A stretch of 64,000 nucleotides of DNA from Anaerolineaceae bacterium (GTDB lineage: Bacteria > Chloroflexota > Anaerolineae > Anaerolineales > Anaerolineaceae). The stretch is taken from assembly GCA_002702705.1 (NCBI GenBank), contig PABH01000024.1:1-64000 (forward strand), in the 5' to 3' direction. The notes beneath the pieces are model-generated. The model ran no database searches and was not told the DNA's origin. It saw only the letters and a program-made list of their open reading frames with translations. This document shows, in pieces, positions 1 through 64,000 of this stretch (position 1 is its first letter; each line of letters begins with the position of its first letter). Both the position numbers and the translations under genes were made by a program.

Positions 1-1
1 A

Positions 2-103
2 GAATTAATCGTACCAGTTGCGCTGGAACAAGGTCAAAGCTTCGCTATTCGCGAAGGTGGCCTGACCGTAGGCGCTGGCGTGATTACTAGAATCATTGAA
101 TAA
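2..103 (+). CDS. tuf: Elongation factor Tu, C-terminal end (partial)
   Basis: The open frame from the window edge encodes the last 33 residues of EF-Tu, the GTPase that brings aminoacyl-tRNA to the ribosome. The tail [10 protein letters not shown] followed by a short basic-hydrophobic end and a stop at 101-103 is the conserved C-terminus of domain III. The gene starts outside the window. It is followed 63 bp later by rpmG, then tRNA-Trp, secE and nusG, a conserved bacterial order. The identification is firm although only the tail is seen. Confidence 0.95.
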
Positions 104-166
104 TTTGTAATAGAAGGAGATGGCGCAGTCCGATTTCAAATGACGACTGCGCCGATTTAAAAACTT

Positions 167-334
167 ATGGCTTCGAAAAAAGATGTCCGTCCAGTGATTA
201 CCCTGGCTTGTGGTGTTTGTAAGGAACGTAACTATACTTCCGAAAAAAATCGCCGCAATGACCCAGGTCGTATGGAACTCAAAAAATACTGTCCTCGCTG
301 CCGTGCACATACAGCGCACCGCGAGACAAAATAG
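167..334 (+). CDS. rpmG: 50S ribosomal protein L33
   Basis: This 55-residue protein is ribosomal protein L33, a small component of the large subunit near the E site. It reads [19 protein letters not shown] and then a basic segment ending in CPRC. The two CxxC pairs (CGVC near residue 16 and CPRC near residue 45) make it the zinc-ribbon C+ form of L33. Length matches the family. It lies between tuf and tRNA-Trp, as is usual when rpmG is joined to secE-nusG. Confidence 0.96.
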
Positions 335-395
335 TTTTACCGACGGTTGGTTGCAAGGTTGTGACGGAGTTTAGAGCGCAATCAGCGGTCGACTC

Positions 396-468
396 AGGCG
401 AGTAGCTCAATTGGCAGAGCACCGGTCTCCAAAACCGGGGGTTGCGGGTTCAACTCCTGCCTCGCCTG
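396..468 (+). tRNA. tRNA-Trp (CCA anticodon)
   Basis: A 73-nt cloverleaf is visible. Acceptor arm AGGCGAG pairs with CTCGCCT and the discriminator is G. The anticodon stem CCGGT/ACCGG encloses the loop CTCCAAA with anticodon CCA. The T arm carries GGTTCAACT. CCA is not encoded. Its place between rpmG and secE is the usual one for tRNA-Trp. Confidence 0.96.
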
Positions 469-483
469 CCTGAAAACCTAAGC

Positions 484-508
484 ACGCCGTCCGCTGAGAC
501 GGCGTTTT
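484..508 (+). terminator. Terminator-like hairpin between tRNA-Trp and secE
   Basis: A perfect 8-bp stem ACGCCGTC/GACGGCGT with a 6-nt loop is followed by a short T run. It lies 16 nt after tRNA-Trp and 22 nt before the secE start. The T tract is short (TTTT within 505-508), so it may act as a processing or partial termination signal, since secE has no other obvious promoter here. Confidence 0.55.
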
Positions 509-530
509 GGGTGTAAACAAGGAGAAAAAA

Positions 531-776
531 GTGGCAGCAAACGAGACAAAATCAAAAAAAATTGATCGTGTAAAACGCACCGATAAAAAAAAGAAAGCAA
601 ATGCAATTACGCGTTATTGGCGTTCTACTATTGGAGAACTGCGTAAAGTCAGTTGGCCGACTTCTCAGGAAGCCTGGCGTTTAACCAAGGTTGTGATCAT
701 GGTCGTGTTGGCCATGGCCTTTGTATTGGGTTTACTTGATTTTGTTTTCTCAAAAGTTGTTGCGTTAATCGTTTAG
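531..776 (+). CDS. secE: Preprotein translocase subunit SecE
   Basis: SecE is the small essential membrane subunit of the SecYEG protein-conducting channel. The 81-residue product has a Lys-rich N-terminus, the conserved amphipathic helix segment GELRKVSWPTSQEA around residues 38-51, and one transmembrane helix near the C-terminus. I chose the GTG at 531 because AAGGAG lies just upstream (519-524). A TTG at 507 would extend the frame back into the terminator hairpin. The gene is followed by nusG after 31 bp, the standard pairing. Confidence 0.95.
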   Translation: MAANETKSKKIDRVKRTDKKKKANAITRYWRSTIGELRKVSWPTSQEAWRLTKVVIMVVLAMAFVLGLLDFVFSKVVALIV

Positions 777-807
777 TTTTAACCAACTAGTGTGGTGAGG
801 ATAACCA

Positions 808-1482
808 ATGGAAGATTTACAAAACGAAGAAATGATGCCTGAAGACGAACAGGAAAATATGAAAAGCGAAAACCCGGAAGTGGAAGAAACTGACGGTGAA
901 TTTGACGCTGTGGATATTGACCTGGAAGATGAAGCGCACCATTCCGATTTGCGTGATGGAGAACCTCATTGGTATGTAATTCACTGTTATTCGGGTTATG
1001 AGAAAAAAGTACGTCATAATTTGGAACAGCGTATTGATACCATGGGTATGAAGAGCATGATTTTTGACGTTGTTATCCCCACACAAGAAGAGATTGAAGT
1101 TAAAGATGGCAAACGTCGTACTGTGGAACGACACGTATTCCCGGGTTATGTTCTGGTGAATATGATTATGTCGGAAGAATCATGGTATGTTGTGCGAAAC
1201 ACCCCTGGTGTAACCGGTTTTGTGGGTATGGGTAACGAACCAACCCCCTTACGAACCGAAGAAGTTTCACAAATTCTGCGCCGGATGGAAGCAGATGCAC
1301 CCCGGGTTAAAGTTACTTACAAAGTTGGCGAACGGGTTCGTATTGTGGATGGCCCATTCAACGACTTCCGTGGTACGGTATCTGAAATTGATATGGAACG
1401 CACCAAAGTGCGGGTCATGGTTAATTTCTTTGGTCGTGAAACCCCTGTGGAATTAGATTTTCTACAGGTTGAAAAATCGTAA
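808..1482 (+). CDS. nusG: Transcription termination/antitermination protein NusG
   Basis: NusG binds RNA polymerase and couples it to Rho, the ribosome and termination control. The 224-residue protein has an NGN domain starting around HWYVIHCYSGYEKKVR (residues 53-68) with the conserved HVFPGYVLV segment. A KOW domain follows (VGERVRIVDGPFNDFRGTV). The first ~50 residues form a very acidic extension (many Glu and Asp), making it longer than the ~180-residue E. coli form. Such N-terminal extensions occur in several phyla. The start is an ATG preceded by GTGAGGA. Confidence 0.96.
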   Translation: MEDLQNEEMMPEDEQENMKSENPEVEETDGEFDAVDIDLEDEAHHSDLRDGEPHWYVIHCYSGYEKKVRHNLEQRIDTMGMKSMIFDVVIPTQEEIEVKDGKRRTVERHVFPGYVLVNMIMSEESWYVVRNTPGVTGFVGMGNEPTPLRTEEVSQILRRMEADAPRVKVTYKVGERVRIVDGPFNDFRGTVSEIDMERTKVRVMVNFFGRETPVELDFLQVEKS

Positions 1483-1510
1483 TACCGGCGTTTTCGAACG
1501 TCAAAAAATT

Positions 1511-1541
1511 GTGGGAGGATGGAGACATCCGTTAGAACCAC
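1511..1541 (+). promoter_or_regulatory. L1-operator-like mRNA element before rplK
   Basis: The 31-nt stretch reads GTGGGAGG, then GATG/CATC-type pairing around AGA, then CGTTAGAACCAC. The outer GTGG/CCAC and inner GGATG/CATCC stems enclose an asymmetric loop with GGGAGG on one side. A second copy with covarying stem bases lies before rplA. Ribosomal protein L1 is known to repress the L11-L1 operon by binding an mRNA mimic of its 23S site. Assignment to L1 is inferred from position and from the similarity between the two copies. Confidence 0.65.
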
Positions 1542-1553
1542 GAAGGAGATATT

Positions 1554-1979
1554 GTGGCAAAGAAATTTAAAGCTGTCGTCAAATTGCAATTAAATGCAGG
1601 TAAAGCCAATCCGGCTCCCCCCGTCGGTCCGGCGCTCGCAGCGCACGGAATTAACATTATGGCTTTCTGTAAGGAATATAATGCCAGAACCCAACAAAAA
1701 ATGGGTGAGGTTATTCCTGCGGAAATCACAGTTTACACTGATGGTTCATTCACCTTTATCTTAAAATCGCCCCCAACCGCTGTGCTTTTAAGAAAAGCAG
1801 CTGGTGTGGAAAAAGGCTCTGGTGTACCCAATCGTGAAAAAGTTGGCAAGGTAACCCGGGACCAGGTGCGTGAAATTGCTGAAATTAAGAAAAAAGATAT
1901 GAATGCGGTGGAACTTGAAGACGCCATCCGTCAGGTTGAAGGTACAGCCCGGAATATGGGCATTACTGTTGTAGACTAA
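1554..1979 (+). CDS. rplK: 50S ribosomal protein L11
   Basis: L11 forms the GTPase-associated centre of the large subunit together with 23S helices 43-44. The 141-residue protein shows the Pro-rich N-domain segment [20 protein letters not shown] and the C-terminal RNA-binding domain ending in GTARNMGI. Length is exactly typical. The start is GTG at 1554, set by AAGGAG at 1543-1548. An L1-operator-like element lies directly upstream and rplA follows, giving the standard rplK-rplA operon. Confidence 0.97.
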
Positions 1980-1985
1980 TCATTC

Positions 1986-2019
1986 GTGGGAGGGCATCAA
2001 AACTGCCCGTTTGCACCAC
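1986..2019 (+). promoter_or_regulatory. L1-operator-like mRNA element before rplA
   Basis: GTGGGAGGGCA ... TGCCCGTTTGCACCAC repeats the architecture of 1511-1541. The outer GTGG/CCAC stem and the GGGAGG bulge are kept. The inner stem has changed on both sides from GGATG/CATCC to GGGCA/TGCCC. This compensatory change supports a selected RNA structure. It ends 12 nt before the rplA start codon and overlaps the initiation region, so protein binding there could block translation. Confidence 0.65.
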
Positions 2020-2031
2020 AAAGGAGTAATA

Positions 2032-2751
2032 ATGGCAAAAACTGGTAAACAATATAAAGCGGCTTATGAAAAAGTTGATCAAGAAAAATATTACGAACCC
2101 CGCGAAGCACTTGCATTAGCAAAAGAACTTGCTTTTACAAAATTTGATGGTAGCGTGGAAGTTCACCTGCGTACAGGCTTAGATCCTCGCCAGGCTGACC
2201 AACAAATTCGTGATGTGGTCGTGCTGCCCAATGGTTTGGGTAAAACCGTGCGTGTGTTGGTTTTCGCACAGGGTGAAGGTGCTCAATTGGCGCGTGAAGC
2301 TGGTGCTGATATTGTTGCAGATGATGATGAATGGATCGCGAAAATTCAAGCTGGTTTCACCGATTTTGATGTAGCGATTTCAACCCCCGATATGATGGGT
2401 AAAGCCGGTCGTTTAGGGCGCGTGTTAGGTCCTCGTGGTTTGATGCCAAACCCGAAAGCCGGAACCGTTGTGCAAGCAGAAGATTTACCACGCACCATTA
2501 ATGAAGCAAAAGCCGGTCGTGTTGAATATCGTTTGGATAAAACCGCGAATATTCACGTTCCGATTGGAAAAGTATCTTTTGAATTGGATAAATTATATGA
2601 AAATATGGCCGCGTTAATGGATGCGATTCGTAAATCTCGCCCCGCTGCTGCCAAAGGTTCATTTATCCGCAAGATCACGGTTGCAACAACAATGGGCCCT
2701 GGTATCAAAGTTGATTCCGCTGCTGCCCAATCCATGAAGGTAACCGAGTAA
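2032..2751 (+). CDS. rplA: 50S ribosomal protein L1
   Basis: L1 binds the mobile L1 stalk of 23S rRNA and commonly represses its own operon. The 239-residue protein contains the family signature around [13 protein letters not shown] and an N-terminal Lys-rich helix ([19 protein letters not shown]). I chose ATG 2032 because AAAGGAG sits 6 nt upstream. A longer frame from 2011 would begin inside the operator-like hairpin. The gene follows rplK and closes the first ribosomal transcription unit before the internal promoter for rplJ. Confidence 0.97.
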
Positions 2752-2760
2752 GTTTGTTCG

Positions 2761-2789
2761 TTGATTAATTTGCAAGTCCCGGGTATAAT
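2761..2789 (+). promoter_or_regulatory. Sigma70-type promoter for rplJ-rplL
   Basis: TTGATT at 2761-2766 and a perfect TATAAT at 2784-2789 are separated by 17 bp, immediately after the rplA stop codon. This would start transcription at about 2796, right at the beginning of the L10 leader, so rplJ-rplL can be expressed apart from rplK-rplA. Confidence 0.75.
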
Positions 2790-2794
2790 TCATG

Positions 2795-2996
2795 CCTGGT
2801 TGGGTAAATGATTACCCGCTGAAAGACGCACCGAAGAAAGCCGGAGCCCGCATGGGCTTAAATATTCCAGCCGAGGTGAAGACTAACAGTAAATATTAAA
2901 TTTACTGCGTTTGGATCGAAACCAAAAGTCTTTACCTGAACTACGGTAAAGACTTTTTTTGTTGTTTTATCCTAAGAAGGAAGGAGGTGACTGTCG
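2795..2996 (+). promoter_or_regulatory. L10 (rplJ) mRNA leader
   Basis: The ~200-nt leader before rplJ has the features known for ribosomal L10 leaders: GAAAGACGCACCGAAGAAAG followed by a GCCC/GGGC stem and a GCCGAGGTGAAGA segment. An intrinsic terminator hairpin and then the rplJ Shine-Dalgarno follow. In characterised bacteria L10-(L12)4 binds this RNA and represses rplJL. The sequence resemblance is by eye; a covariance-model match would settle it. Confidence 0.8.
2924..2960 (+). terminator. Attenuator hairpin in the L10 leader
   Basis: A 13-bp stem AAAAGTCTTTACC/GGTAAAGACTTTT with an 8-nt loop runs into a run of seven T residues at 2954-2960. It lies inside the leader, 36 nt before the rplJ start, so it is an attenuator and not an end-of-operon terminator. 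Confidence 0.85.
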
Positions 2997-3524
2997 TTGG
3001 CTTTCACCAAGAAACAAAAAACGCAAATGATGGCTCAGTATGAGCAGTGGATCGACAATTCACAAGCAATTTTCTTACTTACTTATGAAAATATGAGTAT
3101 GAAAGAGATTGATGAACTGCGTCAAAAAGTTCGTGATGCAGGCAGCGAAGCACATGTTGTCAAAAATACTTTAATGGAAAAAGCTTTCCAAAATAAAGGT
3201 ATTGATAACACACAAGCATTAGAAGGCAAAACATTAGCTGGTTTCGCTTTTAGTGATCCCCCCGCGCTGGCAAAAGTTCTTAAAGAATCCACCAAAAAAT
3301 CTGAAGTTTTTAAGATTAAAGCTGGTTATTTAGGATCTCAATTATTGAGTGAAGCAGATATTTCTGCATTAGCCGAATTACCACCATTGCCGGTGATGCG
3401 TGCCACCATTTTGGGCACTATTATGGCACCCGCCAATAAACTGGTTCGCACACTCGTGGAACCTGCCCGTGGTTTGGCTGCTGTTGTTAAAGCTTATTCC
3501 GAAAAAGCAGAAGCTGTCGGATAG
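2997..3524 (+). CDS. rplJ: 50S ribosomal protein L10
   Basis: L10 forms the base of the L7/L12 stalk. The 175-residue protein begins MAFTKKQKTQMMAQYEQW. It contains the conserved segment around VVKNTLMEKAF and a C-terminal helical region that binds L12 dimers. The start is TTG at 2997, chosen because AAGGAGGTGA lies 8-17 nt upstream and no ATG fits. It is preceded by the L10 leader and followed by rplL after 70 bp. Confidence 0.96.
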   Translation: MAFTKKQKTQMMAQYEQWIDNSQAIFLLTYENMSMKEIDELRQKVRDAGSEAHVVKNTLMEKAFQNKGIDNTQALEGKTLAGFAFSDPPALAKVLKESTKKSEVFKIKAGYLGSQLLSEADISALAELPPLPVMRATILGTIMAPANKLVRTLVEPARGLAAVVKAYSEKAEAVG

Positions 3525-3594
3525 TAGTATTCAAAAAAATCACCGGTTTTGTACCGGTAATACATAATAAAAAACACTTAAGGAGTGATTTGAA

Positions 3595-3972
3595 ATGGCT
3601 GATATGGAAAAATTAGTTGAAATGTTGAGCGAGCTTACCGTTTTGGAAGCTGCCGAATTGGTTAAGACTTTAGAAGAAAAATGGGGCGTCTCCGCTGCTG
3701 CACCCGTTGCCGCTGTTGCCGCTGCTGGCCCCGCCGCAGTTGAAGAAGCTGCCGAAGAACAAAGCGAATTTGATGTTATCCTCAAAAACGCTGGCCCCAA
3801 GAAGATTGAAACCATTAAAGTTATCCGCCAATTAACCAGCCTTGGTTTAGTGGATGCCAAAAACATGGCCGAAGCTGCCGATTCCAAGATTTTGACCGGT
3901 GTCGCAAAAGAAACCGCAGAAGACGCCAAGAAAAAATTGCAAGAAGCTGGCGCCGAAGTCGTCATCGCCTAA
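3595..3972 (+). CDS. rplL: 50S ribosomal protein L7/L12
   Basis: L7/L12 is the multicopy stalk protein that recruits translation GTPases. The 125-residue product has the N-terminal dimerisation helix pair (residues 1-33), an Ala/Val/Pro-rich hinge near residues 36-55, and the globular C-terminal domain beginning [26 protein letters not shown] precedes the ATG. A terminator follows 25 bp after the stop, ending the ribosomal block. Confidence 0.97.
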
Positions 3973-3996
3973 TTCTTTCTACGGAAAAACAACAAA

Positions 3997-4026
3997 AAAA
4001 CGGCAGGATTTCCTGCCGTTTTTTTC
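3997..4026 (+). terminator. Intrinsic terminator after rplL
   Basis: The inverted repeat AACGGCAGGA/TCCTGCCGTT has a tight loop and is followed by TTTTTTT, 27 nt after the rplL stop. It may also serve lexA from the other strand, since an A-rich run precedes it. Confidence 0.88.
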
Positions 4027-4054
4027 ATTGTGGAGATATGTAAGAAGGGGAGAA

Positions 4055-4786
4055 TTAATGGAGCTCGTTTTTGTACTGCCGGATGACCATCACAACCTTG
4101 CCCATAATGCGCAATTCTTGGGAGTTTTCCAAAAAAATGGGGGACATGGTTGGGTTGGCAGGCTGCAAACGAATGCGGTCTTTTTCTTTATAAAAATATT
4201 TGAGGGTGGTTTCGTCTTTATCACTTAACCAGACGGCAACCATCTCGCCATTATTGGCTTGCTGCGCGGGACGCATAATGATGATATCACCATCGTTTAC
4301 CATCGCATCAATCATTGAATCACCTTGAACTTCCAGGGCAAATAATTCATTTATTTTTTCCCGGGCGGGTAATAAACTGCGGGCGATTTCCACGCCACTT
4401 TCAGGATCAAAATAACCAAAATCAGAGGATGGTACGGGGATGGGGGCGCTGGCGACAATACGACCACTGAGCGGGATTGTGACCAGGTTGTCAATGGCTG
4501 CGCTGACGGTTCGGGCGGTTGCTTTTAATTTTTCCTGTAATTTTTTGTTGGAGGATTCAATTGGTTTTAAGATGCGAATGCTACGAGAGATGCGTCCTTC
4601 CCGGGAAATATACTCTTTTTCTTCCAATTGATTCAAGTAATAATCTACCAGGGAAGTCGATTTGACATTAATTGCATCGCCAATTTCACGGATAGAAGGA
4701 GAATAACCGGCGTCATCAATAAAGACGGCCAGATATTCCATGATCTTACGATGCCTTTCGCTTAATCCTTCTCGTTTTCTCGCCAT
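4055..4786 (-). CDS. lexA: LexA SOS repressor
   Basis: LexA represses DNA-damage genes and self-cleaves when RecA filaments form. The 243-residue protein has an N-terminal winged helix (SPSIREIGDAINVKSTSLVD, about residues 29-48). A C-terminal S24 peptidase domain follows, with the catalytic Ser in QGDSMIDAM and the Lys in TTLKYF. The cleavage-site region aligns as GRIVASAP, so the scissile bond would be Ala-Ser where most LexA proteins have Ala-Gly. The ATG is preceded by AAGGAG. The gene is divergent from an EamA transporter and has an SOS box in its own promoter. Confidence 0.95.
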   Translation of the reverse strand: MARKREGLSERHRKIMEYLAVFIDDAGYSPSIREIGDAINVKSTSLVDYYLNQLEEKEYISREGRISRSIRILKPIESSNKKLQEKLKATARTVSAAIDNLVTIPLSGRIVASAPIPVPSSDFGYFDPESGVEIARSLLPAREKINELFALEVQGDSMIDAMVNDGDIIIMRPAQQANNGEMVAVWLSDKDETTLKYFYKEKDRIRLQPANPTMSPIFLENSQELRIMGKVVMVIRQYKNELH

Positions 4787-4826
4787 GATACAAACTCCTT
4801 ACATATCGAATATTTGTGCTATCTAT

Positions 4827-4855
4827 AATATACACGAACAATTGTTCTGTGTCAA
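4827..4855 (-). promoter_or_regulatory. lexA promoter with SOS box in the spacer
   Basis: On the minus strand TTGACA (4850-4855) and TATATT (4827-4832) are separated by exactly 17 bp. The spacer contains the perfect 12-bp palindrome GAACAATTGTTC (4836-4847), with CGAAC at its left side on the plus strand. This fits the GAAC-N4-GTTC operator class known from Bacillus and other Gram-positive LexA proteins. LexA bound here would block polymerase, giving autoregulation. A weaker look-alike, CGAATATTTGTGC, lies at 4807-4819. Confidence 0.9.
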
Positions 4856-4984
4856 GTACTATTTTGAGGGAATTTTCCGGCTAATACACTCCCGTTATGT
4901 AAGTTAAAGTGGTGGAAATGTGTTCGATTAACAACTTGTTTGATTTGTCCGGCTGGATTGGTTTTTGCATTCCCACCTCTTTGA

Positions 4985-4990
4985 TATAAT
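4985..4990 (+). promoter_or_regulatory. -10 element placing the eamA start codon at the transcription start
   Basis: A perfect TATAAT lies only 6 nt before the ATG at 4997. Transcription starts about 6-8 nt after the -10, so the mRNA would begin at or next to the start codon. No Shine-Dalgarno is present. The -35 side is weak (TTGCAT at 4965-4970 gives a 14-bp spacer). Confidence 0.6.
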
Positions 4991-4996
4991 CAGGCA

Positions 4997-5899
4997 ATGA
5001 ATCGAACCCCAGCCAGAATCGCCCTACTATTTTTTGGTGTCTTTTGTGGCGCCACCGCCGTCATTATGATCAAAGCCAGTGATGAATCACCGCTTTTGAT
5101 CGCAGCCTACCGGCTGTTGTTAGCAACCTTGTTTTTATCCCCCATGTTTTTTTTACAAAAACAGAACACCGATTTACATTATGGAAAAGAGCAATTGGCC
5201 TGGTCTGCCTTACCGGGTATTTTCCTGGCAGCACATTTTATCACCTGGACGATAGGTGTACCGCTGACCCAGGTTTCCAATGCCAGCCTGATTGTGAATA
5301 TGACACCGGTGGTGATGCCCTTCTTTTTGTGGCTTTTTTTTCGCGAGCGCGTGAACCGAAAAGAGGTGCTTGGTACCATGCTGGCTATCTCGGGTCTGGT
5401 GGTTTTAGCTTTCAGCAAGCCGGATCTTTCTCTCGCCAACAACCGTGGGGATCTGATTTGTTTTTTCTCTATGTTGTGCCTGGCGGCTTATCTGGCATTG
5501 GGGCGCAAAAACGGCGGCCGGCTGCCCATCTGGTTATATATGGTGCCGCTGTATCTGATTGCCGGTCTGATTTGCCTGGGTGTTGCACTACCTTTTATTA
5601 ATCCCATCAAATCTTATTCTTTGCACAACATGCTGCTCATCCTGGGTCTGGCACTCATCCCGACCATTGGTGGGCATACCACCCTCAACTTCTCAATGAA
5701 ATATTTCCGGGGGCAGGTGGTGAGTGTGGCCAACCTGGGTCAGATCATCTTTGCCTCGATTATGGGTTTTCTTTTTTTCAAAGAGGTACCGCCGCCCGCT
5801 TTTTACCTGACTGCCGCCCTCATCATCAGCGGTGTGTTGATTGCTTTGTTTAAGGGTAACGGAAACAGAGAATCCATCCAGCCCACGCTTGGAAAATAG
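4997..5899 (+). CDS. EamA/DMT-family transporter
   Basis: This 300-residue inner-membrane protein has about ten hydrophobic segments and two EamA repeats, the drug/metabolite transporter layout of 10 transmembrane helices. The first repeat starts at residue 8 (ALLFFGVFCGATAVIMIK). The second starts around residue 150 and contains PTIGGHTTLNFSMKYF. The substrate cannot be told from sequence. Family members export amino acids or metabolites. It is transcribed divergently from lexA, has no ribosome binding site, and its -10 box is 6 nt before the ATG, so it is probably translated from a leaderless message. Confidence 0.88.
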   Translation: MNRTPARIALLFFGVFCGATAVIMIKASDESPLLIAAYRLLLATLFLSPMFFLQKQNTDLHYGKEQLAWSALPGIFLAAHFITWTIGVPLTQVSNASLIVNMTPVVMPFFLWLFFRERVNRKEVLGTMLAISGLVVLAFSKPDLSLANNRGDLICFFSMLCLAAYLALGRKNGGRLPIWLYMVPLYLIAGLICLGVALPFINPIKSYSLHNMLLILGLALIPTIGGHTTLNFSMKYFRGQVVSVANLGQIIFASIMGFLFFKEVPPPAFYLTAALIISGVLIALFKGNGNRESIQPTLGK

Positions 5900-5987
5900 C
5901 TGGATAAACCAGCAATCCAGCCACAAGATTCTGAAAAAAGCGGATGTTTTTTTGTAGAATCGATTTTAATGTCTGCTTTTTTCGTAA

Positions 5988-6096
5988 CGGAAGTTAAGAG
6001 CAAAAACCGAGATGATTCTTGCTTTAGCAGGTCACCTTTTTCCAAACTAATTTGAATTGGCTTAACGCAGTGCTTTTTAACAAAAATCTCGGTTTT
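5988..6096. repeat. Intergenic direct repeat, copy 1
   Basis: This 109-bp unit begins CGGAAGTTAAGAGC and ends ATCTCGGTTTT. It is nearly identical to 6212-6314, differing by a 6-bp deletion and a few substitutions. Its ends are internally inverted: AAAACCGAGAT at 6003-6013 pairs with ATCTCGGTTTT at 6086-6096. No coding frame with a ribosome binding site is present in it. Confidence 0.9.
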
Positions 6097-6108
6097 GGGC
6101 GTCAACCC

Positions 6109-6197
6109 GACCTCGAGATTTTGGCTGGTGCGGAGGACTGTTTGCAATGTTATTATTTTTTAAAAGATAAAACCTTGGTAAGTATCATCTCGAGGTC
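6109..6197. repeat. Inverted-repeat-bounded 89-bp element between the two direct repeats
   Basis: It is bounded by GACCTCGAGAT (6109-6119) and ATCTCGAGGTC (6187-6197), perfect 11-bp inverted ends. A further inverted pair (GGTGCGGA inside the left end, TCCGCACC just beyond the right end) flanks it. A related 92-bp element with the same ends lies at 61844-61935 in the opposite orientation. Confidence 0.8.
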
Positions 6198-6211
6198 TGC
6201 TCTTTCCGCAC

Positions 6212-6314
6212 CGGAAGTTAAGAGCAAAAACCGAGATGATTCTTGCTTTAGCAGGTCGCATTTTTCTAAATGAATTGGCTTAACGCAGCGCTTTTTAACA
6301 AAAATCTCGGTTTT
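6212..6314. repeat. Intergenic direct repeat, copy 2
   Basis: This is the second copy of 5988-6096, again bounded by AAAACCGAGAT and ATCTCGGTTTT. It ends 17 bp before the lplA stop codon. The whole 5.9-6.33 kb stretch has no supportable gene. Confidence 0.9.
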
Positions 6315-6330
6315 AGGGGTCGTGCACCTG

Positions 6331-7077
6331 CTATAAACGAAAATTCCAGGCTTCCGATTTGTATTTCTCCTCGGCCAACTGGGCCGCGCGGGTTAATTCC
6401 TTTTCCGTATAGTCCCCCATCTCAATCTCTCGTCCCACGCTGAAACCCTTCTCCAGTGCCAACTGCAATTCCTCCATGGGAATATCTAATTGGTCGGAGA
6501 TGCTGGTAACCCGTTTTTTAACACTCTTAATTAACTTATCGGAGATTTTTTGTTCGCTTACATTTAAGTAAGAGAACATCTTCTCCACTTCGACACTGTA
6601 TAAAATCGTACCGTGCTGCAGCAAAATGCCCTGGCGACGGGTTTGGGCGTTGCCGGATATTTTTTGTTCGTTTAATAAAATATCGTTAACGGGTTCAAAA
6701 TGGGCATTCAAACCAAGTTGGTGTAATGCAATAACGATCGATTCGCAAATATCTTCATACGACTTTATGATATTGACCGAAAACTTTTCAACCGGACCGA
6801 TGATGGAATAAGTGACTTCCCCAAACTGGTCATGATAAACGGCCCCGCCCCCCGTCTGGCGGCGAATCACATCCACCCCGGCCTGGCGGGTCACATCCAG
6901 GTTCACTTCATTCCGGATGCCCTGAAAAAAACCAATCGAAACCGCGGAAGGGGCCCAACCGTAAAAACGAATGGTAGGTAAACTTTCACCATTTCGCACC
7001 GCTTCCATAATGGCTTCATCCAAAGCCATGTTCATAAAGGCATCAAAATAACGGAAAGGAATCATGCGGAATTTCAT
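6331..7077 (-). CDS. lplA: Lipoate-protein ligase A, catalytic large subunit
   Basis: The 248-residue protein belongs to the lipoate/biotin ligase fold that activates lipoate with ATP and attaches it to E2 and H proteins. It contains RRQTGGGAVYHD (about residues 71-82), the family's lipoyl-AMP binding signature. The conserved lysine is in NDILLNEQKISGNAQTRR. It lacks the C-terminal accessory domain of E. coli LplA. That domain is encoded separately by the preceding gene, whose stop overlaps this start by 4 bp. lipA lies upstream in the same direction. A lipoyl transferase role is the alternative. Confidence 0.88.
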   Translation of the reverse strand: MKFRMIPFRYFDAFMNMALDEAIMEAVRNGESLPTIRFYGWAPSAVSIGFFQGIRNEVNLDVTRQAGVDVIRRQTGGGAVYHDQFGEVTYSIIGPVEKFSVNIIKSYEDICESIVIALHQLGLNAHFEPVNDILLNEQKISGNAQTRRQGILLQHGTILYSVEVEKMFSYLNVSEQKISDKLIKSVKKRVTSISDQLDIPMEELQLALEKGFSVGREIEMGDYTEKELTRAAQLAEEKYKSEAWNFRL

Positions 7078-7358
7078 GATAGAGCCTCCTGCAGGGTGAG
7101 GATGATGTCTTCCGCTGTTGCGCCAATTAATTGAGCTTCCTGGTTGATAAGGACGGTTTTTACCTTTTGTAAAGCGGCGGCTTCGTCCAGCGGCAGGGTT
7201 AAACCCGTCAGGGCGAAAGTGATTTCTTCCAGTGTTTCTTCCGGGTGCAAAAAAAAGTCACCAGTCAGTTTCACGGTTTGAATCTTGTCTGTGTAGGTCA
7301 CATCGATTCGTAATAATTTGCCGCCGGGTACTTTCCGGGCTGCTGAACCAGTCTGCAT
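7074..7358 (-). CDS. Lipoate-protein ligase small subunit (LplB-like accessory domain)
   Basis: The 94-residue product resembles the C-terminal accessory domain of bacterial LplA and the separate LplB subunit of Thermoplasma-type ligases. It carries a KLLRIDV strand, the KLTGDFFLHPEETLEEI segment (about residues 30-46) and a helical C-terminus. In split ligases this subunit is needed for lipoate activation. It overlaps lplA by 4 bp (ATGA), implying translational coupling, and lies 29 bp after lipA. Recognition is from motif similarity and context. Confidence 0.8.
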   Translation of the reverse strand: MQTGSAARKVPGGKLLRIDVTYTDKIQTVKLTGDFFLHPEETLEEITFALTGLTLPLDEAAALQKVKTVLINQEAQLIGATAEDIILTLQEALS

Positions 7359-7387
7359 ACCGCCGCTCCTTTTTTGTACTAAAACGC

Positions 7388-8329
7388 CTAATCTTGGGTT
7401 GGGTTGGCTGCCTGGTGCATGGCACTCAAAGCCCGTACCTGATCCACCGCATGGTAAGAAGAGCGCACCAGTGGAGCACTTTCCACCCAGCGAAAACCGA
7501 GCTCAAGCCCATAGGCTTTTAATTCCGCAAATTCTTCCAGGGTGTAATAACGGTCAATGGCGATATGTTTTCGGCTGGGCTGTAAATACTGCCCGATGGT
7601 CAGGATATCAACACCCCAACTGCGCAGATCGGCCATGACGGCTTTTACTTCATCGATGGTTTCACCCAGTCCGAGCATGATGCCGGATTTGGTTAACACC
7701 TCTCCATCCAGTTTTTTTGCATTTTCGAGGATAAACTGCGACCACTCGTACCGGTCTTGCGGTTGAATCAGTTTAAACAAACGCGGCACGGTTTCCACAT
7801 TGTGGTTCAGAATTTCGGGACGGGCATCCATCACAATCTGTAGGGCTTCCAGGCTGCCTTTAAAATCGGGGATGAGCACTTCCACCGAACAACCGGGCTG
7901 GTATTCGCGAATTTTGCGGATGATCTCGGCGAAGATGGGGGCGCCGCCGTCTTTGCGGTCATCACGGTTGACGCTGGTGATGACGGCGTGTTTCAGGTCC
8001 ATTGCCTGGACTGCGCGAGCAACCCGTTCCGGTTCTTCCCAATCCACCTCATTCGGTTTACCGCGTTTTACATCACAGAAACGGCAGGAACGGGTACAGA
8101 CGTCACCCAAAACCAAAAAGGTGGCGGTGCCGCTGCCCCAACACTCGCCCATATTTGGGCAGTGTGCTTCCTCACATACCGTGTGTAATTCCTTGCGGCG
8201 CATCAGCCCCTTCAGCCAGGTAACCGTTTCACCGGTGGGCTGATCTACCACAATCCAGGAAGGCCGCCTTTTGGGTGTGGTATCCATTTTTTCGGGATTT
8301 ACCCGATCTCTTGTGATTTTATGAGTCAT
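7388..8329 (-). CDS. lipA: Lipoyl synthase
   Basis: LipA is a radical SAM enzyme that inserts two sulfurs into octanoyl chains on lipoyl domains. The 313-residue protein has the N-terminal auxiliary-cluster cysteines in [12 protein letters not shown] (near residues 53-64) and the radical SAM motif CTRSCRFC. The motif is followed by GKP and by [11 protein letters not shown], all typical. The start codon at 8329 is 6 nt from a TATAAT, so the transcript is likely leaderless. The gene leads an operon with the split lipoate ligase, so the cell can both make and salvage lipoate. Confidence 0.96.
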
Positions 8330-8335
8330 GTTGTC

Positions 8336-8363
8336 ATTATAAGGTTTTGTTTGCTTTTGTCAA
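8336..8363 (-). promoter_or_regulatory. lipA promoter, leaderless arrangement
   Basis: On the minus strand TTGACA (8358-8363) and TATAAT (8336-8341) are separated by 16 bp. Both hexamers are consensus. Only 6 nt separate the -10 from the lipA ATG, so the RNA should start at or beside the start codon and no Shine-Dalgarno can be used. Confidence 0.82.
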
Positions 8364-8396
8364 TTGGTGTATCTCGGCATTGGATTTGGTTAACCC

Positions 8397-8414
8397 GGTG
8401 CGATGCACGTGGTT
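8397..8414. repeat. 18-bp repeat GGTGCGATGCACGTGGTT, left copy
   Basis: The 18-bp string occurs identically at 17591-17608, in the same orientation. The two copies enclose the restriction-modification, VWA and macrodomain genes. It contains the palindromic core GTGCGATGCAC and resembles the GGTGCRACGCAC ends of the 95-bp elements nearby. Confidence 0.75.
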
Positions 8415-8507
8415 TGCCCAGATTATGCGGATTGAAATAGCCTTGTTTGCACAGGTAACGATGTAAGAAGAGCGTGCGTTGCACCTGAATCTGGATACCA
8501 ATTAAAA

Positions 8508-8602
8508 AGGTGCAACGCACTTGTTTGGTATTCGTGTGTCTTGTGCCCTATCAGACTTGGCTAGCGGGCTAGTTGTGAATACCCAAGTGCGTCGCACCGA
8601 TT
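8508..8602. mobile_element. 95-bp MITE-like element, copy 1 (left of the R-M operon)
   Basis: This 95-bp unit begins AGGTGCAACGCACTT and ends AAGTGCGTCGCACCGATT, so its ends are ~14-bp inverted repeats. It matches 15552-15646 with only about six differences. A third, diverged, equally long copy is at 29757-29850. An extra inverted arm, GTGCGTTGCACCT, lies at 8474-8486. The unit ends 8 bp before the TATAAT (8610-8615) that probably drives hsdM. It is non-coding and could be a small non-autonomous element or a REP-type unit. Confidence 0.85.
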
Positions 8603-8674
8603 TTTCCTATATAATATGTACAGCACTCAATATGCAGGGTGGAATCATTACTCGTATCCATAACAGGAGAAAAC

Positions 8675-10216
8675 ATGGCAAAAAACAACAATAACACCGA
8701 TGAACCACTGGAAAAACAACTTTGGAAATCCGCCGATAAATTACGGAAGAATATTGATGCGGCGGAATACAAACATGTGGTTTTGGGTTTGATTTTTTTA
8801 CGGTATATTTCCGATGCTTTTGAAGAACTGTATGCCAAACTGAACAGCGGCAGCGATGAATATGCCGGTGCTGACCCCGAGGACCGGGATGAATACAAGG
8901 CTGAAAACGTGTTTTTTGTGCCCGAAAAAGCGCGTTGGTCTTACCTGTTGGCAGAAGCGAAAAAGCCAACGATCGGAAAAACCGTGGATGATGCCATGGA
9001 TTTGATTGAAAAAGAAAATCCCTCCCTGCGGGACGTATTACCAAAAGTATACGCGCGCGGCAACCTGGACCCGGCGAGCCTTGGTGGTTTAATTGATATG
9101 ATCGGTAATATCGCCATGGGGGAGGCTAAACAACGAAGCGCCGATGTGCTTGGGCATGTTTTTGAATACTTCCTGGGGGAATTTGCCCTGGCAGAAGGAA
9201 AAAAAGGCGGTCAATTCTACACCCCACGCAGTGTGGTGGAACTATTGGTGGAGATGCTGGAACCGAGCCAGGGCCGGGTATTTGACCCCTGCTGCGGTTC
9301 GGGTGGCATGTTTGTGCAGTCTGAAAAATTTGTGGCCGAGCACCAGGGCCGTTTGAATGATATTTCGATTTACGGGCAGGAAAGCAACCAGACCACATGG
9401 CGTCTGGCAAAGATGAACCTCGCCATCCGCGGGATTGACAGCTCACAGGTCAAATGGAATAATGAAGGTTCTTTTTTGAACGATGCTCACAAGGACTTAA
9501 AAGCTGACTTTGTGATTGCCAATCCACCTTTTAATGACAGCGATTGGAGTGGGGAACTGCTGCGCGGTGACGGGCGCTGGAAGTTCGGGCAGCCGCCCAA
9601 CGGCAACGCCAACTATGCCTGGATTCAACACTTCCTTTATCACCTCAGCCCGAGCGGGCAGGCCGGTTTTGTGCTGGCGAAAGGGGCATTAACCTCCAAG
9701 TCCTCCGGTGAAGGGGATATCCGCCAGGCGTTAATTGAAGCAAGACTGGTGGACTGTGTGGTGAATTTACCCGCCAAACTTTTTCTAAATACCCAAATTC
9801 CAGCCAGTTTGTGGTTCTTAAGCCGCAACAAAGCCAACGGAAAATTCCGTAACCGGGTGGATGAAATTTTGTTTATTGATGCCCGCAACTTGGGACACCT
9901 GATTAACCGCCGCACCCGAGAGTTTTCCGAGGAGGATATTCAGCAAATTGCCAGCACCTATCACAACTGGCGCAACCCGGATGGAGATTATGAAGATGTG
10001 AAGGGCTTTTGTTTTTCAGCACCACTGGCACGGGTACGCGAATTGGATTATGTGCTCACCCCCGGGCGGTATGTGGGTTTGCCGGATGAGGAAGATGATT
10101 TTGATTTTAATGAGCGTTTCACCCAGCTTAGGGCAGAATTAGAAGGGCAGCTAGCAGAAGAAGCTGAATTAAAAGCCCGTATTTTGGAAAATTTAGGGAA
10201 GGTGCAGTATGAGTAG
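8675..10216 (+). CDS. hsdM: Type I restriction-modification DNA methyltransferase subunit HsdM
   Basis: HsdM supplies the N6-adenine methyltransferase of a type I system and is needed for both modification and restriction. The 513-residue protein has an N-terminal helical domain ([16 protein letters not shown]), the SAM-binding motif [12 protein letters not shown] (about residues 205-215) and catalytic motif IV NPPF. I chose ATG 8675, with AGGAG 6 nt upstream; an in-frame ATG at 8639 lacks one. hsdS follows after a 116-bp gap filled with palindromic repeats. Confidence 0.96.
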
Positions 10217-10224
10217 GGCTATTG

Positions 10225-10325
10225 TGGGGGCAGCCCCCTGTGGTTGCCCAAATTGTACGGGGGCAGGCACGGGGCAGGGCAGGCACGGGGGCCTGCCCGA
10301 ACAGCGGGGTTGCCCAATGCAGGGG
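10225..10325. repeat. GC-rich palindromic repeat cluster between hsdM and hsdS
   Basis: The gap contains a hairpin built on GGGGGCAGCCCC ... GGTTGCCC with the CCTGTGG loop, and another with GGGCAGGC (10277-10284) paired to GCCTGCCC (10291-10298) followed by GAAC. The same two-hairpin design occurs inside the RAYT gene at 17971-18040 and in gaps up to 24.1 kb. It looks like a REP/REPIN family. Confidence 0.8.
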
Positions 10326-10332
10326 GTATTAA

Positions 10333-11544
10333 ATGAGTGAGTGGAAGGAATGTAAACTAGAAGATATGGCTCTAAGTTTTGCTATGGGGCCATTCGGCTC
10401 AAATATTAAAGCAGAAAATTTCATCAATTCAGGAGTGCCTGTAATTCGTGGAAAAAACTTCAATTTTCCAAAATATGTTAGCGGCGATTTTGTGTATTTA
10501 AGTGAAGAAAAAGCAAATGAATTAAAAAATAGTAATTGTTTTCCAGGAGATTTAGTGTTCACTCATCGAGGCACTATTGGTCAAGTTGCATTAATCCCAG
10601 AAGGGAAATTTTCTCGATATGTTATATCTCAATCTGGAATGAAAGTTACCGTTGACGAACAAAAACTAAGTAAAGATTTTCTCTTTTACTTTTTTAAATC
10701 CTCTCTTGGTCAATATGAATTATTAAAAAACGAATCACAAGTGGGAGTCCCATCAATAAGTAGTCCCTTATCATCTTTGAAAGCTGTTGATTTACATCTT
10801 CCTCCCCTCCCTGAACAAAAAGCGATTGCGGAGGTGCTTTCCAGCCTTGATGACAAGATCGACCTGTTACAACGCCAAAATCAGACCCTGGAAGCCCTGG
10901 CCGAGACTCTCTTCCGGCAGTGGTTCATCGAAGAAGCCCAGGATGATTGGGAGGAGAAGCCTTTATCAGAAGTTACAAATATAGCTATAGGCAGAACACC
11001 TCCACGAAAACAATCTCAATGGTTTTCGGTGAATAATAAAGATGTTAAATGGATTTCGATAAAAGATTTAGGCCTTTCAGGTGTTTTTGTTTTTGATACA
11101 GCGGAATTTTTGACAAAAGAGGCTGTTAATACTTTTAATATCCCGATTATACCTAAGGATACTGTATTGTTGAGTTTCAAAATGACTGTTGGGCGAGTGG
11201 GAATCACAACTGAAAATATGTTGACTAATGAAGCAATAGCTCACTTTAAATTCAAGAAAAACACCCCCTTTACAAAGGAATATCTTTATTTTTATTTAAA
11301 GTTATTCAAATATGAACTATTAGGAAGTACTTCATCCATCGTTACATCCATCAATTCCACAATGATTAAAGATTTAAAAATTACTATCCCTGACACAATT
11401 ACCATGAAAAATTTTCGAGAGCAGACGGAAGTTATATTTGAAAAAATTAAAAAAAACCAAGTACAAATCCGCACACTTGAAAACTTGCGGGATACCTTAC
11501 TTCCAAAATTGATGTCCGGGGAGGCGCGAGTTCAATATGATTAA
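10333..11544 (+). CDS. hsdS: Type I restriction-modification specificity subunit HsdS
   Basis: HsdS determines the bipartite target sequence. The 403-residue protein has two target-recognition domains, about residues 1-150 and 215-365. They are separated by the conserved helical region that includes LPPLPEQKAIAEVLSSLDDK and LAETLFRQWF. A second, C-terminal conserved repeat runs to the end (ENLRDTLLPKLMSGE). The recognition domains are visibly AT-rich while the central helix region is GC-richer, a mosaic expected when recognition domains are swapped. The ATG at 10333 follows the repeat cluster. The target site cannot be predicted. Confidence 0.94.
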   Translation: MSEWKECKLEDMALSFAMGPFGSNIKAENFINSGVPVIRGKNFNFPKYVSGDFVYLSEEKANELKNSNCFPGDLVFTHRGTIGQVALIPEGKFSRYVISQSGMKVTVDEQKLSKDFLFYFFKSSLGQYELLKNESQVGVPSISSPLSSLKAVDLHLPPLPEQKAIAEVLSSLDDKIDLLQRQNQTLEALAETLFRQWFIEEAQDDWEEKPLSEVTNIAIGRTPPRKQSQWFSVNNKDVKWISIKDLGLSGVFVFDTAEFLTKEAVNTFNIPIIPKDTVLLSFKMTVGRVGITTENMLTNEAIAHFKFKKNTPFTKEYLYFYLKLFKYELLGSTSSIVTSINSTMIKDLKITIPDTITMKNFREQTEVIFEKIKKNQVQIRTLENLRDTLLPKLMSGEARVQYD

Positions 11545-11559
11545 TAGGGGATTTTAAAA

Positions 11560-12213
11560 ATGGATCGATTAAAAAATTTAATCCAGCAGTACGGCCGGTG
11601 GGGACAATTAATTACATATATTGAACGTATTGAGTTGGGCAAAGAAACCGATTTTAGTTTCGCTGTTGAAAACGCAAAAGCACTTTTAGAAACGATCGGA
11701 AAAGAAATATGTTCTATTAAATGTGTTGAGATCGAAACAACTTCTAGTATTAATAATGTAATTAGAAAAGCATTTTCTGCAATCGGGTACTCCAATGAAG
11801 ATAAAGTCAGACAAATTTCAGGTGCTTTAGCAACAATTGGACAAAGTATAGGCGAACTGAGAAATGAATCAGGAACCACCTCGCACGGTAGGAGTTTGGA
11901 AGAATTAGAAAATAGAAACAACAAGTTTGACGAATTAACCAAACAATTCTTGATTGATACGACGGTGATTGTTGCTTCATTTTTAATTAGAGCTTTTGAA
12001 GATGAAAACCCGCGATTAAAGGCTGAATCAGAAGAAATCCAAATTGTGTATACTGAAAATGAAGATTTTAATCTGTTTCTTGACGAGCTTTATGGTGATT
12101 TTACTATGGGAGACTATTCATATACAGCGAGTGAAATTCTTTATTATGTGGATCAAAAAGTTTATACGATGGAGTACAAACTTTATATGGAAAATGTAGT
12201 CAGTGACGGATAA
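11560..12213 (+). CDS. Abi_C/HEPN-like protein inside the type I R-M operon
   Basis: This 217-residue, AT-rich gene sits between hsdS and hsdR on the same strand, 15 bp after hsdS. The middle of the protein (about residues 90-120) reads ALATIGQSIGELRNESGT and then SHGRS. That resembles the abortive-infection C-terminal (Abi_C) family, whose LRN...HG pattern is related to the R-x4-6-H ribonuclease motif of HEPN proteins. Here seven residues separate R and H, one longer than the usual maximum. The C-terminal 60 residues are acidic. An accessory anti-phage or R-M-linked RNase is plausible but unproven. Confidence 0.6.
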   Translation: MDRLKNLIQQYGRWGQLITYIERIELGKETDFSFAVENAKALLETIGKEICSIKCVEIETTSSINNVIRKAFSAIGYSNEDKVRQISGALATIGQSIGELRNESGTTSHGRSLEELENRNNKFDELTKQFLIDTTVIVASFLIRAFEDENPRLKAESEEIQIVYTENEDFNLFLDELYGDFTMGDYSYTASEILYYVDQKVYTMEYKLYMENVVSDG

Positions 12214-12282
12214 TTAAGTTTTTTTTATAATCGTATCTATGGAAACAGAACTCACGTTTTTATGGGAGGAAATCATAACCCA

Positions 12283-15200
12283 ATGATAAAAATCACCGAA
12301 AACCAAATTGAGAATTTTACAATCGAACTGTTAACTCGGCAGGGTTTTGATTATATTCCCGGTCCAATCCTGGCAGTAGATGGCGAAGTCCCGGAGCGCG
12401 AAAGTTACGAGGATGTATTGTTGGTATCGCGGCTGCGGGAAGCTGTGGGGCGGCTCAATCCTAATATTCCTGCGGATATCCGCGAGAGCGCCATCAAACA
12501 AATACAGCGTCTGAATTCACCGGACTTAATAGCCAACGATGAGGCTTTTCACCGTTTGTTGACAGAAGGGGTTCCAGTAACCTATCAAAAAAACGGGCAG
12601 CCGCGCGGTGACCTGGTGTGGCTGGTGGATTTTAAACACCCTGAAAATAACGATTTTTTGGTGGTGAATCAATTCACCATCATTGAAAACAATGTTAACA
12701 AACGGCCGGATGTGATCCTGTTTGTGAATGGTTTACCGTTGGTGGTGTTGGAACTAAAAAACGCCGCTGATGAAAATGCCAGCGTATTTTCCGCTTTTCA
12801 GCAGTTACAAACCTACAAACAAGAAACCCCAAGTCTGTTTACCTATAACGGTCTGCTGGTTATTTCGGATGGATTGGAAGCGCGGGCCGGGTCACTTTCG
12901 GCGGATTTCAGCCGGTTTATGGCCTGGAAAACAGCAGATGGTCAGGTGGAAGCTTCCCCCCTGATTGGTCAGCTGGAAACACTGATCAAAGGTTTGCTTA
13001 ATCCAACCACCCTGTTGGATTTGATCCGCCATTTTGTAGTATTTGAAAAAACAAAAAAAGAAGACCCGATTAGCGGCCAGATCACCATCCATACCGTGAA
13101 AAAGATGGCAGCCTATCATCAATATTACGCTGTTAACCGGGCCGTGGAATCGACCCTGAGAGCGGCCGGGTTTGTTACCCAGCATGAAGTTTCAGGGATT
13201 AAAGAGTCCCCGGAAAGTTACGGTGTGCCTGGTGTAAAAACCCAGCCAGCCGGAGATCGAAAAGGCGGTGTTGTCTGGCATACCCAGGGCAGCGGCAAAT
13301 CCTTAACGATGGTCTTTTTTGCCGGGAAGATCGTGTTGGCGATGGATAACCCGACCATTGTGTTAATTACCGACCGTAACGACCTGGATGACCAGTTGTT
13401 TGATACCTTTGCTTCTTCACGCCAATTATTACGCCAGGAACCAGTCCAAGCTGAAAGCCGCAACCATCTTAAAGAATTGCTCACAGTGGCTTCTGGTGGG
13501 ATTGTTTTCACCACCATTCAAAAATTTCAACCCGAAGAAGGCAATATCTACGACACCCTTTCCGAGCGTGAAAATATTATCGTGATCGCCGATGAAGCTC
13601 ACCGTACCCAATATGGCTTTAAAGCCAAAACAATTGATGCTAAAGATGAGGCGGGTAAGGTGATTGGTCAAAAAATCGTGTATGGTTTTGCAAAATATCT
13701 GCGGGATGCCCTGCCGCGTGCTACATATCTGGGTTTTACCGGTACCCCAATTGAAAATAGTGATGTGAACACGCCCGCTGTGTTTGGAAATTATGTAGAT
13801 GTGTATGACATTGCAGCCGCAGTGGAAGATGGCGCGACAGTACGTATTTATTATGAAAGCCGACTGGCGAAGATCAACCTCAGCGAGGAAGGGAAACGGT
13901 TAATCGCCGAATTGGATGATGAACTTGACCAGGAAGAATTAACCGAGACCCAAAAGGCAAAGGCCAAATGGACCCAACTGGAAGCTCTGATTGGCAGTGA
14001 AGACCGATTAAAACGGGTGGCGCGGGATATGGTGGAACATTTTGAAGGACGCCAGCTTGCCAACCACGGCAAAGCGATGATCGTTGCCATGTCACGTCGG
14101 ATTGCGGCTGATCTATATGCCGAGATCATTCGTTTGCGCCCGGATTGGCACCACAAGGACCTTAACCGCGGCAAAATTAAAGTTGTGATGACGGCGGCTT
14201 CTTCGGATGGTCCCACAATGGCGAAACACCACACCACCAAAGAACAGCGCCGCCGTCTGGCTGAACGGATGAAAGACCCGCAAGATGAACTGGAACTGGT
14301 GATTGTGCGTGATATGTGGCTAACCGGATTTGATGTGCCTTCCCTGCATACCATTTACATCGATAAACCGATGCGCGGTCATAATTTGATGCAGGCCATT
14401 GCCCGGGTAAACCGGGTGTATGGAGATAAAACCGGCGGTCTGGTCGTGGATTATTTGGGGATTGCTTCCGACCTCAAAAAAGCACTATCCTTTTATGCGG
14501 ATGGCGGCGGCAAGGGTGACCCGGCCGAAACACAAGCCCAAGCTGTGCAGCTTATGCTGGAAAAACTGGAAGTTGTTTCACAGATGTATCATGACTTCCC
14601 GTATGAAGATTATTTTGATGCAGATATTGGTAAAAAATTATCGCTTATTCTGGCAGCAGAGAATCATATTCTCGGTTTGGAAGATGGACGAAAGCGGTAT
14701 ATTAACGAAGTAACCGCACTTTCGCAGGCGTTTTCCATTGCCGTACCGCACGAGCAAGCGATGGATGTTAAAGACGAAGTGGCGTTTTTTCAGGCGGTAA
14801 AAGCACGATTGGTTAAATTTGATGGGACTGGGGGTGGCAGGAGCGACCGTGAAATTGAAACAGCCATTAAACAGGTCATTGACCGGGCTCTGGTTTCGGA
14901 GCAGGTGATTGATGTGTTTGATGCGGCTGGAATTAAAAAACCGGATATTTCGATCCTTTCGGAAGAGTTTTTACTGGAAGTCAAAAACATGGAGCACAAA
15001 AATTTGGCTTTGGAAGTGCTCAAAAAACTGTTAAATGATGAGATTCGGACGCGCACCAAAAAGAACTTAATTCAAAGCCAATCTTTGATGGAGATGCTGG
15101 AAAATGCAATCAAACGATATCACAGCAAAATTATCAGTGCTGCTGAAGTGATTGAAGAGTTGATCCAGATTGGTAAAGAAATTCAAGAAATGGATAAAGA

Positions 15201-15504
15201 ACCCAAAGCAATGGGTATGTCCGATTTTGAATATGCTTTTTATACGGCGATTGCCAATAATGATAGTGCTCGAGAATTAATGGAAAAAGATAAATTACGA
15301 GAATTGGCAGTGGTGTTGTATGAAAAGGTCAAAGCCAATGCTTCAATTGATTGGACGATAAAGGAAAGCGTTAAAGCGAAGTTAAAGGTGATCGTCAAAC
15401 GCACTTTAAGACAGTTTGGGTATCCGCCGGACATGCAGAAATTGGCGACGGAGACGGTGTTGAAGCAGGCTGAGTTGATCGCGGCGGAGTTGACAGGGTG
15501 GTAG
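12283..15504 (+). CDS. hsdR: Type I restriction endonuclease subunit HsdR
   Basis: HsdR is the ATP-dependent translocase and nuclease of the type I complex. The 1073-residue protein has an N-terminal PD-(D/E)xK nuclease domain (PDVILFVNGLPLVVLELKN, around residues 148-166). Helicase motif I is HTQGSGKSL near residue 340, motif II is IADEAHRTQ, and the SF2 second half includes DMWLTGFDVPSLHT. A long helical C-terminus follows. I chose ATG 12283 with GGGAGGA upstream; an ATG at 12262 precedes that site. Length and motifs indicate an intact subunit, so the system is probably active. Confidence 0.96.
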   Translation: MIKITENQIENFTIELLTRQGFDYIPGPILAVDGEVPERESYEDVLLVSRLREAVGRLNPNIPADIRESAIKQIQRLNSPDLIANDEAFHRLLTEGVPVTYQKNGQPRGDLVWLVDFKHPENNDFLVVNQFTIIENNVNKRPDVILFVNGLPLVVLELKNAADENASVFSAFQQLQTYKQETPSLFTYNGLLVISDGLEARAGSLSADFSRFMAWKTADGQVEASPLIGQLETLIKGLLNPTTLLDLIRHFVVFEKTKKEDPISGQITIHTVKKMAAYHQYYAVNRAVESTLRAAGFVTQHEVSGIKESPESYGVPGVKTQPAGDRKGGVVWHTQGSGKSLTMVFFAGKIVLAMDNPTIVLITDRNDLDDQLFDTFASSRQLLRQEPVQAESRNHLKELLTVASGGIVFTTIQKFQPEEGNIYDTLSERENIIVIADEAHRTQYGFKAKTIDAKDEAGKVIGQKIVYGFAKYLRDALPRATYLGFTGTPIENSDVNTPAVFGNYVDVYDIAAAVEDGATVRIYYESRLAKINLSEEGKRLIAELDDELDQEELTETQKAKAKWTQLEALIGSEDRLKRVARDMVEHFEGRQLANHGKAMIVAMSRRIAADLYAEIIRLRPDWHHKDLNRGKIKVVMTAASSDGPTMAKHHTTKEQRRRLAERMKDPQDELELVIVRDMWLTGFDVPSLHTIYIDKPMRGHNLMQAIARVNRVYGDKTGGLVVDYLGIASDLKKALSFYADGGGKGDPAETQAQAVQLMLEKLEVVSQMYHDFPYEDYFDADIGKKLSLILAAENHILGLEDGRKRYINEVTALSQAFSIAVPHEQAMDVKDEVAFFQAVKARLVKFDGTGGGRSDREIETAIKQVIDRALVSEQVIDVFDAAGIKKPDISILSEEFLLEVKNMEHKNLALEVLKKLLNDEIRTRTKKNLIQSQSLMEMLENAIKRYHSKIISAAEVIEELIQIGKEIQEMDKEPKAMGMSDFEYAFYTAIANNDSARELMEKDKLRELAVVLYEKVKANASIDWTIKESVKAKLKVIVKRTLRQFGYPPDMQKLATETVLKQAELIAAELTGW

Positions 15505-15510
15505 CGGGTA

Positions 15511-15534
15511 GCGGGAGTCCCCTGTGGCTCCCGC
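15511..15534. repeat. GC-rich palindrome after hsdR
   Basis: GCGGGAG and CTCCCGC form a 7-bp stem around TCCCCTGTGG. The CCTGTGG loop matches the other palindromes of the 10.2-24.1 kb family. It begins 7 bp after the hsdR stop and may also act as a transcript-end hairpin. Confidence 0.7.
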
Positions 15535-15551
15535 TTGTTTTGGAATCGGAC

Positions 15552-15646
15552 AGGTGCAACGCACTTTTTTGGTATTCGTGTGTCTTGTGTTCCATCAGAC
15601 TTGGTTAGCGGGCTGGTTGTGAATACCCAAGTGCGTCGCACCGATT
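15552..15646. mobile_element. 95-bp MITE-like element, copy 2 (right of the R-M operon)
   Basis: Same orientation and length as 8508-8602, with about six substitutions over 95 bp. Inverted ends GGTGCAACGCACTT and AAGTGCGTCGCACC are intact. With copy 1 it forms a 7-kb direct-repeat bracket around hsdM-hsdS-Abi_C-hsdR, which could allow loss or gain of the whole operon by recombination. Confidence 0.85.
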
Positions 15647-15730
15647 ATTACCGACCTCCCGTTGGGGTGATTGTGGGTTTTGATGGCAGGCATTTCACCA
15701 ATGGGAGGGAATCAGGCCTTCAGGCGGTTT

Positions 15731-16384
15731 TTATTTATGCGGACCGCGCTTTTTTACATCGTTGCGGATTTCTTCAAAGTGTTCCTCTGAGATTTTTCTT
15801 TTTTCTCGAAATTCAGCCACCGCGGCACTCATCACGCGGAAGTTGAGGTTGGTCCCTTCGCTGTCGGCCAGGTATTCCACCGCGCGGTCAGCGCTGATGC
15901 CAAAACGGCCTGCGGTTTGGACGGCGTCAATATTGGCCCCCAGGAAGATGAACTCCCAGCCGTAGTTTGTTTTTTGCCGTTCAATCTGCTCTTTGATCTT
16001 AGCCAAAGAATACTCCCGGCTGGAATTTTCTTCCCCGTCGGTGATGATGACGAACATCACTTTTTCCGCGCGGTAATCTTCGGCCGTGTGTTTTTGGGCG
16101 CTACCGATCTTGTGGATCGTCCGGCCGATGGCATCCAAAAGCGCGGTTGAACCACCCACCTGATATTCGTTTTCGGTGATGGGAGATACGGCCCGGATGT
16201 CAAAGCGGTCGTGCAGCAGTTCGTAGTTGTTGTCAAACAAGACGGTTGTGATGTGGCATTCCCCCTGGATCGCCTTTTGTTTTTCCAGCATGGTATTGTA
16301 GCCGCCGATGGTGTCTTTTTCCAGGCCGCTCATGGAACCGCTTTTGTCGAGTATAAATACGAGTTCCGTTAGTCCTTTTTTCAT
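15731..16384 (-). CDS. VWA domain protein (TerY-like)
   Basis: The 217-residue protein is essentially a single von Willebrand factor A domain. The metal-ion-dependent adhesion site DKSGSMSG is at residues 13-20, and the later MIDAS residues fall in GGSTALLDAIG (Thr) and IITDGEENSS (Asp). No signal peptide is present, so it acts in the cytoplasm. Such solo VWA proteins occur beside tellurium/stress-resistance and macrodomain genes. It follows the macrodomain gene by 92 bp on the same strand, with its own GGAGGA site. Exact function is unknown. Confidence 0.8.
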   Translation of the reverse strand: MKKGLTELVFILDKSGSMSGLEKDTIGGYNTMLEKQKAIQGECHITTVLFDNNYELLHDRFDIRAVSPITENEYQVGGSTALLDAIGRTIHKIGSAQKHTAEDYRAEKVMFVIITDGEENSSREYSLAKIKEQIERQKTNYGWEFIFLGANIDAVQTAGRFGISADRAVEYLADSEGTNLNFRVMSAAVAEFREKRKISEEHFEEIRNDVKKRGPHK

Positions 16385-16476
16385 CAGAAATGTCCTCCAT
16401 AATTTTTTTATATCTGGAGGATATCATTTCTGATTGGGGTTAAGGTCGCTTGCGGGGCGACAAACTTTTTAGGGGA

Positions 16477-17502
16477 TCACCCGCCCAACAGTGGTTGGTC
16501 GTATTGGAACAGGACTTCGTTAATTTCGAAGATGTCGTATTTGTGATTGATGATAAAAAATTCCACAATGACATCAAATTTTTGGCTGGGGGAGAGAGCG
16601 TAACCGGCTCGCTGCAACAGGTCGTCCGTTTCGTCGAGGTTCAGTTCCAGTGCGATGGCCAAGGCAATGGCGGTGCGCTTGCTGGGAGTATACTCTTTGC
16701 CGGTTCGTATTTTTGAGAATAATTTTCTGTCGAGGTTGGCCCGTTTGTAAACTTCCACATCCGTTTTGCCTTTGGTATCGATTAAACGCAGGAGGAAACT
16801 CGAAAACGGTTCGTCGAGGTTGCTGACCAGGTCGTCTAAATCTCTGGCGCGGGCTGTCGGTTTGCTTTCCGCGACTTGGGGCGTGGGTAGGTTGTACGGA
16901 AGCAGTTCCGCTTCATCGAGGCTTTTTTGCTCTACGTTTAGCAGCGTACGCCGGCTGAGTTTGTGTTTTTCGACATAGTGTTCGTCGATGTAGGTTTCGA
17001 TATCACCAAGCAGTTTTTTGCTGACGGTGAAGCTTGCCTTATCAAATACGGCCAGGTAAACCGTCATATCGTGGTCGGAAAGAAAGTCTTGGATGGTTGA
17101 GGTAGCCACTTGTAGGGCTTCCTCTTTTGGATAACCGTAAATGCCGCTTGAAATGAGGGGGAAGGCAATGCTCTCGCATTCGTTTTTTGCAGCAAGGTGG
17201 AGGGAATTTAAATAGGCGGCACGGAGGAGTTTTTCGCTTTGTTCCGGGTTTGTGTGTTGGTAAACGGGGCCTGCGGCGTGGATGATATAACTTGCGGGCA
17301 GGGCAAATCCTGGTGTGATGACAGCTTCGCCGGTTTTAATCGGGGCCAGTTCGTTACAGGCGGCCTGTAGTTCACGGGGACCTGCCGCTTTGAAAATGGC
17401 GCCACACACGCCGCCGCCCATTTGGAGTTCGGTATTTGCGGCGTTGACGATAACGTCAACCTTCATTTTTGTGATGTCCTGACGAACGATGGTAAAGGGC
17501 AT
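16477..17502 (-). CDS. Macrodomain protein fused to a C-terminal HTH-like domain
   Basis: Residues 1-170 form a macrodomain, a fold that binds or hydrolyses ADP-ribose derivatives. It has VIVNAANTELQMGGGVCGAI near the start and SGIYGYPKEEAL near residue 120. Residues ~215-341 form a helical domain (FSSFLLRLIDTKGKTDVEVY ... FSKIRTGKEYTPSK) resembling XRE-type helix-turn-helix proteins. The fusion could be a transcription factor that senses ADP-ribose or reverses ADP-ribosylation. GGAGGT precedes the ATG. It is probably co-transcribed with the VWA gene downstream. Confidence 0.8.
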   Translation of the reverse strand: MPFTIVRQDITKMKVDVIVNAANTELQMGGGVCGAIFKAAGPRELQAACNELAPIKTGEAVITPGFALPASYIIHAAGPVYQHTNPEQSEKLLRAAYLNSLHLAAKNECESIAFPLISSGIYGYPKEEALQVATSTIQDFLSDHDMTVYLAVFDKASFTVSKKLLGDIETYIDEHYVEKHKLSRRTLLNVEQKSLDEAELLPYNLPTPQVAESKPTARARDLDDLVSNLDEPFSSFLLRLIDTKGKTDVEVYKRANLDRKLFSKIRTGKEYTPSKRTAIALAIALELNLDETDDLLQRAGYALSPSQKFDVIVEFFIINHKYDIFEINEVLFQYDQPLLGG

Positions 17503-17590
17503 TTACAAACCTCCGGAATCGCTTGGAAATATTTTATTTCGAATAAGAACCCGTTAACGGTATTGTATCAGAGAATGAATGTGGGGGTTG

Positions 17591-17608
17591 GGTGCGATGC
17601 ACGTGGTT
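17591..17608. repeat. 18-bp repeat GGTGCGATGCACGTGGTT, right copy
   Basis: Identical to 8397-8414 and in the same orientation. It lies just upstream of the RAYT gene, in a region with a TATAAT at 17633-17638 that may drive that gene. Confidence 0.75.
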
Positions 17609-17690
17609 GAATGTATCGTGAAGGTTTTTTTGTATAATAAGAAAATATTCAAAATGCATAGACCAATTTGCAGAATAATTGGAGGAGCTT

Positions 17691-18239
17691 ATGGGGAAAT
17701 ATGATCCCAGTGTCCACCATCGTCATTCGATCCGGCTGAAGGGATATGATTACAGCCAGACGGGATTGTATTTTGTGACAATGAATACCCAGTACCGGTT
17801 GCATTTGTTTGGGCAAATTCGGGAGGGTTTGATGGTACTTTCCCCGGCTGGGGAGATGGTAAGGAATGAATGGATGGTTTTGCCGGGGAGATTTGAATGT
17901 GTATTTTTGCATGAATTTATTGTGATGCCGGATCATTTTCATGGCATTGTTGAAATTAGAGCCCCGGTGGGGGCAGCCCTTGTGGCTGCCCAGTTAAATA
18001 GAGAAGGTGGAGAAAGGGCAGGCACAAGGCCTGCCCGAACTTTAGGAGATATGATGGGAGCGTTTAAATCATTAACCACCCACAAATATATACAAGGGGT
18101 GCGTGAAGCTGGCTGGCCGCCATTCCATAAAAGATTATGGCAGCGAAATTATTATGAACACATCATCCGCAGTGAAAAGGCTTATCATAATATCGCAGCT
18201 TATATCCGCAACAATCCAGCGAGGTGGCAGGAGAAGTAG
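17691..18239 (+). CDS. REP-associated tyrosine transposase (RAYT, Y1/HUH family)
   Basis: The 182-residue protein belongs to the IS200-like Y1 transposases domesticated with REP palindromes. The HUH motif is in VMPDHFHGIVEI (about residues 79-90) and the catalytic tyrosine is in QRNYYEHIIR near residue 148. ATG 17691 is chosen for its GGAGGAG site; a TTG at 17679 is less likely. Residues ~92-118 (RAPVGAALVAAQ ... RAGTRPARTLGD) are encoded by a copy of the GC-rich palindromic repeat that also lies between nearby genes. No insertion-sequence ends were recognised, so this is likely a single-copy RAYT. Confidence 0.88.
   Translation: MGKYDPSVHHRHSIRLKGYDYSQTGLYFVTMNTQYRLHLFGQIREGLMVLSPAGEMVRNEWMVLPGRFECVFLHEFIVMPDHFHGIVEIRAPVGAALVAAQLNREGGERAGTRPARTLGDMMGAFKSLTTHKYIQGVREAGWPPFHKRLWQRNYYEHIIRSEKAYHNIAAYIRNNPARWQEK
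17963..18040. repeat. REP palindrome pair embedded in the RAYT reading frame
   Basis: Inside the RAYT gene GGGCAGCC (17971-17978) pairs with GGCTGCCC (17984-17991), and GGGCAGGC (18016-18023) pairs with GCCTGCCC (18029-18036), followed by GAAC. This is the same two-hairpin pattern as 10225-10325. It keeps the frame open and lies between the HUH motif and the helical part of the transposase. Confidence 0.82.
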
Positions 18240-18252
18240 GGGAAATAATCGC

Positions 18253-18475
18253 CAATAGGGCATCCCGGAGGGCAGACACGGGCGGGGCAGAGGCTGTGGG
18301 GGTAGACCCCCGTGTCTACCCCCACTAGCACAAGAGAACTTGTCTGACAACCTTCCCATTTGGGCAGGTTGTTTTCTTTTAAATCCGTTCTAAAATAGAA
18401 CATAAATCCTAATAAAGATAGCCGGATAGATATGGGGATCTATCCCAACTACGGGGCCTGCCCGAACAGGCAGAG
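18253..18475. repeat. Palindrome-rich gap between RAYT and the phage-like cassette
   Basis: The gap contains a perfect 12-bp stem GTGGGGGTAGAC (18296-18307)/GTCTACCCCCAC (18314-18325) and a terminal GCCTGCCCGAACAGGC unit near 18456-18471. It also carries the terminator listed separately. It has the composition of the local REP family and no coding frame. Confidence 0.7.
18346..18380 (+). terminator. Terminator-like hairpin before the phage-like cassette
   Basis: ACAACCTTCCCA and TGGGCAGGTTGT pair with one mismatch around a TT loop and are followed by TTTCTTTT. It would stop transcription from the RAYT gene before the cassette. Confidence 0.7.
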
Positions 18476-18486
18476 AAAGGAGAAGG

Positions 18487-18867
18487 ATGGAACAGAAATC
18501 TTCACCACGCAAACATAAAAAACAACAGCGGCCATTGGTCGGGTTTTATGCCCGGCGTTTCACCCCCGCCGAACGGGATGCATTAACCCGGGCGGGCGGC
18601 CTTCAGGAAGAGATCGGTTTGATGCGCATTTTGATCAGCGGTTTGTTTGCCATCACGCAGGAGGAGGCCGCTGGTTTGGAAGAATGGATCAAAGCCGTGG
18701 GTGCCTTGGGCACGGCTGCCCAACGCCTGGCACGTTTGATGATGATCGAACGCAAACTGGATACGGGCAGTGATCCGGCCGCGCAGCTGCGGGAGGCTCT
18801 CTCCAGCCTGTTGGCCGATATTCAGCCCGAAGCGGAAAATGGAAACGATGAGCCTCGGTCCGCGTGA
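18487..18867 (+). CDS. Small protein at the head of the phage-like cassette (possible small terminase)
   Basis: I do not recognise this 126-residue protein by motif. It has a basic N-terminus (RKHKKQQRP), a helical body (TPAERDALTRAGGLQEEIGL) and an acidic C-terminus. It starts at an ATG with AAGGAG, directly before the large terminase, and its end overlaps that gene by 29 bp. Position and size suggest a small terminase or DNA-binding packaging protein, but no HTH is clear. Confidence 0.6.
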   Translation: MEQKSSPRKHKKQQRPLVGFYARRFTPAERDALTRAGGLQEEIGLMRILISGLFAITQEEAAGLEEWIKAVGALGTAAQRLARLMMIERKLDTGSDPAAQLREALSSLLADIQPEAENGNDEPRSA

Positions 18868-20341
18868 AGTTGGAGCGTTAAAACGCTGCCTGGAACACCC
18901 GGTTTCTTTTGCCCGGCTTTCAGGTATCAAACTGCGCAAATACCAACGGGCGGTGGCGGAGGCCGTCTTTCGCTCGGTGGAGAATCGTCGTGGGGATAGT
19001 TTGGTGGTCCTTTTCCCGCGCCAATCCGGAAAAAACGAACTGCAAGCCCAGTTAGAAGCTTATTTTTTACTGCGTTACAGCCGGATTGGCGCGGAACTGG
19101 TAAAGGTCTCACCAACCTGGAAACCGCAGTCCTTAAATGCCATGCGCCGCCTGGAGCGGGTGCTGGAAACAAACCCGCTCACCGCGGACAGCTGGGTAAA
19201 ACAGCAGGGTTATTTGTACCGGGTTGGTGCCGCGCGGCAGGTGTTTTTGTCGGGTGCACCGGAGGCCAATATCGTGGGTGCAACCGCTTCCCTCTTATTA
19301 CAGGTGGACGAAGCGCAGGATGTGCACATTGATAAGTTCGATAAGGACATCGCCCCGATGGCGGCCAGCACGAATGCCACCCGCGTTTTTTGGGGTACAG
19401 CCTGGACGGACCAGACCCTGCTGGCGCGCGAATTGGAAGCTGCCCGGTGCCTGGAAAAACAAGATGGGCTGCGGCGCGCTTTTGTGGTGGATGCGGACCG
19501 GGTAGCGGCGGAAGTGCCTGCTTATGGCAAGTTTGTGGAAAATCAGGTCAAACGCCTGGGGCGGGATCACCCGATGGTGCGCACGCAGTTCTTTTGTGAA
19601 ACGCTGGCTGAGGGCGGCGGTTTGTTTACGGCAGCCCGGCGGGCGATGATGGTGGGCGAACACCACAGCTTAACCCGCCCGCTGGATGGGGAACGGTATG
19701 CCCTGCTGTTGGATGTAGCCGGGGAGGATTCCGGAGAAAACGAAGGCAGCGCTCTGTCTTACCCTGACCGGGACCGGACCGCACTGACCGTGGTGCGGGT
19801 GTTAAACCACGGACGGCTGCCAACCTATGAAACCGTTTTTCGTAAGAATTGGATTGGTGTCCGGTTTACCCTGCTTTATGAAGAACTGCTGGCCCTGGCC
19901 CGTTATTGGCGGGCAACCTGCCTGGTGGTGGATGCGACCGGGGTAGGCGCTGGTTTGGCTGCTTTTTTAAACGCGGCTTTACCAGGGCGGGTCATTTCAT
20001 TCACGTTTACGACGGCCAGCAAAAGCAAATTAGGTTGGGATTTTTTGGCACAGATCGACAGTGGACGCTACCGCGACCATCAAGATTCCACCCCGCAGCA
20101 GGCCCAGTTTTTTGAAGAAGCGGCTGCTTGTGAATATGCCATCACACCGGGGCCGGAACGCCGCCTGGCCTGGTCGGTGCCGCCGGGCAAACGCAGCAGC
20201 CTGGGTGCCCCGCTGCACGATGATTGGTTGATCTCGGCTGCCTTATGTGCCTGTCTGGATAGCCGCCCGTGGGGTGGGTTGACACCACCGCAGATCATCC
20301 GTGCCGCGGACCCGTTGGTTACGATGGATCAAAATTGGTGA
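18839..20341 (+). CDS. Phage terminase large subunit
   Basis: The large terminase is the ATP-driven motor and nuclease that packages DNA into a procapsid. The ~500-residue protein has a Walker A-like FPRQSGKNEL (about residues 62-71) and Walker B LLQVDEAQDV near residue 156. The RNase H-like nuclease domain has acidic residues in LLLDVAGED and LVVDATGVGAG. The start is uncertain between ATG 18839 and ATG 18848, both in frame; both overlap the previous gene. The portal gene follows. The gene appears intact, so it could be functional. Confidence 0.88.
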   Translation: METMSLGPREVGALKRCLEHPVSFARLSGIKLRKYQRAVAEAVFRSVENRRGDSLVVLFPRQSGKNELQAQLEAYFLLRYSRIGAELVKVSPTWKPQSLNAMRRLERVLETNPLTADSWVKQQGYLYRVGAARQVFLSGAPEANIVGATASLLLQVDEAQDVHIDKFDKDIAPMAASTNATRVFWGTAWTDQTLLARELEAARCLEKQDGLRRAFVVDADRVAAEVPAYGKFVENQVKRLGRDHPMVRTQFFCETLAEGGGLFTAARRAMMVGEHHSLTRPLDGERYALLLDVAGEDSGENEGSALSYPDRDRTALTVVRVLNHGRLPTYETVFRKNWIGVRFTLLYEELLALARYWRATCLVVDATGVGAGLAAFLNAALPGRVISFTFTTASKSKLGWDFLAQIDSGRYRDHQDSTPQQAQFFEEAAACEYAITPGPERRLAWSVPPGKRSSLGAPLHDDWLISAALCACLDSRPWGGLTPPQIIRAADPLVTMDQNW

Positions 20342-20363
20342 TTTAAAACGGAAAGGAGGAAAA

Positions 20364-21734
20364 ATGGTATTAAGAATTGAGAAGTGGTTTGCCGGTCTGC
20401 GTAGTAAAAAACGGGCTTCCTTATCCACCAACCTGCCGCTGTGGCCGGTGATGAACCTGGAAGAGCGTGACCGCCAACCCTATGAGCGCCAAACGGTGGT
20501 GCAGCAAGCCCTGGATGCCTGGCGCTTAAACCCACTGGCGCGGCGCATTGTCGGCCTGACCAGCCAGTATGTGGTGGGCGGTGGGATTGAGATGCGCTGT
20601 GAACACCCGGCAACCCAGGCTTTCTTAAAAAACTGGTGGGAGCATAACCTGAACCAGGGGCCGCTGCGGGTGTATGAATGGTGTGATGAATTGACCCGTT
20701 CCGGGGAAATCTTCTTTTTGTGCAGTACGGATGCAGCCGGAATGACCTACCTGCGGGCTGTCCCTGCGGCACAGATTAGTGCGGTGGAAACGGCAGCTAA
20801 TGATTTGCAGCAGGAAACCGCCTTTGTGCAGGTTTTGCCCGGCCTGACCGGGGAAACCAAAACCTGGCCAGCCTATGACCCAAGTTTGGACAGCCGGGAT
20901 CAAAACGGGCGTTTTAAAACAGTGATGTGCCATTTTGCCATCAATCGCCCGGTGGGGGCTGTGCGCGGGGAAAGTGACCTGGCACCGCTCCTGAAGTGGC
21001 TTTCCCGTTATGCGGCCTGGTTGGAAGACCGCGCCCGCCTGAACCGTTACCGCAACGCTTTTTATTTTGTGGTGCGCTCACGGTTTGTATCGGAAAGCGA
21101 ACGGGCAGCCCGCCAGGCCAATCTGAACAACCACCCGCCTACTCCTGGTTCGATTTTGGTGACGGATGAAAGTGAAAGCTGGGAGGTGATCCACCCCCGG
21201 CTGGATAGCCAGGATGCGGCTGAAGATGGGCTGGCTTTAAAGAAGATGATCGCCGCCGGGGCGGGTCTGCCGCTGCATTTTTTGGCGGAGCCGGAGAGTT
21301 CAACCCGCACCACAGCCGAAGCAGCAGGCGGGCCTACCTTCCGCCATTTTGAACAACGCCAGCTTTTCTTTTGTGAACTCTTACGCCAGGTTGCACAGCT
21401 GGCGGTGCGGCGGCGGGCGGCTTATGACTCAAGCGTTAACCCGGCAGTACCGATCCGGGTGCAGGGCGCGGACCTGAGTGCACGGGATAACGCCGCCCTG
21501 GCGATTGCCACCCGGGCTGCCAGCAACGCCTTTTTTGACCTGTTTGACCGTGGTTTGATCAGTCAGGAGGAGCTATTACGTCTGATCTACCGTTTTGCAG
21601 GAGAAGGGGGCGGTTTGGTGAACGGCAGAAGTGATGAAAAAAAACCGCAGCAGAAACGAAAAACAGCACCCGCCATTGATGAAAAAATAATCAACCCGGA
21701 GACTGGCGAACCACGCGGTGCCGCAGTGATCTAA
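20364..21734 (+). CDS. Phage portal protein
   Basis: The portal is the dodecameric ring through which DNA enters and leaves the capsid. The 456-residue protein follows the large terminase and precedes the capsid gene, the usual phage order. It contains a segment typical of portal proteins (ARRIVGLTSQYVVGGGIEM near residue 54) and a helical C-terminal part (FFDLFDRGLISQEELLRLIY). GAAAGGAGG precedes ATG 20364; an upstream in-frame ATG at 20301 lies inside the terminase gene. Identification rests on order, length and general features. Confidence 0.8.
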   Translation: MVLRIEKWFAGLRSKKRASLSTNLPLWPVMNLEERDRQPYERQTVVQQALDAWRLNPLARRIVGLTSQYVVGGGIEMRCEHPATQAFLKNWWEHNLNQGPLRVYEWCDELTRSGEIFFLCSTDAAGMTYLRAVPAAQISAVETAANDLQQETAFVQVLPGLTGETKTWPAYDPSLDSRDQNGRFKTVMCHFAINRPVGAVRGESDLAPLLKWLSRYAAWLEDRARLNRYRNAFYFVVRSRFVSESERAARQANLNNHPPTPGSILVTDESESWEVIHPRLDSQDAAEDGLALKKMIAAGAGLPLHFLAEPESSTRTTAEAAGGPTFRHFEQRQLFFCELLRQVAQLAVRRRAAYDSSVNPAVPIRVQGADLSARDNAALAIATRAASNAFFDLFDRGLISQEELLRLIYRFAGEGGGLVNGRSDEKKPQQKRKTAPAIDEKIINPETGEPRGAAVI

Positions 21735-21749
21735 AAAAGAGGAGGTTTT

Positions 21750-23630
21750 ATGGAAACAAAACAAGAACGGGTGTTGTTAAATGCAACCCTGCAGGCGGAC
21801 GAAAAAACCGAACGGGTGTTTGATGTGCTGGCAATCACCGCTGGGAACGGCAACGGCTGGATGTTTAGCCCAGCCTGTTTACAGGCTTCATTGGCGCTGT
21901 GGGATGGGGTAGAGATTTTTGTGGATCATCACACCAACCCTAACCGCAGTCTGCGTGATCTGGCCGGTATCGGGTTTGACCCGATGTTTGACCCCGAACA
22001 AAACGGGATTCGTTTGAAGATTCGTCCGGCGGGGCCGAGCGGGGTTTTGTTACAGGCAGTGGGGGAGGAATGGCTGACCAGCCGTGAGCCGCGCCCCCGG
22101 TTAGGTTTCAGCGCAGACCTGGTGTTTTTGGCGGAAGGTGCGCTGGTGAAAGAAATTCGGAACGTGCTCAGCCTGGATCTGGTTTACCGTCCGGCGCGGG
22201 GCGGGGTATTTACCCGGGTATTAAATCAACTTAGAACGGAGAAGGAAAACATGTCTGAAACAACAAATGAACGTCTTCTATTAACCCCTCAGGAGGGCGT
22301 GAGCCCAAATTCGGGGTTGTCGGTCGGTGAAGCGCAGGCCATACGCAACACCTTTTTATCCCTCAAACTGCAGGAAAGCCAACTGCCGCAAGCCATGAAG
22401 GATTATTTACGAAAAACCTTTAAGGACAACGCTTTCACTCCGGAAGATTTGGAGGAAGCCATCCAGGTGCAGCAGCAGTTATTGGGTGAGCTGGAAAACA
22501 AACAGGTCATTCAGGGCGGAGCCCGCATTACGGAAATGCGCACCGGTGCGGAACGGCTGCAAGCTGCGGCGGATGATCTATTCGGAGCCCCGCGGGAGGC
22601 TGGGTTAACAGGCGCAGTGGTTGAAAAACTGAGCGGCATCCGTGAGTTGTACCTGACCCTGACAGGTGATGTTAATTTCACCGGCAAAAGCGACCCGCAG
22701 CGGGTACAGTTGGCAAGTTCTGCCAGCCTGCCTTACGTGCTGAAGAACAGTTTTAACAAACTGATTGTGCAGCAGTGGGATGAATTGGGCCGGGCCGGGT
22801 ACCGCTGGTGGGAAAAGGTGGTTCAGGTGGAACACATGAACTCCTTACAGCAGGTCAGCGGCATTTTGTTGGGTGAGGTGAGTGCCCTGGGTGCGGTGAA
22901 CGAAGGGGCCAGTTACGGCGAATTAACGATCAACGACAGCGGCGAAACCAAGGATTTCCAAAAATACGGCGGTTTGCTGCCGGTGACATTGGAAATGATT
23001 GATAAGGACGAAACCCACAAACTGCGCCAGCTGCCGCGTAAACTGGTCTCTTCGGCTGTACGGAATATCTCAGCCCTGGTGTCGGATATCTTCACAACCG
23101 AAAGTGGGGCCGGCCCGGTGATGGGCGATGGTTACAACGTGTTTAACGCCACCCAGCACCAAAACCTGGGCACAGCGGCTTTGAGTGCAGCTAGTTTTGA
23201 AGTTGCCAGCCAGGCCATTTACCAACAAAGCCTGGTTTCCCTGGAAGGTAACAAACCACGCCTGGCTGTGGACGCACGGTACCTGTTGGTGCCGCGGGCT
23301 TTGCGCCTGACCGCACGCCAAATTTTATACCCGACGTTTGAACGGGAAGCCAATATCTTCAGTGAGAATATGCAGCGCGGTGAACTGGGTGATGTGATCA
23401 CCGTGCCGGAATGGACGGATAACAATAACTGGGCCGCCATGGCCGATCCTCTGCTGGCACCAAGCATTATTTTGGCGGAACGATTTGGCCTGATGCCGGA
23501 AATTTTTGTGGCGGAGCAGGAAACCGGTTTTGATATGTTACACAGTGACACCATTAATTTGAAAGTACGCCATTTTTTGGCGGTGTTTGTGGCCGATTAC
23601 CGCCCATTGTATAAGGCGAACGTGGCGTAG
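21750..23630 (+). CDS. Prohead protease-major capsid protein fusion
   Basis: The 626-residue protein seems to join two head-assembly proteins. Residues ~1-165 resemble a prohead protease, with a His pair in FVDHHTNPNRS and a Ser in RLGFSADLVF that could be catalytic. Residues ~230-626 resemble a major capsid protein (KNSFNKLIVQQWDELGRAGY, ... FEREANIFSENMQRGELGD). At 22251 an in-frame ATG with a strong ribosome site could yield the capsid part alone. The linker begins with a Ser/Thr-rich stretch. Such fusions occur in some phages and gene-transfer elements. Confidence 0.78.
   Translation: METKQERVLLNATLQADEKTERVFDVLAITAGNGNGWMFSPACLQASLALWDGVEIFVDHHTNPNRSLRDLAGIGFDPMFDPEQNGIRLKIRPAGPSGVLLQAVGEEWLTSREPRPRLGFSADLVFLAEGALVKEIRNVLSLDLVYRPARGGVFTRVLNQLRTEKENMSETTNERLLLTPQEGVSPNSGLSVGEAQAIRNTFLSLKLQESQLPQAMKDYLRKTFKDNAFTPEDLEEAIQVQQQLLGELENKQVIQGGARITEMRTGAERLQAAADDLFGAPREAGLTGAVVEKLSGIRELYLTLTGDVNFTGKSDPQRVQLASSASLPYVLKNSFNKLIVQQWDELGRAGYRWWEKVVQVEHMNSLQQVSGILLGEVSALGAVNEGASYGELTINDSGETKDFQKYGGLLPVTLEMIDKDETHKLRQLPRKLVSSAVRNISALVSDIFTTESGAGPVMGDGYNVFNATQHQNLGTAALSAASFEVASQAIYQQSLVSLEGNKPRLAVDARYLLVPRALRLTARQILYPTFEREANIFSENMQRGELGDVITVPEWTDNNNWAAMADPLLAPSIILAERFGLMPEIFVAEQETGFDMLHSDTINLKVRHFLAVFVADYRPLYKANVA
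22238..22253 (+). promoter_or_regulatory. Internal ribosome binding site and ATG within the protease-capsid gene
   Basis: GGAGAAGG at 22238-22245 lies 5 nt before ATG 22251, which is in frame with the large ORF (501 nt after its start). Starting here gives a 459-residue protein beginning MSETTNERLLLTPQ, i.e. the capsid domain without the protease. This is reminiscent of nested scaffold/capsid genes in lambda-like phages. Confidence 0.6.
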
Positions 23631-23635
23631 TAGGT

Positions 23636-23745
23636 GACACCCCCCTGTGGGTGTCACTGGGGCAGGCACACCCTGCGGGTGCAAGTCGGGGACCTGCCAG
23701 AACAAATGCAGGGGCAGGTACGGGGGCCTGCCCGAACAACCCAAG
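23636..23745. repeat. GC-rich palindromic repeat between capsid and holin-like genes
   Basis: GTGACACCC/GGGTGTCAC with the CCCTGTG-type loop is followed by GGGCAGGCACACCCTGCGGG and a second GGGCAGGT ... GCCTGCCCGAAC unit. It belongs to the same family as 10225-10325 and 17963-18040. Confidence 0.78.
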
Positions 23746-23754
23746 GAGATAAAA

Positions 23755-23949
23755 ATGAATAAATGGAAAATGTTGTTGGTATCGCGCAAATTTTGGGCCG
23801 CGGTGGTTGGTTTGGTGGTTATTTTGATTAAAAATTGGCAGCCGGATTTTCCCATCGAACCGGAACTGCTGAGTAATATGATCGCCGTGATTGTGGCTTA
23901 TATTATGGGCGTGGCTGTGGAAGACGGGTTGCGCTCCGTGAGGGGATGA
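23755..23949 (+). CDS. Small holin-like membrane protein
   Basis: The 64-residue protein has a basic N-terminus and two hydrophobic stretches (FWAAVVGLVVILI and MIAVIVAYIMGVAV) separated by a short polar turn. It lies directly before an endolysin gene, the standard position for a holin that permeabilises the membrane for lysis. AAGGAGAT precedes ATG 23755; the longer open frame upstream runs through palindromic repeat DNA and is not coding. Holin identity is inferred from size, topology and neighbour. Confidence 0.7.
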   Translation: MNKWKMLLVSRKFWAAVVGLVVILIKNWQPDFPIEPELLSNMIAVIVAYIMGVAVEDGLRSVRG

Positions 23950-23980
23950 TCGGGGATACCCACAAATAAGGGGAACCCAA

Positions 23981-24057
23981 ACACTGCAGGGGCGAGGCTT
24001 GCCTCGCCCTATTGGGCAGGCACACCCTGCGGGTGCAAGTCGGGGGGTTGCCCGAAC
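23981..24057. repeat. GC-rich palindromic repeat between holin-like and endolysin genes
   Basis: GGGGCGAGG/CCTCGCCC forms one hairpin, and GGGCAGGCACACCCTGCGGG ... GGTTGCCCGAAC repeats the string of the preceding gap (23671 onwards). It is the rightmost clear member of the family in this window. Confidence 0.78.
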
Positions 24058-24072
24058 ACAAATGGAGGTATT

Positions 24073-24915
24073 ATGTTTGAAAATTATGCATTGGGAGTGG
24101 ATGTTTCGCACTGGCAGCCCAGCCTGGATTGGATGTTACTGGCCGAAAATGGCGTCGATTTTGCCTGGGTAAAAGCAGCCCAGGGTGCTTACGGCCGAGA
24201 CCCCAGTTTAACCGGCCACCTAAAAGGCGCTAAAACGGCCGGGTTGATCACGGCAGTGTATCATTGGTTCGACCCGACCAATACTGCCGCGGCACAACTT
24301 GAAAACCTGAAACACGCCCTGGATGGCTTGGAATTTTCGATGCTAGCGCTGGATGTGGAACAGTATTGGCTGGATTGGCGCGAGTGGCAGCAGGGAGCGG
24401 TAAAACGCCGTGTACCGGACCGGCAAATCAGCGAACGGGCGCTGGCCCTGGCGGAACTGGCCCGGGATTGGTGTCAAAAACCGGTCGTCATTTACACGCG
24501 GGCCAGTTTTGTGGCGGAATATGCACCGCACATGAAAACCTGGCTGGTAAATTGGCCCTTATGGTTGGCGATGTATCCTTATCCTTCGGGCAGGGTATCG
24601 TTAAGTTGGCAGACCTTAAAAAACAATTATGCACCACCCGTTCCGGGCCCGGCCCTTCCCGGTGGGTGTACAGATTGGACCTTCTGGCAGTTCAGCGGTG
24701 ATAAATTCTTACTGCCAGGTTCACAAACCGCGCTGGACCTGAACTTTTTTAACGGTTCCCGGCGGCAGCTTTATGATTGGCTTCAGCAGCCCATGCCAGC
24801 TGAAGTGCTTTCAATGGAAGAAAAGGTGCGGCGTTTATGGCTGGCGCACCCGGTTTTATGGCAGGAGGAGGTTCAGGATGTCCGAAAAGACAAACAACAA
24901 TCCCCTGCCGCCTGA
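24073..24915 (+). CDS. GH25 lysozyme-like endolysin
   Basis: The 280-residue protein has the N-terminal fold of glycoside hydrolase family 25 muramidases, which cut the MurNAc-GlcNAc bond of peptidoglycan. The Asp in GVDVSHWQ (residues 8-15), WVKAAQG, and the catalytic Asp/Glu pair in LALDVEQY (about residues 91-98) are present. The catalytic domain ends near residue 235 (ALDLNFFNGS). The last 40 residues are a helical tail. No signal peptide is visible, consistent with release through the holin-like protein. It follows that gene and a palindromic repeat. Confidence 0.88.
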   Translation: MFENYALGVDVSHWQPSLDWMLLAENGVDFAWVKAAQGAYGRDPSLTGHLKGAKTAGLITAVYHWFDPTNTAAAQLENLKHALDGLEFSMLALDVEQYWLDWREWQQGAVKRRVPDRQISERALALAELARDWCQKPVVIYTRASFVAEYAPHMKTWLVNWPLWLAMYPYPSGRVSLSWQTLKNNYAPPVPGPALPGGCTDWTFWQFSGDKFLLPGSQTALDLNFFNGSRRQLYDWLQQPMPAEVLSMEEKVRRLWLAHPVLWQEEVQDVRKDKQQSPAA

Positions 24916-25051
24916 TGTAAAACGCCTGCTACGTAAACATAATATCCGTTTGGCAGCGGTCTTAAGCTGGAAAGTGTATCCATCCGAGGTGGTGGTTGTG
25001 GTTAAAAGCGGCCACAAACTGCGGTTGGTGGTGAACGATGACACTGAATGA
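24878..25051 (+). CDS. Short basic protein in the cassette
   Basis: I do not recognise this 57-residue protein (MSEKTNNNPLPPDVKRLLRK ...). It has a polar N-terminus and a predicted strand-rich second half. GGAGGAGG precedes ATG 24878. It overlaps the endolysin by 38 bp and the next gene by 14 bp, so it is translated as part of a tightly packed operon. Confidence 0.6.
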   Translation: MSEKTNNNPLPPDVKRLLRKHNIRLAAVLSWKVYPSEVVVVVKSGHKLRLVVNDDTE

Positions 25052-25448
25052 AATCTTAATCAAACTGCGGGTGCTGCTGGCTGACCCGGATGAGGACTTG
25101 TTTTCCGATCAGGTTTTGACGGAAAACCTGCGGCTGGCGTTGGTCAAACTCCAAAATATCTGCCCATTGGTTTTACAGGTGAGCGGGTTGGATGAGGCCC
25201 AAACCACCGTTTTGGCTGGGATGGAAAACTTGCTCATTCGGCAAACGCGTTGGCTGGTTTTGTGGCAGCGGTTACAGTCTCGGTCCGAAGTGTACCACCC
25301 CGACCCACCCGGTTGGGAACGTTTGGAAAATTATCTGATGGCGGAACAACATGATTTGGATTTGGCACTCGAACAGCAGCGCCTGTTTCATTTACAGTCT
25401 TCAACCATCCCGCCCTATGCTGTCTGGCCGGATGAAGTGCTTGATTAA
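25038..25448 (+). CDS. Head-tail adaptor-like protein
   Basis: The 136-residue protein starts MTLNEILIKLRVLLADPDED and continues with a helical FSDQVLTENLRLALVKLQ. This resembles the N-termini of phage gp6-like adaptor proteins that attach to the portal. The rest is helical. The ATG at 25038 overlaps the previous gene by 14 bp. No other adaptor or head-completion gene is visible, so this is the best candidate, but similarity is weak. Confidence 0.5.
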   Translation: MTLNEILIKLRVLLADPDEDLFSDQVLTENLRLALVKLQNICPLVLQVSGLDEAQTTVLAGMENLLIRQTRWLVLWQRLQSRSEVYHPDPPGWERLENYLMAEQHDLDLALEQQRLFHLQSSTIPPYAVWPDEVLD

Positions 25449-25457
25449 GGAGGCGAA

Positions 25458-26762
25458 ATGGATTTTTTACAGATCAACGTTGGTGGAGACACATTAATCC
25501 TGCATGGGCAGGGCAAACCGTCTGTACTGCGCGGCTGCCTGCGGCGGCCAACGGAAGCCCTGAATGCCGAGCGCTGCCGGGAACAGCTGAATTTGATTTT
25601 GGAAGGAAATAAAACAGCTACTCAGCAGTTTATCACTGCTTTGCAAACCATGTTAACCAAAATAGAAGCCGGACAGGTCGCCTTGTTAAGTATCCGCCCG
25701 CAAGCCGGCGCGCCGCTGTATGAAAGCCGCCTGTTGGGTGGGGAGTTCACCTGGCTGGTTGGCAGTGTGCAGCCGCGCGGCGTAGGAATACGGCTGGAGT
25801 TAGAGCGGCAAAATTTTTGGGAATTACCCTGGATGTTCTTACCCCTCAGCAATGGTTATGGCAAAGATACCACCCTGCCGCTTTTAATCGACAACCGCGC
25901 TGATCATTTGGGAGAAAACAATGTGTTTTGTGCAGCCGATGGGCTGCCAGGTGACTTGCCCGCTCCGATCCGCCTGTTGGTGTGGAATGACCAGGGGGAT
26001 GGGGTGGCGGTTCAGCATTTTTACGCTGGTTTGACCGAAGGTGAAACACCTCCCCTGGTGCTTGAGGCAGAAAACGCCCAGGCTGACCCCGATTTAGGGG
26101 TGGTGGTTGACCCTTCCAGTCAGGGTGGTGCGTATGCCCTCAAACAGGGCAGCGGGCAGGATGCGATGTGTTTAATGTCCTGGCAGGTGGATGCAGCGGA
26201 ATGGCGTAACTTTGCGGGAAAAACCATGTTCCCTGTGGCACGCTTAAAATTGACCGCCCCGCCGGATTTGTGGGTCTGGTGGCAGGTCTATCAAGGCGCT
26301 TTGGTACAAACATCATTGGAAGAACGTTTGCCGGAGAACCGTTTGTTAAACCGTTTACCTTCATTTCACTTCCCGTTTATGTTGGAAGGGATCAGCATCA
26401 GCGGTGATCTCCGGCTGGAATTGTGGGGGCAGCTGGCCGCAGGGCAAACGTTCAGTTTTGCTTTGGATGCCGTGCAGCTGATTGGTGAATCGACCTGGTT
26501 GGCTGCGGTCCCGCTGCCGGAGGGAAATCTTTTTCCGGGAGAGATTCTGGTGATGGATTCTTTATCGGAGGTATTCTTTTGCCAGAATATCAATAACCAA
26601 GCTTTACGTTACAGCCACCAAAAGATAGGGGCGGGATTGTGGCTGTTTCCTCACCAGGCGGCTTGTTTCAGTTTTGTTTTTGACGAAGCTGAAGGCTGTT
26701 TTCCGGAAAAACAGGTGCGGGTTCAACTTCAGGTGCGCCCCCGGGTGCGGGTGATGCCATGA
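25458..26762 (+). CDS. Putative distal-tail or baseplate-like structural protein
   Basis: I do not recognise a family for this 434-residue protein. Its first ~130 residues form an extended strand-rich region (MDFLQINVGGDTLILHGQG) that could be a tail-ring fold. The middle and C-terminal parts are beta-rich with many Trp and Gly, like carbohydrate-binding modules. The ATG follows GGAGGCGA. It ends overlapping the next start by 4 bp (ATGA). Context points to a virion tail or host-recognition protein. Confidence 0.5.
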   Translation: MDFLQINVGGDTLILHGQGKPSVLRGCLRRPTEALNAERCREQLNLILEGNKTATQQFITALQTMLTKIEAGQVALLSIRPQAGAPLYESRLLGGEFTWLVGSVQPRGVGIRLELERQNFWELPWMFLPLSNGYGKDTTLPLLIDNRADHLGENNVFCAADGLPGDLPAPIRLLVWNDQGDGVAVQHFYAGLTEGETPPLVLEAENAQADPDLGVVVDPSSQGGAYALKQGSGQDAMCLMSWQVDAAEWRNFAGKTMFPVARLKLTAPPDLWVWWQVYQGALVQTSLEERLPENRLLNRLPSFHFPFMLEGISISGDLRLELWGQLAAGQTFSFALDAVQLIGESTWLAAVPLPEGNLFPGEILVMDSLSEVFFCQNINNQALRYSHQKIGAGLWLFPHQAACFSFVFDEAEGCFPEKQVRVQLQVRPRVRVMP

Positions 26763-28225
26763 AACCAATAGTGCAGTTTGAAGAGCCTTTCCTTTTTGAG
26801 GGCCTGGATTGGTTGGTGCAGCGTATGAGCTGGTCCTTACCCGGCGGTGCGGAAGAAGCGCTGTTGGAGGCCGTTTTGCCGCGTGAGAAGGAAGTGGATT
26901 GGTTGGCCTGGTTAGGCTCTGGGCTGGTTATTACCACCCCGGCAGGGGATGAACTTTGGTCCGGAACCATCGAACAGATCCGGATTGACCAGCGGCACGG
27001 CAGCCGGGTTATTTCGATGGCGGAGTTGGTTAATCGGGTTAAGGTGCGTTACCGGCGGACAGGTTTCAGCGGAACGGATGGAGACGCCTGGCTGGAAACA
27101 GATTGGTTGGAAAATACTAAAAGTGTGGCCCGTTACGGCAGGCGGGAACTGTTGTTGGAACTCGGCCAGAGCAGTGCCTCACAGGCTGAAGCGCTGGGTT
27201 TGAGTTTACTTAACCAGCGGGCTTTTCCCAGCGATTTGCCCCATTTGGAGACGGGTTCTCAACAGCCGCGGGTGCTTTTGACCTGCAAAGGGTGGTGGTC
27301 AGGACTGGTTTGGTTAATGGATGAAGAAGCCAGGGGGCGGATTTGCCATATGGCTGGTGGCAAGAGCCACCAGATTTTGGGTACGGAGTTGTCCAACAGC
27401 AAACTGGCCCAATCCTTTGTGATCACAGAAAGTAGTTTTCATCTGGGTGAGGTCAATTTTCGCTTGGCGTTGGTTTCCGCTCCGCTGGACGATGTGGTGT
27501 TGGAGGTATGTGCTGATGAAAATGACCAGCCCGGCGCGGTGCTGGCTTCGGCGGTTTTACCAGCAGGGGAATTAAATGGCGGGTGGCAGTGGGTTTCCTG
27601 GCCCATTAACCCACCCCTGGTTTTGGAGTTTGGTGTAAGGTATTGGCTGGTATTACGCCGCAGCGGTGCGGTGGACCCGCTTAATTTTTATAAAGTGGAA
27701 AGTGATGACGGGCCGGGTTATGGACTGGGTGTTTGTAAACGCTGGTCAGGTAGTGGGTGGGTGTTGGTAAACGAAGATTTGCGTTTCATCACTTTGGCAG
27801 TTTCCCCGCTGCCGGAATTGATTCGAGATTTGGTTTCTGTGCCCGCTGGGCATTCGGTGGTGAAATTTGTGCGAATTAACCAACCGAAAGAAGTGTTGGC
27901 TTTCCGGTGGCGGGCGTTGGCGAGTAACCAGGCTGAGCGCTTAAGCGGTTGGCTGGCGCTGGCTTCTGCCCCCGGCAGAACGGTCAGTGCAGTGGTGAAT
28001 GGACAAAAGGCGCTGGATGTTTTTCCGCTGCCGCGTTTGCCGCACCTAACCCTGCGGTTAAACGCATCCGGATTCTGGCAGGATCCCAATGGCCCGGATG
28101 GACGATTGGAGAGCGTGCCGGTTGGGCGGAAGGTGGATTTTCAGCAAAAACAGTGGGTGGTGATGGCGGCGGAATGGAAGCCACTTTGTGGTTTTGTAAT
28201 GACATCCTTAAGTGAGATCCCTTAG
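26759..28225 (+). CDS. Tail-fibre-like protein with a choice-of-anchor R-like domain
   Basis: The 488-residue protein has an N-terminal part (~1-150) that may attach to the preceding protein. A segment at ~210-350 contains QSFVITESSFHLGEVNFRL, VLEVCADENDQPGAVLAS and YWLVLRRSGAVDPLNFY. These match the pattern of the choice-of-anchor R beta-sandwich found in surface and fibre proteins. The C-terminal ~100 residues resemble a tail-subunit strand set. It is the last gene of the cassette, and the usual tape-measure gene is missing upstream. Confidence 0.5.
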   Translation: MKPIVQFEEPFLFEGLDWLVQRMSWSLPGGAEEALLEAVLPREKEVDWLAWLGSGLVITTPAGDELWSGTIEQIRIDQRHGSRVISMAELVNRVKVRYRRTGFSGTDGDAWLETDWLENTKSVARYGRRELLLELGQSSASQAEALGLSLLNQRAFPSDLPHLETGSQQPRVLLTCKGWWSGLVWLMDEEARGRICHMAGGKSHQILGTELSNSKLAQSFVITESSFHLGEVNFRLALVSAPLDDVVLEVCADENDQPGAVLASAVLPAGELNGGWQWVSWPINPPLVLEFGVRYWLVLRRSGAVDPLNFYKVESDDGPGYGLGVCKRWSGSGWVLVNEDLRFITLAVSPLPELIRDLVSVPAGHSVVKFVRINQPKEVLAFRWRALASNQAERLSGWLALASAPGRTVSAVVNGQKALDVFPLPRLPHLTLRLNASGFWQDPNGPDGRLESVPVGRKVDFQQKQWVVMAAEWKPLCGFVMTSLSEIP

Positions 28226-28347
28226 ACTCTACAAGACTGAAAGGTGAATTGTAATTGCATTCTGCTACAATACACTTAAAATCGCAAAATGTAAAAATAC
28301 CATCCGGCGAGTTGAAACTGCCTGGGTTGGAATGAAAGGGTTCTGAA

Positions 28348-29532
28348 ATGAAAATCCGAATTTCTCTTTTATTAATAGTAATGCTGTTAACGATGCTGAT
28401 GAGTGTGCCGGTGCAAGCCAGTGAGGTTACCCTGAACACAGCCGAATCGCCGGCAATGGATGTGACATACAGCATTTCGGGAACGGTGACGGATGCAGTG
28501 GGTGGGAATCTTTCAGGGGTGACGATTACATTAATTGAAGAAAAATTTATGGTGTATTTACCGATGTTAACCAGAAATGCCACGTCTTCCGCAGATTTAA
28601 CAAGTGTGGAATCGGGATTGAAATCAGTTTCACTTGATTTGTATCAGGATGAAACCACAACGGGTACAAATGGGTTTTACAGTTTTTCAAACGTGCCTGC
28701 TGGGCGATACCGTATTCGTGCTATTAAAAACGAAATTCGTTTTGACCCCTTAAGCCGTCTGGTAACCGTTCCGCCCACCGCAGTGAATCAAGATTTTATT
28801 CAAAATGATCTGGTACATATTGCAACACAAACAACGTTCGAAATGGGCTGCGACCCGGACCATAATGGTGGTTTTGACTGTGAATTTGATGAACTACCAA
28901 AACACACAGTAACCATCAGCCCATTTTTTATTGATAAAACGGAAGTCACCAATAACCAATATTCGAAATGTGTGGCCGATGGGGCCTGTGATGTACCTGA
29001 TGAAACTTTTTCTAAAACCCGACCATCCTATTATGGAAATCCGGACTATAAGTATTTTCCAGTCATTTATGTTTCTTGGTATGATGCGCTGGATTACTGC
29101 CAGTGGGCAGGTAAACGTCTGCCAACCGAGGCAGAATGGGAATTGGCAGCACGCGGAACGACCCCGGTTGCTTATCCCTGGGGAGATACTCCTTCACCGA
29201 ATTGTACTCTAGCCAATCATTATGGTTGTGTAGGCGATACCGCGCAGGTTGGCTCCTATCTACCTGGAATGAGTACATTTTCTGGCGCATTGGATATGGC
29301 AGGCAATGTCAAAGAATGGGTTGGAGATTGGCACACGGATAATCCTTTTTCACCTACTTATTATAGCGTTTCTCCATCAATAAATCCTACAGGGCCTGTC
29401 TCAGGAGAAGATAAAGCCGTCAGGGGTGGTAGTTTTTACCAGATTGAAGTTTCTATTCGTACCTCGGACCGACATTTCTGGGACCCGAATGATTCAGACG
29501 AACAAACCGGCTTCCGCTGTGTTTTACCGTAG
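28348..29532 (+). CDS. Secreted formylglycine-generating-enzyme-like protein with a carboxypeptidase-regulatory-like domain
   Basis: A signal peptide (ISLLLIVMLLTMLMSVPVQA, ending near residue 24) is followed by a carboxypeptidase regulatory-like beta domain (about 45-140, with YSISGTVTDAVGG). A C-terminal SUMF1/FGE-type domain covers about 150-394 with the signatures FEMGCDPD, RLPTEAEWELAARG, DMAGNVKEWVGDW and VRGGSFY. This domain often binds ligands outside the cell and is frequently non-enzymatic. A terminator follows directly. It stands alone between the phage-like cassette and the Tad-like genes. Confidence 0.85.
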   Translation: MKIRISLLLIVMLLTMLMSVPVQASEVTLNTAESPAMDVTYSISGTVTDAVGGNLSGVTITLIEEKFMVYLPMLTRNATSSADLTSVESGLKSVSLDLYQDETTTGTNGFYSFSNVPAGRYRIRAIKNEIRFDPLSRLVTVPPTAVNQDFIQNDLVHIATQTTFEMGCDPDHNGGFDCEFDELPKHTVTISPFFIDKTEVTNNQYSKCVADGACDVPDETFSKTRPSYYGNPDYKYFPVIYVSWYDALDYCQWAGKRLPTEAEWELAARGTTPVAYPWGDTPSPNCTLANHYGCVGDTAQVGSYLPGMSTFSGALDMAGNVKEWVGDWHTDNPFSPTYYSVSPSINPTGPVSGEDKAVRGGSFYQIEVSIRTSDRHFWDPNDSDEQTGFRCVLP

Positions 29533-29548
29533 TTAATTTAACCACACA

Positions 29549-29583
29549 TAACACCCTGCACATTCGTGTGCAGGGTGTTTTTA
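29549..29583 (+). terminator. Terminator after the FGE-like gene
   Basis: AACACCCTGCACA/TGTGCAGGGTGTT with a TTCG loop is followed by TTTT. The hairpin is strong (13 bp) and ends the single-gene transcript. Confidence 0.88.
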
Positions 29584-29756
29584 TATTAAGAATTTGTGGA
29601 TTTTTTTGGTTCAACCTTCGGAAAGTGACTCCTTAATTTTTTTGCCTCCCGAAGGGGTGATTTCCCTTGCGATGGTTGTGGGAACGTACCATTGATGAAT
29701 GGTAACCGATTGGAAGATTTATTTTTAAATTCATCTGAATATAAAAATACTTATTC
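29584..29756. other. Gap without a supportable gene
   Basis: AT-rich sequence with no frame carrying a ribosome site. The neighbouring 29757-29850 is the third 95-bp element, and 29851-30024 leads into the first TadE-like gene without a clear promoter pair. Confidence 0.6.
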
Positions 29757-29850
29757 AGGTGCAGCGCACTTCTTTGGTTTTTGTCTACCGGTTTATTGAT
29801 CTGTTTTGGTTAAAATGTGGTTTTGCATGTAAAAAGGCGTCGTACCGATT
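29757..29850. mobile_element. 95-bp MITE-like element, copy 3 (diverged)
   Basis: It begins AGGTGCAGCGCACTT and ends GGCGTCGTACCGATT, 94 bp long, like the copies at 8508-8602 and 15552-15646. Only the ends are well conserved; the centre has drifted. Equal length and matching ends show common origin. Confidence 0.65.
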
Positions 29851-30024
29851 TCCTTTGAAATTTGGCCCGTAAGGGCGAATACTTAACAACTTTGTTGGAA
29901 GTGTATCGATTGTGTTACAGTCGTATTTCTTTTTAATTACAGTTGGCTTGGGACCCCTTGAACTTAATTTATGGTTGAAGTATCTTACTATTAGCCTATT
30001 GGCGTAATAGGTTAACAACCGTTC

Positions 30025-30825
30025 ATGGAGTTAAATTTGATCCGTTTACCGTTTTTGAAAATAAAGATAAATAAACCACACCACACCCGGGGCCAATCCT
30101 TTGTGGAATTAGCATTGGTGCTGCCGGTGTTGATCTTAATGTTTTTGGGCATGGTTGAGGTGGCTTTTTTTATTGGACGTTATCTGGATGTGTTAGATCT
30201 CAGCCGAGAAGCTGCTCGTTTTGCTTCGGTGCGTGATCCTTTTGCCGCTTCGGGAGATTTAAACTGCAGCACCACCGATGACCTCAATTTTTATTACGAT
30301 ACCTCCTGTATGTTATCTCCCCCATCGGGTTCGGCTTCATGCAGCCAGTCTGCTTTTTGTAACGGGTTTAACCCGTACATTGTATTAAACCCTGCCACCG
30401 ATGATGTGGTGATTACTGCCTTTACCGCCCTGGAAAGTGCAGTTCATGTGCAGTGGCCGTTACCCAACCACTATTGGGCCTGGTCGAACGTCGATTTTGC
30501 AACTGGTACGGATCTCAACCTGAACGCAAATCCCGGCCATCCCGATAATTTTAAGAGAGACTGCCAGGGGAATACTGTTCGTTCCGAACCATATTACACC
30601 CCGGCGAAAGTTGCCACAGAATTAATTAATTCCCCCACCGCCCTTCCCGGTTTCAGCGATCCCAAAAAAGGAAAAGGGTTTGTGGCCGTGGAAGTGTATT
30701 ATTGTTACAGCCAGGTTTTAGGCTTGCCGTTATTAACCGATTTCGTTCCCAACCCGGTGCAAATTCATGCGTATACCATTATGCCGCTGCCAGCAGCGCA
30801 GCCAACCCCAACCCCAATCCCATAA
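30025..30825 (+). CDS. TadE-like pseudopilin/surface protein
   Basis: The 266-residue protein has the TadE N-terminal signature: a short basic segment and then RGQSFVELALVLPVLILM, with one long hydrophobic helix (about residues 25-50). The remainder is an extracellular domain with several Cys. In Tad pilus systems TadE/TadF are minor pilins assembled by a dedicated secretion ATPase. No such ATPase is visible here, so it may be an anchored surface protein. No clear Shine-Dalgarno precedes the ATG. The end overlaps the next frame by 59 bp. Confidence 0.82.
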   Translation: MELNLIRLPFLKIKINKPHHTRGQSFVELALVLPVLILMFLGMVEVAFFIGRYLDVLDLSREAARFASVRDPFAASGDLNCSTTDDLNFYYDTSCMLSPPSGSASCSQSAFCNGFNPYIVLNPATDDVVITAFTALESAVHVQWPLPNHYWAWSNVDFATGTDLNLNANPGHPDNFKRDCQGNTVRSEPYYTPAKVATELINSPTALPGFSDPKKGKGFVAVEVYYCYSQVLGLPLLTDFVPNPVQIHAYTIMPLPAAQPTPTPIP

Positions 30826-32536
30826 CACAACCTTAGCAGCCCCAGCCGAACGCCAGAAAGGTCAAATTCTGGTTATTTTTGCTGGTGCCCTCATTATATT
30901 GTTGTTTTTTATTGGGCTCGCTTTAGATGCGGGTTCTTTGTACGTCACTTACGGTAATTTAAAACGAGCGGTCGATTCCGCTGCGGTGGCGGCTGCCAAC
31001 GAATTTAAGCGTGATGCCCAAACTGCGGCCATGGTAACAGCGGCAAATGAAGTATTAGGGATGATGAACGTCGATTATACCAACCTGGAATTGTTATTAT
31101 GTGATGGTGATAACGACCATGTACGGGATACGGGTCTGCCCCCTGTTTTTGAAGCACGCTGTCCGGATACAGCTGCCGGTGAAGGTGCCCGTAAATTGGT
31201 GTGGGTCAAAGCCGAACAGCAAGCACCTTTATACTTTTTATCCCTGTTGGGTTTTAACAATCTGATGATCAGCACCAATACTATCTCGGAGGCGGCCCCG
31301 TTGGATGTCGTCATAGTATTGGATACCTCCGAATCGATGGCCTTTGAAACAACGGGCTTTAACCCCTATGCCCCCTTTGATCCCAGCGGCTGTAATGCCA
31401 CCAATACCTGTGAGCCGATGGCAAAAGCGAAAGCGGCTGCGATTTCTTTAATTGACACCCTGGCGGATGGATATGACCAGGTGGCGGTAGTGACCTTTGA
31501 TTCCACAGATCATGTTATTTTTTCTTTGGATGGCAACCTTGGCGCCGCAAAAACAGCGATTAATGCGATTGGGGTGCACGATGATCCCCCGGTCATCTTT
31601 AATATTTGGGCAAGCTGGTACAGCCATGCTGGCTCTTATAACCCGATGAATTCAGAAGATTTGGATGGGGATGGTTTGGACGCGGATAACCCGGCTATTC
31701 TGGGTTATACCTGTCCCTTCGCAAGCCAACCTGATGACCTGGAAGACCGCTGGTGGTCTACCGATGAAGGTTCTCCCGACCCGCATGGTTGGGGTGGTGT
31801 GCCGTGTGACCAGGACGGTGTTTACGATTCGATGGACTGGAATGGTGACAGCATCTGGACCATTGATGATCATAATGCAGCCCTCACTTGGGCTGGTGGC
31901 GATACGAATTATAAATTCACCGGTTTGTCTACCTGCAGCGGCTGCGGTTTGCGGCAGGGTTCCAATCAGTTGAAGGGCGGTGGCCGGTTTGGCTCTGTTT
32001 GGGTGATGGTTTTCCTCTCTGATGGTGCTGTCAATTTAAGTGATACCCATGACGGAAACGACCAAATTCCGGCTGGGCTGACGAATGGTTTTTGCGGTGG
32101 TGCGCTGGGTTCCGGTTATTGGACAACGTACTGCCGGGATAATACCATGACCCCGCGTTATTGTTTTGATACCAACGCATCCACCTGCCCGCCTGGCTCC
32201 ACTCACGTTACCACCACCCCGCAGTATTCCGTTTTGGATTATGCGTTGGATATGGTGGATGAAACGGCCTTAACCAAATCCACCAATACCAATGAGCCAC
32301 GCGGTAATGAAATTGCCATTTATTCGATTGGCTTAAACGTAGACGGTGGTGTTGCAGAACAGTTCCTGCGCTATGTGGCAGCAGTAGGAGATGATGGAGA
32401 CCGGGTGACCGATCCATGTGCATCCACTGCCGCGAATACATCGTGCGGGCAGTACTATTACGCACCGGGTGGTGCACGTTTATATGCCATCTTTGAAGAT
32501 ATTGCTTCGCGTATCTATACCAGAATCAGTCAATAG
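30767..32536 (+). CDS. TadG-like protein with a VWA domain
   Basis: The frame encodes a TadG-like N-terminus ([17 protein letters not shown], a membrane helix) followed by a VWA domain. The metal site [12 protein letters not shown] is near residue 180, and a C-terminal domain carries several Cys. TadG-type proteins localise pili or adhesins at the surface. The only ATG (30767) lies in a Gln/Pro-rich stretch inside the previous gene, so the true start is uncertain; a shorter protein starting nearer QKGQ is likely. Asp-Gly-rich stretches near 31660-31690 ([11 protein letters not shown]) may bind calcium. Confidence 0.8.
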
Positions 32537-32549
32537 AACAGGTAAGCCT

Positions 32550-35060
32550 ATGAAAAAGTTTAACATTTTCCAACGAATGGAACCCACTTCAAAAAAACGA
32601 GGCCAAAGTATGGTTGAGTTTGCCCTGGCTTTACCGATTTTGCTCTTATTACTGTTTGGCTTGATTGAATTTGGGCGTTTATTACAGGCCTGGTTAGCAC
32701 TTGAAAATGGGGCCCGCTTTGGCCTGCGTTTTGCTGTCACCGGCAGTTATGACCCGCAGTACTGCGAAGAAGCCGGGATTGCCTTAAGCGGTAAAATGTC
32801 ACCGGAAAGTATCATGGGCGATGAATACCCTGCCAGCGGGACGATTAATTTCAGTGCGGCTGATCTTGCCAGTGATGGCACCTATGACTGCCGCGTTACT
32901 AGTGCCTATGTTGAAAGCCAATCCTGGCATGTGACCGACAAAACCCAGGAAGAAGTGGAATTATTAAGCAGTGTACTGATTGACTGGGCGCGTCTACCTT
33001 CCATTCGGGATGTGGCTTTGCAGGGGGCAATGGGGCTGGCTTATAACCCAGATGAACCAATAACCGGAAATTACACGTCTTTTCTGGACAATGCGTATGA
33101 CGTAAGCACCTTTGATCAAACCTATCGCGGCAACCCGAGTTTACCCGGTTATTTTGGCATCACGACCTGTTCCAACAGGGTGCTGCCGAATGATGAGGGT
33201 TGGTTTCAATTTGATCCCAATCATCAATATTTCACCCCATTCGACCCAACCTCACAAGATGATTTCCGCTATTCGGACCCCTGCCGGCAGGATGATGCCT
33301 CCGGTATCGTACGATTTGTGGATGATGCGGGCGGCCCCGGTAACCGGGTGCGGGTGGTATTAACCTACCGCCATCCCTTAATCACCCCCCTGCTGGATAC
33401 CTGGTGGCCGACCCTGCGGTTAACTGCCCAGCGGGAAGGTATCGTGGAAAAATTCCGGACAGCGCGTGTGACCGGTTTGGTAGGCGCGATTGGGCAGGCC
33501 GCTTTAAACACCAATACGCCCCTGCCGCCAACCCATACCCCCACAGCTTCGGATACACCTACCCCGACGGCTACGCCTCCCATTTTTGAATGTAATGGAT
33601 CGGGTATATTGATGCAAAAATGGGATGGTATTTCTGGTAATAGTGTAAATAATTTATTAACAAGCCCTGATTATCCTTACAACCCAACCACCAATACTAT
33701 TCGCAGCAGTTTTGATTTGGGTCCAAATATTGATAACAATTATGGAACTCGATTTGCAGGCCAAGTTTGTGCGCCTCAGGATGGATACTACACATTTTAT
33801 CTGGCCAGTGATGATAATTCTCGACTGTACTTAAGTCCTGATAGTAGTGAGATCTTTAAAGCTCAAATTGCCTATATTAATAATTGGACTTCGTATCATC
33901 AATGGGACAAATATTCCAGCCAGACTTCCAGTCCTGTTTATTTGCAAGGTGGTCAATGGTATTGGATTGAAACACTTCAAAAAGAAGGTACAGGGGGGGA
34001 TAGCCTCTCTGTAGGTTGGACTGGTCCTGTTATTGGCAATAGTATTCAAGTTATTGACCGGCAGTATTTACGCCCGGCTTCTGTCATGCCTACACCTGTG
34101 CCAACTTCGACTTCTACCCCCACCATTACCCCCAGTCCGACCATTACCATGACCCCAACCCCAACCCCGGTGCGCTGTTCTTATAACGGCAGTGGTATTT
34201 TGGGAACTTATTATACGGATAGTTCGGCTGATTTGTGGCATGATTACATCATGTACCGGACCGATCCCACCATTAACTTTGATTGGGGTGGTGGCAGTCC
34301 CAGCGCAGCCATCCGGAATGATTACTTCCAGGTGCGTTGGTTAGGTTATGTGGTTCCACCCTATGAAGGCTATTACCGTTTTTATACCAGAACGGACGAC
34401 GGCGTGCGCCTGATCGTGAATGGAAATACGGTTATAGACCAATGGCGCCCGATGGGTGCGACAACTTACTCCAGTGAAGAGATCTATCTCACCTGTAACC
34501 GGTATGATAATGAAATTACAATGGAATATTTTGAAAATGGCGGAGCGGCCGTAGCCCAGCTGGCCTGGTCTGGCGAATTTGTGAACACCCAAATCATTCC
34601 GCAGTTGAATTTGTATCCGGCAACGCCGCCTAATATTGCCACCGCCACACCAACCCGGACGCCGACCATTACACCCACACCAACGCGGACCAATACCCCC
34701 ACCATCACCCGGACACCAACCCGGACCTATACCCCAACCATAACCCCCACGCCGTCCAACACACCAACGCGGACCAATACACCGACCCGCACTAACACGC
34801 CGACGGTTACCCGGACACCAACACGGACCTACACACCCACCGTGACGAATACACCAACTCGGACACCAACGCGGACCAATACCTTAACACCCAGCAATAC
34901 ACCAACGCGGACCAATACACCCACACCGACCAACACCCGCACCAATACACCGGTGACACCGACCCGCACCAATACACCCGTCACGCCATCACCAACGCCA
35001 ACCAATACACCGAACGTGACGCCAACGGCAACACCAACTCGGGATAATATCGGCGGCTAA
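32550..35060 (+). CDS. TadE-like protein with two PA14 domains and a Thr-Pro tail
   Basis: The 836-residue protein starts [12 protein letters not shown] and has [20 protein letters not shown] (a TadE-type helix, ~19-38). It then has an extracellular region, two PA14 domains (about 345-508 and 540-687, with [16 protein letters not shown] and [16 protein letters not shown]) and ~135 residues of Thr-Pro repeats (TPTRTNTPT type). PA14 domains bind glycans. The combination looks like a cell-surface adhesin held by a pilin-type helix. ATG 32550 is chosen because an upstream open frame runs through the previous gene. A terminator follows directly. Confidence 0.85.
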
Positions 35061-35062
35061 AC

Positions 35063-35110
35063 AAAAACCGCTCCCAGCCAGGGTAAAACCCCAAAGGGAG
35101 CGGTTTTTTT
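35063..35110 (+). terminator. Terminator after the PA14 gene
   Basis: AAAAACCGCTCCC and GGGAGCGGTTTTT pair around a ~20-nt loop and end in a T run at 35104-35110. Confidence 0.85.
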
Positions 35111-35136
35111 ACCCATTTCCGAGTAAAATCAACTTT

Positions 35137-36012
35137 ATGAAAACATTTTTACAAAGCAGCGTCGGCAAAATCATTCGATTTGTTTTTATTTTTCTTTTTG
35201 TGGCGGCGGCCGTTTTTCTGCTGCTGCGGCGAATGAACTGGCAGCCCTTACAATCTGCCAACCTGCAGTACAATCTCGTTTTGGCGATCTTGCTGGTGTT
35301 TCTGCCGTTAGCGGCCTTCCTGGTGGTGTGGGCTTTGCGTTTTTGGGGATACCGCAGGAAACCGTGGACGGTTTTGGTGACCGCTTATGCCCTGCCGCTG
35401 CTGGCCGTGATCATCATTCATCTCCGTCTGATGGCTGTCGATTCACCTTTGCTGGCGGGTGGGCTTTCCGCTAACATCTATCGCTCTACCTGGCAGCCCC
35501 TGTATTATCTGTGGCAAACCTTTGTGTTGTTGTTTTCCGGCTGGTTTTTGTTTCCACGCTCAGGTGCAGTGAGGAGCGCTTCTTTTAAAGAGATGATGGC
35601 TGGACTGGTCACCGGTTTGGGGCTTGGTTTAGGGGCTGCCTTTTTTTGCAGTATCCTGATTCATCAATTTCGACTTTCCGGCAGGGTGATTACCACACCC
35701 GATCCGCCCGGTTTGTTACTATGGATGGTATTGGCGGTGGGGTTAACCCTCAGCCCGTATGCGGTGCAGTATTTTTACCGCACCATTTTGGAACCCTATT
35801 GGGCCAAAACCTATTCCGAACCGGTTGTGATATTGATGACAGCTGCCGTGTTTGCCCTGGTGCAGGCCCGGCTGCTGCTTTTGCCGGTTGCTTTTGCGGC
35901 TGGGTTGGGGTTCAGCTTGCTGTTCCGGCGGACTGCTTTATGGCCGGCGGCGGTAGCCCATGCGGTATTTAATCTGGTCCTGTTTGGTTTGGGTTGGTTT
36001 TTGGTGATTTGA
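35137..36012 (+). CDS. CPBP-type membrane protein lacking catalytic residues
   Basis: The 291-residue protein has seven to eight hydrophobic helices and resembles CPBP intramembrane proteases. The family normally has EExxxR, FxxxH and HxxxN motifs. Here the first region reads LSPYAVQYFYRTIL, without the two glutamates. The second reads FALVQARLL, with Gln instead of His. Only AHAVFNLV keeps the HxxxN pattern. It is therefore probably a non-proteolytic relative. A TAAAAT lies 7 nt before the ATG with no ribosome binding site, another possible leaderless start. Confidence 0.65.
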   Translation: MKTFLQSSVGKIIRFVFIFLFVAAAVFLLLRRMNWQPLQSANLQYNLVLAILLVFLPLAAFLVVWALRFWGYRRKPWTVLVTAYALPLLAVIIIHLRLMAVDSPLLAGGLSANIYRSTWQPLYYLWQTFVLLFSGWFLFPRSGAVRSASFKEMMAGLVTGLGLGLGAAFFCSILIHQFRLSGRVITTPDPPGLLLWMVLAVGLTLSPYAVQYFYRTILEPYWAKTYSEPVVILMTAAVFALVQARLLLLPVAFAAGLGFSLLFRRTALWPAAVAHAVFNLVLFGLGWFLVI

Positions 36013-36021
36013 AAAATTCCC

Positions 36022-36049
36022 TTGACATGATATTAAACTTGATTATAAT
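36022..36049 (+). promoter_or_regulatory. Promoter of tRNA-Asn
   Basis: TTGACA (36022-36027) and TATAAT (36044-36049) are separated by 16 bp, and the tRNA begins 12 nt later. Both hexamers are consensus. Confidence 0.88.
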
Positions 36050-36060
36050 AATGAAGCCGT

Positions 36061-36133
36061 TCCTCGATAGCTCAATCGGCAGAGCAAGCGGCTGTTAACC
36101 GCTAGGTTCGTGGTTCGAGTCCACGTCGAGGAG
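36061..36133 (+). tRNA. tRNA-Asn (GTT anticodon)
   Basis: A 73-nt cloverleaf has acceptor stem TCCTCGA/TCGAGGA, an anticodon arm AGCGG/CCGCT enclosing CTGTTAA (anticodon GTT) and the T-loop GGTTCGAGTCC. The discriminator is G and CCA is not encoded. Confidence 0.95.
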
Positions 36134-36144
36134 CCTTTTTATTT

Positions 36145-36179
36145 AAAGCCTTTCGCAAAACTGCGAAAGGCTTTTTTTT
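36145..36179. terminator. Terminator between tRNA-Asn and the ABC ATPase gene
   Basis: AAAGCCTTTCGCA and TGCGAAAGGCTTT form a strong stem followed by TTTTTTTT. It lies between convergent genes, so it can serve tRNA-Asn and, on the other strand, the ABC operon end. Confidence 0.85.
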
Positions 36180-36917
36180 CTAGTGAACCCCACCCCGAGC
36201 AAGTTCCATAATTTCGGCTTTGCTGGTATAACTGCGCACCAGATTGCCGTCTTGCATAAAGAGGACACGGTCCGTGTATTCACACATGCGTAAGTCGTGG
36301 GTGACCATGATGCCGGCCCGGTTTTGTTCGTGGATCAGGCTGGCAAAGGTTTGTACGACCTGGTAAGCACGTTCCGTATCCAGGCTGGCTGTCGGCTCAT
36401 CGGCTAAAACCAGGCTCGGGTTATGAATTAACGCTCGAGCAATTGCCACTCGCTGCTGCTGACCGCCGGATAATTGGCCGGGAAGGTTGTGCAGGCGTTC
36501 GCTGAGCCCCAAACGAGATAATAATTCCCGTGCTCGTAGTTTGCCAACCTTGTCGAGTTTATTATTTAAGCGCAGCATTAGTTCCACATTTTCTACCGCG
36601 GTTAAATAGGGCACCAGGTTATTGGCCTGGAAGGTGAAGCCGATTTTTTCACGGCGCATAATGACACGTTCTTTGTCACCCATCTCAGCCAGGTCCTCAC
36701 CATCCAAAAGTACCTGACCATTGGTTGGTTTGAGCAGTGCAGCCAAGATAGAGAGCATGGTCGTTTTTCCGGAGCCGCTGGGTCCAACCAAGGCAACAAA
36801 TTCTCCCGGTTTTACTTGCAGTGAGACATCATTGACGGCATTAATCGAACCGGATTCACTTTGATAGGTTTTAATAACAGATTTTGTTTCCAGTGCATAT
36901 GATGTTTGTGTTTTCAT
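36180..36917 (-). CDS. ABC transporter ATP-binding protein (MacB/LolD type)
   Basis: The 245-residue ATPase has Walker A GPSGSGKTT (about residues 40-48), the Q-loop, the signature LSGGQQQR and Walker B LVLADEPTASLD. The closest types by appearance are MacB/LolD-family ATPases that drive FtsX-like permeases. The ATGA overlap with the permease gene upstream shows an operon of ATPase, permease, membrane-fusion lipoprotein and peroxiredoxin-like protein. Confidence 0.93.
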   Translation of the reverse strand: MKTQTSYALETKSVIKTYQSESGSINAVNDVSLQVKPGEFVALVGPSGSGKTTMLSILAALLKPTNGQVLLDGEDLAEMGDKERVIMRREKIGFTFQANNLVPYLTAVENVELMLRLNNKLDKVGKLRARELLSRLGLSERLHNLPGQLSGGQQQRVAIARALIHNPSLVLADEPTASLDTERAYQVVQTFASLIHEQNRAGIMVTHDLRMCEYTDRVLFMQDGNLVRSYTSKAEIMELARGGVH

Positions 36918-38086
36918 GATGACAACCCCAAAGCTTTTAATGGTTCAATTCTTACGGCATATCGGATGGAAACCAAACCACCTAATGGACCGATCAGGAT
37001 CAAGGCAACGATGGCAATGGCAGAAGTAGTGCCGTTAAACACGATCGGTACTGTTGGCGGGAAAAATAACGAGAACATAAAAGTAAACAACCCGCCAATC
37101 AACACACCAATCAAGGTCACGAGTGTAATTTGAATGATGGACGAAATTGCAACAGCCGGATTCGCCGTCCCGATGGCTTTTAACACCCCAATTTGGGCTA
37201 CTTTTTGCAAAATTTGAATTTGGAAAAATCCACCAATGACCAAAATCCCGATGAAGAGCGTAAACCCACCCTGCGTGTTTAATGTGCTTTGTTGGGCGGA
37301 ATATCCGGGCAAAGCCTGGATTGTTTCAATTTTTGTAGCGGTTTCAATTTTATCGACCTGCGTTTCCAAACGCTGCTGAACAAGTTCAAGTTGAGATGGA
37401 TTTTCCAATTTGACCAGAACAACATTTGCAACCAGGTTGGAAGCATTAAGCTCTGCTTCGGATTTAGGACGGATGCGATCCCAGGTGTAAAAGGGAACAA
37501 AAATTGTGGGCTGTAAGGCAAATTGTTGTCCATCGGAGATACCACTGACGCGCAGTTCGTAAAATTCATCGCGGGTTCCTTGGGTAACTCGTACGGTAAG
37601 CAGATCTCCAACCTGAAGATTGGTTCGAATGGCAGTGTTTTTATCAATGATGGTTTCTCTGGCTAAATCAGTGCTTAACTGTGTACCTTCTAAAACGGGT
37701 GGTTCTCCTACATGTCCGGGTTCAATGCCCAATAAGGCTATCTTTAATGGCTCAGTTTCGTCATTAAACACCAGGGTGGCATTGGCTGTTCCAAATAGAC
37801 CACTATCAGCGACCCCGTCAACTCGCCGGATTTGAGCTAATCGATCTTTCCCTAAACGGCTGGCCTGGATTAAGAAATCACTTTTTTCTTGAAATACAAT
37901 CAGTTCTGCATTTAATTTTGAAAGATACTCGCGGTTTCCATTACCTAAACCTTCACCCAATGCAGCAATGAATAAAACCAGGAGGGTGATCAGGGCAATT
38001 ACCAGACTGACCAATAAAAATCGACCGCGGTTTCTCCAAATTTCTTTAATCGCTAGATATGTTGATATTGAAAAAATTTGTCTCAT
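36914..38086 (-). CDS. ABC transporter permease, FtsX/MacB family
   Basis: The 390-residue permease has one N-terminal transmembrane helix, a ~220-residue extracytoplasmic domain and three C-terminal helices (FTLFIGILVIGGFFQ; VTLIGVLIGGLFTF; AIAIVALILIGPLGG), the FtsX/MacB layout. I chose the start at 38086 (MRQIFSIS) because AAGGA lies 8 nt upstream; a start at 38113 would overlap the preceding gene. It overlaps the ATPase by 4 bp. Confidence 0.9.
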   Translation of the reverse strand: MRQIFSISTYLAIKEIWRNRGRFLLVSLVIALITLLVLFIAALGEGLGNGNREYLSKLNAELIVFQEKSDFLIQASRLGKDRLAQIRRVDGVADSGLFGTANATLVFNDETEPLKIALLGIEPGHVGEPPVLEGTQLSTDLARETIIDKNTAIRTNLQVGDLLTVRVTQGTRDEFYELRVSGISDGQQFALQPTIFVPFYTWDRIRPKSEAELNASNLVANVVLVKLENPSQLELVQQRLETQVDKIETATKIETIQALPGYSAQQSTLNTQGGFTLFIGILVIGGFFQIQILQKVAQIGVLKAIGTANPAVAISSIIQITLVTLIGVLIGGLFTFMFSLFFPPTVPIVFNGTTSAIAIVALILIGPLGGLVSIRYAVRIEPLKALGLSS

Positions 38087-38096
38087 ATCCAATTCC

Positions 38097-39053
38097 TTAA
38101 TCGTTACGGTCAAATGTGACAGAAGCGGTCATTCCCCAGCGTAAATTTTGGTTGGTTTCATTCAAAACCAGGGTTACCGTGTAGGTAATATCACCACGTT
38201 TTTCCTCAAATTGTTGTGCGATTTCCACTACTTTTCCGGTAAAATTCATTTCCGGCATGGCATCAAAAATAATTTGAGCATCTTGACCAATTTTAATGTC
38301 TACAACTTCCAATTCGGTCAGATTATCCGTCTCTATGACCCAGGTTGAAAAATCAACAATCTCCGCGACTGGTGTTCCAACAGAAACAAGCTGACCAACC
38401 TGGATATTTTGATTTAGGATCACACCATCCATGGTTGCCTTTAATTGATAGGCATCCAAAAGTGCCTGTGCATTTTCCAATGCCAGTTGGGCAACACGAA
38501 GACGAGTTTCAGCGGCATTCAACAGATCAGGGTCAATTCCATCTCCATCTTGCAGACGATTCAAGTTTTCTTTTGTTAATTGGTAGGCTGCGGATGCCAT
38601 TTCATAGGCAATTTCATTTTGTTCCGTTTCGTCATTATCAAATTGTTCTTTTGATTCATCCAATTGTTCTTCTGCCAGATAAAAATCCATTTTTGCTTGG
38701 GATAAGTTCGTGTCGGCTGTTCGGTCTAAAACGTCTAATGCTTGCTTGGCAGCTTGTACTTCTTGTTCGGCTCTTGCAACCGCTAAGGCTGTCTCAGTTG
38801 AATTTTCTAGTTTGGCGATAACTTCATCTTTTTGAACACTTTCACCTTCCTGAATCAATATCTCTGCAATTTTGCCCGAGATGTTAAAGGATTGAGTCAT
38901 TGAATTGACCGGTTTTAATCTACCTTCGGTAAGAATGGTGTTTGACTGTGCCACAACAGGGGTAGGGGTAGATTCTTGCGTTTGTGTGCTGCAGGCAGAT
39001 AAAATAAGTACTCCCGCTAAAAATAAAATAAATAATACAGAATGTTTTTTCAT
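38097..39053 (-). CDS. Membrane fusion (HlyD/MacA-type) lipoprotein
   Basis: The 318-residue protein has a lipoprotein signal (MKKHSVLFILFLAG followed by the lipobox LSAC, Cys at about residue 22). A barrel-sandwich hybrid segment (GKIAEILIQEGESVQKDEVI), a long coiled-coil hairpin (about 80-200) and a beta-barrel follow. Such periplasmic adaptor proteins connect an ABC exporter to the envelope. The start at 39053 is set by GGAGAAAAGGG just upstream; a longer frame extends to 39314 but lacks such a site. The protein precedes the permease by 10 bp. Confidence 0.88.
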   Translation of the reverse strand: MKKHSVLFILFLAGVLILSACSTQTQESTPTPVVAQSNTILTEGRLKPVNSMTQSFNISGKIAEILIQEGESVQKDEVIAKLENSTETALAVARAEQEVQAAKQALDVLDRTADTNLSQAKMDFYLAEEQLDESKEQFDNDETEQNEIAYEMASAAYQLTKENLNRLQDGDGIDPDLLNAAETRLRVAQLALENAQALLDAYQLKATMDGVILNQNIQVGQLVSVGTPVAEIVDFSTWVIETDNLTELEVVDIKIGQDAQIIFDAMPEMNFTGKVVEIAQQFEEKRGDITYTVTLVLNETNQNLRWGMTASVTFDRND

Positions 39054-39073
39054 TCCCTTTTCTCCAATAAAAA

Positions 39074-39688
39074 TTAAGCGTTTGTTGTAGGCCCCAGCGG
39101 CCCATCGAATGTTTGATCCCATTTGGTCGATAAAACCCCATTTAATAACAAATGTAGTGGTGGATGATCGGCGATATGGTCGTAATAATAAGGAAGTTCG
39201 ATCTTTCCTTGTTTGCTGATGATAAAGGTCCCTGACATTTGCATGGCATCCTGACCTTCCGGTGGTGTTTCGACCCGGTATCCTTTTTTTCCGGCCTGTG
39301 AGATAGCGCTCCACACCTTTGGGTTTAAGAAAGTTTGGAATAAATTTCCCCGTTCTAATCCGTAGGCTTCATAGGCTTTGCGTTCCGGATCGGAAAGGCA
39401 GAACAAACCAGGGGCATATTTGTTTGCAAAAATCGCTGTTGCTGCCGGTGTGCCTTGCATGATTACTGCAATATTCAACCCGGCTTGCTCAATTTCTTGT
39501 TTTCCAGCGACCAGTTCGTCCAGCATTTCCTTACATTGTGTGCATCCGAAATGGCGGGTGAATGCCAATAAAAGCGGGCGTTCCTGCCAAAGGCTTGATA
39601 GCTGCACCGGTTTACCGGAAGTATCCATGAGCACGAGATCTGGTGCATTGCGGTTAAAGTTCAATTGACTCTTTTTTACCATTGACAT
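39074..39688 (-). CDS. Peroxiredoxin-like (AhpC/TSA2) protein
   Basis: The 204-residue protein has a thioredoxin fold with the two cysteines in the motif FGCTQCKEM (near residue 49). These belong to the AhpC/TSA antioxidant family related to PRXL2 proteins. No signal peptide is present. It is the first gene of an operon with an exporter, so it may protect or reduce a substrate. The start at 39688 is uncertain by two codons (39682 is also ATG). Confidence 0.8.
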   Translation of the reverse strand: MSMVKKSQLNFNRNAPDLVLMDTSGKPVQLSSLWQERPLLLAFTRHFGCTQCKEMLDELVAGKQEIEQAGLNIAVIMQGTPAATAIFANKYAPGLFCLSDPERKAYEAYGLERGNLFQTFLNPKVWSAISQAGKKGYRVETPPEGQDAMQMSGTFIISKQGKIELPYYYDHIADHPPLHLLLNGVLSTKWDQTFDGPLGPTTNA

Positions 39689-39974
39689 AATCCTTTCTAA
39701 GAATAAACAGGATTATATCCGCCATGTACAAATTATGTATATAGAATGTATAATGTTTTTAAGGCTTACAAAGACTTCTTTTTTCTACAAAGAAGGTGTG
39801 GTCAATCTCATCACTTTAATAGAATTTTTCCCCATATTCCTTTCTGGTACCTACCCGGTTTATTTAATTTCCCCAATTTTGTAGTATAGTAATCGTAATT
39901 GAACTACGTATTCGTTCTAGAGAAAAAGCAGAGAAACCCAGAGAGATGAACCATTCTGTGGTTCAGGGAGGAAT

Positions 39975-40316
39975 ATGATGAAAGACTCACCATTTTTAAT
40001 CATAGCCGTTCCACGAATCCTCAGTGCGTATGCCATGCTGATTTTTGCGGCAGCATGGGTTGGTTTTGTGATTGCTTTGATTGTCAATCCGGCCTGGTTG
40101 GATATGCTTTGGAAATGGGTGCAGTTATTGCCCTTATTTCTTCAGGCTGTTTTTTGGATCGTTTTCCTGCCCGTTATGGTGGGGCTTTGGATCTGGCAAT
40201 CCGCCTTGTCGCTTCCCTTAACCATTTTGGCAGCTGCCGGTTTGGTAGGCTGGACATCCCTTGCCGTGACCAGTTTTTTGAAAACGTTTTTTGGCCCGGA
40301 TCTTCCGTCAAAATAA
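39975..40316 (+). CDS. Small membrane protein
   Basis: I do not recognise this 113-residue protein. It has three to four hydrophobic stretches (MLIFAAAWVGFVIALIV, FLQAVFWIVFLPVMVGL, LPLTILAAAGLVG). The ATG is preceded by GGGAGGA. The 286-bp gap before it contains no gene. Confidence 0.65.
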   Translation: MMKDSPFLIIAVPRILSAYAMLIFAAAWVGFVIALIVNPAWLDMLWKWVQLLPLFLQAVFWIVFLPVMVGLWIWQSALSLPLTILAAAGLVGWTSLAVTSFLKTFFGPDLPSK

Positions 40317-40402
40317 ATATACCCTGCTTCCTCCTTACAGCCAGTGGCAAATCGACCTGAAATATGCAAAAATGAAGGAGTATTTAAGTGAAAGGAAGGA
40401 AG

Positions 40403-40915
40403 ATGTTAGTCTCACAAGCAATTGATACAAAACGAGCGGTTCGGTCATTCACCGATCAGAAATTAAGTGAATCCGAAGTAAAAACGATTTTAAACGCAGG
40501 GCGCCGGGCACAGTCCGCAAAAAATATGCAGCCCTGGTCTTTTATTGCCATTCAAGACAAAAAGACCTTAAAAGATCTATCGGAATTGGGCACCTATGCC
40601 GGACATTTGGCCGGGGCGGCCCTGGGCGTGGCGATCTTAACCATCGATCCAAACCAGCGCTGGAGTGTCATGTTTGATGCTGGTCAGGCGGCGGCCTATA
40701 TGCAGTTGGCGGCCTGGGAAATGGGGATCGGTTCCTGTATGGCGACCATTTACGAACCCGAGAAGGCACGTGATTTGTTGGGTTTTCCCGCCGAATATCA
40801 TATCCGGGCTGCCATTTCGTTTGGATACCCGGTTGAAAAAAGTGTTCTGACCGCCCCTCCCAAAAAGGGAGGCCGTGAGTCCTTTGATGAACTTGTTCAT
40901 TGGGAACATTGGTAA
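40403..40915 (+). CDS. Nitroreductase family protein
   Basis: The 170-residue protein is a flavin-dependent nitroreductase. Its N-terminal FMN-binding signature is KRAVRSFTDQKLS and the further conserved segment is AGRRAQSAKNMQPWSF. The family reduces nitroaromatics, quinones or enones with NAD(P)H. ATG 40403 is chosen because GGAAGGAAG precedes it; an upstream GTG at 40388 is less likely. The substrate is not predictable. Confidence 0.88.
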   Translation: MLVSQAIDTKRAVRSFTDQKLSESEVKTILNAGRRAQSAKNMQPWSFIAIQDKKTLKDLSELGTYAGHLAGAALGVAILTIDPNQRWSVMFDAGQAAAYMQLAAWEMGIGSCMATIYEPEKARDLLGFPAEYHIRAAISFGYPVEKSVLTAPPKKGGRESFDELVHWEHW

Positions 40916-40998
40916 ACCATCTCAAAACCAATTATAATTTTTTGTTACCCGCTGTTTTTTATGCAACGGATTCGTTTGTTTTTGGGTGAGGAGATGGC

Positions 40999-41667
40999 AT
41001 GATATCAGACCAGGACATTTTGATTCGCTTAATTGTCGCTGCGCTATTGGGTGCAGTGGTTGGTTTTGAACGGGAGCGCACCGGACAGCCGGCTGGGCTG
41101 CGAACCCATATCATTTTGGTGGTAGGCGCTACCCTGACGATGACTTTGTCGATCAATTTGCCGATTGAGTTTAAGAATCTCACCCCGAATGGTGATCCAT
41201 CCCGTTTGGCCGCCCAGGTTATTTCCGGAATTGGTTTTTTGGGCGCCGGGGCGATTTTTCGTTATGGCCCCAGCGTAAAGGGTCTGACAACGGCTACCTC
41301 TTTGTGGACGATGGCGATTGTGGGCCTGGTGGTTGGGGCAGGGCATTATCTGTCAGCGGTGGCTGCGACGACGGTCATCCTGCTGGCACTGGTGGTATTA
41401 AATTATTTTGAGAGAAAATTTATTGATACCTACACTTCGGTACAGATCACGGTCACTGCTGATAACCGCATCAGTGTTTTTGATGAGGTAACGGAGACCA
41501 TTAAAAAAAAGGGGAAAATTATTGGCACCCCCAGCCTGGAAAAGAACTTTAAATCGGAAAAAATGGAAGTGATTTATACGGTGCGTTTGTCACCGACCAT
41601 TTCTGTGGAACCACTGATTGATGCGCTTGGACGGATTGAAGGCATCCGATTGGTAAAATTATCCTAG
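40999..41667 (+). CDS. MgtC/SapB family protein
   Basis: The 222-residue protein has five hydrophobic helices in its first ~140 residues with the family signature (GAVVGFERERTGQPAGLRTH near residue 18). The sequence GIGFLGAGAIFRYG and a C-terminal ACT-like domain follow. MgtC proteins inhibit F-type ATP synthase and are linked to magnesium limitation and intracellular survival. GAGGAG precedes the ATG. The gene is followed by a DUF3267-like gene. Confidence 0.88.
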   Translation: MISDQDILIRLIVAALLGAVVGFERERTGQPAGLRTHIILVVGATLTMTLSINLPIEFKNLTPNGDPSRLAAQVISGIGFLGAGAIFRYGPSVKGLTTATSLWTMAIVGLVVGAGHYLSAVAATTVILLALVVLNYFERKFIDTYTSVQITVTADNRISVFDEVTETIKKKGKIIGTPSLEKNFKSEKMEVIYTVRLSPTISVEPLIDALGRIEGIRLVKLS

Positions 41668-41702
41668 TTTTTTATAAAACCATTGTGCCGGAGTAAACCA
41701 CA

Positions 41703-42290
41703 TTGACCCGAACAGGAAATATTGAAAAAAAAGATTATTCCGTTTCCATGCTGCAAGCAAATATTTATGCGTTGATCATGACAGCGCCGTTTTTATTGTT
41801 ATTTGTTGTGGCTTATGGTCTGTATTGGGGATGGGCGACCATGTTGGAACAATGGGAGAAACTTCTTGATGGAAATGGCTCGTTTTTAATAATTTATCTC
41901 CTGTTTTTACTGGTTTTGTTCGTTGGCACGGTTTTTCATGAATTGATCCATGCTGTTACCTGGGTATTGGTTGGCAGAAAAAACTGGTCGAGTATTAAAT
42001 TTGGTTTTCAAGCATCGACATTAACGCCTTACTGTCATATTAAAGAGCCGATGTTGGTGAATCCATATCGGTGGGGAGCGGTCATGCCTGGTATCATTAC
42101 CGGCTTTTTGCCTGCTTTGATTGGTCTTTTAACAGGCAGCCTGGCGGTTTTCCTGATTGGATTATTTTTTGTGTTTGCTGCTGGTGGAGATCTGTTAATT
42201 TTATGGTTGATCCGCAAGGTGGAAAAGTCTGCATTGGTGGAAGATCATCCCACGCGGGCCGGATGTTATGTATTAATATCGCAGGATTAG
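41703..42290 (+). CDS. DUF3267-like zincin membrane protein
   Basis: The 195-residue protein has four hydrophobic helices and a zinc-protease-like HExxH in FHELIHAVTW (about residues 79-88), as in the DUF3267 family. The TTG start at 41703 has GGAG ~10 nt upstream; an internal ATG at 41748 is possible. Substrate and role are unknown. Confidence 0.68.
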   Translation: MTRTGNIEKKDYSVSMLQANIYALIMTAPFLLLFVVAYGLYWGWATMLEQWEKLLDGNGSFLIIYLLFLLVLFVGTVFHELIHAVTWVLVGRKNWSSIKFGFQASTLTPYCHIKEPMLVNPYRWGAVMPGIITGFLPALIGLLTGSLAVFLIGLFFVFAAGGDLLILWLIRKVEKSALVEDHPTRAGCYVLISQD

Positions 42291-42335
42291 TCTACGATAA
42301 GGTTTTTTTGTCTGGTTTTTGCAGAGCCTGAAACG

Positions 42336-43817
42336 TTAATTATCTAAATCCTGGTTAGTTGTCGTACAGGATTTGTTTTTACCGGATCGTTTGGCATTTA
42401 ATAAAGCCTGATCAGCTTGTTTGATCAAAACCTGCATATCAAGGGTTTCCGGTGTGCTGGTAGTGATGCCAATGCTGATGGTGGTAGAGAGGGTCTGGTT
42501 TGCTGTATTAATTTGAATTTCCGCAGCGGCCAGGCGCAAGCGTTCCGCCACCAAAAAAGCCTCTTCCGGACCGGTTTGGTTAAGCAATATGATAAATTCT
42601 TCTCCACCCCACCGTCCGAGCACATCAATTTCACGAATACCTTCCGACAAACATCCGGCTAATTTTTTTAGAAAGAGATCACCAACCGGGTGACCATAGG
42701 TATCATTGATGGATTTGAAATTGTCAATGTCGATAAACAGGAGGCTGAGTTGGTGCTGGTAACGTTTGGCGAAAAAGATTTCACGTTGGAACAACTCTTC
42801 AAACTTGCGGCGGTTAAACAAGCCCGTCAAATCGTCACTGGTTGCCATTAATTCCAGGCGTTTCTGAAATAAATTAACCGTAGCCACAGCCAGCAGTGTG
42901 ACCAACAAGGTGACAAAAACACCGACGGAAATATTAATCATCAATGAAGTGCGGGCGGATTTTAACGTGTCGGTTTTATCTTGTTCCACAATCAGGAACC
43001 AATCAAAATCCGGAAAATAGCGGGTGGATATGACGATATCTGCCTTACCGTTATTGTATTCATAGATGTTTGTGCCTTCGGTATTGGCAAGAATTTGTTG
43101 GCTGAGTGTGCCAATTCCAGGCAGATTTTTAATATTGGTGGTTTCGATCAATTCTTGATCAGGATGCACCTGAATTAACCCGCTGGCATCAATCATATAA
43201 ACTTCGTGGTGGTAACGTTCGCGATAGTGTTCCAGTGTTTTGCCGATGGACTGCATTTCCAGCCCAACGCCCGTTACACCCAAAAAGGTTCCGTTTTGAT
43301 CTTGCAGACGGTGATTAATAAAGATAGTGACCGTATCCTGGCTGGCTTGATTCGTATCCACATCCAGATCATATTTTTTGTCCGCCGCCCGAAAGGTGTA
43401 GTACCAGATGTCGTGCTCATCTGCGGTGCTGATTTGTTTTAAGATGCCGCCGTAATAATAGTAGTTTTTTGTGTTTTCGGAAACAAAAAAGGAGCTGAAA
43501 TAGCCGTATTCATGAATGATGCGGCTTAGGTAGCGGGTAATTTCATCCGTATCTTTTTCACCGGAATGAACCCAATCGATTAAAAATTCATCGTTTGCCA
43601 TCAGTGATGAATTTTCAATTGGGCTGATGAGATCCTGCTGGATTTCGGAGAAAATATTATCACTAATCAGGGGCAGGGTTTCTGTTTTTAAGTTGGTCGT
43701 GAGCGCATCACGGGTGATGCGATAACTGATCAGGCTGGTAAAAGTAAAAGTAAACAGCAGCAGGAAACATAAGATGACCAATAATGTTTTTCGATTATAA
43801 AAGGTTTGTTTTAACAT
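42336..43817 (-). CDS. Diguanylate cyclase with an extracellular Cache-type sensor
   Basis: The 493-residue protein makes c-di-GMP. It has a transmembrane helix (about 8-27), a ~270-residue extracellular sensor resembling a double Cache domain (VYMIDASGLIQVHPDQ), a second helix, and a C-terminal GGDEF domain with GGEEF active-site residues in RWGGEEFIILL. The active-site loop is intact. Start 43817 (MLKQTFYNRK) is chosen because the longer open frame is low-complexity and contains a divergent gene's DNA. It is divergent from the Lys-rich gene. Confidence 0.93.
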   Translation of the reverse strand: MLKQTFYNRKTLLVILCFLLLFTFTFTSLISYRITRDALTTNLKTETLPLISDNIFSEIQQDLISPIENSSLMANDEFLIDWVHSGEKDTDEITRYLSRIIHEYGYFSSFFVSENTKNYYYYGGILKQISTADEHDIWYYTFRAADKKYDLDVDTNQASQDTVTIFINHRLQDQNGTFLGVTGVGLEMQSIGKTLEHYRERYHHEVYMIDASGLIQVHPDQELIETTNIKNLPGIGTLSQQILANTEGTNIYEYNNGKADIVISTRYFPDFDWFLIVEQDKTDTLKSARTSLMINISVGVFVTLLVTLLAVATVNLFQKRLELMATSDDLTGLFNRRKFEELFQREIFFAKRYQHQLSLLFIDIDNFKSINDTYGHPVGDLFLKKLAGCLSEGIREIDVLGRWGGEEFIILLNQTGPEEAFLVAERLRLAAAEIQINTANQTLSTTISIGITTSTPETLDMQVLIKQADQALLNAKRSGKNKSCTTTNQDLDN

Positions 43818-43931
43818 GGGAATCCTGCTTGGGAAAAATTTCGCTGTAATAAATTTTAACACGATTGGGCTTGATGTCTGTAAAATGCAGCTAAAAATTA
43901 AAACACATTTTGGGGTTGTCGGTTCACTGAT

Positions 43932-43960
43932 TTGTACCACTAAACTTAAAATGGTATAGT
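43932..43960 (+). promoter_or_regulatory. Promoter of the Lys-rich small gene
   Basis: TTGTAC (43932-43937) and TATAGT (43955-43960) are separated by 17 bp, 39 nt before the small gene's ATG. Confidence 0.6.
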
Positions 43961-43998
43961 GTGGTATAGACAGGTTCTCTTGAAAGGAGAAATTTGGC

Positions 43999-44136
43999 AT
44001 GGGTAAAAAAGATGATGATGACAAAAAGAAGAAAAAAGTAGACGAGAAGAAGGTTGATAAAGAGAAGAAAGAAAAGAAAGACAAAAAGGATAAAAAAGAG
44101 AAAAAAGACAAAAAGAAAAAGAAAGATAAGAAGTAA
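43999..44136 (+). CDS. 45-residue Lys-rich protein
   Basis: The short frame encodes MGKKDDDDKKKKKVDEKKVD and continues almost entirely with Lys, Glu and Asp, a highly charged coiled-coil-like or disordered peptide. AAAGGAG precedes the ATG and a promoter-like pair lies upstream. I do not recognise a family. It may bind nucleic acid or be a stress peptide. It is divergent from a diguanylate cyclase gene. Confidence 0.62.
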   Translation: MGKKDDDDKKKKKVDEKKVDKEKKEKKDKKDKKEKKDKKKKKDKK

Positions 44137-44185
44137 ATATTATTACTGACTAACAAACACGCTCATTATTCATAAATGAGAGTAA

Positions 44186-44662
44186 TTGAACAGTAAGATG
44201 TTTTACATGAAAAAAATCATTGATTCACGACTAATTGGGAGGACTACTGAGAATGTATTCCTCAGTATTCTAAACCAGCGAGGGATTTTTTCTGTATCGT
44301 TTGATACAAATGCTCTTGATGGTATTGTTTATGATTTAGATAATAAGTACTTTCGAGTCGGGAAACCTCCGTTTTATACTCAAATAAAATGCCGTGGTTC
44401 TCCTTCATTAAAATATAATCCACAAGGTCACTCCCCAAAAACTATTCAAAAGATAAAAAGCTTTGCAGGAAGTCTGAATATTCCAGAAAGTTCATTGTAT
44501 TTTGTAGTTGGTTTTTTTAAAAATAATGATATTCGAACTTTGATTTTTTTTGGTATACCATTTACTTCATTGCCAATGTTTTTAAATACTTCCCAATATC
44601 GCTTTTCTGTAAGCTTGTGTAGGGAAGTTATGGAGGTGGATTCAAATGTATTTTCTTTATAA
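44186..44662 (+). CDS. Putative PD-(D/E)xK-fold nuclease-like protein
   Basis: The 158-residue protein is AT-rich and lacks recognisable neighbours. It contains an early Glu in GRTTENVFLS (near residue 19), an Asp in FDTNALDGIV (about 39-48) and a Gln-x-Lys in YTQIKCRGSP (near residue 65). This is the order of a PD-(D/E)xK/QxK nuclease core. Start is uncertain (TTG 44186 or ATG 44198). It may be an orphan nuclease or a restriction-like protein; confirmation needs a profile search. Confidence 0.5.
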   Translation: MNSKMFYMKKIIDSRLIGRTTENVFLSILNQRGIFSVSFDTNALDGIVYDLDNKYFRVGKPPFYTQIKCRGSPSLKYNPQGHSPKTIQKIKSFAGSLNIPESSLYFVVGFFKNNDIRTLIFFGIPFTSLPMFLNTSQYRFSVSLCREVMEVDSNVFSL

Positions 44663-44710
44663 TTTTCCATGAAATATCTAACTAAAATGGACTAAATACA
44701 AAATATTTAA

Positions 44711-45109
44711 TTAAAAATTCGAATAATGTTTTTTGGTAAAAATTAATACAATAAATAATCCTACATCCAACAAAAGTGTAACGAGGTCAAAAAGGCCAAA
44801 CTGATCGGTAAATGTGAGCAGTATGTTAAGGAACAATAAGATCAAACCGAACCAATAAAAACGGCGTTTTTGATGCCTGATTCCCCAACTTACAACTATC
44901 AAAAGTAGACCGTTTCCAACCATCATGGCTGATAATAACCAGATTAACCAGGTGGGTAAGATACTGGAGACAGATGCGCGGGTGAGGGTGATCACACTGA
45001 AAACAAACCAGATAAGCCCAATTAACACAAAAAGAAAAGCAGATATTTTAACCAAATTTGACGGTGGATTTGTTTTTAATTTCTTCATTTTTAATTTTGC
45101 GAATGACAA
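44711..45109 (-). CDS. Small four-helix membrane protein
   Basis: I do not recognise this 132-residue protein. It has four hydrophobic helices and a basic N-terminus. The start is uncertain between TTG 45109 and ATG 45088 (MKKLKTN). No conserved motif is visible. Confidence 0.55.
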   Translation of the reverse strand: MSFAKLKMKKLKTNPPSNLVKISAFLFVLIGLIWFVFSVITLTRASVSSILPTWLIWLLSAMMVGNGLLLIVVSWGIRHQKRRFYWFGLILLFLNILLTFTDQFGLFDLVTLLLDVGLFIVLIFTKKHYSNF

Positions 45110-45336
45110 TCCAATAAATTGTTTTGTTAACCAACAGTCAGATTTTATTATAAGAGTTTTTTTACGGTAATTTGTCCAGCAGACGAATAAGAATTACTCT
45201 TTAAGTCGAAATCCTCACCTTTTTTCAATGCTATTTTGTGAATAATTTTGGCGATTTCGCAATTGTGATTTGTGAACCTTGAAAGCTCTTGGTATACTTA
45301 GTCTTATTTGTTGATCAAAACGATAGAGGTGAGAAG

Positions 45337-45939
45337 ATGAAAACAATTTGTGTCTTTTGTGGGTCTAGTCCGGGCGGCAGCCCCGTTTATGTAAATGCTG
45401 CCAAACAATTGGGTACACTGCTGGCAAAATCCGGTACAACATTGGTGTATGGCGGCGGCAGTGTTGGTTTGATGGGGGAACTGGCACGCGCTGCTTTGGC
45501 AGCGGGTGGGCGTGTGGTGGGGGTTATCCCTCAAAAACTTTTTGATTTGGAAGTAGCCTTGGGCGGATTGAACGAATTACACGTTGTGACCAGCATGCAC
45601 GAACGAAAAGCGCTGATGGAAGATTTGGCTGAAGGTTTTATTGCCTTGCCCGGTGGGTTAGGTACATTTGAAGAAACATTTGAAATCTTAACCTGGGCAC
45701 AGTTGGGTTTACACCAAAAACCCGTTGGTTTCTTAAACGTAAACGGATATTATGACCGCCTGTCCGCGTTTTTGGACCATGCCATGCAGGAACAATTTGT
45801 GCAAGATATCCATCGTAATATGATTTTGCAAGATGAAAACCCAGAGCAGTTAATTAAGAAAATGCAGGCTTATTCACCACCAAAAACCGATAAGGCGGCA
45901 TGGGTTAAGGCACTCGATGCAAGACGGTTGGTAGAATAA
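45337..45939 (+). CDS. LOG family protein (cytokinin riboside 5'-monophosphate phosphoribohydrolase-like)
   Basis: The 200-residue protein has the family motif ALPGGLGTFEETFE (about residues 93-106), matching PGGxGTxxE, and the N-terminal nucleotide-binding ICVFCGSSPG. LOG proteins hydrolyse nucleoside 5'-monophosphates to base plus ribose phosphate. They are often annotated as lysine decarboxylase-like, which is not their activity. GAGGTGAGA precedes ATG 45337. Confidence 0.92.
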   Translation: MKTICVFCGSSPGGSPVYVNAAKQLGTLLAKSGTTLVYGGGSVGLMGELARAALAAGGRVVGVIPQKLFDLEVALGGLNELHVVTSMHERKALMEDLAEGFIALPGGLGTFEETFEILTWAQLGLHQKPVGFLNVNGYYDRLSAFLDHAMQEQFVQDIHRNMILQDENPEQLIKKMQAYSPPKTDKAAWVKALDARRLVE

Positions 45940-46033
45940 AAGTCATTCAATAAAATTTATGGTTTTTTAGACCAAACAACTTTTATCATTCTGCTGGTAT
46001 ATTCAGGATATTGAACTCCTGTTTGTATTGCCA

Positions 46034-46534
46034 TTAGTTTGACAGGATCTTTTTCATTGGCTGGAAAGGAAAACCGGCACCATCAAAACTATACCCTTTT
46101 CGCTGCCCCGTTGATTTTTTGTAACCTAACCTTTGATAAAATGGAACTGCATACAAAGAGGCGGCGAGTGTGATTTTTGTACAACCCAATTCCCGGCAAG
46201 CTTCTTCAAAGGTTTCAGTTAACATGCGTCCAATGCCAATGCCGTGATGATCTTCACGTACAAACAGGCTATGTAAACGTTGCGGACTGCCGCGTAAAAT
46301 TCCGACAATCTCATTGTTTAAATTAACAGCAACCCACATCATTTGAGCCTTTAAAATACTGGCAATAGCGGCTTTGTGCTGCTCTTGTTCAGAATATGCA
46401 TATAAGAAAGGCCCCAGGTATGGGCCGCGTTCCAACTTGGGAAGGTAATTTAAATTAAATTTTTCATAAACATCGGCAATTAATTGACCCGTGCAGATGG
46501 CATCTTCAGGTGTATATACCCGAATTGTAATCAT
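46034..46534 (-). CDS. GNAT family N-acetyltransferase
   Basis: The 166-residue protein has the acetyl-CoA binding segment RLHSLFVREDHHGIGIGRML (about residues 86-105) and the C-terminal AVPFYQRLGYKK signature. AAGGA precedes the start. Substrate unknown. Confidence 0.88.
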   Translation of the reverse strand: MITIRVYTPEDAICTGQLIADVYEKFNLNYLPKLERGPYLGPFLYAYSEQEQHKAAIASILKAQMMWVAVNLNNEIVGILRGSPQRLHSLFVREDHHGIGIGRMLTETFEEACRELGCTKITLAASLYAVPFYQRLGYKKSTGQRKGYSFDGAGFPFQPMKKILSN

Positions 46535-46857
46535 GGTTTATCCTTCGTATCGTCAGGAAATTGCTTAAACGATTATAGATAGATCTTAGCATATTTCTAT
46601 TTTAATTAAAATTATTTTATGCTGAATATTGCATATATTGTAGACCCCAACCCCGGTTATCAGCCGGTTTATTTAACGGCAGCTAATATCAAAACGGGTC
46701 CTGATTTTTGTGTTAATCTTATGGATAGAGTTAATCCATTTAAACAACATTCCAAGGTGATTTATGCAAAAAAACAAACAAACGAATCTGTTTACGATGC
46801 GCTGCATATTCCCCGAAAAAAAACCGTAAATCTTTTTTGACCTTTTGGAGTATCACC
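46535..46857. other. Gap with no supportable gene
   Basis: An open frame at 46619-46840 (73 codons) has no ribosome site and no recognisable motif, and the region is AT-rich. I see only the GGAG site of the next gene at its right end. Confidence 0.55.
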
Positions 46858-47430
46858 ATGACGCGTCTATTGTTAATTAAACATGCCATGCCGGAAATTG
46901 ACCTGGCAGTTTCTGCCAATGCCTGGCAGCTTTCCACTGATGGTAAACGCTCTTGTGTGCGTTTGGCTGATCAGTTAAACGCATTTCATCTGGATGAGAT
47001 AATCTCCAGCGATGAAATTAAAGCAATCCAAACCGCGCAGATTACTGCCGGGTTGCTGGGGTTAACCCACCGTGTTTATCCGGGCTTACATGAACATGAT
47101 CGGACAGGAGAGCCTTATTTTTCGTCAAAGCAGGCATTCCAAGATAAAGTGCAGGCATTGTTTAACACACCCGATCAACTGGTATACGGCAATGAAACGG
47201 CAAATCAGGCTTTTATTCGATTTGATCAAAGTATAAAACATTTAATCAGTACTGCAGCTCCGCAAAAGGATGTGGCTGTGGTAACTCATGGAACCGTGAT
47301 CAGTCTGCTGGTATCTCATTATCAGCCGCTGGATGGTTTTCTTTTATGGCAGGATTTAGGATTACCTTCGATTGTTGTGCTTTCTTTGCCCGATTACGCC
47401 GTTTTGGATGTGATCAAAAAACTGGACTAA
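46858..47430 (+). CDS. Histidine phosphatase family protein with an unusual KHA motif
   Basis: The 190-residue protein has the fold of the phosphoglycerate mutase-like superfamily. It starts MTRLLLIKHAMPEIDLA; the catalytic motif is normally RHG, but here it reads KHA. The second His is in VAVVTHGTVIS (about residue 142). The change of the Arg and Gly may alter the substrate. TTGGAG precedes the ATG. Confidence 0.8.
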   Translation: MTRLLLIKHAMPEIDLAVSANAWQLSTDGKRSCVRLADQLNAFHLDEIISSDEIKAIQTAQITAGLLGLTHRVYPGLHEHDRTGEPYFSSKQAFQDKVQALFNTPDQLVYGNETANQAFIRFDQSIKHLISTAAPQKDVAVVTHGTVISLLVSHYQPLDGFLLWQDLGLPSIVVLSLPDYAVLDVIKKLD

Positions 47431-47433
47431 ACC

Positions 47434-48246
47434 TCATTTTTTCAAAAGAAACTTCAGGGGAATGTGGATCCGTTCTCGCCAGGCGGCTTCATTGTGTTCC
47501 GCACCTTCAAATTTTTGTGTTAACCAATTTTCTCCAAAAGTATAACCAGCATTTTTCATAACCGTATCAATTCGGTTTTGATGCGGTTCGTATTCTTTAT
47601 CCAAGCCGACTGTTCCAAAATCAAAATAGATTTTATGGGTAGACGGGTCAGGCATGTTTTCTTTAAGATAATCACGAAACAGGGTTCGGATGATCGGCCA
47701 ATGGGTAGATAAACACCCTGCCCCACAAAAAACATCGGGGTATTCGCAGAGTGCATATAAAGAAATCAAACCGCCCATACTGGATCCCATAATATAGGTG
47801 TTTTCCTGCCCTGATAGGGTGCGGTAGGATTGGTCGATAAAGGGTTTTAATTCGGTCACCAAAAACTGTAGATATAAATCTGAGAGGATTTCGCCTTTCA
47901 GGTGGGGTTTGATCTTATCCAGCGCTGTTTCTCCACGACTGGCGTGGAAGGGTTTGTTTGGTAAATACTCATCCAATCGTTTATCGGTATTCCAAATCCC
48001 CACAATGATAACTTCTTTCAGGTTTTCACCATTGGTTTTTAATTTTTCGAGGGCAGGCACAATTCCCCAATCGATACCGGTGTAAGCAAATTGTGGGTCA
48101 AAAATATTTTGTCCATCATGCATATACAAAACAGCGAATCTTTTATTGTTTTCCTGTTCATAATTTTCCGGAACCCAAATATCAATATGCCGGTTTTGAA
48201 CAAATTTCGATGAGAAATTCTCAAAACGTTTATATAAAGTAGACAT
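47434..48246 (-). CDS. Esterase (alpha/beta hydrolase, Fes/esterase D type)
   Basis: The 270-residue protein has the alpha/beta-hydrolase nucleophile elbow GSSMGGL (near residue 153) and the segment LYMHDGQNIFD, typical of putative esterases related to enterochelin esterase. A later Asp and His (in EGAEHNEAAWRER) can complete the triad. AAAGGAGG precedes the start. The stop is 3 bp from that of the previous gene, which is convergent. Confidence 0.88.
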   Translation of the reverse strand: MSTLYKRFENFSSKFVQNRHIDIWVPENYEQENNKRFAVLYMHDGQNIFDPQFAYTGIDWGIVPALEKLKTNGENLKEVIIVGIWNTDKRLDEYLPNKPFHASRGETALDKIKPHLKGEILSDLYLQFLVTELKPFIDQSYRTLSGQENTYIMGSSMGGLISLYALCEYPDVFCGAGCLSTHWPIIRTLFRDYLKENMPDPSTHKIYFDFGTVGLDKEYEPHQNRIDTVMKNAGYTFGENWLTQKFEGAEHNEAAWRERIHIPLKFLLKK

Positions 48247-48292
48247 GCCGCCTCCTTTGAATCCTAAAAAACGAACAAAACTTTAATAAATT

Positions 48293-49828
48293 TTATCCCA
48301 CTTTGAACCCTTTGCGACCAGCTTCTTTCGCCCGGTATAAATACTGGTCCGCCCTTTTGATCATTGTTTCTATGGTGTCTTGGTCCTGGATAAATTCGGT
48401 GATACCGGCAGTAAATGAAATAAAAATTTCTAAATTTTCTAAAGCAACTGGGGAAATTAAGATGTTATTTTGCAGGCGCTCCAAAAAAGCTGATGCTTCT
48501 TCACCACTGGTTTGTGGCAAAAGTAAGATGAATTCGTCACCCCCAAATCTGGCAAAAATATCATGTTCACGAATATTTTGTTTAAAAAAGTCAGCAAAGG
48601 AGATCAGAACCCGGTCACCAGATTCGTGTCCATGGGTATCATTAATTTGCTTAAAAAAATCAATATCCATCAAGATGATGCTGAATTTGTGGGCATATCG
48701 CGTGGAGCGGTAAAGTTCTTTTCCTGCCAATTCCATAAAATGACGGCGGTTATAGATATGAGTTAAAGAGTCCGTGATTGCCAATTGATGTAATTCAAAT
48801 TGGGTTTGTTTTAATTTTGTGATATCTCGCAAAACAATTAAACGCCCAATAAAAAAATTTCTTTGATTAAACAATGGAGATATTTGTAAGTCTAAAAACA
48901 TTGGAAATGGGTCATCAATTTGGATTTCTTGGTGGACTTCGTTCACATTAATGAAACTTTTAAAAATTTCCGGCCGGTTTTCAAGGAGTCTGGTAATGGA
49001 ATCTCCAAGTTTGACCGTTGTGTTAGGGCCAATCAATTTTTTTGCAGCTTGATTAAGATCCAGCAAACGGTTTTGATTGTCTAAAACAAAAACACCATCC
49101 TGCATATTTTCAACCACCGTATCCCTTGCGATGGGCACGACTTCCAAAAAACGAAACTGTAATACGGCATAAGCAAAAGCCAACGCTGCAACCGAAAAAG
49201 AGAAAGGTGTATTATCTGCATTGGGCAGGGGATTCAAACCAAACACTAAAATCAAACTGGAGATCCATGGAATTGCAACCCCAACCAAGATAATGCCAAT
49301 TTGTTTTCTAAAAATACCTGAGGAAGAAATGAATTTATAAATGAGCAAGACTGTTCCAACCACAATCAGGAGATTGGAATAGATGATATTTGCCCAAAAA
49401 ATAGGTCCAGCTTCTAAGATAACACTTGAGTTTAATATGCGGTTTCCACCAAAAAACAGATTATGCCAGGGATCTGTCCACATCAAAATAAAAATTAAGA
49501 CAGGCTCAATGACTAACGCAGTTATAAAGGATGGTTTTAACCAATGTTGAAATTCTGATAACTGGATTGCGAAGACCAAAAAAGCACTGGGAACGATTAA
49601 TACACCAATATAGGTTATGTCCAACCAAAAATAAGGTGTGGGTCCTGGGAGACCAGTCCAAAAGATGGCATACGTTAGATCCCACCAACTCAGTGCGATT
49701 AATAATAAAAATAAAGGTTTAACAACATCCGATACCAGGCGTTTTTGCCAAATCAAAAGAGCCACAAAAAGGCAGGAAAATCCAATTGTGAAAAGAATAA
49801 TACTTAAGATATTGTTGGAAATCGCCAT
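48293..49828 (-). CDS. Diguanylate cyclase with a 7-TM sensor and PAS domain
   Basis: The 511-residue protein has seven hydrophobic helices in the first ~215 residues (like 7TM histidine-kinase N-terminal sensors). A PAS domain (about 225-345) and a GGDEF domain follow, with the intact motif RFGGDEFILL near residue 433. It is the window's second c-di-GMP synthase. I chose ATG 49828 (MAISNNILS) over a TTG at 49867; neither has a strong ribosome site. Confidence 0.9.
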   Translation of the reverse strand: MAISNNILSIILFTIGFSCLFVALLIWQKRLVSDVVKPLFLLLIALSWWDLTYAIFWTGLPGPTPYFWLDITYIGVLIVPSAFLVFAIQLSEFQHWLKPSFITALVIEPVLIFILMWTDPWHNLFFGGNRILNSSVILEAGPIFWANIIYSNLLIVVGTVLLIYKFISSSGIFRKQIGIILVGVAIPWISSLILVFGLNPLPNADNTPFSFSVAALAFAYAVLQFRFLEVVPIARDTVVENMQDGVFVLDNQNRLLDLNQAAKKLIGPNTTVKLGDSITRLLENRPEIFKSFINVNEVHQEIQIDDPFPMFLDLQISPLFNQRNFFIGRLIVLRDITKLKQTQFELHQLAITDSLTHIYNRRHFMELAGKELYRSTRYAHKFSIILMDIDFFKQINDTHGHESGDRVLISFADFFKQNIREHDIFARFGGDEFILLLPQTSGEEASAFLERLQNNILISPVALENLEIFISFTAGITEFIQDQDTIETMIKRADQYLYRAKEAGRKGFKVG

Positions 49829-50080
49829 ATATGGTTTTGGTCTTTCGGGGTAAAAGAACGATGTCAAAATTATAACCGAAAGGCTTATATTTCCAATGGT
49901 TCTTTATGAAATATTTATTACATTTCGGAAATGGATCGGAGGTGTTTATCACAAAAAATTGGACGTTTTTCTCTGATTTTGGCTTAAATTTCAAAAACCT
50001 TTGATAACAAAAGGAAGAATTACATAAGCAGGTTTTTCTTCAATCAGACTCTTAAAAAACCCAAAATTTTTATAAAAAGA

Positions 50081-50108
50081 TTGACGAATTGATTTGATTA
50101 TGTACAAT
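50081..50108 (+). promoter_or_regulatory. Promoter of the attenuated transporter gene
   Basis: TTGACG (50081-50086) and TACAAT (50103-50108) are separated by 16 bp. The transcript would begin near 50115. Confidence 0.7.
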
Positions 50109-50147
50109 CAATAAAACAATATTTTCTTTTGGGCAGATAACCTAAGG

Positions 50148-50186
50148 CCTCGACCAGATAACTGACCATTCTGGTTGAGGTTTTTT
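50148..50186 (+). terminator. Terminator hairpin in the leader of the DMT transporter
   Basis: CCTCGACCAG pairs with CTGGTTGAGG around a 13-nt loop and is followed by TTTTTT, between the promoter and the Shine-Dalgarno (AGGAG at 50193-50197) of the next gene. Its place makes it a leader attenuator. Confidence 0.72.
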
Positions 50187-50202
50187 ATTAATTAGGAGAT
50201 GT

Positions 50203-50667
50203 ATGGTTAAGAACTCAATATTGATCGGCTTGTCCGGGGCGTTGTTAACGGGTATGATTATTGGCGTACAGGCTACCTTAAGCAACCGCGGCGGAAATAT
50301 CATTGGCCCCATTCGTACAGGTGTGTTAACCAATTTGGGGAGCGGCATCTTTGCCATCCTATTTATTGTGATCACCCTGATATGGCGAACCGTTGAATGG
50401 CGAAATCTGCCCAATCCCACTTTGTGGATGCTCTTGTTTTCCGGCGGCTTAGGGGTATTGGTTGTGATTGGTGTTTCTTTTTCCCTGCGGTATACGGGGG
50501 TGACAGCAGGCAGCGCTGCTTTAATTTTGGGCCAATTATTGATTTCTATGGTGGTGGATGCAATGGGCTGGACCGGGCAGGAAGTGGTGCCGATCACCTG
50601 GCAGCGGGTATTGGGTCTAATCGTTATGGCAGCCGGTTTATTTTTATTAATGCCAAAAAACCGCTAG
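50203..50667 (+). CDS. DMT (YdcZ/DUF606-type) transporter
   Basis: The 154-residue protein has four to five hydrophobic helices (LIGLSGALLTGMIIGVQA at the start, LGLIVMAAGLFLLMP at the end) and the small size of the YdcZ/DUF606 branch of the DMT superfamily. AGGAG precedes the ATG. A promoter and a terminator hairpin in the leader suggest controlled read-through. Substrate unknown. Confidence 0.78.
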   Translation: MVKNSILIGLSGALLTGMIIGVQATLSNRGGNIIGPIRTGVLTNLGSGIFAILFIVITLIWRTVEWRNLPNPTLWMLLFSGGLGVLVVIGVSFSLRYTGVTAGSAALILGQLLISMVVDAMGWTGQEVVPITWQRVLGLIVMAAGLFLLMPKNR

Positions 50668-50735
50668 ATGATTTCGTATTCTTTAAAGAGATTCTTCGTT
50701 ACAATTAAAAAATAGCGGATAGAGGAAAACAATCG

Positions 50736-51299
50736 ATGACAGCGGATAATCTGTTTGAAATTAATATATTGAATCAGCATTGGCTGGGAACCGAACCGGA
50801 TCAGTATGATTTGTGTTCTCACGGCCAGTTAAAGCTGATCATCGGTGGACAGGTCATCTTGGATGGCAGGGAAGAATATGGTCTGAGTGAAACCGCATTG
50901 GCTCTGCTGCGAACGGTGGAGCAAGATCATTCTCCCCAAAATCATGTGGCAGAAAAGCTGGTTTTTCATGGCTGTGGATATGTGTTAATGCAAGGCTGTG
51001 CAATTGGTGTGGATTGGACGGTAGAGCATGATGGGTCCCATGTTATCCTAAAAGATGTGGTACGTTGGGATACACCGGATGAACATCGTGCCACCTACTT
51101 TGAAGGGGTAACAGTGTCCATTTCAAAAGCCCAATATCGTCAGGTGGTTTTATCATTTGCCCAAGAGGTAAAAGAATTTTTTGAAGGGCAGGAAAAAGAA
51201 TTTTTTAATAAAGAAGAACAACAGGCTTATGAGCAGTTTTGGCAGGAATTTAACCAACTTTTGCAATCTACACCGGATGAAAAATCGCCCAAATCGTGA
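50736..51299 (+). CDS. Conserved-looking hypothetical protein
   Basis: I do not recognise this 187-residue protein. It has an N-terminal beta-rich half (GQLKLIIGGQVILDGREEYG) and a helical, acidic C-terminus (EVKEFFEGQEKEFFNKEEQQ). Upstream of ATG 50736 is a purine-rich AGAGGAAAA. No neighbours suggest a function. Confidence 0.65.
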   Translation: MTADNLFEINILNQHWLGTEPDQYDLCSHGQLKLIIGGQVILDGREEYGLSETALALLRTVEQDHSPQNHVAEKLVFHGCGYVLMQGCAIGVDWTVEHDGSHVILKDVVRWDTPDEHRATYFEGVTVSISKAQYRQVVLSFAQEVKEFFEGQEKEFFNKEEQQAYEQFWQEFNQLLQSTPDEKSPKS

Positions 51300-51351
51300 G
51301 TGGTAAAATTAAAACGATCTAGTTTGAATGTTTGGGTTATTTGGAGGAATA

Positions 51352-52203
51352 ATGCCAAGGGTTGTTAAGTTGGTTTTTTTTGTGATCTTTCTTTTTTTGG
51401 CTGCCTGCCAGCCTGCCAACACACCCCAGCCAACGGGATCGATTACCCCCAGTAAAACGCCATGGCCCACCCGGACGTTTACCGCTACGGAAGTGCCGCC
51501 AACAGCTACCTTGACGCCTACTATAACCCCTATCTATCCTACTTCAACACCAGTTTATATCTTTACAGCACTGGATACCCGCACCTGGTTGGAGTATGCC
51601 AATCCGAAATATAATTTTGCATTTTATTATCCTCCTGATTGGCGTTTAATCCTGGATGAGGATGAAGACAGCCCTACTTACCAGCATTTGATTCGGCTTC
51701 AGCCGGATAATGCCAATCCGTCTATTGCGGTGTTAATTGGCTTTAAAGGATTGGAAGAATGTATTGATATCAATCGCCCTGCCGTTGACAGCGGTGAATT
51801 GGTCGTAAATGGTGAAATCCGTGTTTTGGGGACAATGATTACCCGGCAGCTTTTAATTTTGGATAAAAAACGGCTCAATGTTTTTTATAACGGTGCTGCG
51901 GAACTGCGGCGGAATGAGTTGGTATTGACTTTGTCACTTGAATATCTGGGGGATGCCATCAATGGGGAGGGTTTAACCATAGAGCAGGAGGAAATAGCGG
52001 ATCAGATTATCGCTTCCCTACGCTGGATTGAACCGCCAACGGCAACACCCACCATTACACCGACCATCACTCCGACCCCGCCTTACACGGCCACGCCTAC
52101 CCGCGATCCTTCTATTACCGTAACGGTTACGCCTACCCTCGACCCGTCGATTACGGTTACGGCGACCCCGACGGTGACGAACACCACATCAGCGTACCCT
52201 TAA
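51352..52203 (+). CDS. Lipoprotein with a Thr-Pro-rich tail
   Basis: The 283-residue protein has a lipoprotein signal (VFFVIFLFLAAC with Cys near residue 18). A Thr/Pro linker, a ~150-residue globular domain (about 70-220) and a second Thr-Pro segment at the C-terminus follow. Such tails resemble those of the PA14 protein at 32.5 kb. GGAGGA precedes ATG 51352. Function unknown; likely a surface lipoprotein. Confidence 0.8.
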   Translation: MPRVVKLVFFVIFLFLAACQPANTPQPTGSITPSKTPWPTRTFTATEVPPTATLTPTITPIYPTSTPVYIFTALDTRTWLEYANPKYNFAFYYPPDWRLILDEDEDSPTYQHLIRLQPDNANPSIAVLIGFKGLEECIDINRPAVDSGELVVNGEIRVLGTMITRQLLILDKKRLNVFYNGAAELRRNELVLTLSLEYLGDAINGEGLTIEQEEIADQIIASLRWIEPPTATPTITPTITPTPPYTATPTRDPSITVTVTPTLDPSITVTATPTVTNTTSAYP

Positions 52204-52340
52204 GTTATTCAAGAACAAACCTCAGGATACCCTGCGGGCACAAATGGATACTTGTAAATAATCCGAGCTGCTGGCGATTTTGTTTTGCCAACAGGTCAGC
52301 CTCGGAGACCACAATCCCTAGGTTGGAAGGTTTTCACCCG

Positions 52341-53198
52341 TTAAATTGAAGGAAGCGGGTCCTTTTTTCTCATATTTCGCACAAAATCAAATATCAAAGG
52401 CGGGGCCAGCAGGCAAATGCTGATAAATGCCAAATAAATGAGCATACCGGTTATTTGATCCTTTGCCGTTGCTGGTGAACGCATCCAGAATTCCTGTCTG
52501 CCCGTCCAATAATACGTCAGGGCGGCTGTGCTCACTAGCCACACGATGAGGTTGCTGACATAAAGAATTAACAATCGTTTCCATGGTTCGGTTTGTCGTA
52601 AATATAAAACTGCACCAATGGTAAAAATGGTGGTGGCAGCTATATGGAATGGGAGTTCATATGAGCTGTTTACTTCATCAAAAATGATAAAGTTAAGGAA
52701 GGGCAGCAAAGCGTAAAAGGCAAACGATAATCGGGATGGATCATGCCAGATGGTTTTCCAGAGTATTTTAAAAGGCTGGCGAGAGAAACTTAGGAGAATT
52801 GCCAACAGGGTGATTATCCCCACCGGCAGCAGCGCTCGCCATCCCCACACTTCCTTACCTGTGGAGAAACCAAAAAGGACTAATCCGGGGGTAGAAGTAT
52901 TCATTAAATAAACGCTGAATAAAAGAATAAATAAAATATAGGCGAACCACCAGCGCGGAAAACCACGCAGCCAGCCCAACACATATATCACAAAATAAAT
53001 TAAAAAATAAAATGATACGATCAGACTGGTGATTTGTTCTCCTGCTGAATCAGATAATGATCCGGTGGAAAAGAAAATAAAGGCAATAACACTGGTAAGT
53101 GGAAAGAGGAAAAAAGGAATGGCACCAATGAAGGTGCCCAATTTGTTTTCTTTGCTGTAACGAATTTTCAAAGGATCAATGAATGAAGTGCTTTTCAT
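52341..53198 (-). CDS. Polytopic membrane protein of unknown function
   Basis: The 285-residue protein has about eight hydrophobic helices. It has no recognised motif. AAAGGAG precedes the start. It is divergent from the following gene. Confidence 0.65.
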   Translation of the reverse strand: MKSTSFIDPLKIRYSKENKLGTFIGAIPFFLFPLTSVIAFIFFSTGSLSDSAGEQITSLIVSFYFLIYFVIYVLGWLRGFPRWWFAYILFILLFSVYLMNTSTPGLVLFGFSTGKEVWGWRALLPVGIITLLAILLSFSRQPFKILWKTIWHDPSRLSFAFYALLPFLNFIIFDEVNSSYELPFHIAATTIFTIGAVLYLRQTEPWKRLLILYVSNLIVWLVSTAALTYYWTGRQEFWMRSPATAKDQITGMLIYLAFISICLLAPPLIFDFVRNMRKKDPLPSI

Positions 53199-53303
53199 AA
53201 GAACTCCTTTCTGAAAAGACGTGTGAGTTGATCATACAAGTTTTTCGGGTGCGTTGCAAATCAATGTGTTAAAATTGAATCAGTTTTCGAAAGGACGGGG
53301 CCG

Positions 53304-54776
53304 ATGCGGGAAGAGTTAAAAAATCGAGTATTCAATGGTTTGTTCCATCCGGTGAGCCTGTTGGCAATAGTGTTGGTTGTACTTAACGACGGTTGGTTAA
53401 AAACCACGTATCCTTCCTGGTGGACGGGGAAATTGAGTGATGTAGGGATGGTTGTGCTTATTCCCTGGATCACGATATTTTTTTTGACATTGGTTTTTCC
53501 AAAACGTTGGTTAAGAATTGTGCCTGTTCTTGGCTTTTCTCTCCCGGTGATTGTGTTCGGATTAGGAAAAACACTGCCTTTGATCAACAGTTTGGTTTAT
53601 CAAACAATGGCTGTTATTCTTCCTTTTCGGATTCACTTCGTATTGGATCCCTCTGATCTATTAAGTTTTCTGTTTTTACCTATCTCGGTTTATGTTTGGC
53701 GTCAGACGACAGCCACTGCGCCTTTAAGAAGTTGGCGTTGGCTGTTGGTGCCGGTGGTATGTTTGGTGGGGCTGGGCGACGCAGCAGCGCCTGAGTATGG
53801 CATCGTATGTGTGACATCTGACCAGGACGGCACCTGGGCGAAGAGTATGTATTTTGAGCAGGTCTATTTTAGTAAGGATGGGGGATTAAACTGGGTGGAA
53901 CAGCCCTACGACACCAATTATCCGGCAGATTGTGAGTTTGGGTCAACGGGAATGGGTGAAGTGACCTTATTCACCGACCAGGAAAATAACCAATGGCGGT
54001 TTACCAGTGGTGAGTCAATTGCTTTTTCGGAGGATGGTGGAAAAAACTGGCAGCAGGTTTTAAATCTTAACCAACTGAGCCAGGCAGAACTGGCATTTCG
54101 TCACCAGCAGCAGAGTAATTTTGAATTTGTTCACGGCCCATTAGATATCATACAAGACCCCGCTACGGGTAATCTCATCGCTGCTATGGGACAGGAAGGA
54201 ATTTTGGTACACCGTGCCAGTGATGGGTTGTGGGTTTGGGTAGCTCTGGGCGATTATGCACCGCAAACTTCTTTATTAGAAGCCGGGTTTGGCAGCGTGG
54301 TGCAGTTATTGTTGGCAGAGATTTTATTGGCCGTATTTTTTGGTATCTTTTTGATCAGTTTGTTTAATTTGACGAGTAATCGCCGCTGGTGGCGGATTGT
54401 GAAGGTAGTATTGGCCTTTTTGGGGTGGTCTGCGATACTGTTATTTTCCCCGGCTGTCGCAGATGCCTATGTCCGTTCTTCTCTTTGGGTAATTGGTATT
54501 CCCGTCGCCGGGGTCTGGGCATTGGTCTGCCTGGTGGATGATATCGTTTCCTGGATAAAGAACCCAAAATCCAATTGGTTATGGATGGTTGTGATGGGAC
54601 TGGCTGCGTCCGTTTTGATCATCGTAATTTTTGTGCTTTGGGGCTTGAATGTGCTGTTTTTGTATTCCACAGCGTTGGTTTTCGTTTTTTTACTCTCCCT
54701 GATTATGGCAATCGGCGGTACAATATGGGCACAAACACGAAATCGTGTGGAGGAAGAGAATTATGCACAACCCTGA
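53304..54776 (+). CDS. Membrane protein with an embedded beta-rich (BNR-like) domain
   Basis: The 490-residue protein has five N-terminal hydrophobic helices, a ~180-residue extracytoplasmic domain and four C-terminal helices. The extracytoplasmic part has two Asp-box-like repeats (FSKDGGLNW near residue 190 and FSEDGGKNW near residue 242), as in BNR or photosystem-assembly-like propellers. AAAGGAC precedes the ATG. It overlaps the next gene by 14 bp. Function unknown. Confidence 0.68.
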   Translation: MREELKNRVFNGLFHPVSLLAIVLVVLNDGWLKTTYPSWWTGKLSDVGMVVLIPWITIFFLTLVFPKRWLRIVPVLGFSLPVIVFGLGKTLPLINSLVYQTMAVILPFRIHFVLDPSDLLSFLFLPISVYVWRQTTATAPLRSWRWLLVPVVCLVGLGDAAAPEYGIVCVTSDQDGTWAKSMYFEQVYFSKDGGLNWVEQPYDTNYPADCEFGSTGMGEVTLFTDQENNQWRFTSGESIAFSEDGGKNWQQVLNLNQLSQAELAFRHQQQSNFEFVHGPLDIIQDPATGNLIAAMGQEGILVHRASDGLWVWVALGDYAPQTSLLEAGFGSVVQLLLAEILLAVFFGIFLISLFNLTSNRRWWRIVKVVLAFLGWSAILLFSPAVADAYVRSSLWVIGIPVAGVWALVCLVDDIVSWIKNPKSNWLWMVVMGLAASVLIIVIFVLWGLNVLFLYSTALVFVFLLSLIMAIGGTIWAQTRNRVEEENYAQP

Positions 54777-55407
54777 ATGGCTGCTCCGTTTACGGAATGA
54801 GCTGAGTAAAATCTCCGGTGAGGTAGCTGTCCAAATATGGCCTTCGACCAATGGAAAGCCTTATTTTAATTATCGGCTGGAACACGTCCGTCAGGTTGAA
54901 AGAGATGCCCGCTGGTTGTTAAACCTTGTGGGTGGTGATGAAGATGTTGTCTTAGCCGCTGTTTGGCTGCATGACCGTTTTCAACCTCAATTAGAAAGCC
55001 CCGAAGACCACGCCGGTTTGGCTGCTGGTTGGGCTGCCGGTTATCTGCCGGAAATTGGTTTTCCTGAAGAAAAAATCAACCAGGTGGTTTATGCAGTAGA
55101 AATGCATTCAAGTCCGGTTCAATCTTTACCGGAGGATGCACATGAAGCCCGGTTATTGTGGGATGCGGATAAATTAACCAAATTGGGTCCGCTTTCCGTT
55201 GTGAACATGATCGCCGTTATGCCGGCTTACCCCGATCATTCCATGAATTCCGGTGAAATTGTACGGATGGCAAAACAAGAACTGAGCCGCCGTCAAACAC
55301 TGGTGGATTATTTTTACTTTGAACAAAGCCGGGAACGAGCCAGGCAGCGTGTTAAAGTACAGGAAGATTTTATTCGCCAGATGAGCCGTGACGTGGCTGG
55401 TGTGTAA
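54763..55407 (+). CDS. HD-domain hydrolase
   Basis: The 214-residue protein has the HD-type metal-binding set: His in LEHVRQVERDARWLL (near residue 35), the HD pair in AAVWLHDRFQPQL (near residue 68), His in EDHAGLAAGWAAG and an Asp in LLWDADKLTKLG. HD enzymes are phosphohydrolases. GGAGGAAGAG precedes ATG 54763, and a 14-bp overlap couples it to the previous gene. A bidirectional terminator follows. Confidence 0.88.
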   Translation: MHNPEWLLRLRNELSKISGEVAVQIWPSTNGKPYFNYRLEHVRQVERDARWLLNLVGGDEDVVLAAVWLHDRFQPQLESPEDHAGLAAGWAAGYLPEIGFPEEKINQVVYAVEMHSSPVQSLPEDAHEARLLWDADKLTKLGPLSVVNMIAVMPAYPDHSMNSGEIVRMAKQELSRRQTLVDYFYFEQSRERARQRVKVQEDFIRQMSRDVAGV

Positions 55408-55450
55408 ACAATAACACAAGCTGCGATCCAGTAATCAAATTGTTGATATA

Positions 55451-55480
55451 TAAAATCCCCTTTATTTAGGGGATTTTATT
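55451..55480. terminator. Bidirectional terminator between convergent genes
   Basis: AAAATCCCC and GGGGATTTT pair around TTTATTTA, with A-rich and T-rich flanks, between the HD gene and the convergent small gene. Confidence 0.85.
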
Positions 55481-55485
55481 ATTCA

Positions 55486-55734
55486 TTAATCATCATTGGG
55501 GGATTTATCATCAGCAGGTGGCGTTTCTTCAGAAGGTTGTTCTTGCTCCGGTAATTTCGAAGAATCTTTTTTCTTTTCTGATGTGGCAAGTGCGGCTGAA
55601 AATGCCATACCCATACTAATCCCGAGGGCGATTCCAATGGCAATATTATTCAGTGCTGTCCCCAATGCAACCCCTACCCCTACTCCTAAGGCAATGCCTG
55701 CGCCCCAGTTATATTCGCCTGGTTTTCTTTTCAT
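55486..55734 (-). CDS. Small glycine-rich membrane protein, paralogue 1
   Basis: The 82-residue protein starts MKRKPGEYNWGAGIALGVGV. It has two Gly/Ala-rich helices followed by a Lys/Glu/Pro tail. It is a paralogue of 55848-56051 with the same YNW(G/A)AGI motif. Such proteins are small membrane components of unknown function. Confidence 0.7.
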   Translation of the reverse strand: MKRKPGEYNWGAGIALGVGVGVALGTALNNIAIGIALGISMGMAFSAALATSEKKKDSSKLPEQEQPSEETPPADDKSPNDD

Positions 55735-55847
55735 TGACTTCTCCTTGTTATGTATATATTACATATTGTAATATATATTAAACTAAACGTCAAACAAATA
55801 TTCAATTCTCGGATCCGCTCACTGAAAATTAAACTTCAGATCCATCT

Positions 55848-56051
55848 TTACCGACAAGTGTATTTTTTTGTTCCAGGCAGCTTTTTATCATCCATTTTTC
55901 TGTAAGCAGAGGCAATTGCTAAAGCCATCACAAATCCGACCGGAATACCTAATAAATAGTTATTTAGTGCCAGTCCTACCCCAAAAGCGATTGCAATACC
56001 AATCGGGATTCCTGCAGCCCAGTTATATTGATTTGATTTTTTCTCCATCAT
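55848..56051 (-). CDS. Small glycine-rich membrane protein, paralogue 2
   Basis: The 67-residue protein starts MMEKKSNQYNWAAGIPIGIA and has the same two-helix pattern (GVGLALNNYLLGIPVG) as paralogue 1, without the charged tail. The upstream 55735-55847 gap suggests separate transcription. Confidence 0.7.
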   Translation of the reverse strand: MMEKKSNQYNWAAGIPIGIAIAFGVGLALNNYLLGIPVGFVMALAIASAYRKMDDKKLPGTKKYTCR

Positions 56052-56200
56052 AAGCCTCTTTCGTTACCTTTTTCTATATGTTTATGATAACTGATCACTC
56101 ACAGAAACTGCCTATCCGCTTAGGTAGGTTAAGATGGGCCGTTTGATGTATTTTTTGAAATCTATCTACCGTTATAATAGGTTTATGATTCGGAGGCAGA

Positions 56201-57226
56201 ATGAAAACCATAAACTTTGAAACCATCCAGGCAGCAATTGAAGAACAAAACAGAAAACAATCATACAGCGGTGTGATCTCCATTTTTCATCAGGGAAAGG
56301 CGGTTTTTAATCACGCTTACGGTTTGGCGAATCGCAGCGAACAGATCCCAAACCGGCTGAATACTCGCTTTGGGATCGCTTCCGGCGGAAAGATTTTTAC
56401 CGCCACAGCGGTTGGACTTTTGGTGCAGGCTGGAAAATTAAGTTTTGACCAGCCAGTAATCGAATTTTTGGCAGAGGAAATGCCCAATCTGTCTGAAAAA
56501 GTTTTGGTACGCCACTTACTCAGTCATACCAGCGGTGTGCCGGATTATTTTGATGAATCGGTGATGGATGATTACGAAGCTTTTTGGTTGGATAAACCCG
56601 TTTATACGATGGTATCCGCCCGTGATTTTTTGCCTTTTATGGCAGATCAGCCGATGCAGTTTGAACCGGGCGCTCAGTTTGTATATAATAACGGCGCTTT
56701 TGTTTTAGCCGGACTGCTGGTGGAAAAAGTGAGCGGGCAGATTTTTCAGAAATTTGTGGAAGAAAACGTATTTGGTCCGGCCTGGATGCGTTCCAGCGGT
56801 TATTATCGAACAGACCAACTGCCAGAGCATACGGCATCAGGTTACATTACCGAAGGGGAAAACTGGCGTTCCAATATTTTTGCTATTCCTGTTATTGGTC
56901 ATGGGGATGGTGGAGCCTATACGACGACTGCGGATATGAATCGTTTTTGGATGACTTTATTTGGAAAGCGGTTTTTTAAAGAAGATATTTTAACAGAAAT
57001 GTTAACCCCACAAATTAAGGTTAGTGAAGATGGTGTCTTTCATTATGGGTTAGGCTGTTGGATCAATGACTTAAAAGAGAGCCGCTTTTATTATGTGATG
57101 GGGGAAGACCCGGGGGTTGAGTTTTACTCCGGTTATTACCCTGATTTTGATTTGCAAATCACACTGACCGCCAATCAAAATGGTCCGTTATGGGATATGG
57201 TTAAAATTATTCGGGATGAGATTTAG
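56201..57226 (+). CDS. Serine hydrolase of the beta-lactamase-related family
   Basis: The 341-residue protein has the SxxK motif (GIASGGKIFTATA, about residues 61-73), the YxN motif (QFVYNNGAFVLAG) and the third box (GHGDGGAYTTTADM) of class C beta-lactamase-like esterases and DD-peptidases. CGGAGG precedes the ATG. No signal peptide is evident, so it is likely a cytoplasmic esterase. Confidence 0.88.
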   Translation: MKTINFETIQAAIEEQNRKQSYSGVISIFHQGKAVFNHAYGLANRSEQIPNRLNTRFGIASGGKIFTATAVGLLVQAGKLSFDQPVIEFLAEEMPNLSEKVLVRHLLSHTSGVPDYFDESVMDDYEAFWLDKPVYTMVSARDFLPFMADQPMQFEPGAQFVYNNGAFVLAGLLVEKVSGQIFQKFVEENVFGPAWMRSSGYYRTDQLPEHTASGYITEGENWRSNIFAIPVIGHGDGGAYTTTADMNRFWMTLFGKRFFKEDILTEMLTPQIKVSEDGVFHYGLGCWINDLKESRFYYVMGEDPGVEFYSGYYPDFDLQITLTANQNGPLWDMVKIIRDEI

Positions 57227-57260
57227 AAGTTCTGAATAAAACCAACGAATTCCAATTATC

Positions 57261-57283
57261 CCCGAGCTTCATGCTCGGGTTTT
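57261..57283 (+). terminator. Terminator after the serine hydrolase gene
   Basis: CCCGAGC/GCTCGGG with a TTCAT loop is followed by TTTT. Confidence 0.82.
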
Positions 57284-57459
57284 GTATTTTAAATTTCGTC
57301 CCTCATCTTCATATCATGATGGCATTTTGCGAACAGCCCTGTTAAATTTTCAACGGTAATTCGCATAGTAGATTGACAAAAATTACTGTACATAGCGCAT
57401 AGAAAAATCTTTTTTTAGTGCTGCTTTTTTAATAGTCCTGTTAAATTTCCGGAAACCGC

Positions 57460-57513
57460 TTGACAAAAAATGTTAGTTAGACTATTATCTAATTATTAGA
57501 TGATTATCTAATA
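57460..57513 (+). promoter_or_regulatory. Promoter overlapping an ArsR-type operator
   Basis: TTGACA (57460-57465) and TATTAT (57483-57488) are separated by 17 bp. The palindrome ATCTAATTATTAGAT (57487-57501) starts inside the -10 and covers the transcription start, and a further half site ATCTAAT lies at 57506-57512. A bound regulator would block polymerase. The ArsR-type protein encoded just downstream is the natural candidate. Confidence 0.82.
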
Positions 57514-57522
57514 TTTCGATAG

Positions 57523-57670
57523 CGGTCATACTGCCGTTCCCGAAAGGGATGGTTAAGCGGAGCGAAGCGATAAAATCTTAAACCATCCATCGCAGACTAC
57601 TCTGCAGCAATATCGTCTCTCCTTGCCCTTTTTACTTTTCGCTCCGCTTAACCCGGTATGACCGTTTTTT
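57523..57670 (+). promoter_or_regulatory. Structured leader with competing stems and a terminal T run
   Basis: CGGTCATAC (57523-57531) pairs with GTATGACCG (57656-57664) and GGTTAAGCGGAGCGAA (57551-57566) pairs with TTCGCTCCGCTTAACC (57638-57653). TTTTTT follows. An alternative stem joins GGATGGTTAAG (57547-57557) and CTTAAACCATCC (57577-57588), with one bulged A. The two arrangements share bases and cannot coexist. No known riboswitch was recognised. Confidence 0.72.
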
Positions 57671-57699
57671 ATTAACAACATAAAAACCCGGTAAGGTGT

Positions 57700-58791
57700 T
57701 TGTTGGCAGCAATTTTTTGGGATTACGGAACTGCATACGATTTTTTTATCAGCCTGTTTGTACTCCATCATCAGGACCGGTTCGGGTTAAGAGCACAGTG
57801 GGCTGCTGGTGTGCGCTCCCGGCTTCCGGGCGAACAACGTTTATTTTTGGAAGAAACGATTGAGTTTTTGCCGGTTCCGCTTACCTTTATTTTTAATTTG
57901 CCGGAAGATGGTAAAACTGCGGCTGGTGCTTTGAAGTATTTAGGCGACATCCCACCTGAATCTCGTTTATTACGTTTGATGAATAGAACCAATCTGACGC
58001 CAGCTGTTCAATCGGTTGTGGAAACCCTTTCGGGGCAGCAAGAAGCTACCGCAGAACAATTGGAAATGCTGAAAGAATATTATCAGTACCGCCCCGTGCC
58101 GATTAAAACAAAAGAAATTCAAAAATTAGCCGAAGCCTGTATGCAGCCAGCCATATTTGGAGAAAAATTACAACAGGCTTTTGAAACCTATTATCAGGTC
58201 TTTTTTGCCGAGGAAGAAGAACGCATCAGGCCGCTTTTAAAAGAAGGCTTACAAAATGCCCAGGCACTTGCCCAAGAATTGGCCTTACCTCAATTATTGG
58301 AAGAGTTATCACATGGTGTTTCTTATCAATCGATTGATCGTTTAAGGCGGGTAAACCTGGTTCCTTCATATTGGAGTACGCCGTTGGTTTTTATGAATAA
58401 TCTGGCAGAAGATGAGATGTTAATGATATTTGGCTGCCGGCCGGATACCCAAAACCTGGTGCCTGGTGAGTACGTACCCGAAGTTTTGATTAATACCATG
58501 AAGGTGCTTTCTGATTCCACCCGTTTACGCATTTTACGTTATCTGAATCAATCTCCGGATTCACCCAGTGGTTTGGCACGAAAATTACGCCTGCGGGCAC
58601 CAACCGTAGTGCATCATCTTAATAAATTACGTCTGGCCGGGCTGGTACAGGTCATTATCTCGCAGCAAGGAGACCGTCAATATGCCTTACGAAAAGAGGC
58701 TTTACGCACGGTGATGGCAAATTTACAGGTATTTTTAGAAACGTCCGAACTAGATGACCCGGTCATGGATGGGGATTCGAACGACGTTTAA
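57700..58791 (+). CDS. ArsR-type winged-helix regulator with a large N-terminal domain
   Basis: The 363-residue protein has a ~250-residue N-terminal domain of unknown function. The C-terminal winged helix contains MKVLSDSTRLRILRYLNQSP and the wing segment RLAGLVQVIISQQGDRQYAL, typical of ArsR-family regulators. The start is TTG 57700 or TTG 57703. The palindromic operator in its promoter suggests autorepression. An MFS transporter follows 11 bp later, probably its regulated partner. Confidence 0.82.
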   Translation: MLAAIFWDYGTAYDFFISLFVLHHQDRFGLRAQWAAGVRSRLPGEQRLFLEETIEFLPVPLTFIFNLPEDGKTAAGALKYLGDIPPESRLLRLMNRTNLTPAVQSVVETLSGQQEATAEQLEMLKEYYQYRPVPIKTKEIQKLAEACMQPAIFGEKLQQAFETYYQVFFAEEEERIRPLLKEGLQNAQALAQELALPQLLEELSHGVSYQSIDRLRRVNLVPSYWSTPLVFMNNLAEDEMLMIFGCRPDTQNLVPGEYVPEVLINTMKVLSDSTRLRILRYLNQSPDSPSGLARKLRLRAPTVVHHLNKLRLAGLVQVIISQQGDRQYALRKEALRTVMANLQVFLETSELDDPVMDGDSNDV

Positions 58792-58802
58792 GGAGTAATG
58801 TT

Positions 58803-60092
58803 GTGAATCAACGAAATTGGCGTATGCCCAATGTTTTCGGGACGTATGTGGCTCGAATCCGTGCTTTTCATTGGAATGCCCGCTTGTATTTGGTGTATAC
58901 CATTATTTTTGGCGCTGCGATGGGTATTCGCAGGTTGTTGTTTAACTTTTATGTGCTTAGTTTGGGCTATGACGAAGCTTTGTTGGGAACGTTAATTACC
59001 ACCATGAATCTTACAGCCTTGATCGCGGCTATTCCCCTGGGGTATTTAGGAGACCGCTTGGGACGGAAGACTTCACTAATCAGCAGCACCGTTCTTAGTG
59101 CCTTGTCTGTGGTGATTATGATCATTTATCCTTCCATGATTATGTTTATCGTTACCAACGTTGTGTTTGGTTTGGGAATGGGGCTTTCATCGGTCACGAT
59201 GGGACCATTCTTAATGGAAAACAGTGGGGAAAAAGAACGCACCTACCTGTTTAGTTTTAGTTCCGGTTTGCAGATGGGGGCGGCGTTCGCCGGGAACTGG
59301 TTGGGTGGTTATTTGCCTAGTTGGATGGGAAATATTTTTTCGGTGCAGGCGGTGGATTCAATTGCTTATGCGGGGGCTTTGGGTGTGACAGCAGTCATCC
59401 TGGTATTGGGCGTCCTGCCGTTAAGTTTGATCCGAAAGTCCTCTCTGGAACCAAAAGATCGTTCCGCCTTTGCGTCCTTATCTTATTTTAAGGACCATGC
59501 CGGGGATCTCAGTAAGTTGACCTTGCCGATCCTGATCACATCCATGGGGGCGGGTTTGATCATGCCGTTTATGAATGTGTTTTTCCGGCATGTACATGGC
59601 CAGTCCGATCAAGCCATTGGAACCATTTTCGCCTGGGGTTCACTTGCAATGGGCGTGGGTTTGTTGCTTGCCCCTGCTTTGGCAGACCGTTTTGGCAAGA
59701 TTCAGTTTGTGGTGTTAACTCAGGGCTTATCGATACCCTTTTTATTTATGTTAGGATACGCACCCTGGTTCGCGTTAAGTGCAGGCTCGTATTTTGTTCG
59801 CTTGGCTTTGATGAATATGAGCGGACCAGTTTACCAGACCTTCGTCATGGAGCAGGTGGAACCTTCCGCACGGGCAACGGTTGCCAGTTTGGTTTCGATG
59901 GCAAATAGTTTTGGTTGGGCTTTCAGCCCCAGTTTGAGCGGATGGATTCAGGTTAATTTTGGTTTTCGCCCGGCATTTTTGGGCACCATTCTTTTTTACG
60001 CGATTTCTGTCTTTTTGTATTGGTATTTCTTTTTACACGGCAAGACTCGTTTGTTTGGGCAGGTGCGCCAGAAAGCGGAACTCTCCGCTTAA
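58803..60092 (+). CDS. MFS transporter
   Basis: The 429-residue protein has twelve hydrophobic helices and the MFS motif GDRLGRKTSL (about residues 76-85) between helices 2 and 3, plus a similar GADRFGKI-like loop between helices 8 and 9. GGAGTAATG precedes the GTG start at 58803. It follows its ArsR-type regulator by 11 bp, so it is likely in the same transcript. The substrate cannot be predicted. Confidence 0.92.
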   Translation: MNQRNWRMPNVFGTYVARIRAFHWNARLYLVYTIIFGAAMGIRRLLFNFYVLSLGYDEALLGTLITTMNLTALIAAIPLGYLGDRLGRKTSLISSTVLSALSVVIMIIYPSMIMFIVTNVVFGLGMGLSSVTMGPFLMENSGEKERTYLFSFSSGLQMGAAFAGNWLGGYLPSWMGNIFSVQAVDSIAYAGALGVTAVILVLGVLPLSLIRKSSLEPKDRSAFASLSYFKDHAGDLSKLTLPILITSMGAGLIMPFMNVFFRHVHGQSDQAIGTIFAWGSLAMGVGLLLAPALADRFGKIQFVVLTQGLSIPFLFMLGYAPWFALSAGSYFVRLALMNMSGPVYQTFVMEQVEPSARATVASLVSMANSFGWAFSPSLSGWIQVNFGFRPAFLGTILFYAISVFLYWYFFLHGKTRLFGQVRQKAELSA

Positions 60093-60099
60093 GAGACAT

Positions 60100-60208
60100 A
60101 TCTCGAGGTCGAATTCCACCCAAAAACCGAGATTTTGGGGTGAAGGTAACCATTTGGCAAGTGTGACGGGTTTTCTTATTTCGATTTAAAGCCAAGGATC
60201 ATCTCGGA
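60100..60208. repeat. CTCGAG-type palindromic repeat left of the IS110-family element
   Basis: ATCTCGAGGTC (60100-60110) and AAAACCGAGAT (60123-60133) lead into an 80-bp stretch that ends ATCATCTCGG at 60198-60207. The same motifs bound the repeats at 5988-6314 and 61844-61935. The IS110-type element begins at or near its right end. Confidence 0.7.
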
Positions 60209-61639
60209 CACATTTTGTCAATAGGAAAAAACGAACAAGGCGCAAAAAAGAACAGAAAATGTCAAAAACAAATTCCGGAACAAGACCTATTCTGAAACCA
60301 ACAAAAAAACTACCCAAAAGAAAAAACCAAAAAACCTAACGATTTGTTGTAAATTTTGCACGGCGCTTGAGATGAAGAACCTCATCATAAGGGGTGCGAT
60401 CCATCCATAAACGCCAAAGAATATTTAGCCAGCGGTTTGCAAGACAACGGCAAGCATGATTATAAGATTTACTGCTAGGGAAAGCATGTGCAAAATACGC
60501 AGCAGCCCAAACCGATTTTTCAATGGAATGCGCAGCCCAGGTTTGCACAATCCACCGAAACTCGTGATCACAAGCTTTGCGGAAATAAATCTTTTTGGAT
60601 TTACCGCTTGAAGAAGTAACCGGAGCAGTACCCGCCACTGCCTGTAAGACCTGTGGTGTGGGAAAACGATCCCGATGATCCCCGAATTTTGCCAATAAAG
60701 CTGGAGCCAAGAACTCTCCCACCCCAGGTAAAGAAGCAAAGATATGGTGATCAGGATGCTGTACAAACAGGTGCTTGAGTGTTTTTTCTTCTCTTTCTCG
60801 GAATTCTTTGAGGATCAAGAGTGTCTTTGCAAAAAGAAGTGCTTCCGATTGGTAGGTGAGTACGGTATCCGGGTTCGGTTTTGGATAATCTGCAAATAAG
60901 CGAGCATAAATTTCAGGAATACGTTTGGGTCTGGAGTAACGATTTTCTTTACAGAATTTTGTAAACGCTTCCACGGAGAGAGATCTTGCACTTTCTGGAT
61001 TGGGGTAGGCCATCACAAACCGTAAATTGATCTTTGCATCCAGATCGCTAAAAAGCTTCGTTGCTTGTGGATAATACATGTTCAAAGTATCGCGAAAACG
61101 ATTCTGAAAACGTACCATTTCCGTTGTCAAAAAGCGGATCAGGTTGATTTGTGCGCGAATTTGGCGGGTAATGGGTAAATCCGGTTGCCAGGGTAACAAT
61201 CGTCCCTGGTCGGTTCGTAAAATTTCCGCGATCAGTTTGGCATCGCTGGCATCGTTATGTCCCTTGCTCACCGCAAACCTGCTTCTGTTTCCATGCGTTA
61301 GATGTGGGGGAATCACATAAATATTTCGATATCCCTGGTCGATAAAGAAATCGATCACCAAATTGTAATTGGTTTCGATCCCGATTGAACTGTTGTCGAT
61401 GTCAACCCCATACTTCTTGCGCCGTTCTTCTAGTCTCCAATATCCTTCTTGGTTATTCTCAATTTCAAATAGTTCTAATACACCTCCTTTTTCATTCATC
61501 ATACACACATCATGTTTTTTTGAACTCCAATCGATTCCTATGTATAATTTCATTAGATCCTCCTTTCTTAGTGGAGGTCTTTTGGGAGTAGCCGGTGCTT
61601 TGTGCTCCAGTTAGGGCGCTCGTAGCGCGACACATTTTG
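60207..61639 (-). mobile_element. IS110-family insertion sequence (approximate ends)
   Basis: A transposase of the IS110 (DEDD) family lies inside. The 11-bp string GACACATTTTG occurs at 60207-60217 and at 61629-61639, and 9-bp inverted strings ATCTCGGAC (60201-60209) and GTCCGAGAT (61670-61678) flank it, so the exact boundary is unresolved. The size (~1.43 kb) is typical. IS110-type elements make no target duplication and are known to insert at REP-like sequences. Neighbouring repeats fit that. Confidence 0.72.
60336..61553 (-). CDS. IS110-family transposase
   Basis: The 405-residue protein has the N-terminal RuvC-like DEDD domain (GIDWSSKKHDV near residue 6, SIGIETNYN, and NDASDAKLIAE near residue 100). 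The C-terminal domain includes ASLPGVGEFLAPALLAKFGD and YFRKACDHEFRW, the serine-containing half. These recombinases use a structured bridge RNA to choose targets. The frame looks intact, so it may be active. The start at 61553 is supported by AAAGGAGGA upstream. Confidence 0.92.
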   Translation of the reverse strand: MKLYIGIDWSSKKHDVCMMNEKGGVLELFEIENNQEGYWRLEERRKKYGVDIDNSSIGIETNYNLVIDFFIDQGYRNIYVIPPHLTHGNRSRFAVSKGHNDASDAKLIAEILRTDQGRLLPWQPDLPITRQIRAQINLIRFLTTEMVRFQNRFRDTLNMYYPQATKLFSDLDAKINLRFVMAYPNPESARSLSVEAFTKFCKENRYSRPKRIPEIYARLFADYPKPNPDTVLTYQSEALLFAKTLLILKEFREREEKTLKHLFVQHPDHHIFASLPGVGEFLAPALLAKFGDHRDRFPTPQVLQAVAGTAPVTSSSGKSKKIYFRKACDHEFRWIVQTWAAHSIEKSVWAAAYFAHAFPSSKSYNHACRCLANRWLNILWRLWMDRTPYDEVLHLKRRAKFTTNR

Positions 61640-61740
61640 AACAATTCACCGGTTTTCGCCTGGGGAGCTGTCCGAGATAGGCACTCTTAGTGCTGGTTTT
61701 TGTAGGCTCTTTTTCCCAGGCTCATTCCAATGGGTAGATT
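61554..61740 (-). ncRNA. Possible bridge-RNA region of the IS110-family element
   Basis: The ~190-nt region upstream of the transposase (minus strand) has several small hairpins, e.g. GCGCTCGTAGCGC near 61617-61629 and AGCACT/AGTGCT near 61680-61694, and no coding frame. In the IS110 group the bridge RNA is encoded here; in the IS1111 group it lies at the other end. This is inferred from position and folding only. Confidence 0.4.
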
Positions 61741-61843
61741 TGTAAAAGTGTTGGCTTCACTTCCATTTCTACCCATTTTCATGTCTCTTGTCCATATGTT
61801 ACATAACTGGTTTTTGTTCTTTCTTCACCATGCGCAAAGAGCA

Positions 61844-61935
61844 GACCTCGAGATGATTTGTCTGCACCTGTTGTTAATTTTTCACAAGGCGAACCCTGCC
61901 AACATAGACCTTTCTAATCCAAAAATCTCGAGGTC
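61844..61935. repeat. 92-bp element with GACCTCGAGAT inverted ends
   Basis: GACCTCGAGAT (61844-61854) and ATCTCGAGGTC (61925-61935) bound a 92-bp unit. Its ends match the 89-bp element at 6109-6197 in reverse orientation, including the asymmetric next bases (GATTTTNG on one side, TCATCTCG on the other). The centre differs. A small mobile or REP-type repeat is likely. Confidence 0.78.
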
Positions 61936-62026
61936 GGTCAATTTTTTGCTATTCTGCAACTTTTTTCACAAGAATGTATCTAATAAAATGGAAACACGAT
62001 AAAAAGAAATTGGAGATTTTTAAACT

Positions 62027-62428
62027 ATGGAAATGATTGTAGATTTTCCCGGCGGCGCAAGAGTGGATGCTCATTTTGGCCCTTATACGATTAAAACCGA
62101 TCAGCCCCCAATGGGTGGTGGAGAAGGTTCTGCACCTACCCCATTTGCGACATTTTTGGGTTCTTTAGCAACCTGTGCCGGAATTTATATTTTAGGATTT
62201 TGCCGCCAACGCGGTTTGGATACCACCGGTATTCGTTTGGTACAACGATTAAAATCTAACCCGATGACAGGATTGGTTTCTGATGTGGAAATGGAAATTC
62301 AGGTACCACCCACCTTTCCCGAAAAATATTACAACGCCCTTGTACGTTCTGCGGAACAATGTGCGGTGAAGAAACATATGGAAACACCCCCGAAATTCCA
62401 TGTGCATACGGAAGTTGTAACTGAATAA
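62027..62428 (+). CDS. OsmC family peroxidase-like protein
   Basis: The 133-residue protein is of the OsmC/Ohr type, thiol peroxidases for organic hydroperoxides. The two reactive cysteines are in LATCAGIYI (about residue 49) and SAEQCAVKKH (near residue 113), with the early Gly-rich GGGEGSAPTPF. GGAG lies about 12 nt upstream of the ATG. Confidence 0.9.
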   Translation: MEMIVDFPGGARVDAHFGPYTIKTDQPPMGGGEGSAPTPFATFLGSLATCAGIYILGFCRQRGLDTTGIRLVQRLKSNPMTGLVSDVEMEIQVPPTFPEKYYNALVRSAEQCAVKKHMETPPKFHVHTEVVTE

Positions 62429-62472
62429 AACCAATTAATCAAAAATCACTATTTATGGCATGTAGAAAAAAT

Positions 62473-62515
62473 TGTGGGGGTCAAGAATCGGTGAAACCGA
62501 TTCTTGACCCCCACA
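62473..62515. repeat. Perfect 20-bp palindrome upstream of the Gfo/Idh gene
   Basis: TGTGGGGGTCAAGAATCGGT (62473-62492) is mirrored exactly by 62496-62515 around a GAA loop. No T run follows, so it is not a typical terminator. It may be a REP-like unit or a regulatory hairpin. Confidence 0.8.
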
Positions 62516-62627
62516 GCTACTTAAGGGGGGCTTTGCGAATAACCCTGAATCCAAAATATCGTGATTTGCAACGGTATAGGGCAAAAAGGGTATAAAATAG
62601 GATTATCCATCTTTTAAGGAGAACTTT

Positions 62628-64000
62628 ATGTCAGCCCCCCTTACCGCGATTTTGATTGGTGCCGGACAACGCGGCGCTGATTCCTATGCACCGTATGCTC
62701 TACAAAACCCCGATCTTTTAAAATTTGTGGCTGTGGCGGAACCAGATCCAAAACGCAAAGAATCGTTTTGTAAAAAACATCAAATTGATTCAGAGAGCGC
62801 ATTTGATACATGGGAAGAGCTCTTATCGAAACCACAAATTGCTGATGTGGCTTTTATCTGTACTCAGGATTGGATGCATACCGAACCTGCTGTGGCTGCC
62901 ATGCGGGCTGGATATCATGTTTTACTTGAAAAACCAATGGCGAACCGGGCGGATGAATGCCGCTTACTATTGGACGTCAGCCGAGAAACAGAACGACAGT
63001 TGGTGATTTGCCATGTTCTTCGATATACCGATCATTTTAATAAAATGCGTGAGTTAATAGAAACAGGCGTATTAGGGGAAATTATTCAGGTAGCTCACCG
63101 AGAAAATGTATCGTTTTGGCATATGGCACACTCCTATGTGCGTGGAAACTGGCGTAATCAAACGGAAACCAGCCCCATGATTCTGGCAAAAAGCTGCCAT
63201 GACCTGGATATCTTACCGTGGGTTTTACAACAAAAAAGTGTTGAAATGGTTTCAATGGGCGCTCTAAACCATTTTAAACAAGAAAATGCACCGGAAGGAG
63301 CGCCAAAACGTTGTTTGGATGGTTGTCCGGTTGCGGATACCTGCCCTTATTATGCCCCATTTATTTATTTGGAAATGGCTCCATTTTGGAATAATGTTGC
63401 GGATACAACCCACGGATTTGCACGTTGGGCGTCCCATACCTATCCCCGAAACCCGAATATGATTAAAGCTTTAAGTACGGTTGTCCCGATATTAAAGGGA
63501 ATAACCAATTACCAAGGATTTCCCATCTCCATTTTAGATTCAAACCCAACCCAAGAAAATCTGTTAAAAGCGTTACAAGAAGGTCCTTATGGGCGTTGTG
63601 TTTATTTTTGTGATAATGATGTGGTAGATCATCAGGTGGTGATGATGCGTATGGATGGCGGTGCTCAGGTTACATTTACCATGCATGGACATTCTCACTA
63701 TGAACATCGTTCCACCCGGATTGAGGGGAGTCATGGCCGATTAACCGCGGAATTTGGTTTGGGTGGCTCGTGGATTGAAGTTGACGAACACCGTACAGAC
63801 TGGCATCAAAAATTTGATACCAGTGCTGAGATTGGAGCGGGTCATGGTGGTGGAGATTTTCAATTGGTAGCCTATTTTTTGGATAGTATAAAAAATGGCA
63901 GTTTTGAAGATGCCTACAATGGTACAAAAGAAGCATTGGAAAGCCACTTGCTTGCCTTTGCCGCTGAAGAATCACGTTTGAATAAAAAGATACTGACGAG
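62628..64000 (+). CDS. Gfo/Idh/MocA family oxidoreductase (partial at the window end)
   Basis: The frame stays open from ATG 62628 to the window edge (457 codons). The N-terminus has the Rossmann segment AILIGAGQRGADSYAPYAL. The conserved LLEKPMANRADEC is the family's EKP motif. A Cys cluster (CLDGCPVADTC) follows in the C-terminal half. Members oxidise or reduce sugars and related substrates with NAD(P). AAGGAG precedes the ATG. The end lies outside the window. Confidence 0.92.
   Translation, partial: MSAPLTAILIGAGQRGADSYAPYALQNPDLLKFVAVAEPDPKRKESFCKKHQIDSESAFDTWEELLSKPQIADVAFICTQDWMHTEPAVAAMRAGYHVLLEKPMANRADECRLLLDVSRETERQLVICHVLRYTDHFNKMRELIETGVLGEIIQVAHRENVSFWHMAHSYVRGNWRNQTETSPMILAKSCHDLDILPWVLQQKSVEMVSMGALNHFKQENAPEGAPKRCLDGCPVADTCPYYAPFIYLEMAPFWNNVADTTHGFARWASHTYPRNPNMIKALSTVVPILKGITNYQGFPISILDSNPTQENLLKALQEGPYGRCVYFCDNDVVDHQVVMMRMDGGAQVTFTMHGHSHYEHRSTRIEGSHGRLTAEFGLGGSWIEVDEHRTDWHQKFDTSAEIGAGHGGGDFQLVAYFLDSIKNGSFEDAYNGTKEALESHLLAFAAEESRLNKKILT

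Follow-up and report, generated by a model that had tools for sequence, protein, structure and literature searches.

Gene transfer agents (GTAs) have been defined as systems whose proteins derive from caudoviricetes, which are fully endogenized and mostly inherited vertically or co-diversifying with the host, whose particles contain mostly random host DNA and deliver it to other cells, and whose encoding element is too large for its own particle (PMC9662315). RcGTA and the RcGTA-like clusters of Alphaproteobacteria (Rhodogtaviriformidae) are chromosomal head-tail clusters with vertical inheritance and raised GC (PMC9662315, PMC7360931), properties that recur in the locus described below. Outside the RcGTA lineage, BaGTA, BhGTA/VSH-1, Dd1, VTA, and FpGTA, found in Bartonella, Brachyspira, Desulfovibrio, Methanococcus, and Faecalibacterium, respectively, are also host-fixed or host-DNA-packaging phage-like particles (PMC11841831, PMC9662315, PMC12946183), and are likened to our locus by description. 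Few GTAs have been studied outside Alphaproteobacteria (PMC12946183, PMC11841831), and according to a 2024 review, new ones cannot yet be located definitively from homology, synteny, or gene content (PMC11841831). No report of such an element in Chloroflexota or Anaerolineae was found in one open library, which lacks most subscription papers and all bioRxiv preprints, and the passages of PMC12213060 that were consulted describe none.

The DNA analysed here (the window) is a 64,000-nucleotide stretch, positions 1 to 64,000 of contig PABH01000024.1 from an Anaerolineaceae bacterium (assembly GCA_002702705.1). This Chloroflexota group is common in digesters and sediments. The window contains a phage-like cassette, which we regard, with a probability of roughly 0.7, as a domesticated, vertically inherited GTA-like element originating from a phage head and packaging operon captured early in Chloroflexota history. 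Compared with RcGTA, the cassette has its protease fused to the capsid, has no recognised tube or tape measure, and resides in a Chloroflexota host. When profiles of its capsid and terminase large subunit (TerL) were compared with PDB at E values of up to 1, none of the matched chains bore the name of a GTA protein.

Gene content of the cassette

The cassette (18487-28225) is a single run of ten close-packed plus-strand genes spanning 9.7 kb, in which all frames are open. A first-pass annotation had described a compact capsid and packaging cassette here; the genes it named are open and co-oriented, and its terminase, portal, capsid fusion, holin, and GH25 assignments were borne out by PHROG, Pfam, and NCBIfam matches and by the TerL motifs. 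The small first gene, SM1 (18487-18867; family present in 43 of 48 loci), is a TerS-like candidate, a relative of which gives weak TerS PHROG matches (best E, 0.004). TerL (18848-20341; 44 of 48 loci; PHROG, 4.6e-5) has every expected catalytic column, the Walker A, DE, and Asp columns being invariant. These genes are followed by those for the portal protein (20364-21734; PHROG portal, 8e-29; 46 of 48 loci) and a prohead protease-major capsid fusion (21750-23630), which matches Pfam Phage_capsid_4 (5e-28) and, below the model's curated cut-off, an NCBIfam protease/major-capsid fusion model (1.5e-35). In the alignment of the fusion, His60 is invariant and Ser121 almost invariant; we take these to be the catalytic residues. 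Downstream are genes for a holin-like small membrane protein (23755-23949; PHROG holin, 3e-5; family in 45 of 48 loci) and a GH25 lysozyme, or endolysin (24073-24915; Pfam, 3e-26; 30 of 48 loci), a small ORF recorded as an open frame only (24878-25051), and a gene of a head-tail adaptor family (25038-25448; 45 of 48 loci). The starts given for TerL (18848), portal (20364), and holin (23755) are the likelier ones by sequence reading, the longest-ORF starts of TerL and portal being 18770 and 20301, respectively. The adaptor assignment stands at the level of the family, which reaches Pfam SU10_adaptor (8e-7) through a relative only, but neither Pfam nor PHROG matches the copy in the window itself.

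The last two genes had been labelled fibre-like. Both are present, but their predicted folds are those of a distal tail protein (Dit; 25458-26762) and a gp27/VgrG/Tal-like tail hub (26759-28225), each with a sugar-binding-type insert. The AlphaFold2 model of Dit (pLDDT 91) aligns with SPP1 Dit (2x8k; Z 12.9, rmsd 3.7, 216 aligned) and p2 (2wzp; Z 12.3, rmsd 4.6, 233 aligned), and its carbohydrate-binding-module-like insert aligns with CBM6 (2cdp; Z 11.7, rmsd 2.6, 123 aligned); TM values for Dit by Foldseek were only 0.25-0.36. The hub model (pLDDT 88) aligns with HFTV1 (9h4p; Z 17.1, rmsd 3.0, 224 aligned) and diffocin (8v3w; Z 16.3, rmsd 3.1, 225 aligned), and its jelly-roll insert with phi812 (9euj; Z 19.0, rmsd 2.2, 151 aligned). 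The two predicted folds are shared with siphophage and contractile tail tips (SPP1 and p2 Dit; gp27, VgrG, and Tal hubs), whereas in the cassette their genes come directly after the adaptor gene, without a recognised tube or tape measure. In other genera, a two-gene tip (c9 and c8) is found instead, and the two kinds of tip are mutually exclusive among the loci. The c9 and c8 products have no profile match to Dit and nothing convincing in Pfam or PHROGs, and their best PDB sequence matches (E 0.006 and 0.11) are to unrelated proteins.

With Pfam and PHROG, neither a tail tube nor a tape measure could be recognised among the cassette's genes; a normal tail would thus require that genes of this kind, which diverge fast, be located elsewhere. 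In the window's genome, tape-measure models matched, below their cut-offs, on a 15.6-kb contig, C2 (PF10145, E 8e-4; TIGR01760, 9e-6). Across nine genomes, TIGR01760 gave two matches, both below cut-off and on contigs other than that of the cassette; among the eight other genomes searched, only G003 had a tape-measure match, and that contig has its own major head protein. C2 as the supplier of the missing tail was rejected because it carries none of the cassette's gene families and resembles a fragment of a different phage. The search for tail genes elsewhere in the genome, a weak test, thus yielded a tape measure, but one apparently belonging to another phage. A tail tip without a recognised tube presents a structural puzzle.

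Two 45-nt copies of a REP-like repeat (23660-23704 and 24014-24058) and 16-nt pieces of it lie within the cassette. Their earlier description as a host repeat family agrees with the occurrence of a stretch similar to 23712-23759 once elsewhere in the genome (contig C71) and with a gene for a REP-associated tyrosine transposase at the left edge, outside the particle set (17679-18239, plus strand; NCBIfam, 4.6e-16, below cut-off; Pfam Y1_Tnp, barely above its cut-off), but an exact 26-nt piece of the repeat was found in 3 of 227 loci, all three of them the window's own. A scan for promoters found 7 against 6.8 expected, and 23 terminator-like structures were found against 16.2 expected.

Occurrence and inheritance of the operon

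Capsid relatives were identified in 69 of the 101 genomes of the family (44 of the 57 good genomes), and no capsid was found in the other 32. Disregarding contig ends, 41 of 48 loci have the same core order and strand; frames are full length for TerL (43 of 44) and portal (46 of 46), and open frames extend over 19 genera at 38-65% capsid identity. Decay in relatives had been named in the first-pass annotation as evidence against a host-kept particle, and only single broken genes were found: one in-frame stop in the main capsid gene of G007, a split TerL in G090, and a split hub in G086. The operon is embedded in contigs as long as 4.1 Mb (G052), and in G023 the capsid gene is part of a one-contig 2.9-Mb genome. 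Several of the locus sets were picked from match lists by rank and contig room rather than at random; the counts for order, TadG (14 of 26), integrase (0 of 27), and distance (27 of 32) were made by hand from tables.

A class-wide TerL search gave 38 of 249. The idea of a single system throughout the class, which this number suggested, was rejected: among 18 TerL loci of other families, profiles placed portal and capsid genes beside TerL in three only (two in f20 and one in f48). At the f30 locus, a portal gene alone stands beside TerL, and the contig ends there; elsewhere, TerL is accompanied by an other-type portal (L208) or by amidases (L207 and L210). The remaining neighbours are host-like or of no recognised kind. 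Elsewhere in the phylum there are more distant head genes, and these group by host family, four of four multi-member families being monophyletic at 100 in a phylum-wide capsid tree.

In the capsid tree of the family, all seven multi-member genera are monophyletic; in the TerL tree, the ten copies of genus g1 are not kept together. This comparison, in which some genes were missed by the ORF picker, and that of similarity with RpoB covered 44, 39, and 38 genomes for capsid, portal, and TerL, respectively, with second copies and G037 left out. For the 38 taxa having all four alignments, 16 of the 18 RpoB splits with support of at least 0.95 are common to the joined head genes and 2 are contradicted, shuffles sharing a mean of 0.055; at a support of 0.9, 18 of 24 are shared and 6 contradicted. 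None of the common splits spans two genera. Correlations of genus-mean distances were 0.29 for capsid, 0.46 for portal, and 0.03 for TerL, and values as high were reached by 53, 6, and 428 of 999 permutations, respectively. The trees indicate vertical inheritance within genera and as family-level clades; for the branches between genera they do not demonstrate agreement. Pairs in which the gene is more alike than RpoB were absent for capsid (946 pairs), portal (741), and TerL (703). The dN/dS ratio, a check proposed in the first-pass annotation, was 0.05-0.30 across 11 pairs and mostly about 0.1, reflecting purifying selection.

The GC content is 0.53-0.58 in the cassette versus 0.36-0.53 in the rest of the window. 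A recent foreign prophage was considered as the source of this rise and rejected, because the head block exceeds its flanks in all of the 45 loci (of 48) used for this test and tracks them (rho 0.77). GC3 of the head block is raised too, whereas in RcGTA-like clusters the rise is at positions 1 and 2 (PMC7360931).

An operator-like palindrome before the first gene

A palindrome with one mismatch to TAGAAC-N5-TTCTA is present at 18396-18411 on the plus strand, 75 nt before the first gene. It was absent from the first-pass annotation. With up to one mismatch, this motif occurs upstream of 39 of 43 family operons versus 14 of 1033 control windows; for this final count, 1200-nt windows were used and 71 of 86 loci were included, the others having no plus-strand TerL or too little sequence. 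An earlier count, whose 360-nt window missed some starts, gave 22 of 44 perfect sites and 32 of 44 with up to one mismatch, compared with 4 and 13 of 2328 controls. Since portal and capsid genes were found near TerL in only 3 of 18 loci of other families, the palindromes in f50, f22, and f32 may come from different phage-like elements.

The LexA core is GAAC-N4-GTTC (PMC3323433, PMC2248561), which is found upstream of 8 of 44 loci perfectly and of 30 of 44 with up to one mismatch (Markov control means, 0.14 and 4.4, respectively). The window's palindrome is two mismatches from this core and does not belong to its 17 near-matches, a number that shows no excess over the chance mean of 23; of 49 sites, only 17 retain the G of GTTC. 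No recA or lexA motifs were found in the 400 kb read, and a literature search for the Dehalococcoides LexA box gave no result. The palindrome appears operator-like and somewhat LexA-box-like, and the operon may be under SOS control.

Proposed function and alternatives

As a GTA-like element, the operon would have been kept by the host after its early capture, and its ten-gene shell and packaging set would probably make particles carrying host DNA to neighbours. A repressor, perhaps LexA, would occupy the palindrome and be released in some cells in response to DNA damage or a different signal. The head would be built from the capsid-protease fusion and the portal, the TerS-like protein and TerL would load DNA, and the adaptor would seal the head. 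Because no replication or excision gene was recognised in the operon with Pfam or PHROG, the cargo would be random host DNA, mostly chromosomal. Dit and the hub, or the alternative two-gene tip in other genera, would make a short tip binding cell-surface sugars, and the holin and GH25 lysozyme would lyse the producer cell; the DNA would be delivered to other cells.

Among the features by which GTAs are defined, caudoviricete-derived proteins are represented by TerL, portal, capsid, Dit, and hub, endogenization is indicated by the position of the operon inside long contigs, and mostly vertical inheritance is indicated within genera and as family-level clades; because the operon is only 9.7 kb, it may not be too large for its own particle. 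Prevalence, within-genus agreement with RpoB, the absence of excess similarity, and the common operator-like motif single out one GTA candidate, and allow a direct test, in this group, of how widely GTAs are distributed. A bolder version, which we put forward tentatively and would not expect to hold in full, is an ancient Chloroflexota GTA older than the families of the phylum, SOS-controlled and tubeless, with Dit and hub or the alternative tip straight on the adaptor, with an inherited packaging core and host-recognition tips exchanged between genera.

The alternative that survives best, which we nevertheless consider unlikely, is a domesticated particle, DNA-filled or empty, that transfers no genes and instead acts in lysing kin, killing rivals, or binding to surfaces. 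The lysis pair, the sugar-binding-type tip inserts, and the lack of a recognised tube, without which the usual DNA injection may fail, would suit such a particle, but the retention of the portal and of TerL with full catalytic columns at dN/dS of about 0.1 argues against it. Encapsulin nanocompartments are HK97-fold shells without portal and terminase. A shell of this kind or a capsid-free bacteriocin needs neither protein, and both were rejected because portal and TerL are maintained (46 and 44 of 48 loci, respectively).

Less probable still is a still-mobile lineage of prophages or of capsid-forming satellites, whose narrow host range produces host-like clades. Its head genes are of phage origin, and a LexA-like operator also suits a prophage. 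A second, diverged copy occurs in three members of the genus; the palindrome (up to one mismatch) is missing there and one copy is 21.6 kb from an integrase gene, so that a mobile relative may exist. The first-pass annotation had seen no integrase or tape-measure gene and had regarded an adjacent integrase in relatives as contrary evidence; no match to PF00589 (tyrosine integrase) was found anywhere on the 133-kb contig or up to 20 kb from any of 27 capsid loci, which come from 24 genomes and some of which are on contigs that end sooner. In capsid-forming phage satellites (cf-PICIs), an integrase and their own replication genes adjoin the capsid genes, and neither was recognised beside those of the cassette. 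TadE-like and TadG-like genes (30025-32536, plus strand) are conserved chromosomal neighbours, TadG being within 10 kb of the capsid gene in 14 of the 26 genomes having both (eight genera; a family sample not selected for TadG, a separate set partly selected for it having been set aside), but in 38 of 94 pairs of loci from the same genus the flanks have no gene family in common, and thus the position varies even inside a genus. Protease-capsid fusions also occur in Microcystis phage Mae-JY22 and Pseudomonas phages F10 and MD8, with capsid identities of 27.5% over 78% and 31% over 50%, and TerL of Bacillus phage vB_BboS-125 is 32% identical over 67%; these records are whole phages, whereas no replication, integration, or tube module was found beside the head genes of the cassette. 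Among 50,697 phage records, no capsid match covered 80%, and this, together with the capsid never being more alike than RpoB, speaks against a mobile lineage. The earlier view of a host-kept particle rather than a fresh prophage held in most tests run (prevalence, within-genus trees, and selection), and the RpoB comparison, the TadG neighbour, and the integrase search agree with it.

An old prophage that is in decay and has persisted only by chance would explain the small size, the missing modules, and the single broken genes, but is very improbable given open frames over 19 genera at this level of divergence, low dN/dS, and the conservation of core order and palindrome. Pieces of such operons may be listed as viruses in IMG/VR.

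Gene content of the cassette and models of its tail tip

In the window's genome (5.9 Mb), positions 18487-28225 of the forward strand contain ten genes with no strand change, in the order TerS-like small gene, TerL, portal, protease-capsid, holin, GH25 lysozyme, small ORF, adaptor, and two long genes. The TerL alignment contains an invariant FPRQSGKN motif, DE pair, and Asp columns, which we take to be the expected Walker A, Walker B, and nuclease residues, respectively. The first long gene has no match in Pfam or PHROG, and the sole match of the second is a weak one to a PHROG of unknown function. A REP-associated tyrosine transposase gene is located at 17679-18239, and REP-like repeats occur in the spacers over 18453-24058. 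Further to the left, judged by eye, a large gene at 12262-15504 resembles a type I restriction subunit (HsdR) and one at 16477-17502 a macro-domain protein.

Structure models of the two long genes were built from 26 and 25 aligned sequences (pLDDT 91 and 88, respectively). As modelled, the first is a Dit protein with a CBM-like insert, matching tail-tip proteins of Douge (8zdo; Z 13.2, rmsd 5.2, 245 aligned residues), SPP1 (2x8k; Z 12.9, rmsd 3.7, 216 aligned), and p2 (2wzp; Z 12.3, rmsd 4.6, 233 aligned). This assignment is based on the six top matches of the whole model, all to tail-tip proteins, because the insert by itself matches numerous unrelated beta-sandwich proteins (Z 10-12) and the Foldseek TM-scores to known Dits are only 0.22-0.36. 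The second is modelled as a hub of the gp27/VgrG/Tal type, similar in fold to those of HFTV1 (9h4p; Z 17.1, rmsd 3.0, 224 aligned), diffocin (8v3w; Z 16.3, rmsd 3.1, 225 aligned), and Listeria gp18 (3gs9; Z 12.3, rmsd 3.2, 214 aligned), with a jelly-roll insert similar to phi812 (9euj; Z 19.0, rmsd 2.2, 151 aligned). The two predicted folds imply the presence of a tail tip, and no gene for a tube or tape measure was recognized in the cassette. A tube-less tail is the least certain element of our reading because such genes evolve fast and may be sited elsewhere. Separate phage-like contigs encoding tape-measure proteins are present in the bins of the window's genome (L198, contig C2) and of G003 (L199, contig C78).

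Distribution of the operon

Capsid relatives (38-65% identity) were identified in 69 of 101 Anaerolineaceae genomes sampled from a larger group, i.e. in 44 of the 57 good genomes and 29 of 40 genera. They are present in seven of eight genomes of the genus, the window's own included; elsewhere in the order, one genome of 16 from other families has a match. Across the phylum, a capsid profile matched 60 of 400 genomes, and across the class a TerL profile matched 38 of 249, three of which are from the family.

Profiles of the operon's gene families were searched in 48 loci, 47 from 44 genomes of the family and one from a genome of another family (G037). Matches to the seven gene families (small gene, 43 loci; TerL, 44; portal, 46; capsid, 48; holin, 45; GH25, 30; adaptor, 45) lie on one strand throughout. 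Contig ends aside, the core order of small gene, TerL, portal, capsid, adaptor, and tip is found in 41 loci, the exceptions being the three loci of genus g17 and those of G019, G048, G015, and G037; the position of GH25 shifts from genus to genus. The Dit and hub tip is present in 23 loci (6 genera) and an alternative tip of gene families c9 and c8 in 21 (13 genera), with c9 alone in one; none of the 48 carries both kinds, and three carry neither, two of them truncated at contig ends.

In three members of the genus (G005, G004, and G007), a second copy (L044, L085, and L086) is present that has diverged and whose capsid is longer (735-765 aa); it may be a mobile relative of the operon or a second element. 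Eight IMG/VR 'viral' contigs of 4.8-18.2 kb (L031-L038) also encode the operon's capsid; these are probably host fragments, since in L037 the operon is flanked by opposite-strand genes outside its families.

From other classes and families, 20 loci were picked from profile matches and not randomly. The small gene, TerL, portal, and capsid occur together in families f84, f89 (four loci), f99, and f105, accompanied by the adaptor save in one f89 locus ended by the contig; f87 has portal and capsid, and f106 the capsid alone. Among 11 loci of f85 (genomes of about 4-14 Mb), the portal lies within 20 kb in eight and TerL in three, some on the opposite strand. In one genome (G182) of f49, another family of the class, TerL and capsid relatives are on contigs C1 and C2, respectively, as if the set were split. 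In a tree of 71 capsids, f1 (47 sequences), f85 (11), f89 (4), and f20 (2) were each monophyletic at 100, as were all 11 multi-member genera. Such family-wise clades across the phylum fit a great age of the system; alternatively, one phage lineage may have been captured several times.

Inheritance, genomic place, and overall reading

RpoB was taken from 50 genomes, 45 of which entered the trees. Splits shared with the RpoB tree numbered 22 of 41 for the capsid, 20 of 36 for the portal, and 20 of 35 for TerL, compared with about 0.2 for shuffled labels, and multi-member genera were monophyletic in 7 of 7, 6 of 6, and 5 of 6 cases, respectively, the TerL exception being g1 with its second copies included. 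With the three genes joined, 16 of 18 RpoB splits were shared and 2 contradicted at support of at least 0.95 (18 of 24 and 6 at 0.9). None of the splits shared by the joined-gene and RpoB trees covers more than one genus, and the agreement therefore holds within genera, not between them; the correlation of genus-mean distances with those of RpoB is weak for the portal (0.46) and the capsid (0.29) and lacking for TerL (0.03). Movement of a phage between species should leave some genome pairs more alike in head genes than in RpoB; there were none among 946, 741, and 703 pairs for the capsid, portal, and TerL, respectively, the smallest gap being 4 points. Genome G102 has two different RpoB genes (contigs C2 and C3), reflecting either contamination or a genuine second copy, and its capsid surroundings are also rearranged.

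A TadG-like gene is located near the cassette (30767). In hand counts from tables, TadG lies within 10 kb of the capsid in 14 of the 26 family-sample genomes with both (eight genera; about 0.1 expected at one copy per ~4 Mb); the two are on different contigs in eleven others and 212 kb apart in one. At least one flanking gene family is shared by 56 of 94 same-genus locus pairs and 142 of 1,034 between-genus pairs; in many of the 38 same-genus pairs sharing none, one member is a second copy or comes from G001, G004, or G007. The place is thus old yet not fixed. The recombinase search covered tyrosine integrases, which are present in all 24 genomes searched; none lies within 20 kb of the capsid in their 27 loci, some of which are on contigs that stop sooner. 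The closest one is 21.6 kb away from the second copy in G007.

Frames are full-length in 43 of 44 TerL, 46 of 46 portal, and 48 of 48 capsid genes (at least 560 aa), with a single in-frame stop in the main capsid gene of G007, ahead of an open stretch of at least 560 aa. NG86 dN/dS values for 11 pairs and three genes were 0.05-0.30 (28 of 33 below 0.15), rough values given the high dS of many pairs (0.36-2.4); those of RpoB were lower (0.02-0.06; undefined in two pairs).

The combined evidence renders a prophage that is recent or mobile unlikely, favouring the host-kept particle that the first-pass annotation had preferred to a fresh prophage. A decaying remnant is likewise unlikely, and the cassette very likely encodes a host-kept packaging particle. 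We assign a probability of roughly 70% to its being GTA-like. Three of the six features in the excerpted GTA definition of PMC9662315 are found in these genomic data. A further one, an element that exceeds the capacity of its own particle, may not apply because the operon is only 9.7 kb.

Base composition and an upstream palindrome

The GC content of the head block exceeds that of its flanks in all 45 loci tested of the 48 (0.60 vs 0.515) and tracks it (rho 0.77); GC3 is on average 0.13-0.15 above that of RpoB. Raised GC is shared with RcGTA-like clusters, in which, according to excerpts of PMC7360931, it affects codon positions 1 and 2 instead of GC3, so the two may have different causes. Here, biased gene conversion or expression may be responsible.

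Alignment of upstream regions revealed the palindrome TAGAAC-N5-TTCTA. Within 1200 nt ahead of TerL and with at most one mismatch, 39 of 43 family loci, from 16 of 17 genera, contain it, 27 of them in perfect form; the three second copies and G048 do not. In other families, it occurs in 10 of 28 loci, 5 of them with a perfect copy: five of six in f50 and one of one each in f22, f32, f84, f99, and f105; it is absent under these settings from f14, f16, f20, f30, f48, f49, f56, f85, and f89. Control windows contain it in 14 of 1,033 cases (3 perfect), RpoB loci (206 kb) in none, and a 400-kb stretch of G066 lacking recA and lexA once. In a narrower count of 32 loci, 27 have it ending 7-23 nt ahead of the earliest start codon that could be used; the window's copy (18396-18411) lies 75 nt ahead of the first gene, with a REP-like piece intervening. 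In G019, a rearranged locus, a site precedes c8; in G085, likewise rearranged, one with a single mismatch precedes the capsid. Sites also occur elsewhere, including perfect ones close to the edges of two g15 loci. An operator common to the operons is well supported.

Dehalococcoides has the LexA box GAAC-N4-GTTC. The palindrome resembles this box, given for Gram-positive bacteria in excerpts of PMC3323433 and PMC2248561. Three results speak against LexA: only 17 of 49 sites retain the G of GTTC, the window's palindrome is two mismatches off the core, and near-matches to that core are not in excess in the window (17 vs 23 expected). SOS control of the operon is a guess. In two f56 loci (L203, 13467-13873; L205, 17632-18055), a one-mismatch variant lies about 4-5 kb ahead of TerL beside a short gene, helix-turn-helix-like by eye, which is a possible regulator.
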